DNA of 64,000 nucleotides, taken from positions 1,612,001-1,676,000 of the forward strand of contig NZ_JAMZDZ010000001.1 of NCBI RefSeq assembly GCF_024172085.1. Reading direction: 5' to 3'. Each line of letters begins with the position of its first letter. Within the stretch, counting starts at the first letter, position 1. A model generated the notes under the pieces. It had not been told where the DNA came from, did no database searches, and worked only from the letters and a program-made list of their open reading frames with translations. The translations under genes were made by a program, and so were the position numbers. This DNA is from Hamadaea flava (GTDB taxonomy: Bacteria; Actinomycetota; Actinomycetes; Mycobacteriales; Micromonosporaceae). Positions 1 to 64,000 of the stretch are shown in pieces.

Positions 1-88
1 CTCATGCCGATGCTCATGTCGAAGCCCCCCGGAACACCCGACAAACTGAGCCCTAGATTACGGGCAAATGTCCCTTCTTCGGGGCGTT

Positions 89-1561
89 TCAGGTGCGCTC
101 GGCGACCAGGTGCTCGGCCGGTTCGGTCATTGGCTCCGTCACCGGCTCGGTCACCGCTCTCCGCGTACGAGTGAATCCCCAGCCGACGAGAACCGCCGCC
201 AGCACGGTGAGCGCGAGGCTCGCGAGCGTGGTGGCCGCGCGGAACTCGGCGGTCTGGTGCGGGCTCCAGCCGGACGAGGCGATGTCGCCGGTGAACCAGG
301 CCGCGAGGATGGTGCCGACAACGGCGATGCCGACGCCGGAGGTGACCTCGGTCGCGGTGTCGGTGAGCGCGACGCCGATCGTCGTCCGGCTTTCCGGCAG
401 GCCCCGGAGCACGTTGACCGCCGCGACGACGCCGACCACGCGAATCCCCGCCGCGACGAGCACGAGGGCGAGCGCGACCCAGCCGTAGCCGCTCCGGCCG
501 AGCAGACAGTAGACGGCGAGTCCGGCGACCACGGAGACGGCGCTGAGCCAGCCGGCCCGTTCGAGACCGACACGGCGCACGAGCGGGTTGACGAAGGCGC
601 TGCCCGCGAGGAGGACCACGACCTGCGGCAGCATGCCGAGGGCGGCGAGCACGGGCGGCCAGCCCCAGTCGAGTTGGAGTTGCAGCGTGACCAGGTAGGT
701 CAGGCCCGCCGTCGCCAGCCCGGCGGCGGCCTTGAACGCCAGGCCGCTGGAGACGAGCGGATTGGCCAGCAGCGCCAGGTCGAGCAGTGGGTGGCGCGCC
801 GTACGCTCGCGGCGGACGAAGAGGACCGCGCCGGTGACGGCCGCAGTGGTGACCGCCCAGGGGACCCACGATCCGGCGCCCTCGTCGACGAACAGCGTCG
901 GCGCGAGGAGCGCGAACACGATGGTCACGGTGCCCAATGCCGCGCCCTGGACGTCGATCGGATCGCGGTGCCGGTCGGCCGGGTCGTCCGGCGCGATGCC
1001 GAACCGTACGCCGAGGATCGCGAGCGCGGCGATCGGCACATTCACCAGCAGCAGCACCTGCCACGGCGCGACCGCGAGCACCAGACCGCCCACGGTCGGG
1101 CCGATCGCCAGCCCGGCCAGGCCGACGGTCGAGATCAGCGTGGTGGCGCTGACGCGGAGGCGGTCCTCGTCGAACAGCCGGAAGGCCAGCGCCATCGAAC
1201 CTGGGGTGGTCATCGCGGCCGCGATCCCGGTCGCGACACGTACGGCGATCAGCTGTTCGGCGGTGGTGACGAACGCGGTCGCCAGGCTCGCCACGGCGAG
1301 CAGGGTCAGCCCGGCGATCATGACGCGCCGGCGGCCGAACCGGTCGGCGATCGCGCCGAAGGCCAGCATCAGCCCGCCGAACACGACGGCGTACGCGCCG
1401 GTGACCCACTGCACGGCTGTTGTGGAGGCGTGCAGGTCGCGGCCGATCGTGGGCAGCGCGACAGTCAAGATCGAGTTGTCGAGCATCTCGAAGAGGAAGA
1501 CCGCGGACAGCCCGGCCAGGGCGACCCAGGCCTCCCGGAGGGATCGAGGTGAGCGGTTCAT
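89..1561 (-). CDS. MFS drug efflux transporter (DHA2-like)
   Basis: A 490-residue inner-membrane proton-antiport exporter of the major facilitator superfamily, probably of a toxic small molecule. An N-terminal FEMLDNSILTVALPTIGRDL segment (residues about 24-43) matches the motif typical of multidrug pumps, followed by GAIADRFGRRR, the loop 2-3 signature. About 14 hydrophobic segments follow, which fits the DHA2 type. The C-terminus carries a short repeat (TEP three times) of no known function. The ATG lies 6 nt downstream of TAGACT on the minus strand, so the mRNA is probably leaderless. It is divergent from a TetR regulator across an 88-bp region with three operator copies, so it is likely the repressor's target. 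The substrate cannot be read from the sequence. Confidence 0.92.
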   Translation of the reverse strand: MNRSPRSLREAWVALAGLSAVFLFEMLDNSILTVALPTIGRDLHASTTAVQWVTGAYAVVFGGLMLAFGAIADRFGRRRVMIAGLTLLAVASLATAFVTTAEQLIAVRVATGIAAAMTTPGSMALAFRLFDEDRLRVSATTLISTVGLAGLAIGPTVGGLVLAVAPWQVLLLVNVPIAALAILGVRFGIAPDDPADRHRDPIDVQGAALGTVTIVFALLAPTLFVDEGAGSWVPWAVTTAAVTGAVLFVRRERTARHPLLDLALLANPLVSSGLAFKAAAGLATAGLTYLVTLQLQLDWGWPPVLAALGMLPQVVVLLAGSAFVNPLVRRVGLERAGWLSAVSVVAGLAVYCLLGRSGYGWVALALVLVAAGIRVVGVVAAVNVLRGLPESRTTIGVALTDTATEVTSGVGIAVVGTILAAWFTGDIASSGWSPHQTAEFRAATTLASLALTVLAAVLVGWGFTRTRRAVTEPVTEPMTEPAEHLVAERT

Positions 1562-1649
1562 GTCGCCAGTCTAGAACACCGTTCGTATTCATGCGAACGG
1601 TGTTCCTAGTTTTGCCGAACACCGTTCGCCTGTCCGCTAGACTCTCCCC
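1562..1649. promoter_or_regulatory. Divergent promoter with three GAACnnnGTTC operators
   Basis: Three copies of an 11-bp near-palindrome, GAAC-ACC-GTTC or GAAC-GGT-GTTC, lie at 1574-1584, 1595-1605 and 1617-1627. They are spaced 21-22 bp apart, about two helical turns. Copies one and two also form a larger inverted repeat (12-bp arms at 1574-1585 and 1594-1605). TAGACT boxes occur on both strands, at 1568-1573 (minus) and 1638-1643 (plus), each 6 nt from a start codon. This suggests two leaderless promoters under one repressor. Binding by the neighbouring TetR protein is inference. Confidence 0.8.
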
Positions 1650-2396
1650 ATGTCACCGACTCCGCAGGAACGGCGCGCGGCACGGCATCAGCTCGGCGCC
1701 GAGTCGAGTACGCCCAAGGCCCGGCGCGGACCGTCCGGCGGCCGGAAAGCCCCCATCACGGTCGAAACCCTCGTCGACACCGCGTTCGGCATCGTCGCCC
1801 AGGAGGGCTACGAAGCACTGACGATGCGACGGCTCGCCACCGCACTGGAGACGGGACCCTCGTCGCTGTACGCCCACGTGGTCAACAAGGAGGATCTGGA
1901 CGAGCTGCTCATCGGGCGGTTGTGCGCGGAGATCCGCCTGCCGGAGCCGGATCCCGCCGCGTGGCGCGAGCAGATCATCAGCGTCTGCACCCAGCTCCGG
2001 GACCAGTATCTGCGGTATCCGGGCGTCTCCCGGGCCGCGTTCGCCGCCGCGCCGTCCAACTTGGAGACGCTGCGGGTCGCCGAGGGCATGCTGGCCATCC
2101 TGCTCGCGGGCGGGGTCGAGCCGCAGACGGCCGCCTGGGCGATCGATGCGCTGCTGCTCTACGTCAACGCGTACAGCTTGGAGGTCTCGCTGGTCGACCG
2201 GCGGGTGAGCCGCAGTGACGACAACTGGGTAGTCGGCCGGGACGAGCTGCTGCGCCGGTTCGCCGACCTGCCGGACTCCTTCCCGCAGACCAAGCGGTAC
2301 GCCGCTGAGCTGACCGCTGGAACGGTCGACGACCGGTTCCGCTTCACCCTCGGCCTGATGATCGACGGCCTCTCCAAGGATGAACGAAATAGGTAG
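1650..2396 (+). CDS. TetR family transcriptional repressor
   Basis: A 248-residue DNA-binding regulator. After a basic 30-residue N-terminal tail comes a TetR helix-turn-helix (about residues 32-75: ITVETLVDTAFGIVAQEGYE, then MRRLATAL and SSLYAHVVNKEDL). The C-terminal two thirds form the ligand-binding and dimer domain and resemble the TetR-C family that controls drug pumps. ATG at 1650 is chosen because a TAGACT -10 box ends 6 nt before it and no ribosome binding site is visible, which fits leaderless translation. It probably represses both itself and the divergent MFS exporter through the three GAACnnnGTTC sites between them. The inducer is unknown. Confidence 0.92.
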   Translation: MSPTPQERRAARHQLGAESSTPKARRGPSGGRKAPITVETLVDTAFGIVAQEGYEALTMRRLATALETGPSSLYAHVVNKEDLDELLIGRLCAEIRLPEPDPAAWREQIISVCTQLRDQYLRYPGVSRAAFAAAPSNLETLRVAEGMLAILLAGGVEPQTAAWAIDALLLYVNAYSLEVSLVDRRVSRSDDNWVVGRDELLRRFADLPDSFPQTKRYAAELTAGTVDDRFRFTLGLMIDGLSKDERNR

Positions 2397-2431
2397 TTTG
2401 AGCCGGTATCTGCCCGGGTAGCCGCTCAGGC

Positions 2432-3670
2432 ATGACCACACCGCTGCGCCTGGCGTTGATCTCCGAACACGCCAACCCGATGGCCCCGCCCGGCGGCGTG
2501 GACGCCGGCGGCCAGAACGTCCACGTCGAGGCGCTGGCCACCGCGCTGGGGCGGCGCGGCCACGAGGTCACGGTCTACACCCGACGCGACGGTCCCCACC
2601 TGCCGGAGACCATGACCGCGCCAGGCGGCTTCCGGGTGGTGCACGTCCCCGCCGGCCCCGCCGAACGCATCCCGAGAGACGCCCTGCTGCCGTTCATGGG
2701 CGAATTCGGCCGCCGCCTCGCCGAGCGATGGTCCGTCGACGCCCCGGACGTCGTGCACGCGCACTTCTGGATGAGCGGCGTCGCCGCGCTGGAGGCCGCG
2801 AAGGTACGCCTGAGCGAGCCGATTCCGCTGGTGGCCACGTTCCACGCGCTCGGCACGGTCAAGCGCCGCATGCAGGGCGCCGCCGACACCAGCCCGGCAG
2901 ACCGGGTCGGCTTGGAGACCATGGTCGCCACCAGCGCCGACCGCGTCATCGCGCAGAGCGCCGACGAAGTCGCGGAACTCCGGCGCGTAGGCGTACGCCG
3001 GAAGCGGATCGCCGTCGTCCCGTCGGGTGTGGACACCGAGCACTTCCGTCCGGCCGACGGCGAACCGGCGGCGCGCACGGACGGGCCGCACGCCCGGCTG
3101 CTGAGCGTCGGCCGGCTCGTGCCCCGCAAGGGGTACGCCGACATCATCCGCGCGCTGCGGACGGTGCCCGACGCCGAACTCCTCATCGCCGGCGGTCCGG
3201 CCCAAGGGCATCTCGGCCGCGACCCGGAGGCTCGGCGGCTGGTGGAGGCGGCGATCGAGGCGGGCGTCGGCGACCGGCTGCGGCTGCTCGGCGCGGTGGA
3301 CCGCTGGCGGATGCCGGCCCTGTACCAGGCCGTCGACGTCGTCGTCTGCGCTCCGGCGTACGAGCCGTTCGGGATGACTCCGCTGGAGGCGATGGCCTGC
3401 GGCACCCCGGTCGTCGCGTACGCCGTCGGCGGATTGACCGACTCGGTGGTCCACGGCGCGTCCGGGCTGCTCGTCGAACCCGGCAACGTGCCCCGGCTGG
3501 CGGGCGCGATCCGGCAGCTGCTCGACGACGAACCACTGCGGTACGCGTACGCGGCGGACGGTCTACGACGCGTACGCGGGCGGTATCCGTGGACGCGGAT
3601 CGCCGGGCAGGTCGAAGCGGTCTACCGATCGGTGCGAGTCTCCGAAGACAGCCTGGCCACCGCGAGGTGA
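2432..3670 (+). CDS. GT4 family glycosyltransferase
   Basis: A 412-residue cytoplasmic glycosyltransferase of the GT-B fold, family GT4 (the MshA/sucrose-synthase-like group). The N-terminal Rossmann half starts with the nucleotide-sugar enzyme pattern PPGGVDAGGQNVHVEALA (about residues 17-34), which positions the acceptor and phosphate groups. The C-terminal half has SVGRLVPRKG (start of the donor domain) and EPFGMTPLEAMACGTPVVA, the E-x7-E donor-binding motif. The acceptor is unknown: MshA itself uses inositol phosphate and UDP-GlcNAc, but no mycothiol genes are nearby. The gene stands alone on the plus strand, 36 bp after tetR, so cotranscription with the regulator is possible. Confidence 0.88.
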   Translation: MTTPLRLALISEHANPMAPPGGVDAGGQNVHVEALATALGRRGHEVTVYTRRDGPHLPETMTAPGGFRVVHVPAGPAERIPRDALLPFMGEFGRRLAERWSVDAPDVVHAHFWMSGVAALEAAKVRLSEPIPLVATFHALGTVKRRMQGAADTSPADRVGLETMVATSADRVIAQSADEVAELRRVGVRRKRIAVVPSGVDTEHFRPADGEPAARTDGPHARLLSVGRLVPRKGYADIIRALRTVPDAELLIAGGPAQGHLGRDPEARRLVEAAIEAGVGDRLRLLGAVDRWRMPALYQAVDVVVCAPAYEPFGMTPLEAMACGTPVVAYAVGGLTDSVVHGASGLLVEPGNVPRLAGAIRQLLDDEPLRYAYAADGLRRVRGRYPWTRIAGQVEAVYRSVRVSEDSLATAR

Positions 3671-3719
3671 TCGGCACCACGCTTCGGTTGTCGGCATTCG
3701 AGGTTTAGGGATTCAAGGC

Positions 3720-3745
3720 GATTTGGTGCTCTTCCCGATGGGTAC
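3720..3745 (+). promoter_or_regulatory. Sigma-B-type promoter (GATT-N16-GGGTAC)
   Basis: GATT at 3720-3723 and GGGTAC at 3740-3745, 16 bp apart, match the GNNT-N14-16-GGGTAY consensus known for actinobacterial sigma-B-like stress factors. It lies about 50 bp before the STAS/HATPase gene. The same spacing occurs at 7585-7610. Confidence 0.6.
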
Positions 3746-3798
3746 AGGACTTGCGTAACAAGCCCAGCCACCTCCGGGCGGCCCGGCCGGATCGGGTG

Positions 3799-4575
3799 AT
3801 GACAACGACCCTGACGACGGTGACTCGACAGAACGTGCGGACCGGTGTCTACGAACTCCGGCCCATGGGCTCGCTCGACCTCGCCGGCGCCGCGTCGCTC
3901 CGCCGATCCGTCTTGAAGGTGCTGCCGGAACAGCCCCGGGCGCTGCTGCTCGGACTGGATGGAGTGGACGTCGGCAACCCGGTCAACCTGGCCGTCCTGC
4001 CCAGCCTCGACAAGCGCGCGATGCTCGACTGCGGCATCCGCCTCCAGTGCTACGCCGACCCCACGTCGGAGACCGGTCGTCTGATTCACGAGGGCATCGG
4101 ATGGCGTGTCGCCCTGCATGCCGATCGCACGGCGGCGTTGGCGACGGCCGATCGGAAGACCGCCGGCTCGCATCGGGCGTACCGGCATCTGGAGCCCGGT
4201 CCGGACGCGGTCCGGCAAGCCCGGGCGATCACCCTCGACTGCTGCCGCCGCTGGGACCTCCCCCACGTCGCCGACACCGCCCAGCTCATCGTCTCCGAAC
4301 TGGTCACCAACGCGGTCCAGCACGCTCAGACCGAGATGGACCTGGTCCTCACTCATCGTGGGCCACGCCTGCACCTACAGGTACGCGACACCGCCTACGC
4401 CCCGGCGCTGTTCCCGATCGAGCCGTTCACCAGTCTCGTCTACCGAGTCGGCGACGACCGGATCGGCGGGCGCGGCCTCATGCTCGTCGCGATGCTCTCG
4501 ACCGCTTGCGGCACGAATGTCGGAACCAACGCGAAGACCGTGTGGGCTACGTTGCAAGTACGCCCGGCGGCCTAA
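3799..4575 (+). CDS. STAS-HATPase fusion, anti-sigma regulatory protein
   Basis: About 258 residues. The N-terminal 100 residues look like a STAS (anti-sigma antagonist) fold; the position of the usual DSSG phosphorylation loop reads DVGNPVN, so no phosphoacceptor serine is visible there. The C-terminal half is a GHKL/HATPase anti-sigma kinase-like domain: N-box ELVTNAVQHA and G2 box GGRGLMLVAML. The usual DxGxG is degraded to DTAYAP, so kinase activity is uncertain. It probably binds a sigma factor or STAS partner in the cytoplasm. The reading frame opens at TTG 3751; ATG 3799 (or the adjacent GTG 3796) is preferred because it follows the sigma-B-type promoter. It overlaps the convergent cheR end by 4 bp. 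Confidence 0.75.
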   Translation: MTTTLTTVTRQNVRTGVYELRPMGSLDLAGAASLRRSVLKVLPEQPRALLLGLDGVDVGNPVNLAVLPSLDKRAMLDCGIRLQCYADPTSETGRLIHEGIGWRVALHADRTAALATADRKTAGSHRAYRHLEPGPDAVRQARAITLDCCRRWDLPHVADTAQLIVSELVTNAVQHAQTEMDLVLTHRGPRLHLQVRDTAYAPALFPIEPFTSLVYRVGDDRIGGRGLMLVAMLSTACGTNVGTNAKTVWATLQVRPAA

Positions 4576-6431
4576 CCACCGTTGAAATGATCCGACTCCA
4601 TCACGAGAATGGCTCCGATCACCTCCGCGGCGCTGGACACCAGCGGGGTGCAGACGACGCGTACCTCGATCTGCCGGCCCCGCCGGTTGACCGCGGGCAG
4701 CTGAGTCTCCTGCGGCTGAGGCTCGCCGTTGAGGACCTTGCGGATCGCCGGGCGGAGTTGTTCGACCGGCAGCCCGATGTCGAGGTTGAGGAAGTGCTCG
4801 CCGATCGCCTCCTCCTTTCGCAGCCCCCAGAGATCCTCAGCGCGCCGGTTCCAGACCTGCACCACGAGGTCCCGGCTGAGCACGGTGACCCCCGCCCGGA
4901 GGCTGGTCAGCACGGCCTCCAGGAACAGGTTCGCCTCGTCCAGCTCGTTGGTGCTCGAGCGGAGCTGGTCGTTGATGCTCTGCAGCTCGTCGTTGGTGGA
5001 CTGAAGCTCCTCGTTCATCGTCTCCAGTTCCTCGTTGGTGGACTGAAGCTCCTCGTTGGTCGTCTCCAGCTCCTCCACCGTGGACTGGAGTTCCTCGTTC
5101 GTGGTCTCCAGCTCCTCGTTGGTCGACTGCAACTCCTCGTACGCCGTCTCCAGCTGCCGGTTGGCGTGTTCGAGGTCTTCCTGCAACCGCCGGGCCCCGG
5201 TCACGTCGTGGAAGACCAGCGCGGTGCCGAGCAACCCGCCGTCGGCGTCGACGAGCGGATGAAGCTGAACCTCCAGGTGCACCGAATCGCCGGGGCCACG
5301 CATGTACTCGACGTCGCCGGCGCGCGTCATCCGGCGCTCCACCTGCGTCTGCTCGATGAATCGGCGCAGTTCCAGGGGCCGATAGGAGACGTCGAGGTCC
5401 CGGAACGGCCGGCCGATGTCCCGGCTGGTCACCCCGAACAGCGCCTCGGCCTGCCGGTTCGCCAGCGCGACCAGCCCGTCCGCGGTCACCACGATCTGCG
5501 CCACCGGGCTGGCCTGGAACGCCTCGTTGCGCAGCTGGTCGATCGGCCCGACCTCGGCCCGCACCGGGACGTGCGGGACGTCGACGAGCATCGCGCCATT
5601 GGTCTGCAAGAACCGCGGCACCTTGCGGAACACCCGGCGCTTCAAGTCGATCGGCGCGAACAGGCTCGTGTGGCTCAGCAGCATCTCAGCCTTGCCCAGG
5701 AAGAGCACGCCGCCCTCGCCGAGCGCGAAGTGGAACCGGGACAGGATGCGCGCCTGCGTCTCGGCGTTGAAGTACATCAGGGTGTTCCGGCAGACCAGCA
5801 GGTCGATCCGGGAGATCGGGGCGTCCTGGATCAGGTCGTTGCGCCCGAAGATCACCGACCGTCGGAGGTCCTTGCGGAAGACGTACCGCCCGCCGGTCAC
5901 CTCGAAGTAGCGCTCTACCAGCTCGGGCGGAAGGGCGCTCACGTCCTTCTCGGTGTAGCTGGCCTGACGCGCCTGGGCCAGGCCCTCCTCGTCGACGTCG
6001 GTCGCGTAGATCTTGACCCGTTGCCGGAACTCGTCCGGTCCGAGCACCTCGGCCAGCATGATCGCCAGCGTGTACGCCTCCTCGCCGGAGGCGCAGCCGG
6101 CGCTCCAGACGCGTACGGGAGAGTCGGCGGCCTTGGTCAGCAGCAGCGGGCGAACGACCTCGTTGCGCAGGAACTCCCACGAGTCGGCGTCGCGGAAGAA
6201 CCCGGTGACATTGATCAAGATAGTGTTGAACAACGCCGTGAACTCGTCCGGATGCAGCTCCAGGTAGTCCTGATACTCGCCGTAGTCCTCGATGTCGACC
6301 TGCGTCATCCGCCGGCCGACCCGGCGCATCAGACTGGACCGCTTGTAGCCGGTGAAGTCGAAGCCGCGAGCGTCCTTCAGATACGTCAGCAGCGCTTCGA
6401 ACTGGGGATCTGCCTGGATCATCATCGCCAA
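4572..6431 (-). CDS. CheR-type methyltransferase with coiled coil and PAS domains
   Basis: A 619-residue cytoplasmic signalling protein. Residues about 10-270 are a CheR methyltransferase: the all-helical N-domain, then WSAGCASGEEAYTLAI (SAM-binding motif), YATDVDEEGL, and DLLVCRNTLMYF. A PAS domain follows (about 290-415). Next is a long glutamate-rich coiled coil (about 418-496) built from repeats of ELQSTNEELETTNEEL, then a second PAS domain (about 500-610). This arrangement is like the CheB/CheR hybrid sensors, but CheB is a separate gene just upstream (77-bp gap, same strand). The coil is a likely dimer and signalling rod. No chemoreceptors or flagellar genes are nearby, so a non-chemotaxis role is likely. 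Its start is ATG 6431; in-frame ATGs follow. Confidence 0.9.
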   Translation of the reverse strand: MAMMIQADPQFEALLTYLKDARGFDFTGYKRSSLMRRVGRRMTQVDIEDYGEYQDYLELHPDEFTALFNTILINVTGFFRDADSWEFLRNEVVRPLLLTKAADSPVRVWSAGCASGEEAYTLAIMLAEVLGPDEFRQRVKIYATDVDEEGLAQARQASYTEKDVSALPPELVERYFEVTGGRYVFRKDLRRSVIFGRNDLIQDAPISRIDLLVCRNTLMYFNAETQARILSRFHFALGEGGVLFLGKAEMLLSHTSLFAPIDLKRRVFRKVPRFLQTNGAMLVDVPHVPVRAEVGPIDQLRNEAFQASPVAQIVVTADGLVALANRQAEALFGVTSRDIGRPFRDLDVSYRPLELRRFIEQTQVERRMTRAGDVEYMRGPGDSVHLEVQLHPLVDADGGLLGTALVFHDVTGARRLQEDLEHANRQLETAYEELQSTNEELETTNEELQSTVEELETTNEELQSTNEELETMNEELQSTNDELQSINDQLRSSTNELDEANLFLEAVLTSLRAGVTVLSRDLVVQVWNRRAEDLWGLRKEEAIGEHFLNLDIGLPVEQLRPAIRKVLNGEPQPQETQLPAVNRRGRQIEVRVVCTPLVSSAAEVIGAILVMESDHFNGG

Positions 6432-6458
6432 CGCCCTTCGGGCATACGCCTTACGCCC

Positions 6459-6471
6459 GAGTACCGTACTC
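6459..6471. promoter_or_regulatory. Perfect 13-bp palindrome upstream of cheR-like gene
   Basis: GAGTAC-C-GTACTC sits 28-40 bp upstream of the CheR-like start. It could be an operator. No clear -10/-35 pair was recognised, so this is only a candidate site. Confidence 0.3.
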
Positions 6472-6508
6472 CATCGACCGGGCCGCGCGCCCTAGCCTGA
6501 CGTACGCG

Positions 6509-7522
6509 TCATTCGGTCGATTGCACCGCAGGCCCGTCGGTAGTCGCACCTATCTCCTCGATCAGTCCTTTGATCAGCTCAGCGGCCTGGTCCGCGTCCT
6601 GCGCCATCGTCTCGAATCGGCCGACGGCGAACCGGCTGCTCATCCGTTCCTCGAGCGCGCCGGCCATCTGACGGCTCAAGGCCGACTTCTCCGACAGCGA
6701 CCGCAGTGCCATCCACAGCGCGCTCTCCAACGCCGCCGACTGCTCCTCCAGCAGGCTCTCCGGCGACCATGCGTGGCCGACCCGGCACCGGTAGCGCGGA
6801 ATCGGCTCACCGCTCACCTCATACAGCGCACCGCCGCAGGCGGGGCAGCCGTAGGTGGCCGGCGAACCCAGCTCGCTCGCCCCGTCCGGGACGGAACTCG
6901 ACACGTCCACCTCGGCATCCAGCAGCGGATCCTGCCCTGGCACGAAGGGCGGCGCCGGTTGGCGTACCACCTCGCCGAGCAGGGGCCCGATCTTGCCGAT
7001 CGGCAGCACATGATCCACTTCACACGCATTCATCGCCGCACGCGGCATCGCCGGGTACGCGGCGTCGGCCGGGTCCTGGACCACGGTGATCCCGCCGAGC
7101 TGCGAAACGACGGCCAACCCCGACGCGCCGTCGTCTCGCGTACCGGAGAGGACGACGCCGACGACACGCGGGCCGAAACTTCGCGCCGCGGACCGGAAGA
7201 GCGGGTCGATCGCGGGCCGGTGACCGTTCTCCGAAGGGCCTCGCGAGAGCCGGATGCGATTATCCAGAATGAGCAGATGCCGATCGACGACCGCGACGTA
7301 GACACGACCGTGCCGCAGCATCTCCCCATCCACCGCGGGCCGGACCGGCAGACTGCAGGCGCGGGCGAGAATCGACGCGAGCGCGCTCGGCGCCGACCGG
7401 GGCACGTGCAGCACGATCAGGACGGCCGCGGGCAGATCGCCGGGCAATCCGGCGACGAGCGCCCTCAGGGCCTCGACCCCGCCGGCCGACGCCCCGACGA
7501 CCACCACGTCGCGATGCGCCAC
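6509..7522 (-). CDS. CheB-type methylesterase without receiver domain
   Basis: A 337-residue protein whose first 180 residues are a CheB catalytic domain. The catalytic triad is readable: Ser12 in GASAGGVEAL, His39 in VLHVPRSAPS, and Asp131 in LSGTRDDGASG. There is no N-terminal receiver domain, so it is not controlled by phosphorylation of a fused REC module. The C-terminal part has a possible zinc ribbon (CPACGG and YRCRVGHAWS, about residues 220-250), followed by a helical tail (about 260-325). It starts at GTG 7522. It lies in tandem with the CheR-like gene and is probably cotranscribed. The pair should control methylation of an unidentified partner, perhaps in the sigma-B-type stress network around it. 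Confidence 0.88.
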   Translation of the reverse strand: MAHRDVVVVGASAGGVEALRALVAGLPGDLPAAVLIVLHVPRSAPSALASILARACSLPVRPAVDGEMLRHGRVYVAVVDRHLLILDNRIRLSRGPSENGHRPAIDPLFRSAARSFGPRVVGVVLSGTRDDGASGLAVVSQLGGITVVQDPADAAYPAMPRAAMNACEVDHVLPIGKIGPLLGEVVRQPAPPFVPGQDPLLDAEVDVSSSVPDGASELGSPATYGCPACGGALYEVSGEPIPRYRCRVGHAWSPESLLEEQSAALESALWMALRSLSEKSALSRQMAGALEERMSSRFAVGRFETMAQDADQAAELIKGLIEEIGATTDGPAVQSTE

Positions 7523-7584
7523 ACTTCAAACTCTAGGGCTTGGTCACCCGATACGCGATCCGTGACACCGGTTCTGACAGATGC

Positions 7585-7610
7585 GATTCGCCGGCGCCTG
7601 AGATGGGTAC
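7585..7610 (+). promoter_or_regulatory. Sigma-B-type promoter (GATT-N16-GGGTAC)
   Basis: GATT at 7585-7588 and GGGTAC at 7605-7610, with a 16-bp spacer, the same elements as at 3720-3745. It lies about 108 bp upstream of the STAS gene at 7718. Confidence 0.65.
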
Positions 7611-7717
7611 GGCAGAGCGCCCATCGCTGAAACTCCCGGATTTCCAGGACTTCCGGAAAAACGGACATTGTACGCGTCGGGGACCGACAACGGAGGCTGG
7701 GACGATGGAGGCGGATA

Positions 7718-8074
7718 GTGACGCCGAGCGATTTCGAGGCGTGGTCCGTCACTGAACCGGGCGGCGAGGTGACCGTGTTCCTTCGGGGCGAGCTGGACCT
7801 GCCCGCCGGCGGACGGGCGAGGCAGGCGTTGCTGAGCGCGATCACCCGGGACGGCGGCCACCTGACCGTGGACGTCTCCCAGCTCTCCTTCATCGACGCG
7901 GCCGGCGTACGCGGCCTGATGACCGCTCAGCTCGCGGCGGAGGCCGCCGGGCAGCCGATGCGCGTCGTCGGCGCCCAGGGCATCGTCGCGACCGTGCTAC
8001 GTCTGCTGCACTTCATCGACGCCGAGGATTCCCCACTGCCGGCGCAGCCGTCAGCCGGCCGGCGCGTGGTTTAG
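7718..8074 (+). CDS. STAS domain protein (anti-sigma factor antagonist-like)
   Basis: A 118-residue single-domain cytoplasmic protein of the SpoIIAA/RsbV type, which normally frees a sigma factor by binding its anti-sigma kinase. VTVFLRGELDLPAGGRARQAL is the typical first strand and helix. The phosphorylation loop reads FIDAAGVRGL (about residues 58-67): alanine stands where the phosphorylated serine of DSSG normally is, so this antagonist should not be switched off by phosphorylation at that site. The start is GTG 7718 with GGAGG 7-11 bp before it. Its stop overlaps the stop of the convergent gene on TTAG at 8071-8074. A sigma-B-type promoter is upstream. Confidence 0.85.
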   Translation: MTPSDFEAWSVTEPGGEVTVFLRGELDLPAGGRARQALLSAITRDGGHLTVDVSQLSFIDAAGVRGLMTAQLAAEAAGQPMRVVGAQGIVATVLRLLHFIDAEDSPLPAQPSAGRRVV

Positions 8075-8565
8075 CCGGGTGGGTGGATGACTTCGTCCAC
8101 CCGGCGCCGATAGTCGGGATCGGTGCGGTAGACGAGCAGCATCGCCCGGATCCGCGCGGCGGCGGCGACGCCGTCGGACATGCCGAACTGCTTGAGCGCC
8201 AGGTCCTCGTCCTCGCTCAGGCCGACCGTCAGCCGCTCGGATCGCTTCGCGCCGGTCGCCGAACCGTTGGCCGAGCCGTTGGTTGCGGACGACCGGACCG
8301 GCGCCGTCGAATGGCCTGGACTGGTCGCCGCCACCGCGAAGCCTCGCAGGTAATCGCGACCATGCCGGGTGGACAGCGCCCGGAGGACGGCCTTCAGCAG
8401 GCCGGCCGAATCGGCGGCGCGCTGATGCCACCGTCGGCCGTCCTCAGTGCCGAGCCACGCACGGGCCATGCGGGCTCCGGCTTCGAAGTCGTCGCCGGCC
8501 GACCGGCCGGGCTGTCCATCGGAGCCGCGTCGAGGCGGCGACGCCGAATTCCTGGGGGTCGTCAT
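8071..8565 (-). CDS. Hypothetical protein with possible RHH-like C-terminus
   Basis: A 164-residue protein that I do not recognise. The first 30 residues are basic and disordered. Residues about 30-75 are helical (FEAGARMARAWLGTEDGRRW). A Ser/Thr/Asn-rich linker follows. The last 55 residues (SERLTVGLSEDEDLALKQFG, then helices) have the strand-helix-helix look of a ribbon-helix-helix or related DNA-binding module; this is inference. The promoter on the minus strand has GTTT-N16-GGGTAG, the sigma-B-type pattern, so it probably belongs to the same regulon as the STAS genes on either side. The start is ATG 8565. Confidence 0.6.
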   Translation of the reverse strand: MTTPRNSASPPRRGSDGQPGRSAGDDFEAGARMARAWLGTEDGRRWHQRAADSAGLLKAVLRALSTRHGRDYLRGFAVAATSPGHSTAPVRSSATNGSANGSATGAKRSERLTVGLSEDEDLALKQFGMSDGVAAAARIRAMLLVYRTDPDYRRRVDEVIHPPG

Positions 8566-8576
8566 GCCCAGGTGCG

Positions 8577-8602
8577 CTACCCCTAGCTGATCTTCTCAAA
8601 AC
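8577..8602 (-). promoter_or_regulatory. Sigma-B-type promoter candidate, minus strand
   Basis: On the minus strand GTTT (8602-8599) and GGGTAG (8582-8577) are 16 bp apart. The last base is G instead of the consensus C/T. It lies 12 bp upstream of the ATG at 8565. Confidence 0.45.
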
Positions 8603-8612
8603 CTCCTGACCG

Positions 8613-8642
8613 ACCTGTTCGGACTTCGTCGGCCGAACAGGT
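8613..8642. promoter_or_regulatory. 10-bp inverted repeat between divergent genes
   Basis: ACCTGTTCGG (8613-8622) and CCGAACAGGT (8633-8642) are a perfect inverted repeat with a 10-nt spacer. Because both flanking genes start away from it, an operator is more likely than a terminator. Confidence 0.5.
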
Positions 8643-8666
8643 GTCGCCGATCGGGTACGTGGGTAG
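8641..8666 (+). promoter_or_regulatory. Sigma-B-type promoter candidate
   Basis: GTGT (8641-8644) and GGGTAG (8661-8666) with a 16-bp spacer lie 32 bp before the GTG at 8699. A GGGTAC also occurs at 8653-8658, but without a fitting -35. The -35 element touches the inverted repeat at 8613-8642. Confidence 0.4.
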
Positions 8667-8698
8667 CGGAAATCCACAACGAAGCCGAAAGTGTCTCT

Positions 8699-9445
8699 GT
8701 GATGACCCGTGTCCGCATTGGAATCGTCCACCATGGTCAGACCGTCGCCCAGGTGCGCGTACATGGTGCGATGACGCTTGCCACCGTGCCTCAGCTGCGG
8801 CTGGCGATCCGCAAATGTGTGGCCGAGGCCCCCCGCTTGATCATCCTGGACCTGGCGGAGGTGACCGAGGCCGATACCGCGGGCCTGCTGGCGCTGCCGG
8901 CGCTTCAGCGCTACTGCTGTGACCTGGAGTATCCGATTCCGCTGCTGATTCAAGCCCCGCCGGAGTCGCCGGCGGCTCAGCTGATTCAACGCCACCTGCA
9001 TGTACGGGCCACGCTCTGCGCGGAGATCGGCCCCGCCGCGACGATCCGGCTGCTCCCGGTCGCGCCCGTGCCCGAGGCCCGGCTGACCATCTGGGCGACC
9101 CCGCCGATGGCGGCTCGCGTCCATCGGTTCGCCAGCCGGACCTGCTGGAGCTGGCTGATGCCGTGGATGGCCAACCGGGTGCAGCTGGTCGCCGCGGAGC
9201 TGACCGCCAACGCCGTCGCCCACGGGGCCGGTCCGCGTACGCTGCTGGTCACGCTGCGACCGGACATCCTGCGGGTCGTCGTCAGCGACGCGAGCCGGAG
9301 CATTCCGCACGCGGTCCTGAGTGAGGAGCCCGACGTCGAGCATGGGCTCGGTGTCGTCGACCTGGTAGCCGAGCGATGGGGAACCGTCCTGTCCGGACCG
9401 GGCAAAGAGGTGTGGGCCGACATCCGGCTGGCCCGGATCACCTGA
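8699..9445 (+). CDS. STAS-HATPase fusion, anti-sigma regulatory protein
   Basis: A 248-residue protein with the same two-domain plan as the gene at 3799. The N-terminal STAS-like half (residues 1-110) has RLIILDLAEVTEADTAGLLALP; the loop is ADTAG rather than DSSG. The C-terminal half is HATPase-like with N-box LVAAELTANAVAHG, the D-containing strand RVVVSDASRS, and G-box EHGLGVVDLVAERWG. It probably works as a combined sensor or switch in the sigma-B-type network. It starts at GTG 8699 or the adjacent ATG 8702. It ends 67 bp before the convergent sulfur operon, with a strong terminator between. Confidence 0.75.
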   Translation: MMTRVRIGIVHHGQTVAQVRVHGAMTLATVPQLRLAIRKCVAEAPRLIILDLAEVTEADTAGLLALPALQRYCCDLEYPIPLLIQAPPESPAAQLIQRHLHVRATLCAEIGPAATIRLLPVAPVPEARLTIWATPPMAARVHRFASRTCWSWLMPWMANRVQLVAAELTANAVAHGAGPRTLLVTLRPDILRVVVSDASRSIPHAVLSEEPDVEHGLGVVDLVAERWGTVLSGPGKEVWADIRLARIT

Positions 9446-9475
9446 CGAGCCGGCCCGGATCGACTTCGGAGCGGC

Positions 9476-9506
9476 GTCCCCGGGGTCCCGGCCGGACCCC
9501 GGGGGT
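9476..9506. terminator. Bidirectional hairpin terminator
   Basis: An 11-bp perfect GC-rich stem (CCCCGGGGTCC at 9478-9488 with GGACCCCGGGG at 9494-9504) and a 5-nt loop sit between two convergent genes (stops at 9445 and 9513). There is no U-tract, as is usual in actinomycetes. Confidence 0.75.
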
Positions 9507-9512
9507 CTGCCG

Positions 9513-10442
9513 TCAGGCGGCGGCGGTCTCGGGCACCGGCGGGATGGCCTCGGCGATGCCGGGCAGAAGCGCGTCGGTGACCGTGATCCGCTTCGGAAGC
9601 AGGCCGTTGGCGTACAGCAGGTCGGCGGCGCGCTGCTGCTCGAGGACGAAGTCCTCGCTGACCGGCAGTACGCCGAACGGCCGGTGGCGCAGGGCGTACT
9701 CCCACTCGTCCAGGTCGCCTCCGCCGTCGGCGGCGAACAGCTCGGCCGCCTCGCGCGGGTTGTCACGGATCCACGTGTCCGATTCCTGGAGGGCGGCCAC
9801 GATGACGGCCAGCTCCTCGGCGCGGTCGACGGCGAAGTCGCGGCGGGTGAACCACAGCGACCGGTGACTGAACAGGCCGTCGGTCGGAATCAGCTCGCGT
9901 ACGCCGATCTGCTGCTCGACCCGGGTCAGCGACGGGTAGGAGCCGGTCCAGGCGTCGATCTCGCCGTCGAGGAACAACTGGGCGCCGTCGTTGCCGTTGA
10001 GGTCCACCGGGGTGACGTCGGACCAGGTCAGGCCGACCTTGTCGAGAGCGAACAACGCCAGCGTCGTCTGCCAGGAGCCGTGGCCGATCCCGATGCGCTT
10101 GCCCCGCAGGTCTTCCAACGACGTGATCGGCGAGTCCTCGCGTACCACGAACTTGCTGTTCTCCACGCGCGGTCCGGAGACGCCGACGTAGACGATGTCG
10201 TGACCGTGGGCCTGGGCGGTGATCGGCGGGGTGAACCCGGTGCCGATGAAGTCGTACGAGCCGTCGAACAGGCCGTCGCCGTGGCTGGTGGGCAGCCCGG
10301 CGGTGACGTCGGGGCGCGGGCCCGGCGGGAGGGTACGGATGTCGATCCACTCGACGTCGGGAATGGTGCGCTCGACGATGCCGCGGTGGCGCAGCACCCA
10401 GAGCGAGTTGTTGTGCGGGAAGTAGCCGATGCGCAGAGCCAT
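9513..10442 (-). CDS. SsuA/NMT1-fold protein without signal peptide
   Basis: A 309-residue protein with the periplasmic-binding-protein fold of the sulfonate/nitrate family: N-terminal ALRIGYFPHNNSLW, VREDSPITSLEDLRGKRIGI (the standard domain motif), and DGEIDAWTGSYPS. It lacks a signal peptide and lipobox and starts directly with the first strand, so it should be cytoplasmic. It is the last gene of the organosulfur operon, 28 bp after SsuD. It might be an enzyme of the desulfinase type (as DszB is), but I see no cysteine at the DszB position. A leaderless binding protein or an enzyme of unknown reaction are both possible. Confidence 0.75.
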   Translation of the reverse strand: MALRIGYFPHNNSLWVLRHRGIVERTIPDVEWIDIRTLPPGPRPDVTAGLPTSHGDGLFDGSYDFIGTGFTPPITAQAHGHDIVYVGVSGPRVENSKFVVREDSPITSLEDLRGKRIGIGHGSWQTTLALFALDKVGLTWSDVTPVDLNGNDGAQLFLDGEIDAWTGSYPSLTRVEQQIGVRELIPTDGLFSHRSLWFTRRDFAVDRAEELAVIVAALQESDTWIRDNPREAAELFAADGGGDLDEWEYALRHRPFGVLPVSEDFVLEQQRAADLLYANGLLPKRITVTDALLPGIAEAIPPVPETAAA

Positions 10443-10470
10443 GAGGCGTCCTCTCGAAAGTCAGGTCAGG

Positions 10471-11613
10471 TCAGGGAATGGTGATGTCGTGGTCGCGGGC
10501 CAGCAGGGGCAGGACGTTCTCGCCGATCCGGTGCGCCTCCTCCAGATGCGGCACGCCGGCGAGGATGAACGCGTCGACGCCGAGGCCGATCAGCTCATCG
10601 AGGCGCTGTGCGACCTGGTGATAGCTGCCGACGAGGCCGAAGACCGGGCCGCCGCGCAGCAGGTGGAAACCGCCCCACACGTTGGGCGCGACCTCCAGGC
10701 CGCGGTAGCCCTTGCTCGGGTCGCCGGTGAAGCCCCGGCTGCGGGCCGCGCCCACCGAGTCGCCGCCGCCTTCGAAGGCGCGCAGTGCCTCCGGACCCAG
10801 ATTCTCGAAGCCGCGCCGGATCTCGTCCCAGGCCTGTTCCTCGGTCGGACGGGCCAGCACGTCGAGGCGTACGGCGAAGCGGGGGGTGCGGCCCAGCGCC
10901 GCGGCGTCCGTCCGGACCTGGGCGAACTTGGCGGCGAGCGCGTCGAACGGTTCCAGCCAGGACAGGTAGTAGTCGGCATGCCGTCCGGCCGCCTCGATCG
11001 CGGCGGGCGAGGAGCCCGAGAAGTAGATCTCGGGAAACGGCTGTCCGGCCAGGTCCTTCGGCAGGCCCGCTCCCTCGACCCGGTAGAACCGGCCCTCGTA
11101 GGAGAAGTCCCCTGCCCACACTCCCTTGAGGACGTCGAGGAACTCCGACGTCCGCGCGTACCGGTCGTCGTGGGACACCTTGTCGCCCCACCACAGCTGC
11201 GCGGGTCCACCGCCGCCGGAGATGACGTTGTAGACGATGCGCCCGCCGGTCGCGGCCTGCAGGCTCGCGGTCAGTCGCGCGGCCTGCACCGGGTGCAGGA
11301 ATCCCGGCTGGTACGCGACCATGAACCGGTACGTGCGGCTCTGCTGAGCCAGCGAGGCGGCCAGCGCCCAGGGGTCGTCGGTGCCGGGGAACGACGGCAG
11401 CAGACCGCCGACGAAGCCGGCCGCCTCGGACGCCCGGACGACGTCGGCCACGTGGTCGGCGTAGCTGTATCCGTCCGGTACGCCATCGCGTAGTCCCGGG
11501 GCGAGCTGACCGGGCACTGGCACGTCGACGAACCCTCCCCGGCTTTGTGTACGCCGTCGCAGGGACGGCTGGTCGCCATGCGTGCCGACCCGCCAGTAGA
11601 TGTCGATCGACAT
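10471..11613 (-). CDS. ssuD: FMNH2-dependent alkanesulfonate monooxygenase-like (SsuD family)
   Basis: A 380-residue luciferase-like (LLM) flavin monooxygenase, nearly the length of the E. coli SsuD enzyme (381). It uses reduced FMN and oxygen to split sulfite from alkanesulfonates. It starts with IDIYWRVGTHGD, and contains FMVAYQPGFLHPVQAARLTAS, GRIVYNVISGGG (flavin-binding region) and FPEIYFSGSSPAAIEAAGRHADYYLSW. It sits 2 bp downstream of a second LLM gene in the SsuA-C-B operon. The exact sulfonate is not readable; desulfonation of aliphatic sulfonates is the default. No flavin reductase gene is in the operon, so FMNH2 must come from elsewhere. Confidence 0.85.
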   Translation of the reverse strand: MSIDIYWRVGTHGDQPSLRRRTQSRGGFVDVPVPGQLAPGLRDGVPDGYSYADHVADVVRASEAAGFVGGLLPSFPGTDDPWALAASLAQQSRTYRFMVAYQPGFLHPVQAARLTASLQAATGGRIVYNVISGGGGPAQLWWGDKVSHDDRYARTSEFLDVLKGVWAGDFSYEGRFYRVEGAGLPKDLAGQPFPEIYFSGSSPAAIEAAGRHADYYLSWLEPFDALAAKFAQVRTDAAALGRTPRFAVRLDVLARPTEEQAWDEIRRGFENLGPEALRAFEGGGDSVGAARSRGFTGDPSKGYRGLEVAPNVWGGFHLLRGGPVFGLVGSYHQVAQRLDELIGLGVDAFILAGVPHLEEAHRIGENVLPLLARDHDITIP

Positions 11614-11615
11614 GG

Positions 11616-12518
11616 TCAGACTCCTTCCAGCACAGGGTTTTCCAGCAACGGGCGCAGGTGCTCGCCGACGCGATAGGTCTCCTCGATGCGCGGCCGGGCG
11701 TCGAACACCACGGTGGACACGCCTTGGGCGGCGTACGCCCGCAGCAGGTCGGCCGCCTCCGCGTAGGTTCCGGCGAAGTCGACCTCGTCACGGAAGGGCG
11801 CGTCGGCCAGTTCGGCGGCGTCCTCGCGCAGCAGCACCGACAGCTGTACGCCGAGCTGGACGGTGCGCCCGTGGGCTGTGGCCAGCTCGGTCAGCTGCGC
11901 GGCTGCGGCCAGCGTCGGCGGGGCGAAGATGTGCACGTCGCCGTGCCGCGCCGACAGGTCGAGGGCGGCCGGAGACGCCCCGGTCAGCTGCACCTGAGGG
12001 AACGGCACGAGGCTCAGCGGGGCCGCGAATCCGCCGTCGAGGACGTCGAAGAACTTGCCCTCGAAAGTGAACTCGCCTTTGACACCACCCGGGCCGGACG
12101 CCTTGCCGCCACCCCACACACCACGGGCGATCTGCAGGAACTCGGCTGCCCGCAGGTAGCGGTCGTCGCCGACGGTGAAGTCACCGTGCGCTCGGGCGAC
12201 GGCCGGGTCGAGGTCGACGGCGAGCCGCCAGGCGAACCGAGCGCCCGAGAAGCGTTGCAGCGACGCCGCCACCTTGGCGGCGTACACCGGGGTGCTGACG
12301 CCGGGGTGGAACTCCGCCGCCACTCGCAGCCAGCGGGTGTCCCGCAGCGCGGCGGCGGCGACGCTCCAGCTCTCCAGCCCGTCCGGGTCGAACGGCACGA
12401 CCGCGCCGGACAGCGTGCCCAGTTCGGCCGCGCGGACCACTTCCCGCAGGTGCCCGAAGCCGTGGCGTACGCCCTCGGCCCGGGTCGGCAGGAGGACCTG
12501 AATATCCAGTGTGGTCAC
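11616..12518 (-). CDS. LLM-class flavin-dependent monooxygenase
   Basis: A 300-residue luciferase-like oxidoreductase, shorter than SsuD. TLDIQVLLPTRAEG is the first strand; LRVAAEFHPGVSTPVYAAKVAASLQRFSG parallels the SsuD flavin region; VQLTGASPAALDLSARHGDVHIF is the substrate-side loop. It overlaps the upstream DszB-like gene by 4 bp, so translation is coupled. Given the desulfinase-like neighbour it may oxidise an organosulfur compound to a sulfinate, as DszA and DszC do for thiophenes. That pathway assignment is inference, since DszA itself is about 450 residues. Confidence 0.82.
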   Translation of the reverse strand: MTTLDIQVLLPTRAEGVRHGFGHLREVVRAAELGTLSGAVVPFDPDGLESWSVAAAALRDTRWLRVAAEFHPGVSTPVYAAKVAASLQRFSGARFAWRLAVDLDPAVARAHGDFTVGDDRYLRAAEFLQIARGVWGGGKASGPGGVKGEFTFEGKFFDVLDGGFAAPLSLVPFPQVQLTGASPAALDLSARHGDVHIFAPPTLAAAAQLTELATAHGRTVQLGVQLSVLLREDAAELADAPFRDEVDFAGTYAEAADLLRAYAAQGVSTVVFDARPRIEETYRVGEHLRPLLENPVLEGV

Positions 12519-13537
12519 GCCGCCACCTCCCGATGGGCGGCTTCGAGAACCTCAGGCGCGGCCCAGGCGTACACGTCGACCTCACCGGCCAGGAATCCGT
12601 GCAGGGCGAGGAAGCGCTGCTGCCGGTCGAGCAGGTCGAGCCGGTCGGCGTCCAGCGTCGGATGCAGCGTCCGGTGGAACCCCGACCGGTACGCGGTGAG
12701 GACGCCGTCGGCCCCGGACCGGGTCTCCCGGGCGAGGATGGTCCGCAGCTCGTCGAGGTGCCCGGCGGCCCAGTCGGCGGCCCGCAGCGTCTGCACGAGG
12801 AACCGGACGACCAACTCCGGCCGCTCCGCCAGGAGTCGTTCGTGGACGGTGATGGGCCGTGGCGTGCCGTTGTTGACCCGGTACCGCCGGTCGGGGTGCT
12901 CGTCCAGGTCGACCGCCACGCGCAGGCCCAGCCGGGCGGCGTCCTCGGCCTGCTTGGCGCCCTTGACGTAGACGGCGTCGATCGCACCGTCGGCAACGGC
13001 CTGCAGCCCGGGCCACAGCCCTCCCCCGGTCCGGTCGCGGCCGATCTCCGTCGAGAGGCTGGGCACGGTGACGGGGCGTACGTCGTCGAGGGTCAGCCCG
13101 GCGAGGCTGAGCGCACCCTTGAAGCCGTGCAACGCCATCGCGCGGGGGAAGCTCTGTCCCCGGGTCGCGCCCCAGCCGGGGAGGGCGACGGTGGCTCCGG
13201 CCAGGCCGGCCGGGCCGGTGATCGGCGAGTCCGCCCGGACGAGGACGCTCTGCCACTCGTCGATCCAGGTCAGCCCGATGAGCCTGGTCGCGGCGCCCTC
13301 GGACTTCGCCGCGAGCGCGGGCACGTTGCCGCCTTCGCGGAACAGCCCGAGCAGCTGGTGGTCGTAGTGGTGGCGGGCCAACTCCGGCCCGGCGTCCTGC
13401 AGCACGCCCACGTCGAGCCCGGCCGTGCCGAACTCCTCGGCCAGCCAGCCCAGGTTGAGGGCCAGGCCGCTGGCGGTCGGCACCGGGCACCGGGTGTACC
13501 AAACTTTGTCCACAGTAGATTCCAGAACGGCGGTCAT
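12515..13537 (-). CDS. DszB-like desulfinase / SsuA-fold protein
   Basis: A 340-residue cytoplasmic protein with no signal peptide. It resembles Rhodococcus DszB (2-hydroxybiphenyl-2-sulfinate desulfinase), an enzyme on a binding-protein fold. The DszB nucleophile motif NCPVPNA has a counterpart, TRCPVPTA, with Cys17. The DszB Arg-x-Gly-Gly pocket (RFGGEIPPL) has a counterpart in REGGNVPAL (Arg67, Gly69, Gly70), and His56/His57 precede it near the DszB catalytic His. VRADSPITGPAGLAGATVAL is the usual domain motif. It probably cleaves sulfite from a sulfinate made by the next two monooxygenases. The substrate is unknown. It starts at ATG 13537, 3 bp after ssuB. Confidence 0.72.
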   Translation of the reverse strand: MTAVLESTVDKVWYTRCPVPTASGLALNLGWLAEEFGTAGLDVGVLQDAGPELARHHYDHQLLGLFREGGNVPALAAKSEGAATRLIGLTWIDEWQSVLVRADSPITGPAGLAGATVALPGWGATRGQSFPRAMALHGFKGALSLAGLTLDDVRPVTVPSLSTEIGRDRTGGGLWPGLQAVADGAIDAVYVKGAKQAEDAARLGLRVAVDLDEHPDRRYRVNNGTPRPITVHERLLAERPELVVRFLVQTLRAADWAAGHLDELRTILARETRSGADGVLTAYRSGFHRTLHPTLDADRLDLLDRQQRFLALHGFLAGEVDVYAWAAPEVLEAAHREVAA

Positions 13538-13540
13538 GGG

Positions 13541-14260
13541 TCAGACCCCTTTCAACGACGGGATGCCTAGCTCGGCGAGGAAGAATCGGCGGTACTCGAC
13601 GAACCGCGGGTCGGTGCGGTCGCGCGAACCGGGGAGGTCGATGGGCTGGTCGGCGGCGAGCTTCCCGTCGCGCAGCACGGCGACCCGCTCGGCGAGCCGC
13701 ACGGCCTCCTCGACGTCGTGCGTCACGAGGACGACTGCCGGCCGATGCCGGGTGACGAGGTCGCCGACGAGGTCCTGGGTCTGCAACCGGGTCAGCGCGT
13801 CGAGCGCGGCGAACGGCTCGTCCAGCAACAACAGTTGGGGGCGGCGGACGAGGGCTCGGGCCAGCGCGACGCGCTGGGCCTCGCCGCCCGACAGGGTCAC
13901 CGGCCAGCGCCGGGCGGCGTCGGGCAGCCCGACCTCGGCCAGCGCCGACCGTCCGGCTTCCTCGGCGCTGCGCGGCTGGCCGATCGTGACGTTGGCGAGC
14001 ACCCGCCGAGCCGAGACGAGGCGCGGCTCCTGGAACACGGTGGTACGCCGCTCGGGCACGAGCACCTCGCCGGAGTCGGGTACCTCCAGCCCGGCCAGGA
14101 TGCGGAGCAGAGTCGTCTTGCCGGTGCCGCTCGGGCCGAGCAGCGCCAGGAACTCCCCCGCTTTCAGGTCGAGGTCGATCGCGTCCAGCACGGTCTTGGT
14201 CCCGAACCGCTTGGTCAGACCACGAAGCTGGACGGCGGGTGGGCGTACGGCGTCGGTCAT
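13541..14260 (-). CDS. ssuB: Sulfonate ABC transporter ATP-binding protein
   Basis: A 239-residue ABC ATPase of the nitrate/sulfonate/taurine importer family. Walker A is GPSGTGKT (about residues 41-48), the signature is LSGGEAQRVALARAL, Walker B is LLLLDEPFAALD, and the switch His is in LVTHDVEEAV. The longer open frame runs upstream to 14962, but ATG 14260 overlaps the permease stop (ATGA at 14257-14260) and begins right before the ABC domain, so I chose it. It drives import by the permease and lipoprotein encoded just upstream. Confidence 0.93.
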   Translation of the reverse strand: MTDAVRPPAVQLRGLTKRFGTKTVLDAIDLDLKAGEFLALLGPSGTGKTTLLRILAGLEVPDSGEVLVPERRTTVFQEPRLVSARRVLANVTIGQPRSAEEAGRSALAEVGLPDAARRWPVTLSGGEAQRVALARALVRRPQLLLLDEPFAALDALTRLQTQDLVGDLVTRHRPAVVLVTHDVEEAVRLAERVAVLRDGKLAADQPIDLPGSRDRTDPRFVEYRRFFLAELGIPSLKGV

Positions 14261-15105
14261 CGGGCCTCCTGATGCCGCCGCCAGGGCATAGCCAGCCGTT
14301 CCAGGCCGCGTACGCCGAGGTCGATGGCGATGCCGAGGACGGCGTACAGCAGGATGCACAGCACCATGTAGTCGTTGCGGTAGTACTGCTGCGCCAGCGT
14401 CACCAGGTATCCGATGCCGGCAGTGGCCCCGACCTGCTCGGCGGCGATCAACCCGACGAGGCTGACCGACAGGCTGATCCGCAGCGCCATCAGGATGTTG
14501 GGCAGCGCGGTCGGCAGGATCACCCCGGCGACCAGGCGTACGCCGGACAGCCCGAACGTGCGGGCGGCCTCGACGAGCTTGCGGTCGACGCCACGCACCC
14601 CGAGATACGTGTACGCGTACATCGGGCTGGCCGTCGCCACCGCGATCAGCACCACCTTGAACAGCTCGTCGACGCCGAACCAGGAGATGAACAGCGGCAC
14701 CAGAGCGAGGAACGGCACCGCCCGCTTCATCTGCATCACCGGGTCGGCCAGCCGTTCGCCGATCGCCGACAGCCCGGTCCACAGTCCGAGCAGCAGCCCG
14801 GCCAGGGTTCCGATGAGGACGCCGGGGGCCGCCCGGCCGAAGGAGGCGAGCAGGTACTCGGCGAGCTGACCGGTCGACGCCAGCTCGCGCAGCGCCCGCA
14901 CGACCGCGCCCGGCCCCGCGAGCACCTCCTCGGAGATCAGGTCGCGGCTGGTCGCGTACCACCAGAGGAGCAGCAGGAGTCCCGGGACCGCGAGCCGGGC
15001 CGCCAGCGAGACCACCCGCCGGGGCCGCCGCGCACCCAGGAACCGGGGTGTGACCAGCGGCGACGTGACCGCGGTGGCGACCGGCGGATCGATGACGGCG
15101 GTCAT
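14257..15105 (-). CDS. ssuC: Sulfonate ABC transporter permease
   Basis: A 282-residue inner-membrane permease of the binding-protein-dependent type with about six transmembrane helices. The ATPase-docking EAA loop is seen as EAARTFGLSGVRLVAGVILP (about residues 184-203). It is coupled by 4-bp overlaps with both neighbours (lipoprotein upstream, ATPase downstream). Family members transport aliphatic sulfonates, taurine or nitrate. The desulfonation enzymes in the same operon favour sulfonates. Confidence 0.93.
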   Translation of the reverse strand: MTAVIDPPVATAVTSPLVTPRFLGARRPRRVVSLAARLAVPGLLLLLWWYATSRDLISEEVLAGPGAVVRALRELASTGQLAEYLLASFGRAAPGVLIGTLAGLLLGLWTGLSAIGERLADPVMQMKRAVPFLALVPLFISWFGVDELFKVVLIAVATASPMYAYTYLGVRGVDRKLVEAARTFGLSGVRLVAGVILPTALPNILMALRISLSVSLVGLIAAEQVGATAGIGYLVTLAQQYYRNDYMVLCILLYAVLGIAIDLGVRGLERLAMPWRRHQEAR

Positions 15106-16112
15106 GACAGCACGAGGAAGACGTCGGCCGGCGCGACCTTGTCCTTGACCACGCCGTAGCGGGCGAACAGGTCGGACACCGAGGTGACCGCGGCCCCGTC
15201 GGCGTCGGTGACCAGGCGCGGAACCTGCGCGTAGCGCGTCTTCTCGATCTCCAGCCTCAGCCGGTCGCCGGTGACCGCGGTGGGGCCTTGCTGGAGGAAG
15301 ACGTTCTGGAACTTCTCGGGCTCCTGCTTGGCCTGCTGGGTCAGCTCACGGAGCACGTCGAGATAGACCTTGACCGCCTCCGGGTGCTGCTGGAGCAGTT
15401 CCAGCCGCGCGGCCACGATGGACAGATCCTGGTCGGGCAGGTCGCGGCCGTGCACGAGCACGCGCGCGCCCTTCGCCACGACCTGCGGGTACGCGTTGAC
15501 GATGGCCCACCAGGCGTCCACCTTGCCGGTCGCGAACGCCGACGCCGCCTGGTCGAGTCCGAGGTAGACGCGTTCGACCTGGTCCACCGGGATGTTCGCC
15601 TGCTGGAGGGCGAGCAGCAGGAGGTATTCGCCGCGGCCGCCCTTGTTGACGGCGACCCGCTTGCCGACGAGGTCGGCCACGGACTTGATCGGGCTGTCGG
15701 CCGCGACGACGAGACCGTCGGTCTGCGGCGCGGCGGCGTCGGTTACCGGGTCGGTGACGGCGAAGACGCGGATGTCCTTGCTGTTGGCGAGGTAGCCGAG
15801 CACCGGCGAGATCGCCCCGGCCAGCACGTTCACCGAGCCGGCATGCACGGCGTCTGCGGTCGCCGTGAACGAGGCGTAGGAGCCGCCCCATTCGACCTTC
15901 GCATTCACGGCGGCCAGCCGCTTTTCCAGGATTCCCTCGCGTTTGGCGTACGCGAGGGGTCCGGCGTTACCCGGGTCCTGCAACTTCAGCACCGCACCAC
16001 CGGGGTCGCCGGTGGCGGCGTCCGCATCGGAGCCGCAGGCGCTCAGCCCGACGGCCGCGGCGGACAAGAGGGCGGTCGTGGCCGCGATCAGCAGCCTTCG
16101 GGGCACGCGCAT
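15102..16112 (-). CDS. ssuA: Sulfonate-binding lipoprotein
   Basis: A 336-residue extracellular substrate-binding lipoprotein of the SsuA/NMT1 family. The signal peptide ends in a lipobox, VGLSAC (Cys26), with an acidic tether after it. The mature part has AADSPIKSVADLVGKRVAVN and KVDAWWAIVNAYPQ, the hinge and ligand-loop motifs of sulfonate/taurine-binding proteins. It is the first gene of the operon and overlaps the permease by 4 bp. The upstream region carries palindromes that probably mediate sulfur-responsive control. Confidence 0.92.
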   Translation of the reverse strand: MRVPRRLLIAATTALLSAAAVGLSACGSDADAATGDPGGAVLKLQDPGNAGPLAYAKREGILEKRLAAVNAKVEWGGSYASFTATADAVHAGSVNVLAGAISPVLGYLANSKDIRVFAVTDPVTDAAAPQTDGLVVAADSPIKSVADLVGKRVAVNKGGRGEYLLLLALQQANIPVDQVERVYLGLDQAASAFATGKVDAWWAIVNAYPQVVAKGARVLVHGRDLPDQDLSIVAARLELLQQHPEAVKVYLDVLRELTQQAKQEPEKFQNVFLQQGPTAVTGDRLRLEIEKTRYAQVPRLVTDADGAAVTSVSDLFARYGVVKDKVAPADVFLVLS

Positions 16113-16137
16113 GACGAGGAACTCCTTGCGACAGGAC

Positions 16138-16183
16138 GATCACGTGAACCGTGATCACGTAATTCCTATCGTTCCCATGGGAA
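16138..16183. promoter_or_regulatory. Two palindromes in the ssu operon promoter region
   Basis: GATCACG (16138-16144) and CGTGATC (16150-16156) form an inverted repeat with a 5-nt spacer; the second half is part of a perfect palindrome, CGTGATCACG (16150-16159). Fifteen bases on, TTCCCATGGGAA (16172-16183) is a perfect 12-bp palindrome, flanked by AATTCC and GGAATT. They lie 26-71 bp upstream of ssuA and also upstream of the divergent MMPL gene. A sulfur-responsive regulator is the natural guess, but none is encoded nearby. Confidence 0.6.
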
Positions 16184-16278
16184 TTATGGGATACAAGGCC
16201 GATCCCAAGGGCCAGGATGACCGGATTGTGAACGCCCCACCGATCGCGCGGCGTAGCCTGCTGGCGGGGGAATCGAGC

Positions 16279-18414
16279 ATGAAGACAATCCTGGAACGAT
16301 GGGGACAGTCAGCGGCACGACGGCATTGGCTGGTGATCGTGCTGTGGCTTGTCGCCGTGGTGGGCCTGCTCCTCGGCCGGCAGTTCTTCGGCGGGGAACT
16401 CGCCGACGACTACACGGTGCCGGGCTCGTCCTCCGCGCAGGGCGCGGACCTGCTTACCAAGGAGTTCCCGCAGGCGGGCGGCTACAGCGGGCAGCTCGTC
16501 TTCCAAGCGCCGGCCGGTAAACAGGTGTCGGCGTCCTCCTCGGCGGTGAACCAAGCCGTGGGCAACGCCGCCAAACTGCCGCACGTCCTCACCGCCACGA
16601 GCCCGTTCGCCGCCGCCAACAGTCCACTGGTGAGCAAGAACGGGCAGATCGCGTACGCGACGATCGCCTTCGACGTGGTGCCCGGCAGTCTCGATCACTC
16701 CTACCTCGACCAGCTGGACGCGGCCCTCGCGCCCGCGCGGGCGGCCGGGTTGACCGTGGAATACGGCGGCGGGGCCGGGCAGATCGACGACGCCACCGAC
16801 GACCGCAGCTCCGAGGCGGTCGGGCTGGCGCTCGCCCTGGTCCTGCTGCTGATCATGTTCCTGTCGCTGGCCGCCGCGGTGATCCCGCTGGTGTCGGCGA
16901 TTGTGGGCGTCCTCGTCGGGTTGTCGATCCTGGCCCTGCTCGCCAACCTCTTCACCCTGCCGACCACCGCTCCGACGGTGGCCACCCTGCTGGGCCTCGG
17001 GGTGGCCATCGACTACGCGCTGTTCATGGTGGCCCGCCATCGCGAGGGCGTCGACGCCCGTCAGCCGATTCTCCAGGCCATCGGCCGGGCGGCGGCCACC
17101 TCCGGCGCGGCCGTCGTGGTCGCGGGCAGCACCGTCGTGGTGGCGATCCTCGGCCTCTACCTGTCCGGCGTGCCGTTCGTCGGCGCCCTCGGCGGCTCCT
17201 CGGCGATCATGGTCGTGGTCGCGATGTGCGCCGCGCTGACCCTCGTCCCCGCGCTGCTCGGCCTGGTGAAACGGGCGGTCCGGGCCTGGGGCCGGCGCGA
17301 CGAGTCAGCGGCCGCCCCCGATCACGAGCACGGCCTGTTCGCCCGATGGGGCCGGGCGGTCAGCCGCCACCCCTGGCCGTACGCGGCCGGAGCGACGCTG
17401 CTACTCCTGGTGTTCGCCCTCCCACTGCTGAAGATCGAGTTCGGTCAGGTCGACGCCGGGGCCAACCCCACGTCGCAGACCTCGCGCCGGGCGTACGACC
17501 TGTTGTCGGAAGGATTCGGGCCGGGCGCCAACGGACCGATCACGGTCGTCGTCGCCGTTCCACAGGGACAGTCCAGTAGTGACACCCAGTCGATGATGAA
17601 CAGCCTCAGCCAGTCCCTGTCGAAGACCGAGGGCGTCGCCTCGGTGTCGCCCGCGAACGTCAACCCGGCCAACACGGTGGCGGTCATGAACGCCACCCCC
17701 ACCACCGCGCCCCAGGACGACGCGACGACCGACACGGTCCGGCGGATCCGCGACGACGTGCTGCCGACGGTCGCGGCGACCACCTATCTCACCGGCACCG
17801 CCCAGGCGGTCGACTTCACCGACCGCATCGTCCAGCGGCTGCCGCTGATCATCGGCGCGGTGGTGCTGCTGGCCCTGATCCTGCTGACCATGGCGTTCCG
17901 GTCGCTCGCCATCGGGATCAAGGCGGCGGTCATGAACCTGCTGTCGGTGGCGGCGTCCTACGGCGTACTCGTGGCGGTGTTCCAATGGGGCTGGGGCTCG
18001 TCGTTCATCGGCCTCGACGAGAAGGTGCCCATCCCGGCGTTCGTGCCGATGTTCATGTTCGCGGTCATCTTCGGGCTGTCCATGGACTACGAGGTGTTCC
18101 TGCTGTCCCGGGTGCATGAGGCATACGGCCAGACCGGCGACGCGCGCCGCAGCGTCGCGATCGGCATCGGCGCTACCGCAAGGGTCATCACCACCGCCGC
18201 CGCGGTGATGATCGTCGTGTTCGCCAGTTTCGTGCTGAACGACCAGCCCATCGTGAAGATGTTGGCGGTCGGCCTGGCGTTCTCGGTGCTCATCGACGCC
18301 TCGGTGGTACGCATGATCCTGGTGCCGGCGGTGATGTCGTTGCTGGGCGACCGTGCGTGGTGGATACCGCGGTGGCTGGACCGGATTCTCCCGCGGATCA
18401 GCCTGGAGGACTGA
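16279..18414 (+). CDS. MMPL/RND family transporter
   Basis: A 711-residue inner-membrane exporter of the MMPL type, with twelve predicted helices in two repeats. Each half starts with one helix and a 150-residue extracytoplasmic loop, then five helices. Family motifs are ATLLGLGVAIDYALFMVARHREG in half one and FGLSMDYEVFLLSRVHEAY in half two; the buried Asp-Tyr pairs are those used in proton transfer. Members export lipids or hydrophobic compounds. ATG 16279 is chosen although the frame is open from 15943, because that upstream part runs through the promoter region and lacks hydrophobic sequence. A GGGGGA lies upstream. It overlaps the convergent gene by 17 bp. Confidence 0.9.
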   Translation: MKTILERWGQSAARRHWLVIVLWLVAVVGLLLGRQFFGGELADDYTVPGSSSAQGADLLTKEFPQAGGYSGQLVFQAPAGKQVSASSSAVNQAVGNAAKLPHVLTATSPFAAANSPLVSKNGQIAYATIAFDVVPGSLDHSYLDQLDAALAPARAAGLTVEYGGGAGQIDDATDDRSSEAVGLALALVLLLIMFLSLAAAVIPLVSAIVGVLVGLSILALLANLFTLPTTAPTVATLLGLGVAIDYALFMVARHREGVDARQPILQAIGRAAATSGAAVVVAGSTVVVAILGLYLSGVPFVGALGGSSAIMVVVAMCAALTLVPALLGLVKRAVRAWGRRDESAAAPDHEHGLFARWGRAVSRHPWPYAAGATLLLLVFALPLLKIEFGQVDAGANPTSQTSRRAYDLLSEGFGPGANGPITVVVAVPQGQSSSDTQSMMNSLSQSLSKTEGVASVSPANVNPANTVAVMNATPTTAPQDDATTDTVRRIRDDVLPTVAATTYLTGTAQAVDFTDRIVQRLPLIIGAVVLLALILLTMAFRSLAIGIKAAVMNLLSVAASYGVLVAVFQWGWGSSFIGLDEKVPIPAFVPMFMFAVIFGLSMDYEVFLLSRVHEAYGQTGDARRSVAIGIGATARVITTAAAVMIVVFASFVLNDQPIVKMLAVGLAFSVLIDASVVRMILVPAVMSLLGDRAWWIPRWLDRILPRISLED

Positions 18415-19888
18415 TTCTGCCGCGCCGATTCAGGAAGCGGCCTGCGGGTTGGAGGCGCAGCCGGTGCCGGTTTCCGGCCAGCCAGATCAGGCCTGACACC
18501 GCGACGACGGCGGCGCTCCACCAGCCGAACAACGCGGCCTGTCCCGGCAGGAACGCCGACGGCGTGAACGTGGCCAGCGGCAGCCCGAGCAGATCGCCGA
18601 GCCGGCCGAGGACCGAGACCTCCGGATGCAGCTCCCAATTCCAGCGCAGCAGCTTGTCGACGTCGCTCAGCAGGCCGAGCAGCAGCCCAAAGCCGGCCAG
18701 CAGGATGGCAGCCGCGACGGCGAGCCAGTGGCTCAGCTGTCGCAGAGCGACCGCGACGAAGATCGACAGCAGCGGCGTGACGGCGACGAGATACCGAGCC
18801 GGTGGGCCGAAGCCGGCCCACCAGGTGACGAAGGTGCACACCGAGACCGCGTACGGCACGACCACGGCCGCCACGATCAGACTGGTACGCCGCAGGCCGC
18901 CGCCCAGCGCCAGGAGCACTCCCCCGCCGACCAGGAACATGAGCGGAAAGTTGGGCAGCAGCCCGTAGTTCCGGTCCAGGAGCGCGTCGAGCACACCGGT
19001 CAGCGGCGAGATCTGGAAGATGCCGTTGCCGGAGGCCGCGTTCGCCGGAGCCGGGTTCGCCGTGCCCCACACGACGAGGTTGTAGAGGGCGTACCCGCCG
19101 ACCAGGAGAACGCTCGGGACGGTCAGCGCGGCGATCGCCCGGCGGTCACGGAACCGGCTGCGCTGCCAGATCCGCCCGGCCAGGAGCAGCATGACGGGCA
19201 CGATCAGCAGCAGGAATCGGCCGTGCACCCAGACGAGCGCACCCATGGCTGCGGCGACCGCCGCGACCCGGGCGGCCGTCAGCTCGGCGCGGAGCAGGCC
19301 GCGTACGGCGAACACCACCGCGAGGGCGGCGATCGGCTCGATGAACAGCATCGAGGAATACGTGTAGAGCGGTGTCCCGACGGCGAACAGCCCGGCCACG
19401 CCGACCGCGTACGCGCGGGCGAAGCCCAGCTCCGACAGCAGCCAGTAGATGTTGAGCACCGTCAGGGTCGACACCAGCACCATGAACAGGTAGACCCCGG
19501 CGACGCCCCCTAGCAGGTAGAACGGATGCCACAACAGCGGCCCGCCGAATCCGTGCAGCGGCAGCGGCTGGCCGTCCGGTCCCGGCACGAGATGCGGCTC
19601 GATCGGCTGCGGATGGATCGCCAGATAGTCGCCGTTCGCGTACGCGTGGGCCGGGTTGAGGCTGTGGTATTTCCGCAGCGCGACGTTGAACATCAGGTAG
19701 TGCGGCTCGTCCCCGCTGCGCATCGGGTTGACGTAGCGCAGCCGGGCGGCCAGCCCGAACACTCCCATCGCCAGGACCGCGAGCAGGCCGGTCCAGCTCC
19801 GGGGCGACCAGGTCGGCGACGCGAGCTCGACCGTCGCCGCCTTCTGCGGCTCCTGAGAAGCTTCGATGGTCTTTGTCGCAAATGCCAC
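18398..19888 (-). CDS. Multi-membrane glycosyltransferase, GT39/ArnT-like
   Basis: About 496 residues with some 11 hydrophobic helices. The first extracytoplasmic loop contains NPMRSGDEPHYLMFNVAL, an acidic pair in the place of the catalytic Asp/Glu of GT-C enzymes, which use lipid-phosphate sugar donors. The acceptor is unknown. The frame is open to ATG 19927, but that codon lies inside an inverted repeat that looks like the terminator of the upstream locus. GTG 19888 follows TACGGT by 6 nt, the leaderless spacing seen often in this window, so I prefer it. Confidence 0.72.
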   Translation of the reverse strand: MAFATKTIEASQEPQKAATVELASPTWSPRSWTGLLAVLAMGVFGLAARLRYVNPMRSGDEPHYLMFNVALRKYHSLNPAHAYANGDYLAIHPQPIEPHLVPGPDGQPLPLHGFGGPLLWHPFYLLGGVAGVYLFMVLVSTLTVLNIYWLLSELGFARAYAVGVAGLFAVGTPLYTYSSMLFIEPIAALAVVFAVRGLLRAELTAARVAAVAAAMGALVWVHGRFLLLIVPVMLLLAGRIWQRSRFRDRRAIAALTVPSVLLVGGYALYNLVVWGTANPAPANAASGNGIFQISPLTGVLDALLDRNYGLLPNFPLMFLVGGGVLLALGGGLRRTSLIVAAVVVPYAVSVCTFVTWWAGFGPPARYLVAVTPLLSIFVAVALRQLSHWLAVAAAILLAGFGLLLGLLSDVDKLLRWNWELHPEVSVLGRLGDLLGLPLATFTPSAFLPGQAALFGWWSAAVVAVSGLIWLAGNRHRLRLQPAGRFLNRRGRISPPG

Positions 19889-19913
19889 CTTTACACCGTA
19901 GGCCACGACTGCG

Positions 19914-19973
19914 GCGTACCCCGGCATCCGACACCCGCTGCCTTGGACCGCGGATGCCGGACGCCGGGTACGC
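19914..19973. terminator. Long interrupted hairpin after the broken esterase
   Basis: CGGCATCCG (19922-19930) pairs with CGGATGCCG (19951-19959), and the outer arms GCGTACC (19914-19920) and GGGTACGC pair with a bulge. It sits between the pseudogene stop (19979) and the next minus-strand gene. Confidence 0.5.
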
Positions 19974-19978
19974 GAGGC

Positions 19979-20786
19979 TTACTTGAGGTACGCGGCCAGG
20001 GGTATCTGCTGGTTCCGCAGCGCCGAGGCGACGACACCGGCGATCTGCTTGGCTCCGGCCGCCTCGAAGTGGGTGTGGTCGTCACAGAAGAAGGCGCCGA
20101 CCGGACCCGAGGTGTAGTCGCCGTTGTTCGGGCAGAACGCGAGCGTGTTGTACAACGTGTAGCTCAGCCGGTGCAGGTCGATGACCGGTACGCCGTTCGC
20201 GCTGCCGGCCGCGTTCGTCTCGGTGAGGAATCCGCGATTGCCTACAGCAGTGCTGCCCGAGCAGGTGATCGCGGCGACCGGGGTCAGGAAGACGGGATGG
20301 GCTCCTCGCGCCTTGGCCGCGCTGGCCATGACGCCGAGCAGTTGCTGGTACCGCGCGGAGCCGACGTGCCGGGGACAGGTGCTCGTCCCGTCGTTGATGC
20401 CGAACTGGATGAGCAGATAGTCGCCGGACTTCATGCCGGTCGTGGCGTCCAGCATGGCCTGCCAGCGGGTGGAGTAGGTCGCCGGGCTGATGACGCATTC
20501 GCCGGACGAGTCCGTCGTCGTGGTGACGTTCGGGTCGTAGAGCCAGGTCTGGATGCTGCGGCCCGCGACGCGTTGTTCTTCACCGTGACGCTGCCGGTGA
20601 AGTACTGGGCGAACTGGTGCCGGTGTGGTTCGAGTCGATGGTTCCGGTGCAGACAGCGGGGGGCGTCTCGGCTTCGTATCGGGTCACCGCAGCGGTGGCG
20701 TGGGTCGTCACGACCACCGTGAGGCCGATCGTCGCCATCGCGGTGCTCGCCGACAGGATCGCAGCGCGGAATCGGGTGGAAGACAT
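19979..20786 (-). pseudogene. Broken CBM + SGNH rhamnogalacturonan acetylesterase (CE12-like)
   Basis: Three overlapping frames carry pieces of one secreted enzyme. The first frame (from 20786) encodes a signal peptide and the start of a carbohydrate-binding module, RYEAETPPAVCTGTIDSNHTG. At about 20620 the sequence jumps into an SGNH esterase (FAQYFTGSVTVKNNAS) in a second frame, and at about 20565 it shifts again to a third frame (GRSIQTWLYDPNVT through to the stop). The third frame keeps the GxND block (FGINDGT) and the catalytic Asp-His block (DHTHFEAAGA). The GDS nucleophile block and most of the binding module are missing. So an internal deletion plus a one-base deletion have destroyed it. 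Intact relatives deacetylate rhamnogalacturonan. Confidence 0.85.
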
Positions 20787-20859
20787 GCGGGCTCCTACGC
20801 ACGAGAGGGTTGACCGTGAGCGCGCCGGTTCGCCCGGACCGGCGCGCCCACGGCGGCGG

Positions 20860-23103
20860 TCAGCGGACGTAGATGGTGGGTGCGGGTGGGGTGCTCATGC
20901 CGTCGCCGAGGAAGTACGACGGATGCGGCGGCTGGTTGTAGGCGGTGTTCTGCCACGCCAACGCGACCCGATATTGGGCGTCGTGCAACAGCGTGTACAG
21001 CCGCCGGTCGGTCGGGGTCGGCGTGGCATAGATCCGCAACGCGCTGCTGTCACTGGTGCGCCACACCACCTCTTCGCGCCAGTCGCCGAACAGATCACCC
21101 GACAGCGCGGGGGTGGCTTTGGTGCCGTTGTTGGCCGCCACGTTCGCCCCGGTCAACAGCCGGGTGTCGGCCGACGTGCCGTACTTGTCGATATGCGTGG
21201 CATCCAGCAGTTCGCGGACCGGGTCGCCGTCCCACCAGACCAGAAAGTTCGTCGACCCCGGCTTACGGCCGATCTCGGCCCCGGTCGCCCCGTTACGCAA
21301 CCCCGACGGCGACGACGACCACGCCTCCGCACCCGGCGAACCAGCCCACACATCACCGGCGACCGCACGACCGTTGTCACACCCACACGTCGGGTTCGAC
21401 CAGATGATCTGCCCCGTACGCGCATCACCCATCCACGCCGCGACCTCACTGGTCGTCTCCGACGGTTTGAACACCTCCAACCCCGGCCGCGACGGGATCA
21501 GATCCCCCACATGGTAGGCATCCCCATGATGGGTGCCGTTGGTCCACAACCCCACCCCGTTGTCATCCACCGCCATCGACCCATACAAAACCTCGTCCCG
21601 CCCATCGGAGTCGACGTCGGCGATCGACAGCTGATGGTTGCCGCGGCCGGTCCACGTCGATCCCGACACGTTCGAATCGAACAACCACCGCTGCGTCAGA
21701 CTGCCGTTACGGAAATCCCACGCCGCAACCACACTGCGCGTGTAGTAGCCACGGGCCATCACCAGACTCGGCTGCCTGCCATCCAGATACGCGACCCCGG
21801 CCAGGAACCGGTCCACCCGATTCCCATACGAATCCCCCCACGAGGACACCGTGCCGCGGGGCACCACATAGTTCGCCGTCGCCCGCACCGCACCATTCGG
21901 ACCCGCGAACACTGTGAGGTACTCCGGCCCGGACAGGACGTAGCCGGAACTGTTGCGATAGTCCGCCGAACTCGACCCGATCACCTGCCCGGTGCCCGAC
22001 ACGGTCCCGTCGGCGGTCTTCATCGCCACCTCGGCCCGCCCGTCACCGTCCAGGTCATACACCTGGAACTGGGTGTAATGCGCACCCGCGCGAATGTTGC
22101 GCCCCAGATCGATGCGCCACAACCGGGTCCCGTCCAGCTTGTATCCGTCGACATATACGTTGCCGGTATAGCCGGACTGCGAGTTGTCCTTCGCATTCGA
22201 CGGATCCCACTTCACCACGAAATCCAGAACCCCGTCACCGTCGAGGTCACCCACACTGGCGTCGTTGGCCGAATACGTGTACGCCACCCCATCCGGCGTC
22301 GTGCCCCCGGCCGGAATCTGCAACGGCACATCCCGATACCCGTTGGCGAACGTGATCCCCGCCGCCGACACCGCCTGCTCCACGCCGCCGACGACGGCGC
22401 GGACCGTGTACACCGCATCCGCGGCCGCACCCGCGTCCAGATAATTCGTCAACGCCCCCGAGAACACTCTCGTGCCACCCCGGTACAGGTTGAACGTCAC
22501 CGACGCCGGATCCGTACCCAGCAACCGCCAACTCACCATGTTTCCCGAACCCGAATGCACACTGGTCACACCCCGGTTCAGCTTCTCCATCTGCCGCCCC
22601 TGCTCCACCGGCGGCGTACCGCCGGCTTCGACGTCGAGGTAGTCGATGTTGGCCAGGCCGTCGGCGGAGGTCGGGGTCAACCGGATCGTGTTGCTACCGA
22701 CGACGAGCGAGACGGACAGCGTCTTGGTCGCCCAGGTGTCCCAGTTCGCGGTGGCGTCGAAGGTCATCGCCGACTGCACGACCGCGCCGTTGACGAGCAC
22801 GTCGGTCGGCCGTGTCGCGGTGGTGCCGTTGGCGTACCCGATGGTGATCGTCGCCGCCCCGGCCGCCGAGGCCGTCACGGTGAACTGAGCGGCGGCCCCG
22901 ACGGCGTTCGTGCCGTTGCAGAAGCCGCTGCCGGAGTAGCCGGTGTGGTTCGAGTCGATCGTGCCGTCACAGGTGGACGGCGAGGTCTCTGCTTCGTAGC
23001 GGGTCCCCGCCGCGGATGCCGCGGTGACCGTGGTCGTCAGCGCGCCGACCGTCGCCACCGCACAGGCGGTCAGCAACGCGACGCGGCGTTTCGGTGATTG
23101 CAT
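20860..23103 (-). CDS. Rhamnogalacturonan lyase (PL11) with N-terminal CBM
   Basis: A 747-residue secreted polysaccharide lyase. A Sec signal peptide (MQSPKRRVALLTACAVA, ending near ASAAG) is followed by a CBM35/CBM6-type module (about 35-160: RYEAETSPSTCDGTIDSNHT to ANIDYLDVE) and a PL11 eight-bladed propeller domain with calcium-binding DxDxDG repeats (VGDLDGDGVLDF, YDLDGDGRAEV, ADVDSDGRDEV). Such enzymes cleave the rhamnose-galacturonate backbone of pectin. The start is ATG 23103 (frame opens at 23133), because GGGAG precedes it and the signal peptide then begins at residue 1. It lies beside a broken acetylesterase whose CBM start is nearly the same. Confidence 0.9.
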   Translation of the reverse strand: MQSPKRRVALLTACAVATVGALTTTVTAASAAGTRYEAETSPSTCDGTIDSNHTGYSGSGFCNGTNAVGAAAQFTVTASAAGAATITIGYANGTTATRPTDVLVNGAVVQSAMTFDATANWDTWATKTLSVSLVVGSNTIRLTPTSADGLANIDYLDVEAGGTPPVEQGRQMEKLNRGVTSVHSGSGNMVSWRLLGTDPASVTFNLYRGGTRVFSGALTNYLDAGAAADAVYTVRAVVGGVEQAVSAAGITFANGYRDVPLQIPAGGTTPDGVAYTYSANDASVGDLDGDGVLDFVVKWDPSNAKDNSQSGYTGNVYVDGYKLDGTRLWRIDLGRNIRAGAHYTQFQVYDLDGDGRAEVAMKTADGTVSGTGQVIGSSSADYRNSSGYVLSGPEYLTVFAGPNGAVRATANYVVPRGTVSSWGDSYGNRVDRFLAGVAYLDGRQPSLVMARGYYTRSVVAAWDFRNGSLTQRWLFDSNVSGSTWTGRGNHQLSIADVDSDGRDEVLYGSMAVDDNGVGLWTNGTHHGDAYHVGDLIPSRPGLEVFKPSETTSEVAAWMGDARTGQIIWSNPTCGCDNGRAVAGDVWAGSPGAEAWSSSPSGLRNGATGAEIGRKPGSTNFLVWWDGDPVRELLDATHIDKYGTSADTRLLTGANVAANNGTKATPALSGDLFGDWREEVVWRTSDSSALRIYATPTPTDRRLYTLLHDAQYRVALAWQNTAYNQPPHPSYFLGDGMSTPPAPTIYVR

Positions 23104-23489
23104 GAGGATCTCCCTGAGGTAGATCGCGAGCACAGCGGACTTGAAACGTTAAATGGCTGAATCAAGCGCGGATCATCGCCGTGACCTGGAAAAGTTCCAG
23201 GACCGGTGGAGTACGAGCGGGCTCAGCGATCAGCGCGAGGCACGACGGCCGGGTTTGCGCCGGCGACTGGGGTTCGATTCATCCGTGGACTCCTTGTGGG
23301 ATGGGAGCGGGCCGGACCAGTGGGCGCTGGTTGTTCCGGCTCGGGGACGGCGAGGACGGCACAGGCGATAGACAACCGTGACTGCCACGCCTGGGCTGAA
23401 GCTAAAACGTTTCAAGTGAGGCGTCAAGGCTTTCCGCGGTTCCTGGCACATCTCCAGGCCCCACACCGTCCACCCACGAGGCGACAAGC
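23104..23489. promoter_or_regulatory. Gene-free region with two LacI-like operator matches
   Basis: No convincing gene is seen here. TTGAAACGTTAAA at 23141-23153 and CTAAAACGTTTCAAG at 23402-23416 share the core of the LacI-family operator (nearly symmetric around AACGTT). The first lies 38 bp upstream of the lyase start and could overlap its promoter. The second is 300 bp upstream, between the lyase and the GH30 remnant. This spacing could allow looping, or the second site could be left over from a lost gene. Between them, several short frames exist, but none shows codon bias or a ribosome binding site. Confidence 0.6.
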
Positions 23490-23786
23490 TCACACCACGA
23501 CGTTGTCGATCTGGAGGGTCTGCACCGACCCGGCCGGGAACGCCAGCGTGACCGTCTTGCCGCTCAGCCGCGTGTCGCTGCGCGCGGCGTAGCGGTCGCC
23601 GCCGGACGGCACCGTCGTCCACCGCGGGACCAGGCCGCCGCTGCCACCGCCGACCTGGCTGAACGCGGACAGGTCGAAGGTGAGGTTCTGCGCGGCGCCG
23701 GTGTTGACCGCCACCACCACCAACCGCCGGGCCGCCGAGTCGTACGCCGCGGCGGCGTACCCGACGCCGGTGTTCAGGATCCGCAT
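23490..23786 (-). pseudogene. C-terminal remnant of a GH30-type glycosidase (beta-1,6-galactanase-like)
   Basis: A 98-residue frame that matches only the last beta-sandwich part of GH30 galactanases: AAYDSAARRLVVVAVNTGAA, RWTTVPSGGDRYAARSDTRL and a final AFPAGSVQTLQIDN. There is no signal peptide or catalytic barrel, and the sequence upstream of 23786 is unrelated. It is best read as the tail of a deleted gene that once trimmed galactan side chains next to the rhamnogalacturonan enzymes. Confidence 0.75.
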
Positions 23787-23898
23787 GCCCGGAAGTGGGA
23801 ATGTATCAATGCGCTAGCAACCTGAGCCACAACCGGCGTAGCCCGCGTGGATATGGGAGGATTTGCTGGGTTACCACCCGATGATGTTGGAGGAACCC

Positions 23899-24516
23899 AT
23901 GGCAGAGCTGCTCGTCGACTTCATCACCTCGCTCGACGGCTACGGCGCCGCCGAAGGCTGGCCCGGCCTGTGGGGCATGGGCGGCCCCGAGTACTTCGCC
24001 TGGCTGGGCGACCAACCCGAGGCGGACTACACCGTCCTGATGGGCGCGAACACCTATCGCGCCATGTCCGGGCTGGCCGCCGAGGGCGAGGAGGGCACCG
24101 AGTCCCTCGCGAGCATGCCGACGGTCGTGTTCTCCCGGTCGCTGACGGCCCCGTTGTCCTGGCCCAACAGCAGCCTCGTGGCCGAGGACGCCGTCGAGGC
24201 CGTACGCGGCATGAAGGACAGCGGGACCTCGATGCGGACGATCGGCAGCCTCGCGCTGTGCCGTTCCCTGCTGAAGGCGGGTCTGGTGGACCGTTTCCGG
24301 GTCGTCGTCTTCCCGGTGATCAACGGCAGCACCGGCCAGGAGCGGATCTACGACGGGTACCCCGACGTCCGGCTCGACCTGCTGACGAGCCGCACGTTCG
24401 ACGGCCGCCTCCAGCTCCTCGAGTACGCGCCCACGGTCCTCACTGGACCGCCCGGCGAGCAGGCCGACACCGATCCGCCCGGGGAGCCGGGCGATGCCGT
24501 ACCGGCCGGCGCGTAA
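23899..24516 (+). CDS. RibD C-terminal/DHFR-fold reductase family protein
   Basis: A 205-residue cytoplasmic protein of the dihydrofolate-reductase-like superfamily: LLVDFITSLDGYGA (first strand and nucleotide loop), VLMGANTYRAM, MPTVVFSRSLTAPL, TIGSLALCRSLLKAGLVDRFRVVVFPVINGSTG. These proteins probably use NADPH, but the substrate is unknown for this group; they are common in actinomycetes and are not real folate reductases. The frame opens at 23863, but ATG 23899 has GGAGG 6 bp before it. The last 25 residues are a Pro/Gly/Asp-rich tail. It is followed 17 bp later by an aldo/keto reductase and may be cotranscribed. Confidence 0.88.
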   Translation: MAELLVDFITSLDGYGAAEGWPGLWGMGGPEYFAWLGDQPEADYTVLMGANTYRAMSGLAAEGEEGTESLASMPTVVFSRSLTAPLSWPNSSLVAEDAVEAVRGMKDSGTSMRTIGSLALCRSLLKAGLVDRFRVVVFPVINGSTGQERIYDGYPDVRLDLLTSRTFDGRLQLLEYAPTVLTGPPGEQADTDPPGEPGDAVPAGA

Positions 24517-24533
24517 GCCGTAGGGTGACGATC

Positions 24534-25514
24534 ATGCAGTACACACGACTGGGCACCACCGGCATGTCGGTATCCCGGATCTGCCTCGGCATGATGAGCT
24601 TCGGCGACCAGGTGAAACGAGCCTGGACGCTCAACCAGGAGCAGGCCGAGCCGCTCGTCCGCCAGGCGGTCGAGGCGGGCGTCACGTTCTTCGACACCGC
24701 GGACGTCTACTCCGACGGAGTGAGCGAGCAGATCACCGGCCGGCTGCTCGGCAAGCTGTTCGAACGCCGCGAGGACTACGTCCTGGCGACCAAGGTCTAC
24801 TCGCCGATGGGCAGCGGCCTGAACGACCGGGGCCTGTCCCGCAAGCACATCCTGGCCGGCATCGACGCCTCGCTGCGCCGGCTCGGCACCGACTACGTCG
24901 ACCTCTACCAGATCCACCGCTGGGACGACGAGACGCCGATCGAGGAGACCATGCAGGCCCTCCACGACGTCGTCCGGGCCGGCAAGGCCCGCTACATCGG
25001 AGCGTCCAGCATGTACGCCTGGCAGTTCGCCAAGGCCCAGCACACCGCCGAACGTCTCGGCCTGACGAGGTTCGTCTCCATGCAGAACCATTACAACCTG
25101 GTGTACCGCGAGGAGGAGCGGGAGATGAACCCGCTCTGCGCCGATCAGGGCGTCGGGCTGGTGCCGTGGAGCCCGCTCGCGCGCGGTCTGCTCGCCGGGA
25201 ACCGGGAACGGGGCGGCCAGACGTTGACGGTACGCGCCGCCAACGACGCGTTCGCCGAAAGCCTGTACGACGACAACGACTTCGACGTGGTGGACGCCGT
25301 CCGGGCGGTGGCCGGGGCGCGCGGCGTACCGGCGGCGCAGGTCGCGCTGGCCTGGCTGCTCGGCAAACCTGTGGTCAGCGCGCCGATCGTCGGGGCGACC
25401 AAGCCAGGCCACGTGACGGACGCGGTGGCCGCGGTGGATTTGCGGCTCACGACGGACGAGGTGGCGCAGTTGGAGGCGCCGTACCGGCCGCACGCCATCC
25501 TCGGCCACAACTGA
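24534..25514 (+). CDS. Aldo/keto reductase
   Basis: A 326-residue NADPH-dependent oxidoreductase with a TIM-barrel fold. The catalytic tetrad can be read: Asp and Tyr in [11 protein letters not shown] (about residues 51-61), Lys in [10 protein letters not shown], and His in [11 protein letters not shown]. The C-terminal NADP site includes [18 protein letters not shown]. It belongs to the YajO/Tas-like group of large aldo/keto reductases. The frame is open from 23847, but ATG 24534 starts at the canonical [26 protein letters not shown] box lies 7 nt upstream, so this mRNA may also be leaderless. Confidence 0.92.
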
Positions 25515-25595
25515 TCGCCGACCGGCGCGATCCAGCCGACGCCTGCCCCCACCGGGCTCGTAAAGGGAAGGCGTCGCCGAAGATCACCGGGCAGA

Positions 25596-28500
25596 ATGTC
25601 GGCCGTGATCAGCGCCAGTTCGCTCCGCCAGTCCGTCGACAAGCTCTCCTACCCGCAACGCGTACGCCTGCTGGCCCAGCACGCTCGCCGGACGGCGGGT
25701 ACGCCGGAGTTGGCGGCGGTGGTGGCCGAGCTGAGCGCCGGCGACAGTTTCAGCCGGGAGATGGCGGTGCTGCTCGCCGGGGTGGCGCAGGACGGGGTGG
25801 CCCTGCGTCCCTTCCGCACCGATCCCGACGGCGTCATCCGGGCGCGGGCGACGAAGCTGTGGCTGCTCAGCGGAGCCGCCGGGCACTCGGCGGTGCGGGA
25901 GTTGCTCGACGACGCCCCGCTGGCGACGCGGCAGGTGGTCTACGGCCTGCTGCGGCGTAAGCGCAGCCGGGTTCGGCTGCCCGGCTTGGCCGACGCGATC
26001 GTCGACGGCGTACGCGCCCGGTTCGGCGACGACGAGGCCAGCCGTCTACTGCCCGCCTGTACGCCGGAGACGGTGGCCCGGCTTCTCCCCGAGATCGGCC
26101 CGCGCAGCACGTGGTACGCGACCGTCACGGCGCATCCGTTGCCGGCGCTGGCCGAGGCCCGGCGGCAGCTCGCCGACCTCCCCGAGGCGCAGCGCAAGAG
26201 CTGGTGGAACTGGCCCGGCGGGGGCATCCTCAGCGCGTCGGCGACGCAGCCGGAGGCCGTGCTCGACCTGCTGGCCGAGTACGCCCCGGCGGCCGCCCTG
26301 CCCGGGGGCGGCATCGATCACGTCCGGCTCGCCAAGGCGTACCCGGAGCGGTTCCTGGCGCTGATGCTGGAGCCGCGGCGCGCCAACTGGTTGCGTCGCG
26401 CCACGCTGCCGCGGCCGCTGCTGTCGGCGTTCCGGCGATTGCCCGACGATCAGCTCATCCAGCTCGCGGTACGCCTGCGGGAGGCCGGTCGGCTGCCGGA
26501 ACTGCTGGCCCGGCTGGCCCCGAGTCGCCGTGGCGCGATCTTCGACGGCGCGTACGCCGGTGTCGACCGGACCCAGCTGATGCTGACCGACGTCCACCTG
26601 GAGGTGCTGCCCTGGCAGCGGCGGGTCACCGAGGCGCGGCGCATGCTGGCACTGGAGCGTACTCAGACGACAGTGCTCCGGGTTCGGCTGACCGGGTTCC
26701 TGCCCTGGGCCGAAGCCGAACCGAAACTGCTGGCGGCGGCCCGCTCGCCGGTCGCCGACGAGCGCGCGTACGCGTACGAGCATCTCGCGTGGTGTGCGGC
26801 CAGGTCGGCGGACCCGGGGGTCGTCACCCAGTTGGTCCAGCATCTGCTGCGGCTGCGCAACGAACAGGACCCGGTCCGGTCGCGCGCCCTCGCGGCGTTC
26901 GCGGCCGTCGCACCGCGGTTGATCGAACCGGCCACGATCGACGACTTGACGACCGTCTTCGGTGACGCGCTGGCCGCCCGCGACGCGTCGGCGACCACCC
27001 GCTCCGCGATTCAGCAGGTCGCCCTCGGGGTGCTGGTGACGCACGCCGCCGACGCCACGCTGAGCCAAGCCGCGCTGTTGTGGCTGGAGGCGTTGTTCGG
27101 CGACGATCGGCTGCCCTACCTCGGCCGGTTGGAGCTGCGGCGCGGGCAGGAGCACCAGGCGTTCGCGGCCGTGCGCGAGTGGATCGACAGCGGTGTGCGT
27201 CGCAACAAGTACGCGCTGCTACTCGCTTTCACGACGGCGCTCGGGCGTCGTGCGTACAACCTGGTTGATCTGCAGGCGATGCTGCGCGAGACGATCCGCG
27301 TGGCCCGGCCGTCCACTGTGGTGCGGAGCGCGATCGAGCTGTGGCTGGACGATCCCGCGCATCGCGACACACGGGTCGAGGAGGTGCTGCGCGCGGATCT
27401 GTCGGCGATCGCGGTGCCGACGGTGTGGTCGATCGTGCAGGGCCGGCGCACCGACCTGCTGGACCTGGTGCTGGGCAAGAAGGCGCCGGCGGGCGCGTTC
27501 ATCGCGAAGGGCGCGCGATGGGTGCCCGGCTACGCGAGCCACGTGCGGCGCTGGCTGCCGCGGCACCGCGCCCGGTGGGTCGAGCTGTTGAGCGGCATCG
27601 TGGCCGACGCCGGCGCGACCGTCAGCGCCCGCTGCTCGGCGATCTGGTCTGCGGCGCGTGTGCCGGACCTCGGCTGGGCGGTCGCCGAGCGCTGGCACGA
27701 CTCCCCCAACGTCGCGCTCGCCGAGGCCGCGCTCGGCGCGCTGCCGTGGACCGACCGGCCGGCCGAGGCGCTGCCGCTCCTGCTCGCGCACACCGGCGAC
27801 GATCGCGCGCGGGTCGCCGTCTACGCCCTGCGCCGCGCCGCGCGGTTCGTCACGCCCAGCGCGCTCGGCGAAGTGGTCACGACCGCGCTCGCCGGTCCGC
27901 TCAAGGTGACCAGCCGCAAGGAGATCACGCGCCTCGCCGCCGACTTCTCGGTGCCCCAGGCCGGCACCATCTTGTACGCCGAGTGGAGCCGGCCGGACGC
28001 GCATCGTGACGTGCGGGCCGCCCTCATCGGGGTGGCGCGCCTTCGCCTGGAGCAGCCGTCCTCGTGGCTGATCCTCACCGAGGCGGCCGAGTCCGGCGAG
28101 TACGCCGCAGTGGTGGCGCTCGGCGCCGCCTACCCGATGCTGCTGCCCGACCACGCCCGTACGCGCTACGCCGCGCTGATCCTGGCGGGCTGCCGCAGCT
28201 CCGACGAGAAGGCGGCCGACCACGCGTGGGCCCGCGTGCCGACGTGGGCGGCTTGGGCCGACGGTCTCGACGCCACGATCATGGCGGGCCTGACCGACCT
28301 GTCCCCGACCGGCCCCGGCCCGGCCGCCATCGCCACGCTCGTCACGTTGCTGCGTACGGGGGCCGGACAATCCACTGCCGACAGTGTCCTGCGCCGGCTC
28401 GTCGAACTGGCGGTGGCGGACCCGGACGACGATCCGCAGCGCGACCGCGTACCACTGCGACGCGCCCAGTCGACGCTGTCCGCGATCGCGACCGCCGTCC

Positions 28501-28922
28501 GCACCGACGACACCGGCTTCGACCGCGACGCTCTGGCCGGCCTCGCCCGATACGCCGCGACCCACGATCCGCTGCTGGTCGACGCCGTGTCGCTGCTCGT
28601 CCAGGTCACCGGCGAACACGACGTCGCCGAGATCTGCGACCGCCTGGCCGACCGGCCGGTGGCTGCGGCCGCCGTCGCCGATCTCGTCCGGGCGGCCGGC
28701 GTACGCCGAGAGTGGACCCGCGAAGTCGCGCCGCGTCTCGCCGAAAGCCTGCGGCAGCGGGGCGACCTCGCCGGTGGCCTGACCGCCGTCGCGCTGTCCC
28801 GGCTCGGCGACACGGTCGGATTCGCCGAGCCGTACCGGGAGCTGGTCCGCAGTCTGCGCTCCCATCCGGTCGCCGACGTCCGGGACGCCGCGTACGCGAT
28901 CCGCCTCAGCGACCACGTGTGA
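25596..28922 (+). CDS. Large HEAT-like repeat protein, function unknown
   Basis: A 1,108-residue protein made almost wholly of short amphipathic helix pairs rich in Ala, Leu and Arg, as in HEAT/ARM solenoids (for example RAYAYEHLAWCAARSADPGV, RVAVYALRRAARFV, HPVADVRDAAYAIRLSDHV). There is no signal peptide, membrane helix or catalytic motif. Solenoids of this type are scaffolds for proteins or nucleic acids. Trp-rich segments (SWWNWPGGG) and a KRSRVRLP patch may mark a binding face. The stop overlaps the start of the next membrane protein gene (GTGATG), so the two are translationally coupled. I cannot name the family. Confidence 0.75.
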   Translation: MSAVISASSLRQSVDKLSYPQRVRLLAQHARRTAGTPELAAVVAELSAGDSFSREMAVLLAGVAQDGVALRPFRTDPDGVIRARATKLWLLSGAAGHSAVRELLDDAPLATRQVVYGLLRRKRSRVRLPGLADAIVDGVRARFGDDEASRLLPACTPETVARLLPEIGPRSTWYATVTAHPLPALAEARRQLADLPEAQRKSWWNWPGGGILSASATQPEAVLDLLAEYAPAAALPGGGIDHVRLAKAYPERFLALMLEPRRANWLRRATLPRPLLSAFRRLPDDQLIQLAVRLREAGRLPELLARLAPSRRGAIFDGAYAGVDRTQLMLTDVHLEVLPWQRRVTEARRMLALERTQTTVLRVRLTGFLPWAEAEPKLLAAARSPVADERAYAYEHLAWCAARSADPGVVTQLVQHLLRLRNEQDPVRSRALAAFAAVAPRLIEPATIDDLTTVFGDALAARDASATTRSAIQQVALGVLVTHAADATLSQAALLWLEALFGDDRLPYLGRLELRRGQEHQAFAAVREWIDSGVRRNKYALLLAFTTALGRRAYNLVDLQAMLRETIRVARPSTVVRSAIELWLDDPAHRDTRVEEVLRADLSAIAVPTVWSIVQGRRTDLLDLVLGKKAPAGAFIAKGARWVPGYASHVRRWLPRHRARWVELLSGIVADAGATVSARCSAIWSAARVPDLGWAVAERWHDSPNVALAEAALGALPWTDRPAEALPLLLAHTGDDRARVAVYALRRAARFVTPSALGEVVTTALAGPLKVTSRKEITRLAADFSVPQAGTILYAEWSRPDAHRDVRAALIGVARLRLEQPSSWLILTEAAESGEYAAVVALGAAYPMLLPDHARTRYAALILAGCRSSDEKAADHAWARVPTWAAWADGLDATIMAGLTDLSPTGPGPAAIATLVTLLRTGAGQSTADSVLRRLVELAVADPDDDPQRDRVPLRRAQSTLSAIATAVRTDDTGFDRDALAGLARYAATHDPLLVDAVSLLVQVTGEHDVAEICDRLADRPVAAAAVADLVRAAGVRREWTREVAPRLAESLRQRGDLAGGLTAVALSRLGDTVGFAEPYRELVRSLRSHPVADVRDAAYAIRLSDHV

Positions 28923-29746
28923 TGATCAACGCGATGACTGCTGTGCTCCTGGCCAAACTGATCCTCGCCCCCACCCTGGTCGTCGGCTCCACGCTCGCCG
29001 GCCGCCGGTGGGGCGCCGCGATCGCCGGCGTCCTGGTCTCCCTGCCCATCGTGGCCGGACCCATCCTGCTGTTCAGCTGGCTCGACCACGGCGACCGGTT
29101 CGCGGCCGAAGCGGCGAGCGCCTCCCTGCGGGGCATCGCCGTCCTCGGCGGCTTCGCGTTGCTGTTCTCGGTGCTCTGCGCGTACCTGCCGTGGCCGGTC
29201 GTGCTGGGCGTGACCTGGGTCGCCTGCCTCACCGGCGGCGTACTCATGGCGCAGGTCCACGTCGGTCCGGTCGGCGGGCTGCTGCTGGCACTGTCGGTCG
29301 ACGCCGTCTGCTGGTACATCCTCTCCCGACGGCGGGCCGACGCACCGGTCGCGGTCCAGCCTCGCTGGTGGGACCTGCCCAGCCGAGCCGTCGCGACCGG
29401 GCTGCTCGTCGTCACGCTGACCACGGCGGCGTCGGCGCTCGGGCCGGAGATGACCGGCGTACTGGCGCCCTTTCCGATCGCGACCAGTGTCGTGGCGGCG
29501 TTCGCCCTGGCTCAGGCCGGTCCGGCCACCGCCGTGGCCATCCTCGCGGGAGTCCTGCGCGGCCTGCCCGGGTTCGCGATCTTCTGCTTCGTGGTCGCGC
29601 TGCTCGTCGAACGGCTGGGCGGACCGGCGGCCTTCGCGGCGGGCACTGCCGCCGCGTTGGCCACCGCGTTCGTTCTCCGGCCTCGCGTACGCGGGACGAT
29701 CACGTCGGCGGCGCCGTCGGGTTCGGCGTCTCCGTCGCGCAGTTGA
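28922..29746 (+). CDS. Multi-pass membrane protein, unknown
   Basis: A 274-residue integral membrane protein with about eight hydrophobic helices (for example LLAKLILAPTLVVGSTLAG, GIAVLGGFALLFSVLCAYLP, GFAIFCFVVALLV) and a Ser-rich C-terminus. No transporter motif is recognised. It starts at ATG 28922 (or the overlapping GTG 28919) inside the stop of the HEAT-like gene, and its end overlaps the convergent penicillin-binding protein gene by 47 bp. Coupling with the solenoid protein suggests a joint function at the membrane. Confidence 0.75.
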   Translation: MINAMTAVLLAKLILAPTLVVGSTLAGRRWGAAIAGVLVSLPIVAGPILLFSWLDHGDRFAAEAASASLRGIAVLGGFALLFSVLCAYLPWPVVLGVTWVACLTGGVLMAQVHVGPVGGLLLALSVDAVCWYILSRRRADAPVAVQPRWWDLPSRAVATGLLVVTLTTAASALGPEMTGVLAPFPIATSVVAAFALAQAGPATAVAILAGVLRGLPGFAIFCFVVALLVERLGGPAAFAAGTAAALATAFVLRPRVRGTITSAAPSGSASPSRS

Positions 29747-32315
29747 CCATCGGGATGCAGGCGGGCGTGGTCGGCGTGATCGGCGTCGGCGACACCCCGT
29801 TGGCGAACTGCACGCCGTCCGATCCGTAGCGCGACGGGTCGGCCAGCTTCTGCTTCGGCAGCTTCTTCGCGTCGCTGTAGTCCTTGACGAACTCCGACCA
29901 GACCCGATACGGCGTGCTGCCGGAGTTGATGGTCTTGCCGGTCTTCGGGTCGAGCACCGGGTAGGAACCGGCCGCGTTGCCGGTCCAGATGGCGACCGAG
30001 AACTGCTTGGTGAAGCCGACGACCCAGGCGTGGGCGTTGGAGGTGCTGGGTTGCCAGTTGCCGTTCTTGTCGACCGTGGCCCCCTCCCACGTGCCGGTCT
30101 TGGCGGCGACCTGGCGGCCGTCCTGCGCGCCCGACCAGCCGTGATCGGTGAAGACCTTCTCCATGGCGTAGCTGACGTCGTTGGCGACACGGCGGTTGAT
30201 GACCTGCTTGGCGTCGAGCTTCTCCCCCTTGCCCTGCACCGGCTCGTACTTGCCGGTGTCCGGGTCCTTCTTCTCGACCTTCAGCACGAAGTGCGGCTTG
30301 TTGTAGACCCCGCCGTTGGCGATCGTGGCGACGCCGGTCGCGTGGTCGAGCACCGTGATGCCGTACTGGCCGAAGCCGACCTGGCGGTCGAACGGCGTAC
30401 GCGACGCGTCGGTCTGGACGCCCTTGGCGGACAGGCTCTCGATGTTGTCGTTGTTCCACATATAGCGGACACCGGCCTGGTACGCCATCTTCACGACCTT
30501 GCCGGGGCCGATCTGCCGGGCGACCCAGTAGAACGGCACGTTGTACGACTTCATGAAGCTGAACTCGAGCGTGCAGTAGTCGCCGCAACTCGGGTTGGAC
30601 CAGCCGGCGTTGCCCAGGTTGAGCGACTTGTCCGGCTTGGCCTTCCACCGGCTCTGCAGCGACGCCCCAGCTTCCAGCGCCGCGGCGAGCGTGTAGATCT
30701 TCATCGACGAGCCCGGCGGGTGCCCGCCGACCAGCGCGCCACCCTGAGTGTTCAGCCCGGCCAGGTCGATCGCGGTGCCGTCGAGGCCGCCGTAGTACGC
30801 CATCACGCGGCCGTTGGTGTGGTCGATGACCACGCCGGCCGACTCCAGATCCTGCTTCTTCTTCGGATCGGTGACGATCTTGCGGCCGTAGAGTTCGGAG
30901 CCCTTCAGATCGGGCCGCGCCGCCGCTTCGAGCCGCTTCTGCGCCTCCGCGTCGATCGTGGTCGTGACCCGGTAGCCGCCCGTCTTGAGTTCCTGCGGCT
31001 CGATGCCCTGCGCCTTCAGCTCCTCGTACACGTAATTGATGACATTGCCGGTCGCCGTGCCGGCCGGCGAGCCCGGCTGGACCTTGATCCCCCACTCGGC
31101 CGAGGTGGTGACGGTCGCGTACTTGCGGACCTGCGGGAACTGCTGCTGCGCGCGTTCCTCCGGCGTGATCCACTTCTTCTCGACCATGTTGTCGAGCACG
31201 TAGCCCCAGCGACCCTTGGCCGTGTCCGGGTGCCCCTCCGGGTCGTAGATGCTCAGCTTGCCGCCGTCGTCGTACGGGTCGCGGATGACCGCGCCGAGCA
31301 CGGCCGCCTCGGCGACCGTCAAATCCTTGGCGCCCTTGCCGAAGTACGCCTGTGCCGCCTTCTCCACCCCGACGGCGCCCCGGCCGAAGTCGATGGTGTT
31401 GAGGTAGAAGCCCATGATCGTGTTCTTGTCGTACTTGTCCTCCAGCTTGCGGGCGAGAACCGCCTCACGCAGCTTCCGGGCGTACGAGATCTGGGCCTGA
31501 TCGGTCGCGATCTTGATGTACTGCTGGGTGATCGTCGAACCACCCTGCGACTCGTCGCTGGTCAGGTTCTTCCAGGCGGCCCGCATGATGCCCGTGTAGG
31601 ACACCCCGTGGTGGTCGAAGAAGTCCTTGTCCTCACCGGCGATCAGGGCCAGCCGCGACTTCTCGGGAATGAGGTTCATCGGGACGTTGATCCGGTTCGC
31701 GGTGCCGAGCTGGGCGATCTGCTTACCGTCGACATCCATGATCATCGTCGTCTGCGCGGTCTTGAAGTTCTCGGGCAGGAACTCGTCGACGCTGTCGAAG
31801 TAGTACGTCGTGGCGATCGCGCCACCGCCGAAGACGATGAGCAGAGCCGCGAACGACGCGAGCAGAATCTTGGTACGCCGGGCCTTCTTCGCCTTCCCGC
31901 CCGGCTTTCCCGCCGACTTCCCGTCCGTCCTCCCGTCTGGCTTCCCGTCTGGCGAGGTACGCCGAGACTGGGCGCCGCCCACTCGTTCCCGGTCATCCGG
32001 CCCGCCCACCGCACCAGGACCCGCCGGCCGTACGCTCGCCCGGCCGGTCGGGGGGACGGGGGCGGCGGGAACCGAGGCGCGCCCGGCCGATCCGGGTACG
32101 TTCGCCCGGCCGACCGAGGCCCGTCCCGTCGCGGCCGGGACGGTACCCGGAACAGAGCCCGGAGGTGAGCCGGGAACTGAGCCCGGGACCGGACCGGGGA
32201 CGGAAGCTGGGATCGAGCCTGGGACCGAGGCCGACCCTACGTGTGCCTGTCCCCGTGCGGGGCCGTCGTCATCCGCTGGAGTCTGCGAATGATCCTGGTC
32301 GCCGTACATCGTCAT
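29700..32315 (-). CDS. Class A penicillin-binding protein (glycosyltransferase/transpeptidase)
   Basis: An 871-residue bifunctional peptidoglycan synthase. The cytoplasmic N-terminus (about 145 residues) is a disordered Pro/Gly/Ser region with VPGS repeats and a basic stretch before the membrane helix (ILLASFAALLIVFGGGAIA). The GT51 glycosyltransferase domain carries AGEDKDFFDHHGV (catalytic Glu) and GGSTITQQYIK. The transpeptidase has the Ser-x-x-Lys box (PPGSSMKIYT), SYN (MKSYNVPFYW) and KTG (AAKTGTWEG). The C-terminus is another Pro/Thr tail. It polymerises and cross-links the cell wall. It is isolated on the minus strand, 1.6 kb from an MraY gene. Confidence 0.95.
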   Translation of the reverse strand: MTMYGDQDHSQTPADDDGPARGQAHVGSASVPGSIPASVPGPVPGSVPGSPPGSVPGTVPAATGRASVGRANVPGSAGRASVPAAPVPPTGRASVRPAGPGAVGGPDDRERVGGAQSRRTSPDGKPDGRTDGKSAGKPGGKAKKARRTKILLASFAALLIVFGGGAIATTYYFDSVDEFLPENFKTAQTTMIMDVDGKQIAQLGTANRINVPMNLIPEKSRLALIAGEDKDFFDHHGVSYTGIMRAAWKNLTSDESQGGSTITQQYIKIATDQAQISYARKLREAVLARKLEDKYDKNTIMGFYLNTIDFGRGAVGVEKAAQAYFGKGAKDLTVAEAAVLGAVIRDPYDDGGKLSIYDPEGHPDTAKGRWGYVLDNMVEKKWITPEERAQQQFPQVRKYATVTTSAEWGIKVQPGSPAGTATGNVINYVYEELKAQGIEPQELKTGGYRVTTTIDAEAQKRLEAAARPDLKGSELYGRKIVTDPKKKQDLESAGVVIDHTNGRVMAYYGGLDGTAIDLAGLNTQGGALVGGHPPGSSMKIYTLAAALEAGASLQSRWKAKPDKSLNLGNAGWSNPSCGDYCTLEFSFMKSYNVPFYWVARQIGPGKVVKMAYQAGVRYMWNNDNIESLSAKGVQTDASRTPFDRQVGFGQYGITVLDHATGVATIANGGVYNKPHFVLKVEKKDPDTGKYEPVQGKGEKLDAKQVINRRVANDVSYAMEKVFTDHGWSGAQDGRQVAAKTGTWEGATVDKNGNWQPSTSNAHAWVVGFTKQFSVAIWTGNAAGSYPVLDPKTGKTINSGSTPYRVWSEFVKDYSDAKKLPKQKLADPSRYGSDGVQFANGVSPTPITPTTPACIPMVNCATETPNPTAPPT

Positions 32316-32448
32316 CTGTCACACCGCTTCCGTTCCTGTGCGGCCTGATTCGCCACCGCCCTTTTCTACGACGCGATTTCGCCGCCGGGAGGTTGCCGCC
32401 AAGATCATTATGACAAGGCGCTGGTCACAGCTGGGCGGCGCAACCTGG

Positions 32449-32742
32449 TCACGCCTCGGTGGCGGACTCGGCGAGCCCGCGTACCGCGGCCAGGTGGGCG
32501 GTGAACGCCGTTGTTCCAGCTGGGGAGAGGCGAACCCAGGTACGTGGGCGCCGCCCGACGTATCCCTTCTCCACCTGCAGATAGCCGAGTTCCTCGAGGG
32601 CCACGATGGCCTTGGACAGGGTGGGGCCGGCGAGGTCACAGCGCTCGGCGATCGTGAGGAAGTCCGCCTGTTCGCAGCCGGACAGGAAGGCCGCGACCTT
32701 CAAGCGCGGGAGCGTCGCGAACGCTTCGTCGAAGCCGGTCAC
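32449..32742 (-). CDS. Winged-helix transcriptional regulator (HTH_34-like)
   Basis: A 97-residue single-domain winged-helix protein: FATLPRLKVAAFLSG, FLTIAERCDLAGPTLSKAIVALEELGYLQVEKGYVGRRPRTWVRLS. This is the compact regulator usually paired with a small membrane protein. GTG 32742 overlaps the stop of the upstream membrane gene (GTGA), so they form one operon. The perfect 13-bp inverted repeat at the operon promoter is its probable autoregulatory operator. The signal is unknown. Confidence 0.85.
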   Translation of the reverse strand: MTGFDEAFATLPRLKVAAFLSGCEQADFLTIAERCDLAGPTLSKAIVALEELGYLQVEKGYVGRRPRTWVRLSPAGTTAFTAHLAAVRGLAESATEA

Positions 32743-33194
32743 GAGGACGCGCGCCGGATCCCGGTCAGCGCCACCGCGGTCGCGCTGAGCAGGCAGGCCA
32801 CACCGAGCGCCCAGCCGACCCCGGCCAGCCCGGCGATCAGCGCCACCACCGCCGCGGTCGCCAGCGGAATCGTCACCGCCTGCCGAGCTCGGGGCGCGGC
32901 GAGCAGCCCGGCCGGTTGCGCGTCGCGCGGGATGTAACCCTGCCGCCGCCACGTGCGGACGGCGTACAGCGTCAGGGCGATCCAGGCGACGAACAGCGTG
33001 ATGCCGAGGATGCCGCCCGCCATGCGTACGGGGTTGCGGGCGAACGAGGCCAGCCCGGCTACGGCGACACCACCGACGAGCAGGCCGAGGCTGACCGGCG
33101 CGTACCAGTTGGGCGGGTTGAGCGGATCGCCGGCGGCCCGAGCCGAATGGACGGCGTCGAGGGCGGCTTGCGGCGAGAGGGGCTGTTCGTTCAT
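32739..33194 (-). CDS. Small membrane protein paired with the HTH regulator
   Basis: A 151-residue protein with four hydrophobic helices (VSLGLLVGGVAVAGLASFA, GGILGITLFVAWIALTLYAV, and two in AVTIPLATAAVVALIAGLAGVGWALGVACLL, here described only in part). The N-terminal 30 residues are cytoplasmic and Pro/Ala-rich. The function is unknown. It is the first gene of a two-gene operon with the winged-helix regulator. The ATG is 6 nt after a TACATT -10 box, so translation is probably leaderless. Confidence 0.75.
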   Translation of the reverse strand: MNEQPLSPQAALDAVHSARAAGDPLNPPNWYAPVSLGLLVGGVAVAGLASFARNPVRMAGGILGITLFVAWIALTLYAVRTWRRQGYIPRDAQPAGLLAAPRARQAVTIPLATAAVVALIAGLAGVGWALGVACLLSATAVALTGIRRASS

Positions 33195-33200
33195 GGCGAC

Positions 33201-33236
33201 AATGTAGCATCTAGTTTCCAGATGGAAACTAGATGC
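33201..33236 (-). promoter_or_regulatory. Promoter with perfect 13-bp inverted-repeat operator
   Basis: GCATCTAGTTTCC (33207-33219) and GGAAACTAGATGC (33224-33236) are perfect complementary arms around a 4-nt spacer. The operator lies directly against the -10 box TACATT (33206-33201, minus strand), which is 6 nt from the ATG at 33194. Repressor binding would block the polymerase. Confidence 0.8.
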
Positions 33237-33255
33237 GTTCTGTGACGATGATCAT

Positions 33256-33288
33256 CGGGTGCCCCGGCCGGGTCGGCGGGGGCACCCG
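33256..33288 (-). terminator. Hairpin terminator after the gene at 33297
   Basis: CGGGTGCCCC (33256-33265) pairs with GGGGCACCCG (33279-33288), a 10-bp perfect stem with a 13-nt loop, just past the stop codon of the 132-residue gene. Confidence 0.65.
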
Positions 33289-33296
33289 AATCGTCC

Positions 33297-33695
33297 TCAG
33301 GCGTCCAGGGCTGCGGTGATCTTGCGGGTCATGTCGGCCACCGTCGGACTGGCCTGCCCGCCGACCGCTGACTCCACCGCCAGCAGCACGATCTCCCGGT
33401 AGTTGGCGGCCTCGGCCGGAGCCTGCGCCGTCAGCAGGCTCATCGCCTCGGTCAGCGCCGGCAGCACCCGGTCGGCCAGCTCGGCGACCGACTTGCCACT
33501 CAGGTCCATGCCGCCCTTCTTCTCCGCCAGCACATGCCCGACCGGGCCGGTGGCCGAGGCCAAGGCGATCGAACCGTTCGTGGCGATCTTGTGCGGCGAG
33601 CCGCCGGCCGCACCGGCCGCCGCCAGCAGCGACACCGCGCCGTACGCGGCGGTCCGCAGGGTCTGCTTGTCCTGAGTGGTGAAGGTGATGGACAT
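33297..33695 (-). CDS. Hypothetical 132-residue protein
   Basis: A small, helical cytoplasmic protein: TFTTQDKQTLRTAAYGAVSL, ALASATGPVGHVLAEKKGG, VAELADRVLPALTEAMSLL, YREIVLLAVESAVGGQASP. It has no membrane helix or known motif; the Gly/Ala-rich first helix is compatible with oligomer packing. The frame is open to 33797, but ATG 33695 is preceded by AGGAGG with an 8-nt spacing. It lies between terminators and stands alone on the minus strand, divergent from mraY. I do not recognise the family. Confidence 0.8.
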   Translation of the reverse strand: MSITFTTQDKQTLRTAAYGAVSLLAAAGAAGGSPHKIATNGSIALASATGPVGHVLAEKKGGMDLSGKSVAELADRVLPALTEAMSLLTAQAPAEAANYREIVLLAVESAVGGQASPTVADMTRKITAALDA

Positions 33696-33905
33696 TTCGG
33701 TGCCTCCTGTGTCGGCGGTTCGTCGTTCTCTGATGCGACTACGATCGGCCGCCGCCCTGTCACCGCTCTGTCGTAGCTCTGTCACGCCTCCTGACACCGA
33801 TCACCCCGCAGCCGCCGCAGCGGCAACCCCTCGGCAGCCCCGGGCGTCTAGTCGTATGCTGGCGACTCGCGATCTTGAGACGCCCTCATCAGGAGGTATG
33901 CACCG

Positions 33906-35003
33906 GTGATCTCCTCCGTCGCAGCGGCGGCCGTGGCCTTCGTGTTCGCGCTGCTGTGCACCCCGTTCGCGGCCCGGACCCTGGTCAAGCTGCGGGCCGG
34001 TCAGCCGATCCGGGACGTGAACCCCGAAGCGCACCAGGTCAAACGGGGTACGCCGACGATGGGCGGCCTCGTCTTCGTGATCGGCACCGTGCTCGCGTAC
34101 ATGGTCGGGCACCTGGTGATGAACGTGCTGCCGGACGCGCAGATCGTCCCGCCAGGTCCCACGATGACGGGTTTCGTGCTGCTGGGCCTGATGGTGTTCT
34201 GCGGCGGCATCGGGTTCGTCGACGACTTCCTGAAGGTCACGAAGAAGAACACCGCCGGGCTGAGCGGGCGCTGGAAGCTGGTCCTGCAACTGGCCGTTGG
34301 CACCGGGTTCGGCGTCGTCGCACTGGGCTTCCCGAGTACGGCCGGTCTGTCGGTGGGCAGTACGCGGCTGTCGTTCGTCCGCGAGATCAGCTGGCTGGAC
34401 GTCGGCACGGTCGGCGCAGTCGTCGTGTTCATCGCGATCGTCATGGCGTCGACCAACGCCGTGAACCTCACCGACGGCCTGGACGGCTTGGCCACCGGCA
34501 CGTCGATCGTGGTGCTGAGCGCGTACGGGTTGATCTCGTTCTGGCAGTATCAGCACTGGTGCGCGGATCCGGCGGCGAACGCGGCCATCTGTTATGAGGC
34601 TCGCGATCCGCTGGAGACAGCTCTCGTGGCCGGCGCCGCCGCCGGCGCCTTGCTGGGCTTCCTGTGGTGGAACACGTCACCGGCTCGGATCATCATGGGC
34701 GACACCGGTTCCATGGCCCTGGGCGGGCTCATCGCCGGAGAGGCCGTCGCGACGCGGACCGTGCTCCTATTGCCGATCCTGGCCGGACTCTTCGTCATCA
34801 TCACGATGTCGCGGATCATCCAGTACACGTCGTACAAGACGACCAAGCGTCGGGTGTTCCGCTTGTCGCCGCTGCATCATCACTTCGAGATGGTCGGCTG
34901 GCACGAGGTCACCATCGTGACCCGGTTCTGGATCATCGCCGGCGCCGGAGTGGTCGCCGCGCTGGGCCTGTTCTACGGAGAGTTCCTCGGCCGGCTGCCC
35001 TGA
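33906..35003 (+). CDS. mraY: Phospho-N-acetylmuramoyl-pentapeptide transferase (MraY), outside a dcw cluster
   Basis: A 365-residue, ten-helix inner-membrane enzyme that transfers phospho-MurNAc-pentapeptide from UDP to undecaprenyl phosphate, giving lipid I. The catalytic motifs are complete: GFVDDFLK (Mg-binding Asp pair), [26 protein letters not shown] and [12 protein letters not shown] 33906 is chosen because AGGAGGT ends 9 nt before it. mraY normally sits between murF and murD in the division cluster. Here its neighbours are small unrelated genes, so this may be an extra copy; the rest of the genome would tell. Confidence 0.93.
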
Positions 35004-35022
35004 CTCTCTCGCCGGGCCGCGT

Positions 35023-35057
35023 CCTGGCCGGTCGGGGCCGGGTGTTCGGCGGCCAGG
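35023..35057 (+). terminator. Possible hairpin after mraY
   Basis: CCTGGCCG (35023-35030) and CGGCCAGG (35050-35057) can pair across a 19-nt loop, 20 bp after the mraY stop. The loop is long and the region is GC-rich, so this is weak. Confidence 0.35.
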
Positions 35058-35075
35058 CCGCTAGAGTGGCTCGAC

Positions 35076-35252
35076 ATGGACGATCTCGCGCTGGACCGGC
35101 TCGTCGCGAAAACCCTGGTCCGGGAGTACGACTGGGACGAGGAGGACGCCGAGGAAGCGGTGGCCGCCTGGCGCGACGGCGGCGGCGAGGGTGGCTGGGA
35201 CGCCGCCGCCATCGCCGAGGACATCCACCGGGCGGCGGAGGAAGACGACTGA
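35076..35252 (+). CDS. 58-residue acidic protein
   Basis: A short gene. The product begins MDDLALDRLVAKTLVREYDW and continues with an acidic, Ala/Gly-rich helix, ending RAAEEDD. It has 18 Asp/Glu residues, and no cysteines or signal peptide. Codon use is GC3-rich as in real genes, and TAGAGT lies 8 nt before the ATG, the leaderless spacing seen elsewhere. Function unknown; a small regulatory or adaptor role is only a guess. Confidence 0.65.
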   Translation: MDDLALDRLVAKTLVREYDWDEEDAEEAVAAWRDGGGEGGWDAAAIAEDIHRAAEEDD

Positions 35253-35268
35253 CGCCCCTGGCGTACGG

Positions 35269-35709
35269 TCAACGACCGGCCGGGGCCCACCAGGTCAGGT
35301 GGGCGTCCGCCTCGGTCAGCGGCTCGATGATCTCCCAGGCTTCGGCGATGAGTCCGTCCTGGACACGCCAGATGTCGACGACGACGATGCCCGGTTCGTC
35401 CCCCGGCAACCGGCGGCGGGAGTGCATCATGACGTGGTCGCCGTCGGCGAACAGGTGCTCGATCTCGACCTGCATGCCGTCGAGCGGGACGAGCGCGGCG
35501 CGTACGGCGGCGAGCCATTCCGTCTTGGTGGAGTCGTGTCCGTCCGGCCGGTGATGGACGAAGTCGTCATTGAGGGACTGCGCCAGCGCCTCGACGTCGC
35601 CCGTCGCGACGAGCGCGGTCAGCGCCTGCTGGACGATGGTCTTGTTGTCGGCGTACCCGGTCTGTGTGGTCGTCTGTGTGGTCACCTGTGTGGTCGTCTG
35701 TGTGGTCAT
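35269..35709 (-). CDS. SnoaL/NTF2-like protein
   Basis: A 146-residue protein of the SnoaL-like polyketide-cyclase/NTF2 fold: VQQALTALVATGDVEALAQSL, DDFVHHRPDG, LFADGDHVMMHSRRR and VVDIWRVQDGLIAEAWEIIE. Such proteins act as small isomerases or hydrolases, or only bind ligands. The start is ATG 35709; the longer frame to 35790 runs into the divergent regulator's promoter. The first 16 residues are four copies of an X-T-T-Q unit encoded by a 12-bp tandem repeat. Divergent from an MmyB-like regulator, which probably controls it. Confidence 0.85.
   Translation of the reverse strand: MTTQTTTQVTTQTTTQTGYADNKTIVQQALTALVATGDVEALAQSLNDDFVHHRPDGHDSTKTEWLAAVRAALVPLDGMQVEIEHLFADGDHVMMHSRRRLPGDEPGIVVVDIWRVQDGLIAEAWEIIEPLTEADAHLTWWAPAGR
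35662..35709. repeat. 12-bp tandem repeat, four units, at a gene's 5' end
   Basis: Four consecutive 12-bp units, CTGTGTGGTCGT or its CAC/CAT variant, fill 35662-35709 and end exactly at the start codon of the SnoaL-like gene on the minus strand. Because the unit is a multiple of 3, copy number changes would lengthen or shorten the N-terminus without a frameshift. Confidence 0.85.
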
Positions 35710-35798
35710 GGCGTGCAGTGTTGCCGTCCCACCGGCGGGCTGTCGATGACATCGCATTTCATGGCGTACGCCCGACGGCGGACGTAGCATCGGCCGTC

Positions 35799-36587
35799 GT
35801 GCACACCGTGGGCGAACTCCTGCGCGAGTGGCGGCATCGGCGACGGCTCAGCCAGCTCGATCTGGCGATCGCGGCAAACGTGTCGTCACGTCACGTGAGC
35901 CTGGTGGAGACCGGCAAGTCGCAGCCGAGCGCCGACATGATCATCCGGCTGGCCGAACACCTCGACGTGCCGCTGCGGGAACGCAATCGGCTGCTGCTCG
36001 CCGCCGGCTTCGCCCCCCGGTACGCCGAACGCCCGCTCACCGGGGAACGGCTGTCGGCCGCGTGGGAGGCGATCGGCCGGGTGGTGCGGGCGCACGAGCC
36101 CTATCCGGCTCTGGTGGTCGACCGCGGCTGGAACATCCTGCTGGCCAATCGGGCACTCGACCCGTTCCTCGCGTACGCCGCCCCGGACCTGCTGCAGCCG
36201 CCGGTCAACATGCTGCGACTCGGATTCGACGACCGCGGGCTCGCGCCCTACCTCGTCAACCTGGCCGAGGTCCGGTCGGTGCTCCGGGCGCGGCTGGCCC
36301 GTCAGCTCGCCCGTGCCCCGTCACCCGAACTGCTGGCGCTCTTCGAGGAGTACCTCGGGTCCCCGTTCAGTGAAGGGGAGGAACGGACCAGCACTGCCGA
36401 GATCGCCATCCCGATGATCTTCCGATTCGGTGGCCGGGAGATCCGTCTGTTCTCCACGACCACCTCCTTCGGCACTCCGCTGGACATCACGCTGGACGAG
36501 GTCTCGATCGAGTCGTACTACCCGATGGACGACGACAGCGCGGCGTACTTCACACAGCCGGACACCGCAGGTCGGACCCGCGCGTAG
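35799..36587 (+). CDS. XRE family regulator with MmyB-like ligand domain
   Basis: A 262-residue regulator. Residues about 5-65 form the HTH (VGELLREWRHRRRLSQLDLA, SSRHVSLVETGKSQPSADMI, VPLRERNRLLLAAGF). The rest is the MmyB-like ligand-binding domain (PALVVDRGWNILLANRALDP, NMLRLGFDDRGLAPYLVN, FGTPLDITLDEVSIESYYP), which in MmyB-type proteins binds fatty acid-like ligands. The frame is open from 35664, but GTG 35799 is 8 nt from TAGCAT and begins exactly at the conserved domain. It probably controls the divergent SnoaL-like gene, as is common for this pair. Confidence 0.9.
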   Translation: MHTVGELLREWRHRRRLSQLDLAIAANVSSRHVSLVETGKSQPSADMIIRLAEHLDVPLRERNRLLLAAGFAPRYAERPLTGERLSAAWEAIGRVVRAHEPYPALVVDRGWNILLANRALDPFLAYAAPDLLQPPVNMLRLGFDDRGLAPYLVNLAEVRSVLRARLARQLARAPSPELLALFEEYLGSPFSEGEERTSTAEIAIPMIFRFGGREIRLFSTTTSFGTPLDITLDEVSIESYYPMDDDSAAYFTQPDTAGRTRA

Positions 36588-36609
36588 GCCGCTTGTGTAG
36601 GCTCTGATC

Positions 36610-36882
36610 ATGGCGGAGACGCAGATCGAGGAACTTGACGACGGCCGCCACCTCGTCGAGATTCCGCACGAGGACGGCCCGGTGACGATCTTGGTGCGGG
36701 CTTCGCCCGCCGTCACCGACTTGTTCGCGGCGGACGGCACCCGCGTGGTGACCGCCACCGTGGAGTACCTGCTGGCCCGGCAACGCCCCGACGACCTGCC
36801 TCCGCAGCTCGACATCGAGGACGTCCTCGCCGCGTACGACGACTTCGAGGGTGAGATCCGCCGACGCCTCGGCGGTGTGTAG
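36610..36882 (+). CDS. Hypothetical 90-residue acidic protein
   Basis: A small, mostly acidic protein: ETQIEELDDGRHLVEIPHED, ILVRASPAVTDLFAADGTRV and IEDVLAAYDDFEGEIRRRL. It looks like two beta strands and three helices. There is no recognised family. TAGGCT lies 6 nt before the ATG, so leaderless expression is likely. It is placed 22 bp after the MmyB-like regulator. Confidence 0.7.
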   Translation: MAETQIEELDDGRHLVEIPHEDGPVTILVRASPAVTDLFAADGTRVVTATVEYLLARQRPDDLPPQLDIEDVLAAYDDFEGEIRRRLGGV

Positions 36883-36936
36883 TCCGGCTGGGACGATGGT
36901 TGTCCACACGAGAATGATCACCTCATACTCTTAAAG

Positions 36937-37908
36937 ATGTTGATCAGTTTAGGGTTCGACGAGCAATTGGAGGCCCTGTACGAACACATCGTGTGCCACC
37001 CGCCGATGACCTTGGAGCAGCTGGCGGCGTCAGCACACGGAGGGCCCAACACGCAGACCATGGTCCGGAGGCTTGTCACGCTCGGGCTCGTCGCCTGGCA
37101 GCAGACCTCGCCGGTGCGGATCGCCGCCGTGCCGCCGGACGCTTCGCTCGCGCCGCTCTACCACCGGTACGCCCAAGAGCTGGCCGCTCATCGCCATCAG
37201 CTGATCGTGCAGGCGGTCGAGGCCAGCGCCTTGGCCCTGCGGGACGACTTGTTCGAGGTCGTCGAGGACCCCGCCGCCATCCGGCGGCTCAACATCGAAT
37301 TGCAGTACGAGGCGGTCGAACAGGTACGCGGCTGGGATCGGCCGCCCTATGTCGGCATCGCCACTCCGCCGCTGGACGATCCGGTGCAGAACGCCAACAT
37401 GGCCGAGGGCATCCGCTATCGCATTCTCTACGATCGTTCGGCGTTCGGCGTACTGCAGGATCCGGTGGAACTCGTGCGTTCGCTGAATCGCGGCGAGGAG
37501 GCACGGGTCGGCGACATTCCGCTGAAGATGTATCTGATCGACGAGTCGGTGGCGGTGCTCATCCGGGCCGCCCCGCAGGCGCCCCGCCGGGCGCTCCTCA
37601 TCCGGGAGCCGACCGTGCTCGCGATGTTGAGCGCGTTGTTCGAGGCGCACTGGGAACAGGCGATTCCACTGTCGAGCTACGCCTCGTGGGCCGCCGAGGC
37701 GTCGGAGCCGACCGCCGCCGAGCGGGAACTGGTGTCGCTGCTGGCATTGGGGATGGCCGATCACGAGATCGCCGAACATCTCGGTACGCACGAACGCACG
37801 ATCCGGGAACGCGTACAGCGGTTGAAGACCAAACTCGGTGCGCAGTCACGGTATGAGGCGGGATACCGGGCGGCGCAGTGGGGCTGGCTCGCCCCGGCGG
37901 TCGCGTGA
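36937..37908 (+). CDS. TrmB-like/LuxR-type transcriptional regulator
   Basis: A 323-residue regulator. The N-terminal 60 residues look like a TrmB-type winged helix (LEALYEHIVCHPPMTLEQLA, VRRLVTLGLVAWQQ). A middle domain of about 180 residues resembles the phospholipase-D-like/TrmB effector region (GIRYRILYDRSAFGVLQDP). The C-terminus is a LuxR HTH (AERELVSLLALGMADHEIAE, TIRERVQRLKTKLGAQSRYE). A TACTCT box is 5 nt before the ATG. It overlaps the next, similar regulator by 1-4 bp. The two are followed at once by a convergent giant subtilisin gene, which they may control. Confidence 0.88.
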   Translation: MLISLGFDEQLEALYEHIVCHPPMTLEQLAASAHGGPNTQTMVRRLVTLGLVAWQQTSPVRIAAVPPDASLAPLYHRYAQELAAHRHQLIVQAVEASALALRDDLFEVVEDPAAIRRLNIELQYEAVEQVRGWDRPPYVGIATPPLDDPVQNANMAEGIRYRILYDRSAFGVLQDPVELVRSLNRGEEARVGDIPLKMYLIDESVAVLIRAAPQAPRRALLIREPTVLAMLSALFEAHWEQAIPLSSYASWAAEASEPTAAERELVSLLALGMADHEIAEHLGTHERTIRERVQRLKTKLGAQSRYEAGYRAAQWGWLAPAVA

Positions 37909-38603
37909 TGACGGGCACGTCAGACGGAGCTGAGGGTCTCGCCCCCGAGGTCGCGGCCCATCTGCTCGAAGCCGCCGATGCCGACGAGCTGCGCCGATTG
38001 GCTGACCGAATCGAGTCGCTGGCCAAGGCGTACCGCATGCATCTGGACGGAGATTGCGCCGTCAGCGTGGTGACCGGCCCCCGGGTCGTGGCCGAACGCA
38101 TCGCGCAGGCCCAGGCCAAGGTGCGGACCGAGCTTCGCGCTTTGGTGGGGCCGGGGGCCTGGCGGCCGGGCACGGAGATCGCCCACCGAATCGTGACAGT
38201 CGAGCCGGACCCGGCCGATCCCGGCTGCCGGAGTCTGCCGACGGTGCCGGTGACCGCTTACCTCGCGGATCATCGGTTCGCCGTGATCGTGACGAACCCC
38301 GAGACCGTCATCGTCTCCTATTCGGGGGCCTTGCTGGACGCGACCGGCGCGTTGTTCGAGGCGCTGTGGTCGCAGGCGGACCCGGATCGGGTGCTGAGCG
38401 CCGTCGACCCGGAGGTGGCGGAACTGCTGCTGGCCGGGGCGACCGACGCCGCGATCGCCCGGCACCTCGGGGTCGGGCCGCGGACGGTTCAGCGGCGCAT
38501 CGCCGAGTTCCATCGGCAGCTCGGCGCGACCACCCGGTTCCAGGCGGGCGTGCAGGCGGCGATGCGTGCCGGGGCGGCCTCTGCACAAGGCCGCCCCGGC
38601 TGA
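37908..38603 (+). CDS. LuxR-like regulator, second of a pair
   Basis: A 231-residue regulator with a helical N-terminus (AAHLLEAADADELRRLADRI), a middle effector-like domain (VPVTAYLADHRFAVIVTNPE, YSGALLDATGALFEALWSQ) and a C-terminal HTH (VAELLLAGATDAAIARHLGV, RTVQRRIAEFHRQLGATTRF). It resembles the upstream regulator in the last two thirds but lacks its N-terminal winged helix. ATG 37908 overlaps the previous stop (TGATG). Its stop is 7 bp from that of the convergent protease. Confidence 0.82.
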   Translation: MTGTSDGAEGLAPEVAAHLLEAADADELRRLADRIESLAKAYRMHLDGDCAVSVVTGPRVVAERIAQAQAKVRTELRALVGPGAWRPGTEIAHRIVTVEPDPADPGCRSLPTVPVTAYLADHRFAVIVTNPETVIVSYSGALLDATGALFEALWSQADPDRVLSAVDPEVAELLLAGATDAAIARHLGVGPRTVQRRIAEFHRQLGATTRFQAGVQAAMRAGAASAQGRPG

Positions 38604-38610
38604 TCGTGCG

Positions 38611-41600
38611 TCAGCGCAAGCCGTACGCCGCTGGGATCGTCTGAACGATGGTGTTTCCGTCGGTGTCGGTGGCCGACACCCGCAGCGAGACCGTCCCGTC
38701 GGTCTGGTCGAGCTGCGGGTAGCGGACCGTCGCGACCTGCTCCCCCGTACGGGTGGGCGTGGTCGAGGCGGTACGCCACGTCCGGCCGCCGTCATAGCTC
38801 AGCTCCACCGTGATCTTCCGGAGCGGAGTCGTGTTGGTGTAGCCGAGATCGTGGTAGCCGGTGATGGTCAGGCGCTGGACGGAGCCGGCCTTGGCCGTGT
38901 TGAGGCCGTCCAGGTGACCGTCGTACCGCAGGTACAGCAGGTTCACGCCGGAGCAGGGACCGTAGCCCGCCAGCGTCAGGTTGCAGCTGTTGACCTCCGT
39001 CTGGGTCGGCCGGGCCGAGGTGAACGTCCACTCGGTATTCACCGTGCGGGCGTACTTCTGGTATTCGGCCGGCAGATCGGTGGTGTATTCACTGGTCATC
39101 CGATAGGTCGCCGACTCCGGCGCGAGCCGGAACAGCGGATCGCTGTAGCCCCGGAGGAGCCAGTCGGGCAGCTTCTCCAAGGCGATCTCCTGGTCACCCC
39201 GGAACAGCCGCAGGCGCTCGGTCTGGGTCTGGTTCTCGCCGCGCACCCAGGAGGTCACGGTGTTGCTGCCTTCGACGTCGGCCAGCTGGTGCACCACCGA
39301 GATGGCGTCACCGGCCCGGCAGACCGAACAGGCTCCGTTCCAGGGCTCGGTCTTCGGCCCGACCCGGGTGCCCGTGGCGAACGGCTGCGTACCCCAGGTC
39401 TCGGCCACCGGGCCCGCGCTCGGGTACACCGTCGTCTTGTACTGCGCGTTGGAGTACTTGAGCGTGGGCGGGTTGGAGTCGCCGGTCGTGTACCGGTGGT
39501 AGGTCCGGTTCCAGACGAGGTCCTTACCGACCGGGCCGAAGTACTGCGTGAGGTTCGCGTGCAGGGGCAGGACGAACCGGGTCGGCCAGGCCGACGGGAT
39601 GTCCTGGTGGCCGGACAGTTGGGCGTAGGTGTAGCCGGTCCACTGACCTTTCGGGTAGTCGTAGCCGAACTGGGCGTTCACCTCGGCCACGTCGCGCTTG
39701 GTGACGGTGTAGTGCAGCGGTCCTGGGATCCGCCCCTTCTGGTAGAACTTCAGCTGGTACTGGTACGGGCTGAGCAGCGTGCCGGTGGACTGCACAGTGA
39801 CGGGGCGCGTACGCGTGGCCTGCTCCAGCGCCTTGCCCTGCTCGGCGTTGACCGTCACGACCGGCACGGCGACCCAGGCGAACGCGCTGTACCACCAGAT
39901 CGGCCGCAACTGGTCGAGGTAGACCATGATGGCGGTCGCACCGGCCGCGGCGACGCCCTTCAGCCGCTCCGCCGGATCGCCCTCACAGGCTTGAACCGTG
40001 CAGAGGTCGGACAGGTTCACCAGGGCGAGCTTGCCTCGGACGTCCACCTTGGACAGATCCTCGGCGGTGCCGTGGCCGGCGACGACCGTGATGAGGGACT
40101 GCTTCCCGTCGATCATCGGGACCTCGTCCGGACTCACTGCCGAGTAGTACGGCGTGATCGTCAGCTTGCTCGCGGTCATGGTCAGCAGTGGTACGCCCAT
40201 CCGCACCTGCACCGACTGGACGAACGAGCCGAGGGTGGCCTTGCCCGACGGCAGTGACCACAGATGCTGGCCGGCGCCGATGTTGCCGCCCAGGTAGACG
40301 ACGTTGCCACCCGCCGAGACGCGCTCGAAGCCCGGCAGCATCTCGTGCACCACCGCCGTCTTCGGCGTCTTGACGGTCACCTCGGTCGCCTTGCGCAGAT
40401 CCAGCGTGACCGTCTTGTCGCTGTCGACGGTGATCTCCGGCTCGGCGATCGGCAGGAAGTGCACGTCCCCGGCCGCGTCCCGCCACGAGGCGGTGCCGTT
40501 GACGCTCCACTTGCCGGTGTACACGGCGGCGCTCATGGTCTGGGCGCCGTTCAACGGGATCTGGATGTCGAGGTCGGTACGCGCGTCGACCCGCGAGAGC
40601 AGGAAACCGCCTGGGCTGAAGTCGACCGCGCCGGCCGGCGGGATGATCCGAACCTGCAGGGTGTTCCGGTCGGGCGCCTTGAGCCCGCCGACGGCCGTAC
40701 GCACCGTGTCCCCGGACCCGGTCGCCACGATCACGCCGTGGTACCAGGTGTCGAGGCCCGGCTTGGTCACGTCGAAGGTGACGCCGACATCGGCGGTTCC
40801 GTGTGCCGGGACCACCACGGTGTCCCGGCCGAGGGTGAGCATCCCGGCCGGGGCAGGTGTCGAGACGCTCATCGAGAACGTCGACGTCAGGCTGAGCGAG
40901 ACGTCGGTGTCGGTGTCGTTGGTGTAGGTCAGCGTCCGGTTGACCGGAGCGGTGTAGGGAGCGCCGATCGCGCCGAAGTCGAGGTTGCCCGACGCGCGTA
41001 CGCCTTGCTTGGTGGCGGTCGCGACGTCGACCCGGCCGGCGCCGGTGTCCAGCGCGGTCGCGTCGATGCCCTTGGCGGTGCTGGTGAGCGCCGCCTTGAG
41101 CTGCTGACCGGTCCACTCCGGATGCTCCTGGGCGAGGATGGCCACCGCCCCGGCGACGTGCGGGGTCGCCATCGAGGTGCCACTCGCCGAGGTGTAGATC
41201 TCGCCGGGCTCGCCCATCATCTCGCCCGTCGACGAGTGCGCGGCGACGATGTCGACGCCGGGTGCCGAGATGTCCGGCTTCGCGTTCAGCTCACCGGGCG
41301 CCGGGCCACGGGACGAGAAGTACGCCATCGCGTCCTGCTTGTCGACGGCGGCCACCGTCAGGGCCGCCGGGGATGATCCCGGCGTGCCGATGGTCTTGGC
41401 GTACCAGTTGTTGCCGGCCGCGACGACGAACAGGACGCCGTAACGCTGCGACAGGTCGGCGACCGCCTGTTCCAGCGGGTCGTCGCCGGGGGTGTCCGTG
41501 CCGCCCAGGCTCATGCTGATGACCTTGGCGCCGTTCGCGGCGGCCCATTCCATCCCCGCGACGATCCACGAGTAGTCGCCGCCGCCGTAGTTGTCGAGCA

Positions 41601-42549
41601 CCTTGCCGATGAGCAGCTGCGCGCCCGGGGCCACGCCCTTGTACTTGCCGCCGGACGCCGCGCCGCTGCCGGTGATGGTCGAGGCGACGTGGGTGCCGTG
41701 GCCGTGGCCGTCCTGCACGTCCTCGCCCGGCACGAAGGACTGGCTCGCCAGCACCTTGCCCTGCAGGTCGGGGTGCGTCAGGTCGATCCCGGTGTCCAAG
41801 ATGGCCACCTTGACACCGGCCCCGGTGAAGCCGGCCGCCCACGCCTCGGGCGCGCCGATCTGCGGCACGCTCTGGTCGAGCGTCGCGGTCGCCTGCGCGT
41901 CCAGCCAGACCTTCTGCACCCCGGTGGCCGACCGGAGGCTGCTCCACAGGTCCTTGGACTTCGCACGATCGATCCGGGTGGCCGCGGCGGCGATGCTGGG
42001 CATGCCGCGTACCGCCTCGGTGCCGGGCAACGCGTCGGTCTTGGCGGCCAGGGACGCCGCGTCCGGGGAGGACTGCTTGCCCCGGCTGTCGATCGACGGG
42101 GACTTCGGGTACTGCAGGATCAGCGGCAGCCCGGAGATCCGGTCGTCGGTGTAGCCGGCCTTCGCCAGATACTCGACGTCGAACAGCCGCGCGTCGAGCA
42201 GGCCCGATCCGACCAGTTTGAGCGCGTCCGAGGGGTAGACGTGGAAGGCCCCGTTCTCCCGGCCTTCCAGGAACGTCGTCGGCACGCCGCCGGGGCGCGG
42301 CGCGACGTAGCTGACCGTCGGCTTGATCCGGCCGTCGGGTCCGGACTCGACGGTCACGACGTCGCCGGTGATCAGGGTGATCTTCTTGGCGCCGCCCGAA
42401 GTGGACGACGTGACGGGAGATGCGGCCGCACCGGTGGGTGCGGCGGACTCGGTGGCGACGGCCACGCCGGGTATGCCGGAGGACAGCAGTAACCCGAGTG
42501 TGAGCACGCCGACCGCGTATGCACGCGGTCGCCATCGACGAGGACTCAT
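38611..42549 (-). CDS. Giant secreted subtilisin-like serine protease (S8)
   Basis: A 1,312-residue secreted protease. A Sec signal peptide (about residues 1-33) and a 170-residue pro-region precede the S8 domain. Catalytic residues: Asp252 in AILDTGIDLTHPD, His284 in GHGHGTHVAS, Ser458 in SGTSMATPHVAG, and oxyanion Asn379 in AAGNN. Beyond residue 510 are beta-rich domains, including a PA-like segment (GKLALVNLSDLCTVQACEGD near residue 850) and a C-terminal Ig-like domain (LRKITVELSYDGGRTWRTAS). Its DNA has SD GAAGGAG 6 bp before ATG. It degrades proteins outside the cell; the substrate is unknown. Tail-to-tail with two LuxR-type regulators. Confidence 0.93.
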   Translation of the reverse strand: MSPRRWRPRAYAVGVLTLGLLLSSGIPGVAVATESAAPTGAAASPVTSSTSGGAKKITLITGDVVTVESGPDGRIKPTVSYVAPRPGGVPTTFLEGRENGAFHVYPSDALKLVGSGLLDARLFDVEYLAKAGYTDDRISGLPLILQYPKSPSIDSRGKQSSPDAASLAAKTDALPGTEAVRGMPSIAAAATRIDRAKSKDLWSSLRSATGVQKVWLDAQATATLDQSVPQIGAPEAWAAGFTGAGVKVAILDTGIDLTHPDLQGKVLASQSFVPGEDVQDGHGHGTHVASTITGSGAASGGKYKGVAPGAQLLIGKVLDNYGGGDYSWIVAGMEWAAANGAKVISMSLGGTDTPGDDPLEQAVADLSQRYGVLFVVAAGNNWYAKTIGTPGSSPAALTVAAVDKQDAMAYFSSRGPAPGELNAKPDISAPGVDIVAAHSSTGEMMGEPGEIYTSASGTSMATPHVAGAVAILAQEHPEWTGQQLKAALTSTAKGIDATALDTGAGRVDVATATKQGVRASGNLDFGAIGAPYTAPVNRTLTYTNDTDTDVSLSLTSTFSMSVSTPAPAGMLTLGRDTVVVPAHGTADVGVTFDVTKPGLDTWYHGVIVATGSGDTVRTAVGGLKAPDRNTLQVRIIPPAGAVDFSPGGFLLSRVDARTDLDIQIPLNGAQTMSAAVYTGKWSVNGTASWRDAAGDVHFLPIAEPEITVDSDKTVTLDLRKATEVTVKTPKTAVVHEMLPGFERVSAGGNVVYLGGNIGAGQHLWSLPSGKATLGSFVQSVQVRMGVPLLTMTASKLTITPYYSAVSPDEVPMIDGKQSLITVVAGHGTAEDLSKVDVRGKLALVNLSDLCTVQACEGDPAERLKGVAAAGATAIMVYLDQLRPIWWYSAFAWVAVPVVTVNAEQGKALEQATRTRPVTVQSTGTLLSPYQYQLKFYQKGRIPGPLHYTVTKRDVAEVNAQFGYDYPKGQWTGYTYAQLSGHQDIPSAWPTRFVLPLHANLTQYFGPVGKDLVWNRTYHRYTTGDSNPPTLKYSNAQYKTTVYPSAGPVAETWGTQPFATGTRVGPKTEPWNGACSVCRAGDAISVVHQLADVEGSNTVTSWVRGENQTQTERLRLFRGDQEIALEKLPDWLLRGYSDPLFRLAPESATYRMTSEYTTDLPAEYQKYARTVNTEWTFTSARPTQTEVNSCNLTLAGYGPCSGVNLLYLRYDGHLDGLNTAKAGSVQRLTITGYHDLGYTNTTPLRKITVELSYDGGRTWRTASTTPTRTGEQVATVRYPQLDQTDGTVSLRVSATDTDGNTIVQTIPAAYGLR

Positions 42550-42689
42550 GGTCGCTCCTTCAACAGACGCTGTGGGGGGTTTGGGCGCCCGCTGAAGAGA
42601 GTCGCGCAGTTATCGGAATGTATGGAAGATCTTCACCGCAGCCGGAATACGCCATGACGTAAACCGGCGGTCGGAGAAGCGACGTGGGG

Positions 42690-45452
<2,763 letters not shown>

Positions 45453-45624
45453 CCCCTCGTCCCTCCAGATCATCACCGGGGCCGGGGTACGCGACCCTCA
45501 CCCGGCACGGGTGAAACAGCGGGCCGACTGAGAACGATTACAAGAGGTTACGACGTGTAAAAAGCGCCAACCATAAGCTTCCGGCAATCGCCGGGGATAC
45601 CTGATTTCGGGCGCGCCACCAGCG

Positions 45625-45646
45625 CAGATCCGTTGGTAAGGATCTG
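45625..45646. promoter_or_regulatory. 7-bp inverted repeat upstream of the RHH-MFS operon
   Basis: CAGATCC (45625-45631) and GGATCTG (45640-45646) flank GTTGGTAA. The surrounding 190 bp are more AT-rich than the window. A position in the promoter of the downstream RHH/MFS pair suggests an operator for the RHH protein. Confidence 0.45.
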
Positions 45647-45710
45647 GTAAAACACGCGTTCTAACGTGAAGGACGAAGTCGGTTTCAGCATTGTCCGGGG
45701 GAGTGAAATC

Positions 45711-45995
45711 GTGCGTCCTGAAAAGCAACCAACAAACGAACATCGCGTGGAGCACCACAGCAACGGCTACCGCAGCTTCTACGTCAACGACCGGGTCTTC
45801 GCTCGGTTCCGCGCCGCCGTGCACTGGACCAGCCGCCGGCCCGACGCCATCGGCCGGGCGCCGGAGAACATGTCGGCCGCGATCGAGCAGTACATGGAGC
45901 AGCTGGCCACCCGCCTGGAGCAGGAGTTCAACAACGGCGAGCAGTTCCCCTCCATCCCACCGCAGCGGCGGCGCCGACTGCGGGAGGCGCGGTGA
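45711..45995 (+). CDS. Ribbon-helix-helix-like DNA-binding protein
   Basis: A 94-residue protein. The segment YRSFYVNDRVFARFRAAVHW followed by ENMSAAIEQYMEQLATRLEQ has the strand-helix-helix order of RHH repressors and ParB-like centromere proteins. The tail is basic (QRRRRLREAR). GTG 45711 is chosen since GGGGGAG lies 9 nt upstream; an earlier GTG at 45666 would add 15 residues. Its stop overlaps the start of the MFS gene (GTGA), so it probably regulates that exporter. The RHH fold is inferred from pattern only. Confidence 0.65.
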   Translation: MRPEKQPTNEHRVEHHSNGYRSFYVNDRVFARFRAAVHWTSRRPDAIGRAPENMSAAIEQYMEQLATRLEQEFNNGEQFPSIPPQRRRRLREAR

Positions 45996-47605
45996 CCGCC
46001 GCACCGCAGAACCACCCGCGCCGGTGGGTCGTCCTCGGCGTGCTGATCGTCAGCCTCCTGGCGGTGGTGCTCGACAACACCGTGCTCAACGTCGCCCTGA
46101 CCACGCTCGCCGATCCGGCCGACGGCCTGGGGGCGAGCCAGAGCGAGCTCGAATGGTCCATCAACTCCTACACCCTCGTGTTCGCCGGATTCCTGCTGTC
46201 TCTGGGGACCCTCGGCGACCGGTTCGGCCGCAAGCGGGGAGTCCTGGCCGGGCTGGTGCTGTTCTGCCTCGGCTCGCTGCTGTCGGCGTACGCCCACAGC
46301 CCCGCCCAGCTCATCGGGGCCCGGGTGGTGATGGGCCTGGGCGCGGCGGCGATCATGCCGCTGAGCCTGGCCATCGTCACCGGGCTCTTCTCCGAATCGG
46401 ACCGGCCGCGAGCGATCGCGGTCTGGTCCGGCTCGGTCGGCATCGGCGTGGCGCTGGGCCCCATCGTCGGCGGCCTGCTGCTGGAGCGCTTCTGGTGGGG
46501 CTCGGTCTTCCTGATCAACGTCCCGGTGACGGTCGCCGCGTTCGTGGTGATCGCGCTCGTCGTGCCGGAGATGCGGACCCACTCCTCGGCCCGGGTCGAC
46601 GCCGCCGGCGCGCTATTGTCGATCGTCGCGCTGACGTCGCTCACGTACGGCATCATCGACGGCGGCGACCACGGCTTCGACGACGCCCGGCCGTGGCCTT
46701 GGCTGGCCGCCGGGGTGGTGCTGCTGGCGGTGTTCGTCTGGTGGGAGGGCCGGGCCGCCGAACCCGCGCTGGATCTGCGGCTGTTCCGCGACGCCCGGTT
46801 CAGCGCCGCCAACACCGCCATCAGCCTCGTATTCTTCGCGGCCATCGGAGCGTTCTTCTTCATCCAGTTCTACCTCCAACTGGTCCGGGGCTTCTCGCCC
46901 CTGAAGGCAGGGCTGCTGGTGACGCCGTTCGCGGTGGCCCAGCTCGTCTTCGCCCCGGCCAGCGCCGCCCTGGTCCGCCGGTTCGGCTTCCGCGCGGTGT
47001 GCGGGGCCGGGCTGGTGCTGACCGCCGGTGCGCTGGGCGGCACGGTCCAGCTCACGGCCCACACATCCCTGGTGATCGTCGGCGCGGCCTTCTTCGCCGC
47101 CGGGATCGGGATGTCGCTGGTGATGGCGCCGTCGATGGCGTCGGTGATGGCCAGCGTGCCCCGCGACCGGGCCAGCGTCGGCTCGGCGACGGCCAACACG
47201 GTTCGCCAGGTGGCCAGCGCGCTCGGCATCGCCGTCGCCGGATCGATCCTGACCCCGCTGTACCGGGCCGGGATCGATCCGCACCTGGCGGGGCTGCCCA
47301 CGGCGGCCCGGGAGGCGGCGGCCGAGGCGCTGGCCGCCGCCCACGCGGTCGCGCCTTCGCTCGGTCCGGCCGGACCGGCGCTGGTGGACGCCGCCGACAC
47401 CGCCTTCGTCGAGGCGCTGCGGACCACGTTGCTGATCCTCGCCGTCACCGTGCTGGCCGCCACCCCCATCGTCGCCCGCTGGCTACCCGGCCGCCGGCAC
47501 GAGGACCGGCGGGCGTCCGGCGTACGCCTGAGCGGCGACGGCGGCGGCGACCTCGGCGACACCACCGGGCTCCCGGAGGCGCAGCACGAGGACGCCCACT
47601 CCTGA
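45992..47605 (+). CDS. MFS exporter (DHA2, 14 helices)
   Basis: A 537-residue multidrug-type transporter: VLDNTVLNVALTTLAD in helix 1, GDRFGRKRGVLAG in loop 2-3, and MGLGAAAIMPLSLAIVTGLF in helix 5 (antiporter motif C region). The last 40 residues are hydrophilic and run 123 bp into the 3' end of the convergent kinase gene. It is translationally coupled to the RHH protein and lies beside the HMGR-kinase cluster, so it could export its product; this is inference from position only. Confidence 0.92.
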   Translation: MTAAPQNHPRRWVVLGVLIVSLLAVVLDNTVLNVALTTLADPADGLGASQSELEWSINSYTLVFAGFLLSLGTLGDRFGRKRGVLAGLVLFCLGSLLSAYAHSPAQLIGARVVMGLGAAAIMPLSLAIVTGLFSESDRPRAIAVWSGSVGIGVALGPIVGGLLLERFWWGSVFLINVPVTVAAFVVIALVVPEMRTHSSARVDAAGALLSIVALTSLTYGIIDGGDHGFDDARPWPWLAAGVVLLAVFVWWEGRAAEPALDLRLFRDARFSAANTAISLVFFAAIGAFFFIQFYLQLVRGFSPLKAGLLVTPFAVAQLVFAPASAALVRRFGFRAVCGAGLVLTAGALGGTVQLTAHTSLVIVGAAFFAAGIGMSLVMAPSMASVMASVPRDRASVGSATANTVRQVASALGIAVAGSILTPLYRAGIDPHLAGLPTAAREAAAEALAAAHAVAPSLGPAGPALVDAADTAFVEALRTTLLILAVTVLAATPIVARWLPGRRHEDRRASGVRLSGDGGGDLGDTTGLPEAQHEDAHS

Positions 47606-48325
47606 GAGCCAGTCCAGCACCTGTTCGTAGCCCCGCGCGACGGCGGCCAACTGCGCCGCCGACTCGTGGATCTCCGCGCCGCGGCCCCGGCGGTCCAGCC
47701 GGGCGATCGCCTGCTCCGGTGGCACGTCGAGCAGCACGACGATGTCCGGCAAGGCGATCGCGAAGGTGTCGGAGAGGTGGCGGACCAGGTCCTCCGGCGG
47801 CAACGCGTACATGGCGAGCAGGTCCGCGCCGAGCCGCCACAGATCCGTGTCACAGCCGATGCGGCGCGCCCAGGCGCGTACCCCTAGGAGGACCAGGGGA
47901 TCCACGGGCAGGACGGCGGGCGGCGGTGCGGGCGGGACCGCGGATCTGGCCAGGGCCTTCGCGTAGAGCGGGAGGTAGACCAGCGAGTCGACCAGCGGAT
48001 GCCGGTCGGCGACGATCACCCGGGGCCGCCACGCGTCGACCGCCAGCCGCTGCGCCGGGCCGTAGGTGGCCAGTTGCAGGTAGAAGGCCGCGATCTTGAG
48101 GTGCGGGCTGTGCAGCCGATCCGCCGCCGCCGACAGCTCCTCGAGCTGCCGGGACAGCTCGTGCAGCGGGCCGTTGGGGGCCTCGTGCGGCCGGATCGTG
48201 TGCAGCACGGTGACGTCCTGTTCGCTGCCCGCCTGACGGCGCAGCTCGTGGGCGACGGAGGTCTTGCCGCAGCCGTCGATCCCCACGAGGGCGACGACCA
48301 GCGGATCCGTAGCGGCGCTCGTCAT
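47483..48325 (-). CDS. Thymidylate-kinase-like P-loop kinase
   Basis: A 280-residue cytoplasmic P-loop kinase of the thymidylate kinase superfamily: VVALVGIDGCGKTSVAHEL (P-loop), IVADRHPLVDSLVYLPL (the DR(Y/H) motif) and IALPDIVVLLDVPPEQAIARLDRRG (lid-side strand). It is longer than bacterial Tmk (about 210), with an insertion around LPVDPLVLLGVRAWARR, so its substrate may not be dTMP. ATG 48325 overlaps the stop of the HMGR-APH gene (ATGA). It is the last gene of a five-gene operon. Its 3' end overlaps the convergent MFS gene by 123 bp. Confidence 0.8.
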   Translation of the reverse strand: MTSAATDPLVVALVGIDGCGKTSVAHELRRQAGSEQDVTVLHTIRPHEAPNGPLHELSRQLEELSAAADRLHSPHLKIAAFYLQLATYGPAQRLAVDAWRPRVIVADRHPLVDSLVYLPLYAKALARSAVPPAPPPAVLPVDPLVLLGVRAWARRIGCDTDLWRLGADLLAMYALPPEDLVRHLSDTFAIALPDIVVLLDVPPEQAIARLDRRGRGAEIHESAAQLAAVARGYEQVLDWLSGVGVLVLRLREPGGVAEVAAAVAAQAYAGRPPVLVPAAG

Positions 48326-50685
48326 CGGTCCCCCGTCAGCTGCAACAGGTGCCGCGCGGTGCGGAAGACTCGCGGCACGAACGGCTGCTCGCGATGGGTG
48401 TGGAACATCAAGTACAGCTGGAGCCGGGTCATCAGCAGGTCCTGCACCGCGAAGCGGAAGCCGCGCCGCCACTGGCCGGGGTCGAGGTCGACGCCCGCCA
48501 CGCCGGCGACCTTGCGCCGATGCCGCTCCAGGTAGTGCTCCAGTTGCTCGGACGTCGCCTGCGGAGTCAGCGTGAAGCACAGCAGTTCGGCCAGGTCACG
48601 CTGCGGCAGACCGACCGTCGCCAGCTCCCAGTCGAAGGCCACCAGACCGAGCCCGTTCCGGCGCAGCGCGATGTTGCGCGGGCTGAAGTCGTTGTGGATC
48701 AACGTCTTCGGCAGCGCGTCCTGTTCGCGCAGCCAGCCGCCGGCCTCGTCGATGAGCATCGTGATCTGCCGGTGGGCACCGGCGTCCACCACATCGGGGT
48801 GCTCGGCGGCGTTGAAGTCACACAGCGCCTGCCACAGTTCGGCCGCCTTCTCGACATGTTCGCTGCCCGGGACGAAGCCCAGCCAGCCGCGGTCGAGCAG
48901 GGCGTCGGTGTCGTTGAGCCAGCGGCCGTGAAGTGGGGCGATGCCGTCGACGGCGGCCTCGACCATCGGCGTGGCCCACAACTCGGGCCGGTCGGCGGTG
49001 TCGAGGAGCACGACCTCGGTCCGCGTGAGCCGCTCCAGCAGCAGCGCGTACGCCTCCCGCCCGGCGTCTTCGAACACGCCGTAGCATCGCGGGCTGATCG
49101 AGGCCAGCTCGGGCAGGTCGGCCCGGTAGAGCGCGAGTTCCCGCAGATGGGCGTCCTTGATGCCGGTGAGGCCGGCGAACCGCTGCCAGGCCTGGGCGAC
49201 CCGGTCGCCACACAGCGAGGCGACCCGGGCCATCGCGACCACGACCTCGTCGTCCAGTGGCTTGAGCTTGGCCATCAGCGGCAGCTCCCGCTCAGACCGG
49301 CCATCGTGGACGATGAGGTCCAGCGGCAGTACGCCGAGCAGCTTGCGCTGCTCCCCCGTCGCGACCGCGTCGGTGATGATGCCCGAGCCCTGCACAGCTG
49401 GGCCGAGCGTGACCGAGGTGACCTGCGCGCCGGGCAACGCCGGGGCGAGCAGGGTCTGGAGCAGTCCGGTCGTCACGTCGGCGGGACGCAGCCACCGGAC
49501 CTCGCGCGGCCGCCCGAGCCGCTGGTGGGCGTCGGCGAACTGCCCGCTGGTGATGGCGGCGGCCGTCGACAGGTCCAGGGCCAGCGCGAACCCGGCGACG
49601 ATCTCGGCCAGCCGGCCGGCGTTGCCCTCGCCCGCGCAGCCCAGGGCGGTCAGCATGTCCCGCTGCTGGGTCAGCCGCGTACCGCCGCCGACCGTGCCGA
49701 CGATCAGGTTGGGCAGCAGCATGGTGGCCAGGATCCCGTCGTCGTGCGGCTCGATGCCGAGGATCGCCGTCGACGACTCGTGTACGCAGGCGATGTCCTG
49801 CCCGGTCGCGACGAAGAGGGCGGCGATGACGTTGGCGGCGTTGACGGTGTAGCCGTGCATGCCGGCTTGCAGCGCGGCGAGCAGGCCGACGCGATAGGCC
49901 CGGTCGAGCGCCTCCGGCGTCGTCTTGAGGACAGCCGCGACGGTGGCCCGGTCGAGGAAGCACTCAGCGGTCACCCGCGCACCGCGTCCGTCGATCATGG
50001 ACAGTTGGGTGACCTTCTTGTCGCCGCTGAGGTTGCCCTCGATCTGGAACAGCTCCGGCTTCAGCAGCGGGTCGTCGGCCAGGCTGTCGTTGATGAACGT
50101 GCAGATGCTCCAGGTCGCCGCAGTCGTCATGTTCTGCCCGGCGGCGTCCCGCGTCTCGAACGCGAAGCGGACGTGCACATAGCGCCCGATCTGGAAGGGC
50201 TGGACGTCGACAAGGTTGGCGTGCCTCGACACCAGCCCCACCCGTTGCCGCAGCTGGGACGTGTTCTCGGCGAGCCACCGGGTGAAGGCGTACGCCGCCG
50301 CCGTGTCGGCGAACCCGTAGACGGGCGCACGGGTCATCCGCTGCGCGAGCACATGCGTGCGTACGCCGCCGCCGAGGGTGATCGCGCGGGCGCCCCGGGC
50401 GACCGAGGCGACCAAGGCCCCCTCCGTGGTGGCCAACGGGGCGACGATCGGCCCCTGGACGTTGCCGCCGTCGAACAGCAGCGGACCGGCCAGCCCGACC
50501 GGGATCTCCACGGTCGCGGTGAAGTTCTCGATGTTGCCCGCCAGCGTCCGGGCGTCGATCCGGCCCGGCCCGAGCGAGGCCAGCGCGCTGCCGCTCTGTG
50601 CCCGCAACCACTCCAGCCGATCGGCGCGGGCGGCTTCGGTGTGCAGGCCCCGGCCGGGGATCACGTCGAAGGTCGCCTCGGTCAT
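48322..50685 (-). CDS. HMG-CoA reductase fused to APH/choline-kinase-like domain
   Basis: A 787-residue fusion. Residues about 45-395 are an HMG-CoA reductase of the eukaryote-like class I pattern. All four catalytic residues have counterparts: Glu88 (PLATTEGALVAS), Lys223 (GDKKVTQLSM), Asp297 (ATGQDIAC) and His387 (FADAHQRLGR). The NADPH motif DAAGQNM and GTVGGGTRL are also present. Residues about 425-787 are an aminoglycoside phosphotransferase/choline-kinase-like fold: Lys473 (LMAKLKP), Asp666 and Asn671 (HNDFSPRN), Asp685 (AFDWELA). A reducing and a phosphorylating step seem to be joined in one chain. ATG 50685 overlaps the GH3 stop. No mevalonate pathway genes are nearby. Confidence 0.88.
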   Translation of the reverse strand: MTEATFDVIPGRGLHTEAARADRLEWLRAQSGSALASLGPGRIDARTLAGNIENFTATVEIPVGLAGPLLFDGGNVQGPIVAPLATTEGALVASVARGARAITLGGGVRTHVLAQRMTRAPVYGFADTAAAYAFTRWLAENTSQLRQRVGLVSRHANLVDVQPFQIGRYVHVRFAFETRDAAGQNMTTAATWSICTFINDSLADDPLLKPELFQIEGNLSGDKKVTQLSMIDGRGARVTAECFLDRATVAAVLKTTPEALDRAYRVGLLAALQAGMHGYTVNAANVIAALFVATGQDIACVHESSTAILGIEPHDDGILATMLLPNLIVGTVGGGTRLTQQRDMLTALGCAGEGNAGRLAEIVAGFALALDLSTAAAITSGQFADAHQRLGRPREVRWLRPADVTTGLLQTLLAPALPGAQVTSVTLGPAVQGSGIITDAVATGEQRKLLGVLPLDLIVHDGRSERELPLMAKLKPLDDEVVVAMARVASLCGDRVAQAWQRFAGLTGIKDAHLRELALYRADLPELASISPRCYGVFEDAGREAYALLLERLTRTEVVLLDTADRPELWATPMVEAAVDGIAPLHGRWLNDTDALLDRGWLGFVPGSEHVEKAAELWQALCDFNAAEHPDVVDAGAHRQITMLIDEAGGWLREQDALPKTLIHNDFSPRNIALRRNGLGLVAFDWELATVGLPQRDLAELLCFTLTPQATSEQLEHYLERHRRKVAGVAGVDLDPGQWRRGFRFAVQDLLMTRLQLYLMFHTHREQPFVPRVFRTARHLLQLTGDR

Positions 50686-52343
50686 CGCCGCTGTCCCGCC
50701 ATCGCGACCGGCTGCCCGCCGGTGATCCGCTGCCAGACCTGCGGATCGGTGGTGAACACGCGGTCCTTGACCCGAGGCGGGCGCTCGCCACGGCGTACTC
50801 GGCGCTCCCATTCGCGCAGGAACGCGTGCGGATGGGTGGCGACCACGCTGACCGGGTCGAGCCGATCGGCGGCCCGGCCCCGGGCGTACCCCGGCGACTG
50901 CGCCCGCAGCCGGGCGTCGAGGGCGACGCCGAGGGTCTCCAGCTCGTCCGCCGTGAAGACCCCGGTCGGCGCGATCGCGACCTCGTAACGCCGTCCGCCG
51001 GGCGCCATCCGGCACGTGGCGTTGCGTACCTGGAGGCCGACGTCGCCGAGCGCGCCGGACAGCGCCCGCAACAGCTGCGGCTCCAGCAGGGTGTCCTTCA
51101 CGTCGGCGGCGGGCAGGCTGCGGCCGGCGTACTCGACTCTGGGCGTACCGGCGACGAAGTCCACGACGCGGACGATGTCGGTGACCGCGCACCGGTAGAG
51201 ACCGCCGACGTGGGTCAGCACGACGTGGTATTCGCGGCCGGGCTGCAGCTCGTCGGCGAGCAGCGTGGCACTGCCGGGCTTGATCTCCTCCTCGGCCGGG
51301 ATGAACTCGTAGAGGCAGCCGGTGACGTACAGCGGCCCGGCGGTCGGATGCCGGTCCAGCTGCACCGCGACCGGGCCCTCACAGGACGCGACAGGTCCAG
51401 GAAGGACACTCACGTCGGCTCCGTAGGCCGCGCGGGCCTGCGGCAGGTAGAACGACGACAGCGCGGTGTTCCAGGTGACGAGCAGATCGATGTTGGGCCA
51501 CAGGTGCTCGGGCCGGATCGTGCCGAAGTACGCGGCCAGCCGCTCGATCTCGCGGGCGCGTTCCGGGTTCGGGGACCGGTGCGGCAGACCGCCGAGGGTG
51601 CCGGCCGCGATCTCCTCGACCATCCGGGGCCACCACTGTTCCAGCTGATAGGGCAAAGCGGCGGCGATGGCGGGGTTGACCGTGACGACGCAGCGGATGT
51701 CGTACTCGGCGGCCAGGCGCACTTTCAGGTAGGTGCGCTCCCAGTGGTCGGCGTCGGTGAACGCGTCGGGCAGCCGGCTCCACGGCGCGGCGTTGCCCGG
51801 TCCGACGGCGAGCTGATCGCCGAACTTGCCGAAGTCGACCTGGCTGGGTCCGATGTGCGGCTGGCCGCCGGAGGTCCGCGCGATCGGCGAGTGCGGATCC
51901 TGCCACAGATTCAGCACACCGCTCTGCGTCGCGATCGCCTCGGGGTGGTGCTCGACCACTCGGGCGAAGCAGGCGTAGTAGAACGGCAGGAAGCAGTCGC
52001 GCATGTACGTCCGGGTCACCGGGATGTGCTTCTCCCGGCCGGTGGTGCCGCTGGACGAGAAGTAGACGACCGGGTCCTCGGCGGTGAGGATCTTCGGCTC
52101 ACCGGCGATTGCGCGCTCGATCCAGGGCATGTACTCCTCGTGCGTCCGGATCGGCACCCGGCGGCGCAGGTCGTCGACCGAATGGACGGCGGCGAGGTCG
52201 TGCTCGGTGCCGAACTCGGTGGCGGAGTTGGCGGTCAGCACTTCCTGCAGGACTTCGTGCTGGGCCAGCATCGGCTCGGCGAGCCGGTTGAGCAGGCGCT
52301 GCTTGGCCGCGCGTACGCGGTCGGTGTAATCGATGTCAGTCAT
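50682..52343 (-). CDS. GH3 family acyl-adenylate amide synthetase
   Basis: A 553-residue enzyme of the GH3 auxin-conjugase-like superfamily of acyl-adenylating enzymes. It activates a carboxylic acid with ATP and couples it to an amine, as in plant auxin and jasmonate conjugation. Motif 1, YFSSSGTTGREKHIPVT, is the ATP-phosphate loop; LYRCAVTDIVRV resembles the second ATP region; VKDTLLEPQLL starts the C-terminal domain. It overlaps the upstream gene by 8 bp and the HMGR-kinase gene by 4 bp. Bacterial GH3 proteins are rare and seldom characterised. The acid and amine substrates are unknown. Confidence 0.85.
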   Translation of the reverse strand: MTDIDYTDRVRAAKQRLLNRLAEPMLAQHEVLQEVLTANSATEFGTEHDLAAVHSVDDLRRRVPIRTHEEYMPWIERAIAGEPKILTAEDPVVYFSSSGTTGREKHIPVTRTYMRDCFLPFYYACFARVVEHHPEAIATQSGVLNLWQDPHSPIARTSGGQPHIGPSQVDFGKFGDQLAVGPGNAAPWSRLPDAFTDADHWERTYLKVRLAAEYDIRCVVTVNPAIAAALPYQLEQWWPRMVEEIAAGTLGGLPHRSPNPERAREIERLAAYFGTIRPEHLWPNIDLLVTWNTALSSFYLPQARAAYGADVSVLPGPVASCEGPVAVQLDRHPTAGPLYVTGCLYEFIPAEEEIKPGSATLLADELQPGREYHVVLTHVGGLYRCAVTDIVRVVDFVAGTPRVEYAGRSLPAADVKDTLLEPQLLRALSGALGDVGLQVRNATCRMAPGGRRYEVAIAPTGVFTADELETLGVALDARLRAQSPGYARGRAADRLDPVSVVATHPHAFLREWERRVRRGERPPRVKDRVFTTDPQVWQRITGGQPVAMAGQRR

Positions 52344-53100
52344 CGGCGGTTTCCCTCAAGTGCGTGGGTACGTCGGAGGTGAGGCGGGCGTACAGGCGGC
52401 GGTTCCCGGTCTGGTGTGGATCGTCGGAGATCCGCAGGTGGGTCGCCGTGGCGAGGTGTTCGTCGACGGTGAGGCGGTCGACGTGGGCGATGGTCAGCTC
52501 GTCGCCGGGGCGCAGTGTCCGGCGAAGGACCGCTTCGCAGAGCACGTGGTGGACGTGCACGAGGTACTCGGCGACGGTGACGCCGCCGACGGCGATGTCC
52601 AGGCGATGCCGATTCCCGGTGGCCGCGGTGGGCTCTCCAGGGGGACCCGGCACGGTGATGGTGAGCGTGCCGGGCAGGCTGGTGCAGGGCGCGGGCGCTC
52701 GCAGGAGTTTCAGGCCCCGGCTGAGCGCGCTCTTGGGATCGTCGGGGGCCGGGCCGAGCCAGGCGATGCCGTCGGTCACGTGGTCGCACGGGAACCGGCG
52801 GGCGACGCTGTCCGGGTTGCCGGCGAAGAAGACCGCGCGGGTGAACGAGCGGTACCACGGGTCACGGGCCGGCTCCGGGACGGCGGCGGCGAAGCCGAGC
52901 GCCCCGGTGACGAACGTACGCAGATCGAACGTCCCGATGACCGCGGAGACTCGGTAGCCGGTCATCGTGGGCGCCATGGGCGCCATGGGCACGGTACGCG
53001 GCGTGGGCGGCGCGGTGGGTTCGGCGTCGTCGGCGAGCCCACGGCTGACCCGTTCGTAGTGGGCGAGCAGGAGGCGGCCGAGCAGCTGTTGTTCGTCCAT
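52336..53100 (-). CDS. Unknown protein in the HMGR/GH3 operon
   Basis: A 254-residue soluble protein that I do not recognise. The first 50 residues are Pro/Ala-rich with short MAPMAP repeats. Then YRVSAVIGTFDLRTFVTGAL, PWYRSFTRAVFFAGNPDSVA, VAEYLVHVHHVLCEAVLRRT and PGDELTIAHVDRLTVDEHL suggest an alpha/beta fold. The His-x-His-His (HVHH) patch could be a metal or catalytic site. It lies 1 bp after the ArgRS-like gene and overlaps GH3 by 8 bp, so it is an integral part of the operon. Confidence 0.7.
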   Translation of the reverse strand: MDEQQLLGRLLLAHYERVSRGLADDAEPTAPPTPRTVPMAPMAPTMTGYRVSAVIGTFDLRTFVTGALGFAAAVPEPARDPWYRSFTRAVFFAGNPDSVARRFPCDHVTDGIAWLGPAPDDPKSALSRGLKLLRAPAPCTSLPGTLTITVPGPPGEPTAATGNRHRLDIAVGGVTVAEYLVHVHHVLCEAVLRRTLRPGDELTIAHVDRLTVDEHLATATHLRISDDPHQTGNRRLYARLTSDVPTHLRETADD

Positions 53101-53101
53101 G

Positions 53102-54229
53102 TCAGCCGAACACCGTGGTCAGCAGGCCGGCCGGCACCCGGCGGCGGCGGTCGAGCAAGCCGGTGGTCAGCCGGTACGGGTCGACGTAGCCGCCGTCGGG
53201 GACGGCCAGCCGCCGCAGGAACTCGGGACCGCCGCCGTCCGGTTCGGCGTCGCCGGTCTCGCCGAGGATGCGTTCGGCGCGCACCATCGAGCGCCGCAAC
53301 AGCTCGGGCTGGAACGACTTGGCACAGCCGCGTTCCAGCATGGCGATGAAGTAGATGCGCATGCCGAGGCGGTAGGTCGGCACGTCCACATGTCGCAGGC
53401 AGGCGTCCGCCAGGTCGGACAGGGTCTTGCCCTCCCAGCCGCCGTGCCGGCTGGAGGCTACGACGCCGTCGATCGGCACCCGGCCCAGGGCCAGCCGGGT
53501 CACGGCGGCTCCGAGCGCGGTCAGCACCTTGTCGAGCAGGATGTAGTCCTGCATGAGTTCCTGGTCGTAGACGAGGACCACGCGCTGATGCCGTGCGCCG
53601 ATCGGGATGAGTTCCCGCAACACCGGGACGAGGTAGTTGGCGACGCCCTCCTCGTCGACGATCTGCCGCACTGGCAGGCCCCAGATCGTGCCGTCTAGGT
53701 AGACCGGCCCGCCGATGCCCCGGTGGTCGATGGTGAGCTGATGCTCACGCAGGACGTCGAGCACGTCGTCGGCGGTCAGCGTCAGCTCGGCCGGGTCGAG
53801 CAGACCCGGATCGGCCACGTTGAGCAGGTCGAGCTGCTCCTTCCAGAGGTCGATGAGCCGGACGCTGGCCGGATGAATCCAGCCCTCTTTCTCCACCCGT
53901 TCGAAATAAGGTTGCAATGAATCGCCGGTGGGGCGTACGCCCGCCGCATTGGATCGGACGTACAACTCGCCCAGTTCCGATTCGGAGCAGGCCGACCAGT
54001 CGACGGCGCCGACCGCTCGGTCGAGGAATTCCCAATAGGCCGCGGTCTGGGCGGTGAGGGTGGACATCCGCGGATTCCACACGTAGGTGACCGGGCGGAT
54101 CTCCCGGGTGCTCTTGTGGATCACGTCGAGCCACAGCAGCCCCTTGACGTGAGTGGGCGTCAGCGGCTTGGTCGGCGTGATCGTGACCGGCGCCAACGCC
54201 AGGTCGGCCGTCACCGGCGCATCGTTCAT
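53102..54229 (-). CDS. Unknown protein with weak ArgRS-like features
   Basis: A 375-residue protein, first in the leftward operon. The order of segments recalls class I arginyl-tRNA synthetase: KPLTPTHVKGLLWLDVIHKS in the place of the HVGH region, YLDGTIWGLPVRQIVDEEG (like the DGTPxY strand), HQRVVLVYDQELMQDYILLD (like VVGAEQxLHFxQ), and SSRHGGWEGKTLSDLADACL (like the KLSTRKG loop). The signature residues are not conserved (THVKG instead of HVGH; no KMSKS) and there is no anticodon domain. So it would not be a normal tRNA synthetase. This reading is my inference and may be wrong. ATG 54229 is preferred over the open frame to 54340, since a purine-rich GGAGAGGCAG precedes it. Confidence 0.55.
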   Translation of the reverse strand: MNDAPVTADLALAPVTITPTKPLTPTHVKGLLWLDVIHKSTREIRPVTYVWNPRMSTLTAQTAAYWEFLDRAVGAVDWSACSESELGELYVRSNAAGVRPTGDSLQPYFERVEKEGWIHPASVRLIDLWKEQLDLLNVADPGLLDPAELTLTADDVLDVLREHQLTIDHRGIGGPVYLDGTIWGLPVRQIVDEEGVANYLVPVLRELIPIGARHQRVVLVYDQELMQDYILLDKVLTALGAAVTRLALGRVPIDGVVASSRHGGWEGKTLSDLADACLRHVDVPTYRLGMRIYFIAMLERGCAKSFQPELLRRSMVRAERILGETGDAEPDGGGPEFLRRLAVPDGGYVDPYRLTTGLLDRRRRVPAGLLTTVFG

Positions 54230-54481
54230 CTGCCTGCCTCTCCTCGGATCGACCGCCCCTCGGGCGGCCCGCGCCGACGGGCCCGACCGGGCGCGCCGAC
54301 CGCCGGAAATTAGCAAGGCGATGCGTACGCCAGCAATCACAGAATTGCATTCTAGGTTGTCTTGCGTCTCTTATGAGAGATGCCTCGAATACCTGTCTGA
54401 CAAAGAAATTCCGGGTAGCCGACAATTGTTGTTCCGGCTATTGTTCACGGCGACCGGATCGCGTGCGACAAAGGAGCCGTA
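54230..54481. promoter_or_regulatory. Divergent promoter region of the cryptic cluster
   Basis: A 252-bp region between the two operons, noticeably richer in A and T than its surroundings. It holds a perfect 5-bp-arm palindrome, TCTCT-TATG-AGAGA (54367-54380), extended by imperfect flanks, and two ATTGTT direct repeats (54425-54430 and 54440-54445). The epimerase has AAGGAG 5-10 bp before its ATG. Either element could be the target of the AfsR-like regulator at the cluster's right end. The exact start sites cannot be read. Confidence 0.55.
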
Positions 54482-55633
54482 ATGGCGGGCATCGCCCACG
54501 ACGTCACTCTCTTCATTGGAGCCCGACCCAACCTGCCCAAGGCCGCGACGCTCGTCCGCGCGTTCGCCGCGCCACCGCTGCGCGACGCCGGAGCCGGGCT
54601 GCGTGTCGTCCACACCGGACAACACGCCGCCGGGCGGATGGGCCTGTCCTACGCCGACACGCTCGGCATACGCGTCGAGGAGGTGCTGCGAGCGCCGGAC
54701 GCGGAGCGCGACGGCGAGCGGCTCTCCTCACTGGTCGCCGTGATCGACCGCTACCTGGCCCGATCCGGCGACCCGGACCTCGCGGTGGTGGTCGGCGACG
54801 TGAACTCGACGCTGGCCGCAGCCGTGGTCGCCGCCCGCAACGGCATCCCGGTCGCGCACGTGGAGGCCGGGCTGCGCTCGCATGTGCGCGACGAGCCCGA
54901 GGAACTCAACCGCCGGATGATCACCGCCGTGGCCGACTTCCACCTCGCGCCGTCCCGGCGTGCGGTCGGCAACCTGCTCCGCGAGAACATCTCCGGCGAA
55001 CGGATCTGGCTGGTGGGCAACGCCCACACCGAGAGCTTCCTGCTCGGAGCCGACGAGCGCCGGGCCGCGGCCGACCCGGCCGACCTCGGCTTGGAGCCCG
55101 GCTCCTATGTGCTGCTATCGGTGCACAAGGCGTCGACCATGCAGCATCAGACCTGGCTGGAGGAGCTGGTGCACAAGCTGGCCGGCCAGGAACGCGTGGT
55201 GTGGGTGCTGCATCCGGGCTGCCACAAGCTGCTGACCCTGGCCGCGCCGCACCTGCTCGCCGTCGACGGCGTCCGCTACCTGGACCCGTTGCCCTACCAC
55301 GATTTCGGCCGGCTGCTCACCTCGGCCGCCTGTGTGGTCACCGACTCGGCCGGGATGCAGGAGGAGACCACGGTCTCCGGCGTCGCCTGCGTCACCGTCG
55401 GCGTCGACACCGCCCGTCCCGAGACCGTCAGCCACGGCACCAACGCGTTCGCCGGCTTCGACGTCGGGCTCGCCCTCGCGGCCACCGACCAGGCGGTACG
55501 CGGGCCGCGGCGCCCGGCGCAGGTGCCCGAGCACTGGGACACGTCGGTCAGCACCCGGATCAGCGAGGTGCTCGCGGGCATCCTCGCCGACTCCGCGGCC
55601 GCCCGGCAGAACGCCTCGCTCACCCACCGATAA
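54482..55633 (+). CDS. UDP-N-acetylglucosamine 2-epimerase-like protein
   Basis: A 383-residue GT-B-fold epimerase of the WecB/MnaA family, which converts UDP-GlcNAc to UDP-ManNAc. Motifs: FIGARPNLPKAATLV (start), VVHTGQHAAGRM, VVVGDVNSTLAAAVVAARNG, AHVEAGLRSHVRDEPEELNR (the Asp-Glu-Asn/Arg catalytic loop), and VVTDSAGMQEETTVSGVACVT. Compared with WecB, the usual QRPE-like strand is altered (TVGVDTARPETVSHGTN), which may change the reaction or substrate. It is the first gene of the rightward operon. CDP-alcohol phosphotransferase follows 30 bp later. Confidence 0.9.
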   Translation: MAGIAHDVTLFIGARPNLPKAATLVRAFAAPPLRDAGAGLRVVHTGQHAAGRMGLSYADTLGIRVEEVLRAPDAERDGERLSSLVAVIDRYLARSGDPDLAVVVGDVNSTLAAAVVAARNGIPVAHVEAGLRSHVRDEPEELNRRMITAVADFHLAPSRRAVGNLLRENISGERIWLVGNAHTESFLLGADERRAAADPADLGLEPGSYVLLSVHKASTMQHQTWLEELVHKLAGQERVVWVLHPGCHKLLTLAAPHLLAVDGVRYLDPLPYHDFGRLLTSAACVVTDSAGMQEETTVSGVACVTVGVDTARPETVSHGTNAFAGFDVGLALAATDQAVRGPRRPAQVPEHWDTSVSTRISEVLAGILADSAAARQNASLTHR

Positions 55634-55663
55634 ACGCTCGCACACCGACAAGGGGGCTCGACG

Positions 55664-56293
55664 ATGCGACGGCTGGACCTTCCGAATCTCGTGACCGCCA
55701 CCCGCTACCCCAGCGCGCTGGTCTTCCTGCTCGCCTGCGCCGCCGGCCGTCCGTCGTGGTCGGCGGCGACCCTGGCGCTGCTCCTCCTGACCTACCTGAC
55801 CGACCTGCTCGACGGCTTCCTGGCGCGGCGTACGCCCGGACGGGATCCGCGGGCGGGCCAGGTGATGGACAGCGCCGCCGACAGCTACACGTTCGTCATC
55901 GTCTTCACCGGCTTGTTCGTCGCCGGCGTGGTCCACCCGATCACGCTGTGCGCGGTGATCGGCGGCCGGGCCGTGCTCGACCTGACCCGCCTGGTCGGGC
56001 TGGCCCGGGGCGAAAGCTACCTGCGCCCGACGTTCTACACGAAGGCCAAGGGCTTCGTGTACTGCAGCCTGTCCATCGTCCTGTACGCCAAGACCGTGCC
56101 CGTGTTCGCCTGGCTGGGCCGCGATCCGCTGCCCGTGGCCGCCAACACGGCGCTCGTGCTGGCCACGGTGGCGGCGGTGGGCTCCTTCCTCGCCGTGCAC
56201 CGGCAGCACTTTCTGACCATGTTCGCTCCGGCGACCCCCTCGATCACCGAAAGGTTGGAGCATGTCGAAACCCAATCGCCAAGCCGCGCTTGA
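55664..56293 (+). CDS. CDP-alcohol phosphatidyltransferase
   Basis: A 209-residue membrane enzyme with about six helices. The family motif is DLLDGFLAR, then nine residues (eight is usual), then GQVMDSAAD, giving the D-x2-DG-x2-AR ... G-x3-D-x3-D pattern that binds CDP and two metal ions. It transfers a phospho-alcohol between CDP and an acceptor alcohol, often to make phospholipid. The substrate is unknown. The end overlaps the methyltransferase start by 32 bp. Confidence 0.88.
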   Translation: MRRLDLPNLVTATRYPSALVFLLACAAGRPSWSAATLALLLLTYLTDLLDGFLARRTPGRDPRAGQVMDSAADSYTFVIVFTGLFVAGVVHPITLCAVIGGRAVLDLTRLVGLARGESYLRPTFYTKAKGFVYCSLSIVLYAKTVPVFAWLGRDPLPVAANTALVLATVAAVGSFLAVHRQHFLTMFAPATPSITERLEHVETQSPSRA

Positions 56294-56912
56294 CCAATAC
56301 GGGAAGATCGCGAGCTATTACGACTACCAGCTCGTCTTCCGTGGGATGCGGGCCAAGGGCATCGCCGCCCTGGGCCTGCGCCCGGGACAGACGGTGCTGG
56401 AGGCCGGTTGCGGCACCGGCGTCAACTTCGCCCGGCTGCGTGCCGGGGTGGGAGCGACCGGGCAGGTCTACGGCATCGACCAGAGCCCGCTGATGCTGCG
56501 GCAGGCGCGCGCGAAGATCGCCCGGCGGGGCTGGACGAATGTGGAGGTCTTCGAGTCGCCGTTGGAGGAGGCGGAGCTGCCGTTGCTCGCCGACGCGCTG
56601 CTGTTCTCCTTCACGCACGACCTGTCGCAGATCCCGGCGGCGGTCGACAGCGCGATGGCGAAGGTACGCCCCGGCGGCCGGGTCGTGGCCATCTGCACGC
56701 ACTGGAACGAGAAGACCGCGCCCAAGGCCGCGACGACCGTCATCAAGCGGCTGTCCGACCGCTATATGACCACATACGACGGTTACGACGAGCCCTGGCA
56801 CCTCATCGTCCGGCATCTGAGCGGAGTACATCGCGCCCGACACTGGTTCGGCACGATGTACATCGTCAGCGGTGAGCGTACCGGCGACCGAGAGGAGACC
56901 GCCGTCAGATGA
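56262..56912 (+). CDS. Class I SAM-dependent methyltransferase
   Basis: A 216-residue methyltransferase. Motif I VLEAGCGTGVNFARLRAG binds SAM, GIDQSPLMLRQARAK is motif post-I, and LADALLFSFTHDLSQIP is motif II. It has no extra domain and belongs to the UbiE/small-molecule group. The ATG has GGAG 5-8 bp before it. It overlaps both neighbours (32 bp and 4 bp). It probably methylates a cluster intermediate or a lipid. Confidence 0.9.
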   Translation: MSKPNRQAALDQYGKIASYYDYQLVFRGMRAKGIAALGLRPGQTVLEAGCGTGVNFARLRAGVGATGQVYGIDQSPLMLRQARAKIARRGWTNVEVFESPLEEAELPLLADALLFSFTHDLSQIPAAVDSAMAKVRPGGRVVAICTHWNEKTAPKAATTVIKRLSDRYMTTYDGYDEPWHLIVRHLSGVHRARHWFGTMYIVSGERTGDREETAVR

Positions 56913-57952
56913 GCGTCACCCAGCCCGTCGCCGAGCTGTTGCGGCCGCTATATGCGTACACCGTGGACGATCTGGTCCAGCGGGTGCGCGCGGCGGCGAC
57001 CGACCACCAGACCGAGGACGGCGTCAGGTTCGTCACGTTCGGCGCCGCCGACGAGCCGATCGGCGACGCGCTGGTGTGCCTCGGCCCGTTCGGCGGCCGG
57101 GTGGACTGGGCCAATCCGCTGCCGATGGTGCGCGGGCACCTCATGCACGAACTCCTCCGGCAGCTCGCCGGACCGAAGGCCCCGGCCGTCGTCGTGCTGC
57201 CCGGGCCGACCGGGCTCGCCGGCGTTCGCGACCCGGCGCTGCGTCGCGCGTACCACGCCGGGGACTTCGGCCCGATCGCCGACCGTTATCTGGCGGTGCT
57301 CACCCGGGCCGGCGTCGGGCGGGTGTGCCTGCACGGCTTCTCGCAGGGTGCGAGCCTGGCCGGGTTCGTCGCCGCCCGCGCGGCCGCGCACGGTGTCGAC
57401 GTCGACAGCGTCGCGCTCGGCGATCCGCCCGGACTGCGCAGCACCAACTGGCCGACGATCGCCTGGCGCTACGTACGCGAAGGCGCCAGCATCTCCGACG
57501 ACGTGTCCCACAATCCGCTGGAGAGCTATCGGAACGCGTACCGGACGCTGGCCGCCAGGGCGCGGACGAACGCGTTGGTGAGCGAGATCCGGCTCAATCT
57601 GGCGCTGGCCCGCGGGCACGGCCGCGGACGGCTCAGTGCGGAGCTGCGCGGCGTGCTCGATCGGGGCATCCCGGTCGGCATCACCGTCGGAGAGCATTCG
57701 CGGATGTCGCCCGCGGCGGCCGGTCAGGCGTTTCTCCGTACGCTGCCGGACGCCCAGCGCCGCCACTGCGACCTGCTGGTCATCGCCGACCGGCATCACG
57801 GCTGGCTGCACGACACCCCGGTGTTGTTGCAGAGCCTGCTGATCCACCTGTGGCACAAGTCCCGGCTCATCGACGCGCCGGCCGACGCGGGCCCGTGGCC
57901 GCAGGTGCTCGGGTTGGCGACCGGCCATTCTCAGCAGCACTCCGACAGCTAG
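56909..57952 (+). CDS. Alpha/beta-hydrolase-like protein
   Basis: A 347-residue protein with a nucleophile elbow GFSQGASLAGFVAA (about residues 145-158, Ser148 region), and a possible acid/His pair in VGITVGEHSR and IADRHHGWLHDTP. No signal peptide. AVVVLPGPTGLAG (about residues 91-103) is a possible oxyanion strand. It could hydrolyse or transfer an acyl group in the pathway. ATG 56909 overlaps the methyltransferase stop (ATGA). The substrate is unknown. Confidence 0.75.
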   Translation: MSVTQPVAELLRPLYAYTVDDLVQRVRAAATDHQTEDGVRFVTFGAADEPIGDALVCLGPFGGRVDWANPLPMVRGHLMHELLRQLAGPKAPAVVVLPGPTGLAGVRDPALRRAYHAGDFGPIADRYLAVLTRAGVGRVCLHGFSQGASLAGFVAARAAAHGVDVDSVALGDPPGLRSTNWPTIAWRYVREGASISDDVSHNPLESYRNAYRTLAARARTNALVSEIRLNLALARGHGRGRLSAELRGVLDRGIPVGITVGEHSRMSPAAAGQAFLRTLPDAQRRHCDLLVIADRHHGWLHDTPVLLQSLLIHLWHKSRLIDAPADAGPWPQVLGLATGHSQQHSDS

Positions 57953-57962
57953 GAGAATTTAC

Positions 57963-58112
57963 ATGCGTGTGACCAAATCCGTGCTCGCCGTCGTCATCCT
58001 GGTGCTCGCGCTCCTAGGTGGACTCTCGTCGCCGGCCCAGGCCGGCCCCGGGACCGGCGACGACTTCATCTGGTGCGGGCTCGATCCGTTCGACGGCGGC
58101 AGCAGCTGCTGA
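57963..58112 (+). CDS. 49-residue secreted peptide with two cysteines
   Basis: A short gene 10 bp after the hydrolase stop, with AGGAGA 7 nt before its ATG. The product has a classical Sec signal peptide: MRVTKSVLAVVILVLALLGG, then an AQA cleavage site at residue 27. The predicted mature part is only 22 residues, Gly/Asp-rich and acidic, includes GDDFIWCGLDPF, and ends in Cys49. Cys38 and Cys49 could form a disulfide. It could be a secreted peptide signal, a modified peptide precursor or a membrane-anchored accessory. The tight spacing suggests it is made together with the biosynthetic enzymes. Confidence 0.75.
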   Translation: MRVTKSVLAVVILVLALLGGLSSPAQAGPGTGDDFIWCGLDPFDGGSSC

Positions 58113-58244
58113 CGCAACCTACCGGGTAGCCATCGGCGTCTATGGGAAAACGGATTCGCAGCCGACCCCGGCGGCCACAGCCATCTCCTAGTCAACCAGC
58201 GGGAGAGGTATGGTTATGACTCCGCCTTGGGGGGAGGCTCGGGA

Positions 58245-61097
58245 GTGCTCGATGTGCTGGTGCTCGGCCCGGTCGAGGCGCGCTACCAGGGCACTGTCGT
58301 CCCGTTCGCCCGCCGCCATCAACGGCTCATTCTGGGCATCCTCGCCTTGGAGTGCAATCGCGAGGTCTCCTGCGACCGGCTGATCGGTCTGCTGTGGGAG
58401 CAGCCCGCGCCTCGCCAGGCGCGGGCTGCCGTCCAGAGCCGGATGTCCGAGATCCGGTCCACCCTCGCGCAGTACCACGAGGACGGACCTGTCCCGATCG
58501 TCTCCCGAGGCAACAGTTATGTGCTGCAGCTCGATCCCGAGCGGGTCGACGCGCACCGGTTCCGAACGCTCACCGCGGCGGGTCGGCTGCCCGGCGACGA
58601 CGAACAAGCTCGGCACAACCTGCGTACGGCGCTTGCGCTGTGGCGGGGACCGGCGCTGGGCACCCGGCCGGGCGACGCGCCGCTGAGCGCGCTCTGTCAG
58701 CAGCTGGAGGCCGCCCGGCTGACCGCCTGGGAAGACCTGTTCGACCTGGAGCTGCTGCTGGGCCGCCACCACGAGGTCGTCGACGAGATCGTGGAGCTGG
58801 CCGCCCGGCATCGCACCCGCGACCGGCTGATGGAACACATGATGCTGGCCCTGCACCGGGTCGGCCGCAGCAGCGAGGCGTTGCAAGGCTATGACCGCTG
58901 GCGGCGCTGGCTGGACGCCGAGCTGGGCGCGCTGCCACGCCCGGACCTGCAACGGCTGCACGTGTCCATCCTCAACAATGATCCCGGTCTGCTGGCCGTC
59001 CCGGCCGGCGCCGCGGAAGAGGCCGCCGACGTGCCGTTCACCGCGGCCGTGCCGCGTACCCTGCCGCCCGCGCTCATCGACTTCAGCGGCCGCTCGGAAC
59101 AGCTGGCCACGCTCACCGCCGCGCTGTCCGCCCAGGACCACCGCCCCACTCGGGTCGTCGCGGTCTCCGGGCCGCCCGGGGTGGGCAAGACCGCGTTGGC
59201 CTTGCAGGCCGCGCACGCTCTGCGCGACGAGTTCCCCGACGGTCAGTTGTACGCCAATCTGCGCGGCACCGATCCCGAGGAGGCGGTGCCCCCGTTCGAC
59301 GCGCTCGGCCGGTTCCTGCGCGGGTTCAATGTGGAGGGCCAGGCGCTGCCGAGCACGCTGGACGAACGCGCCGAACTGTTCCGGGACATCCTGGCGACGC
59401 GCAAGGTGCTGGTGGTCCTCGACGACGCCGCCGGGGACGACCAACTGCTGCCACTGCTGCCGGGCAGCATCGAATGCGCCGTGCTCGTCACCGGGCGAGC
59501 CCGGCTCGGCACCACGCTGGGCGCGCGTACGGTCGCCTTGGATCTGCTGGCGCCGGATCAGGCGCTGGATCTGTTGTCCTGCATCGTCGGAGCCGAACGG
59601 GTGGCGGCCGAACCCCGGGCGTCGGCGAGGCTGGCCCGGCTCTGCGGCTACCTGCCGTTGGCGATCCGGGTCGTCGGCGCGCGGCTGGCCGCCAAACCGC
59701 ACTGGACCATCGAGAAGATGGCCGCCCTGTGCGCCGACGAGCAGAGTCGGCTCGACCAGCTCGCCTACCAGCATCTCGACGTACGCAGCAGCATCGCGCT
59801 GAGCTACGAGGGCCTGCCCGAGGAAGCCCGGCGGCTCATGCGGCTGCTCGGCGACGTCGACCTGCCCGATGCCACCGTGTGGATCTCCACCGCGCTGCTC
59901 GGCCGGGACGTCGACACGGCCTGGCTCGCGCTGGAGAACCTGTTCGACGCCAACCTCATCGACGTCTCGGGCCGCGACACCGCCGGATATCCCCGGTATC
60001 GCATGCACGACCTGGTGCGGCTGTTCGCCAAGGAACGAGCCGCCGCCGAACATCCGCCCGCCGACCTCGCCGCGGCGCGCAGCCGGGCGTACCGGTTCTG
60101 CCTGACCTTGGCCGAACGGGAGTATCTGCGGCTGTTCGGCGACGGCGGTCACCGCGTCCGCGGCGACACCCCGCGATGGACTCCGGTCGGCGTACGCGCC
60201 GGGTCCGGGGCTCGCTGGTCGCCCGGCCAGGATCTCGTCGGCGAACTGCTGGCCAAGCCGATGCGCTGGTTCGACCACGAGCGGCCGACGGTGATCGCGA
60301 TGATCCAGAAGGCGGCCCGGGACGAGCTGGCCGGGGTGTGCTGGGAACTCACCAGCACCGTCGCGCCGATGTTCCAGATGCGCCGCGACTTCTGGGATCT
60401 GGAGTCGATCCTGTGGGTCGCCCAGCGCGCGACCGAGGCGGCCGGTGACACGCGGGGACGGACCGCCGTGCTGTGCCGGATCGCGCTCAACCACGTCGAC
60501 CGCAGTCAGCCCGATGCCGCCCTGCGGCTGCTGACCGAGGCCGCCGACACGTTCGTCACGCTCGCCGACACCCACGCGTACGCCACCACGCTGTCCCTGC
60601 TGGCCACCGTAGAACGATTCCTCGATCGCAACGACGACGCGCTCATCCACTACACGGAGTCGATGCAGCTGCTGCGCACCAGCGGAGACGAGGTCGCCGT
60701 CGCGTGGGTGCTGCGGGGGATGGGCCAGGCACACCTGGACGCCAAGGATCTTCCCCAGGCCCGGGAGCACCTGGCGGAGGCCCTTCGGCGATTCCGGGCG
60801 GCGGGCTCGCAGCAGGGCGAGGCGACGGCGCTGTTCTGGCTGGCCCGGCTCGTGTTCGCCGAAGGACGGCCCGAGGAGGCGCTGACCGGATTCGAGCAGG
60901 CGTTGCAGATCGCCCGCCACCTCACCGACCGGCCGGGCGAGGCGCAGTGCCTGCGCGGAATCGGCCTGGTCCATCGGGCGCTCGGCGACACCGTCCAGGC
61001 CCGCGCCGCCCTCACCCGAGCGCTCGACCTGGTCCGGCAGCCGCGAGCCACGCTGTTGGAGAGCCACATCCGGCGAACCCTCGACGACGTCGAGTAG
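58245..61097 (+). CDS. AfsR/SARP family transcriptional regulator (SARP-NB-ARC-TPR)
   Basis: A 950-residue pathway regulator. Residues about 1-90 are the OmpR-like winged helix of SARPs (ARRHQRLILGILALECNREV, AVQSRMSEIRSTL); 95-245 is the BTAD helical domain (LWRGPALGTRPGDAPLSALC). Then comes an NB-ARC ATPase: P-loop GPPGVGKTALALQAAHAL, Walker B KVLVVLDDAAG, GLPL-like CGYLPLAIRVVGARLA and MHDLVRLFA. The C-terminus is TPR repeats. The frame opens at TTG 58227, but GTG 58245 with GGGGGGAGG 7 nt upstream is preferred. SARPs activate biosynthetic clusters; this one is likely cluster-situated and binds direct repeats in promoters such as 54230-54481. Confidence 0.92.
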   Translation: MLDVLVLGPVEARYQGTVVPFARRHQRLILGILALECNREVSCDRLIGLLWEQPAPRQARAAVQSRMSEIRSTLAQYHEDGPVPIVSRGNSYVLQLDPERVDAHRFRTLTAAGRLPGDDEQARHNLRTALALWRGPALGTRPGDAPLSALCQQLEAARLTAWEDLFDLELLLGRHHEVVDEIVELAARHRTRDRLMEHMMLALHRVGRSSEALQGYDRWRRWLDAELGALPRPDLQRLHVSILNNDPGLLAVPAGAAEEAADVPFTAAVPRTLPPALIDFSGRSEQLATLTAALSAQDHRPTRVVAVSGPPGVGKTALALQAAHALRDEFPDGQLYANLRGTDPEEAVPPFDALGRFLRGFNVEGQALPSTLDERAELFRDILATRKVLVVLDDAAGDDQLLPLLPGSIECAVLVTGRARLGTTLGARTVALDLLAPDQALDLLSCIVGAERVAAEPRASARLARLCGYLPLAIRVVGARLAAKPHWTIEKMAALCADEQSRLDQLAYQHLDVRSSIALSYEGLPEEARRLMRLLGDVDLPDATVWISTALLGRDVDTAWLALENLFDANLIDVSGRDTAGYPRYRMHDLVRLFAKERAAAEHPPADLAAARSRAYRFCLTLAEREYLRLFGDGGHRVRGDTPRWTPVGVRAGSGARWSPGQDLVGELLAKPMRWFDHERPTVIAMIQKAARDELAGVCWELTSTVAPMFQMRRDFWDLESILWVAQRATEAAGDTRGRTAVLCRIALNHVDRSQPDAALRLLTEAADTFVTLADTHAYATTLSLLATVERFLDRNDDALIHYTESMQLLRTSGDEVAVAWVLRGMGQAHLDAKDLPQAREHLAEALRRFRAAGSQQGEATALFWLARLVFAEGRPEEALTGFEQALQIARHLTDRPGEAQCLRGIGLVHRALGDTVQARAALTRALDLVRQPRATLLESHIRRTLDDVE

Positions 61098-61139
61098 GTC
61101 TCCGCCACGGTGGCGTCAAGGCGATGCCGGTGACTTCCG

Positions 61140-62483
61140 TCAGCCGGGGATCACCACGGTCGTCGACGGCATCGGCACGACGGACGGCTCCGGCCCCGAC
61201 GGTGTCGGCGCAGCGCTGGAGGGACCTGGGATCGACGGAGTCGGGCTGGCCGGCCCCGAACCGGACGGGCTGGGGATCGGCGTCGGCGGGCTGGAGACCG
61301 TGGCAGACGGCGTCGGTGTGGTCTGGCCGCGCCGAGGCAGCCGAAGCGGAGTGTCGTCGCCGTTCCGACGGAGCGGTGGAATCACCACCTTGCCGCACCA
61401 GGCCGGGACCTGCCACGGGATGTAGGAGAACTCGCCGTTGCTGTAGATCGCCACCTTCCCGGTGCCGTACTGCCGGAGAAACGGCAGATCGGAGAGACGA
61501 ATCGTGGTGTTCTCCCCCGGTTCCAGGGAGACCGCCCGGATCTGGTGCCACAGCGGCCACTCCTCCCGGGGATCGGTCACCACCTCGGCGAAGGCGAGCA
61601 GCGCCGGGGTGGTCGCCGTCGGAGCGTTCCAGATGGTCGCGACGATGTCGCCGGTGCAGGCGACGCCCACACTCGCCCCGGAGTTCCGATTGCACACCGG
61701 ACCGGTCTTCTTCACGTACAGCCCGAGTGGGCCGCTGGAGTGGTTGCCGGGTGCGGCACTGCTCCCGGCAAGATAGTTGGGCTCGAAGAAGGCACCGCCG
61801 CCACCGGGGTCCATCACCGCCAGGGCGACCTTGCCCTGGCACGAAGGAACGTTGACGGCGATCGACATCTTGGTCGTGGCGCTGAAGAACTCCGCGTACG
61901 CGGAGCTGTAGTCGAACGGCAGGTCACCCGCCTTGGCGGTCAGCCTGAAATCCTGCTCGTCGCCCGCGCAGAGCGGCTTGCCGACCAACTCGATCGTGGC
62001 CGTCCCAGCCGCCCCGTCGAATGTGTGCCGGAATCGTGCGGCCGAAGTATGCACACAGCCCGTCCCGGCCGGCAGCGGTGCGCAACCGGCCGGCAGCGGA
62101 TGCACCCTGGTCAGAGTCAGTTTGGCCGTGCTGTCCACACGTTGGACCACGACGGTGATCCCGACGCGGGTGTCAGTCGCGGGCGCAGTCTGGACATACA
62201 GCGCGTTGGGCAGCCAATCCACATAAGTGAAGATCGTCTTGGTCGGGGTGAGGGTGGCTCCGCTGACCGCGTCCCGCAGCGACACGACCTTCACGTCGAC
62301 CGGGCTGAGGTCCACCAGGCTGTAGGTGATCTGCCATTGCCCGGCGGTGTCGCAGTAGGCGCTGCTCGCGATCGAGATCGCCGGCGCGGTGTCGGCCGTC
62401 GCCGGCGACGAGGCGCTCAGCAGTGCTCCGCCGGCCAGCATCGCGACTGCCGCAAGCGCTCTGACGATTCTGGATGTGGCCAT
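61140..62483 (-). CDS. Secreted protein with Pro/Ser/Thr tail, unknown
   Basis: A 447-residue secreted protein. A Sec signal peptide (about residues 1-31, ending ATADT) is followed by beta-strand-rich sequence with eight or so cysteines (for example SAYCDTAGQWQ, GCAPLPAGTGCVH, NVPSCQGKVAL), and a 60-residue Pro/Ser/Thr-rich tail. The cysteines suggest disulfide-bonded extracellular domains. No family is recognised. A TACACT box lies about 28 bp and a GGGAGGG about 5 bp before ATG. Its neighbour is the membrane sigma factor. Confidence 0.8.
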   Translation of the reverse strand: MATSRIVRALAAVAMLAGGALLSASSPATADTAPAISIASSAYCDTAGQWQITYSLVDLSPVDVKVVSLRDAVSGATLTPTKTIFTYVDWLPNALYVQTAPATDTRVGITVVVQRVDSTAKLTLTRVHPLPAGCAPLPAGTGCVHTSAARFRHTFDGAAGTATIELVGKPLCAGDEQDFRLTAKAGDLPFDYSSAYAEFFSATTKMSIAVNVPSCQGKVALAVMDPGGGGAFFEPNYLAGSSAAPGNHSSGPLGLYVKKTGPVCNRNSGASVGVACTGDIVATIWNAPTATTPALLAFAEVVTDPREEWPLWHQIRAVSLEPGENTTIRLSDLPFLRQYGTGKVAIYSNGEFSYIPWQVPAWCGKVVIPPLRRNGDDTPLRLPRRGQTTPTPSATVSSPPTPIPSPSGSGPASPTPSIPGPSSAAPTPSGPEPSVVPMPSTTVVIPG

Positions 62484-62510
62484 GCGTCACCCTCCCCGTA
62501 GCTGGCGCAC

Positions 62511-62516
62511 AGTGTA
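62511..62516 (-). promoter_or_regulatory. -10 box of the secreted protein gene
   Basis: TACACT on the minus strand at 62516-62511, 28 bp upstream of the start at 62483, followed by a GGGAGGG ribosome binding site. No -35 is clear. Confidence 0.35.
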
Positions 62517-62554
62517 GAGCTTCCGGCGGTGAAGCGACGGCCCGGCCGCAGGTG

Positions 62555-63898
62555 CTATCGCGACCCGAACAGCTGCGTCCAGTAGTACCGGTACGGGCCG
62601 CCCTTGGCCATGCCGATGCCGACGGCCTTGTGCGAGCAGTTGAGGATGTTCGCCTTGTGCCCGGGCGAGTTCATGAACTGGTTCATCGTGCCCTTCGCCG
62701 TGGCGTTCCCGGCTGCGATGTTCTCGGCGGAGGCGTACTGGTAGCCGGCCGCCCTCGCCCGGTCCCAGGGCGTACGCCCGTCGAGGGAGGTGTGCGAGAA
62801 GTACTCGTTGGCGGCCATGTCGGCACTGTGCAGTTCGGCGGCCTTGGCCAGCTTGTCGTTGAACACGACCGCCTTGCAGCCGGCCTTGGCCCGTTCGGCG
62901 TTGATGAGCGCCAGCATCTGCTTCTCCGGGGACAGCTTCGTCGGGCTGCTGCTCGGCGACGGCGTACGGCTGGCCGGGGCGGACGTCGACGGCACGGCCG
63001 ACGGTGCGACGGACGGGGCGGCCGAAGACTCCGCTGATGAGGACGCGCTGGGTGCGGCGTCGGGCGTCGGCGGGACGTCCGCGGCGTACGCGATGGTGCC
63101 GGCCGCGACGCTGGCCAGTACGACGCCGAGGGCCGCCTTCACCGCCAGCCACCGCAGCGGGCTGCCCGCCACTCGGGCCGTCGGCTTGCCGAGCAGCACC
63201 GCCAGCGTTCCGGCGTACGCGGGAACGGCCACGTCGACGCGCTTGCACTGCTCGCACCGGCGTACGTGGTGGTCGACGCTGGCCCGCTGCTTGGCCGACA
63301 GCGGCGGGCGGGCTCCTTGCAGCAACCGGGTCAGCGGCTGGCAACGGTCGCTTTGGCGTACCATCATGGTCGTCTTGATCGCGTGGCCGAGCGCGGAACG
63401 TGCGCGGTGGACGAGCACTGCCGCGTGCGCGCCGCGGACGCCGACCACCTCCCCGATCTCTTTGCTGGACAGGTCCCAGCGCAGGGCGAGTTCGAGGACC
63501 GCGCGCTGGCGCGGTTCGAGTCCCATGGCCGCGTCCCAGACGAGCTGACGGGTCTCGCGGCGTTCGGCCGCCGTCTCCGGACTGGCCAGCGGGTCCGGGT
63601 CGGCGATGTCGACGCCTTCGCCGAGCGGCACGAACGAGCGGCGGCGGGCCGAGCGCAGCGCGTGCCGGTACGCGATGGAGAACAGCCACGTCTTGATCGC
63701 GGCCGGATCCCGCAGCGAGCCGAGGTCGCGCCAGGCGATGAGGAAGCACTCCTGGACGATGTCCTCGGCCTGGTGATGGTCGCCGACCTGCCGGATGACC
63801 AGGCCGAGCAGGCTGGGCCGATAGCGGCGGTAGAGCTGTTCGAACGCGTCGCGGTCCCCGGCCGCGGCGGCCTGCGCCAGATACGCGTCGGACGTCAT
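62555..63898 (-). CDS. ECF sigma factor fused to ZAS, membrane helix and CAP domain
   Basis: A 447-residue single-chain membrane regulator. ECF sigma region 2 (about residues 15-88: AFEQLYRRYRPSLLGLVIRQ, DIVQECFLIAWRDLG) and region 4 (about 120-170: LEPRQRAVLELALRWDLSSK) bind polymerase and promoter. A ZAS-like zinc motif His-x3-Cys-x2-Cys (HVRRCEQC) follows, then a transmembrane helix (about 250-270), a 50-residue Ser/Pro linker, and an extracellular CAP/SCP domain (about 325-447: LINAERAKAG, LHSADMAANEYFSH, SAENI, NSPGHKANIL). The sigma factor and its anti-sigma-like anchor are one protein. ATG 63898 is preferred over GTG 63904 because GGGAG lies 5 nt upstream. Confidence 0.9.
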   Translation of the reverse strand: MTSDAYLAQAAAAGDRDAFEQLYRRYRPSLLGLVIRQVGDHHQAEDIVQECFLIAWRDLGSLRDPAAIKTWLFSIAYRHALRSARRRSFVPLGEGVDIADPDPLASPETAAERRETRQLVWDAAMGLEPRQRAVLELALRWDLSSKEIGEVVGVRGAHAAVLVHRARSALGHAIKTTMMVRQSDRCQPLTRLLQGARPPLSAKQRASVDHHVRRCEQCKRVDVAVPAYAGTLAVLLGKPTARVAGSPLRWLAVKAALGVVLASVAAGTIAYAADVPPTPDAAPSASSSAESSAAPSVAPSAVPSTSAPASRTPSPSSSPTKLSPEKQMLALINAERAKAGCKAVVFNDKLAKAAELHSADMAANEYFSHTSLDGRTPWDRARAAGYQYASAENIAAGNATAKGTMNQFMNSPGHKANILNCSHKAVGIGMAKGGPYRYYWTQLFGSR

Positions 63899-63983
63899 GT
63901 TCACTCCCGGGGTCGAGGGCTTGACCTTAGTAGGTGCCTGCGGCGATGGTCACCATTACGACCAGCGGGAGAATTTCTTCGGT

Positions 63984-64000
63984 TAGCATCGCCGAATGTC
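63984..64000 (+). CDS. Start of a gene cut by the window edge
   Basis: TAGCAT (63984-63989) is followed 6 nt later by ATG at 63996, the same leaderless spacing as several genes in this window. Only the first codon and two bases are visible. It is divergent from the membrane sigma factor gene. Confidence 0.35.

Follow-up and report, generated by a model that had tools for sequence, protein, structure and literature searches.

Stand-alone aaRS-like ligases such as MshC and SbzA employ a shortened class I core for amide formation, and are derived from CysRS or IleRS. A nine-ORF region of 8.8 kb, rubM2-rubP4, was described within the rubiginone gene cluster of Streptomyces sp. CB02414, together with a counterpart in S. 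hundungensis (PMC8487521, 2021). According to the available parts of that paper, the region is unlike known angucycline and aromatic polyketide clusters, its authors suggest a possible insertion, the S. hundungensis counterpart does not lie in a recognisable BGC, and no function is reported for the region. The canucins of S. canus are 14-mers with a hydroxylated Asp14, and the account of the canucin cluster, in the sections available, mentions CanE, CanB1, CanB2 and CanC and nothing from the gene set described below (PMC9266682).

The locus studied here lies in a 64,000-nucleotide stretch of the Hamadaea flava genome (the window). An initial annotation, made from the sequence alone, had placed eleven genes here in two divergent, translationally coupled operons forming a single biosynthetic locus. 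All eleven genes are present; ten pass the GC3 filter, and the remaining one, an ORF of 49 aa that is below the length minimum of the filter, was read from the sequence. The minus-strand operon runs from 54229 to 47483. It comprises the core gene of a 375-aa ArgRS-like protein (53102-54229), the core gene of a 254-aa DUF6182 protein (52336-53100; PF19680, E 1.8e-52), a predicted GH3-type acyl-adenylating amide synthetase of 553 aa (50682-52343; PF03321, E 9e-43, and GH3_M, 1.9e-16), an HMG-CoA-reductase-like (HMGR) domain fused to an APH-type kinase domain (48322-50685; PF00368, HMG-CoA_red, 1.5e-105, and PF01636, APH, 1.8e-08, in the same protein), and a thymidylate-kinase-like (TMK-like) P-loop kinase of 280 aa (47483-48325; PF02223, Thymidylate_kin, 3e-09). 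The ArgRS-like gene starts with the ATG at 54229, which is preceded, by eye, by GAGGAG; the start of the longest ORF, at 54340, was rejected as too far upstream. Successive junctions are of +1, -8, -4 and -4 bases, which makes the annotated translational coupling plausible for this operon as a whole. An MFS transporter gene, assigned by eye and by homology among loci, lies on the plus strand (45992-47605) and is convergent with the TMK-like gene, their 3' ends overlapping by 123 bases. The convergent pair recurs in the relative locus L023 (29% identity). The MFS protein may be an exporter for the product of the operon.

The label "ArgRS-like" given in the initial annotation is borne out by structure prediction. 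For an AF2 model with a pLDDT of 90.2, the ten best Foldseek matches in the PDB are all arginyl-tRNA synthetases (2zue, E 1.8e-10), followed by CysRS, GluRS, MetRS and MshC, the latter (3c8z) at rank 29. Judged from the model, the protein is a shortened class I aaRS catalytic core of the ArgRS type, with 375 aa versus the 550-660 aa of ArgRS. It matches no Pfam family, even at E 10. The profile of the family aligns with P. horikoshii ArgRS at E 0.48, in pieces of 9.9 and -0.3 bits, and this match ranks below chance matches to RecR; the sequence link is thus not significant alone. The two pieces nevertheless fall on the signature motifs in the correct order, VNPTKPLHMGH (VTPTKPLTPTH in the window) and SGRKGTWVGFT (SSRHGGWxGxT in the window). 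In the register of this weak alignment, three features are kept in 87/87 proteins of the family, namely the last His of HIGH, the Lys that precedes it and one Gly in the KMSKS region, while the full HIGH motif is absent, its first His being replaced in all 87 (by Thr in 78). In the same weak register, the residues aligned with yeast E148 and N153, which we take to be arginine ligands, are Ala in 86/87 and Thr or Ser in 87/87. The amino-acid pocket therefore looks altered; adenylation by the protein is plausible and arginine is an unlikely substrate. In comparison with MshC and SbzA, the window protein is nearest to ArgRS and differs in its HIGH motif.

A housekeeping ArgRS role was rejected for the window gene, given that PF00750 (tRNA-synt_1d) matches two other genes elsewhere in the same genome and leaves the window protein unmatched. 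One of these two genes adjoins a lysA-like gene; the other (L174, 1120-2790, minus strand) encodes 556 aa. In antibiotic clusters, aaRS paralogues serve as resistance genes. This use would favour reading the ArgRS-like protein as a decoy or self-protection paralogue with a resistance or regulatory role, a reading we consider very unlikely since the protein is much shorter than ArgRS, its pocket appears altered, and DUF6182 is constantly alongside it, mostly with GH3 and a kinase as well.

The protein that the initial annotation had left as unknown does match a family, although one named as a domain of unknown function, DUF6182, which is not mentioned in the literature searched. Its model has a pLDDT of 67.4 and yields no usable Foldseek match (best E 0.39). 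The best PDB sequence match of the DUF6182 profile, mL65 (E 0.0074), looks like chance and was set aside.

The adenylation motif SSGxTG of the GH3 protein occurs in 77 of 80 family members, the other three being outside the alignment at this position. Its best NCBIfam match is to OlsH (NF052613), a GH3-family lyso-ornithine lipid synthetase, at 65.3 bits versus a cut-off of 620; the window protein has the GH3 fold in common with OlsH, yet at this distance from the cut-off it is not an OlsH. The TMK-like protein likewise scores 38.2 bits against TIGR00041, the dTMP kinase equivalog, below the cut-off of 83.25. In its DRH motif, R and H are found in 22/22 copies and D in 21/22.

In the fusion protein, the HMGR-like domain spans aa 20-392 and the APH-type kinase domain about aa 430-787. 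The HMGR catalytic residues Glu88, Lys223, Asp297 and His387 are kept in 22/22 copies, as are His664 and Asp666 (HxD), Asn671 and Asp685 of the kinase. Of the positions that presumably contact the HMG carboxylate as in human HMGR (Arg, Lys, Ser), Arg119 and Lys254 are kept in 22/22, whereas the Ser is replaced by Glu or Asp in 22/22; this position is Ser in both alignments of known HMGRs used for comparison. The replacement hints at an altered substrate, possibly one bearing an amino group. The likeness to the class I HMG-CoA reductase 6hr7 amounts to 257 bits and includes all four catalytic residues, but the residue equivalent to Ser684 is Glu/Asp, the Pro of DKKP is lost, and the domain is fused to a kinase. 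Against TIGR00533 (HMG_CoA_R_NADP equivalog) the domain scores 278.1 bits, below the cut-off of 441.8.

Given HMGR catalytic residues and two kinases within one operon, a noncanonical upper mevalonate pathway has to be considered, in which HMGR would yield mevalonate, and the APH-type and TMK-like kinases its mono- and diphosphate for isoprenoids. HMG-CoA is probably available to such a pathway: PRK05692, which we take to be HMG-CoA lyase, is matched above cut-off in the genome, and HMG-CoA could hence come from leucine. However, the same genome yields no match to HMG-CoA synthase (PF08540), it has a single HMGR gene, and its three GHMP kinases read as GalK and IspE (by eye) and ThrB (by its place near rho), which leaves none for mevalonate diphosphate decarboxylase. 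Consequently, no mevalonate pathway was found, and a mevalonate or isoprenoid role of the operon was rejected on genome content. The exchange of the HMG-binding Ser also speaks against such a pathway, in which the GH3, ArgRS-like and DUF6182 proteins would be left unexplained. Overall, we hold this reading to be quite improbable.

Relatives of the locus were collected by two routes. Among 300 genomes sampled from the host's family, at least 14 match DUF6182 at E 0.001 (13 above cut-off), as do at least 6 of 394 genomes of its class, the host's own genome included in both; these, as all counts from our whole-genome searches, are lower bounds, as few candidates are scored per genome (two in the search for the HMGR-APH fusion). 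The family matches provided 13 loci, with the one match below cut-off omitted. In the 13 fetched stretches, the ArgRS-like gene is present in 12, GH3 in 9, and HMGR-APH with TMK in 5. An alignment of the ArgRS-like protein searched against the genomes of 84,980 prokaryote species then gave 113 relatives, and the 80 of them that were listed are all from Actinobacteria; a scan of the same genome contigs with the single protein gave no match. A tblastn search of plasmids added one copy of the window's gene set, in an unannotated record. The 80 loci, the 13 earlier ones, the plasmid copy and the window make 95 loci, which were reduced to 87 with distinct ArgRS-like proteins by dropping seven copies with an identical ArgRS-like segment and L023, which is without an ArgRS-like match. 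Matches below 60 bits were dropped except for F3, DUF6182 and TMK, which removes a weak HMGR-APH match in L076, and loci cut by contig ends were scored as lacking the missing gene.

Within 9 kb of the ArgRS-like gene, DUF6182 is found in 84 of the 87 loci, GH3 in 80, F3 in 57, LCM (carboxyl methyltransferase) in 57, and HMGR with TMK in 22; given that the loci were picked via the ArgRS-like gene, these counts describe its company and not its frequency. The same gene order was to be sought in other actinomycetes according to the initial annotation, which took unlinked neighbours as evidence against its reading, and for the minus-strand operon the neighbours are linked: the order ArgRS-like, DUF6182, GH3, HMGR-APH, TMK (type B), on one strand, is identical in 21/87 distinct loci, the window included. 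A sister cassette with the order F3, GH3, LCM, ArgRS-like, DUF6182 (type A) accounts for 49/87, and the remaining 17 are variants or miss a gene, some of them at contig ends. HMGR lies within 9 kb of LCM or F3 in none of the 87. A common core of ArgRS-like and DUF6182 genes, mostly with GH3 and a P-loop kinase, thus bears one of two mutually exclusive arms, either the HMGR-APH kinase (type B, as in the window) or the carboxyl methyltransferase, to which further genes may be added (type A). The one F3 member scanned has no Pfam match at 0.01, yet its motifs GPDYAGKS and DSYYYK, set beside GIDGCGKT and DRH of the TMK-like protein, mark F3 as a P-loop kinase like the latter, so that by motif a kinase belongs to both types.

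In a quick tree of the ArgRS-like proteins, supported by SH-aLRT values only and midpoint-rooted just for drawing, the 22 loci with HMGR fall on one branch together with L030 (SH-aLRT 99), with the window near the base of the type B branch together with L024. L030 and L023, about 21 kb apart and on contigs of equal length, look like a type B set that has been broken in two within one Actinoplanes genome, and L035 is an exception, a type B locus without GH3. At least one other of the 394 class genomes carries a whole HMGR-APH fusion with 43% identity (L173, 7948-10287, minus strand) while the rest of the cassette is missing from 18 kb of sequence, which speaks against an obligate link between fusion and cassette. 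L027 and L028 sit on a long branch of the tree and show yet another arrangement, in which ArgRS-like and DUF6182 genes are combined with a PPDK-like protein, an AfsA-type protein and a ketosynthase. A protein of about 210 aa with a LysR substrate-binding domain and no HTH match (one member scanned) is encoded in L069 (11809-12432, plus strand) and relatives, in 31 of 83 clustered loci.

By order and size, as far as the available parts of the rubiginone paper allow, rubM2-rubP4 is a type A cassette, RubP1, RubP2, RubP3, RubP4 and RubM3 corresponding to DUF6182, ArgRS-like, GH3, F3 and LCM (L053), respectively. In comparison with the window, it is without HMGR-APH and adds a further methyltransferase, an oxidoreductase and an abhydrolase. 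In the literature examined, partly available as excerpts, the cassette family is undescribed, the rubiginone paper being the one found to mention a relative, and no product of such a cassette is named in the papers searched.

The plus-strand operon fares differently from the minus-strand one. Across a divergent intergenic region of 252 bases (54230-54481), it begins with a non-hydrolysing UDP-GlcNAc 2-epimerase-like gene (54482-55633; PF02350, Epimerase_2, 6.2e-66), followed by a CDP-alcohol phosphotransferase-like gene (55664-56293; PF01066, CDP-OH_P_transf, 1.9e-15), a SAM methyltransferase (56262-56912; PF13649, Methyltransf_25, 4e-13), a hydrolase-like protein (56909-57952) and the 49-aa orphan ORF (57963-58112), which by eye has a signal-peptide-like N-terminus and two Cys. 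The annotation as a hydrolase rests on the reader's eye, no Pfam family being over cut-off. A large SARP regulator with BTAD (3.8e-32), NB-ARC and TPR domains lies after the operon (58227-61097, plus strand). From the epimerase to the 49-aa ORF the junctions are of +30, -32, -4 and +10 bases; the genes are tightly packed, yet the annotated coupling, as judged from these distances, does not extend throughout.

The initial annotation had joined both operons into a single pathway that would yield a polar, phospholipid-like conjugate by way of CDP-alcohol exchange and methylation. The two operons are indeed divergent and adjacent, have the 252-base promoter region in common and are followed, after the plus operon, by the SARP gene. 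The plus-strand genes were searched by phmmer and tblastn against 93 relative loci, a set that still contains identical copies. The CDP-alcohol phosphotransferase, the hydrolase and the 49-aa peptide have no match in it, the epimerase has one weak match (L055), and the methyltransferase has superfamily-level matches of at most 44 bits by tblastn; SARP-type regulators occur in 13 of the 93. Beyond these loci, the best match of the CDP-alcohol protein outside its own genome reaches 40.3 bits in 296 class genomes, the peptide has, besides itself, two marginal matches in 200 family genomes, and the hydrolase is found in at least 3 of 250 family genomes, a count that takes in the window's own copy and a marginal match. 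The sole good relative of the hydrolase (50%; L116, 8228-11209) adjoins a caspase-like gene (by eye) and is without the operon. As these genes were not found linked to the cassette in the relatives searched, the plus-strand operon is treated as a local neighbour and looks not to be part of the cassette. As the phosphotransferase, hydrolase, peptide and epimerase are not conserved with the cassette, the phospholipid-like conjugate loses support and is left without comparative backing; we consider the one-pathway reading unlikely. Of the single locus first proposed, the dedicated unit that stands is the minus-strand operon, with its HMGR, kinases, GH3 and ArgRS-like genes. The two operons may be regulated jointly, through the SARP and the divergent promoter; short direct repeats near 54409-54445, at spacings of 15, 22, 23 and 47 bases, are at most suggestive of a SARP operator.

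As the initial annotation had it, no PKS, NRPS or terpene synthase core was found: when the SARP and nine other proteins of the window were scanned, none showed a domain of these types at 1e-5. In relatives, the neighbours of type B cassettes include NRPS genes in L024 and L041, a PKS in L031, and OCD, MMPL and histidine-kinase genes in L046, the family scan having covered a minority of the neighbours. In S. canus (L040), S. muensis and S. griseorubiginosus (L040, L045 and L073 in all) the cassette lies directly downstream of a lasso-peptide set. This set has a precursor of 49-53 aa, with Asp closing its last 14 residues, and proteins that Pfam, applied to the copy in S. canus, assigns to Asn_synthase, transglutaminase-type B2 and TauD. 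We infer that the 53-aa ORF of S. canus is CanA. In S. canus the type B cassette would then adjoin the canucin cluster, as far as the available sections describe the latter (PMC9266682), while no lasso genes were seen in the window, Asn_synthase and transglutaminase being absent from the 20 window proteins scanned. Just upstream of another type B cassette, L026 encodes a class II aaRS-like protein (tRNA-synt_2, 761 aa; 10520-12805, minus strand).

These neighbourhoods, and the occurrence of a type A cassette within the cluster for rubiginone, raise the possibility of a portable tailoring cassette that acts on the peptides or scaffolds of neighbouring clusters, for instance on a lasso-peptide carboxylate. 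The lasso genes, however, lie in a region common to type B loci without them, and no scaffold gene is found among the window proteins scanned. Moreover, the canucin modification described in the sections available is a beta-hydroxylation, with nothing attributed to the cassette (PMC9266682). We regard such a tailoring role as possible but doubtful.

There is good support for the view that the minus-strand operon encodes a pathway dedicated to a small molecule. Our preferred reading, to which we assign a probability of about 40%, is that it is a self-contained type B biosynthetic cassette for a small phosphorylated amide, a pseudo-dipeptide or a moiety for a scaffold. Its chemistry, as read from the enzyme families, would comprise reduction, phosphorylation and two adenylate-driven ligations. 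The HMGR domain would reduce an acyl-CoA to an alcohol; this substrate would resemble HMG-CoA but differ at the site that is recognised, and might carry an amino group. The fused APH-type kinase would phosphorylate this alcohol, and the TMK-like kinase would add or place a second phosphate. The ArgRS-like enzyme would adenylate a substrate that is not arginine, either an acid or another amino acid, and pass it on without tRNA, possibly via DUF6182, and GH3 would form the second adenylate-driven amide bond. These steps would lead to a small phosphorylated compound, an amide or a pseudo-dipeptide, or else to a group added to a neighbouring scaffold, perhaps under control of the SARP and perhaps exported by the MFS protein. 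Against this reading, the neighbours vary among relatives, so that no scaffold common to them is evident.

More tentatively, the two cassette types may represent a new class of actinobacterial pathway without a PKS, NRPS or terpene core, in which an ArgRS-derived, tRNA-independent adenylating ligase with a DUF6182 partner and GH3 as second ligase would build a small amide and be combined with exchangeable arms, one for reduction and phosphorylation by HMGR and kinase, the other for carboxyl methylation, and whose products would be free-standing or attached to lasso peptides, nonribosomal peptides or polyketides. Among biosynthetic clusters with an aaRS-like ligase, the cassette could prove to be a class of its own. 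For genome mining, the pairing of a minimal aaRS-like core and DUF6182 provides a convenient search handle. The cassette would also give DUF6182 a testable role, and it contains an HMG-CoA reductase that apparently stands apart from isoprenoid metabolism.

Two other genes of the window may be recorded. An ORF of 1108 aa on the plus strand (25596-28922) has good codon bias and no Pfam match at 1e-5. On the minus strand, 62555-63904 encodes a 449-aa protein that reads, by eye, as an ECF sigma factor with a C-terminal CAP/SCP-like domain.
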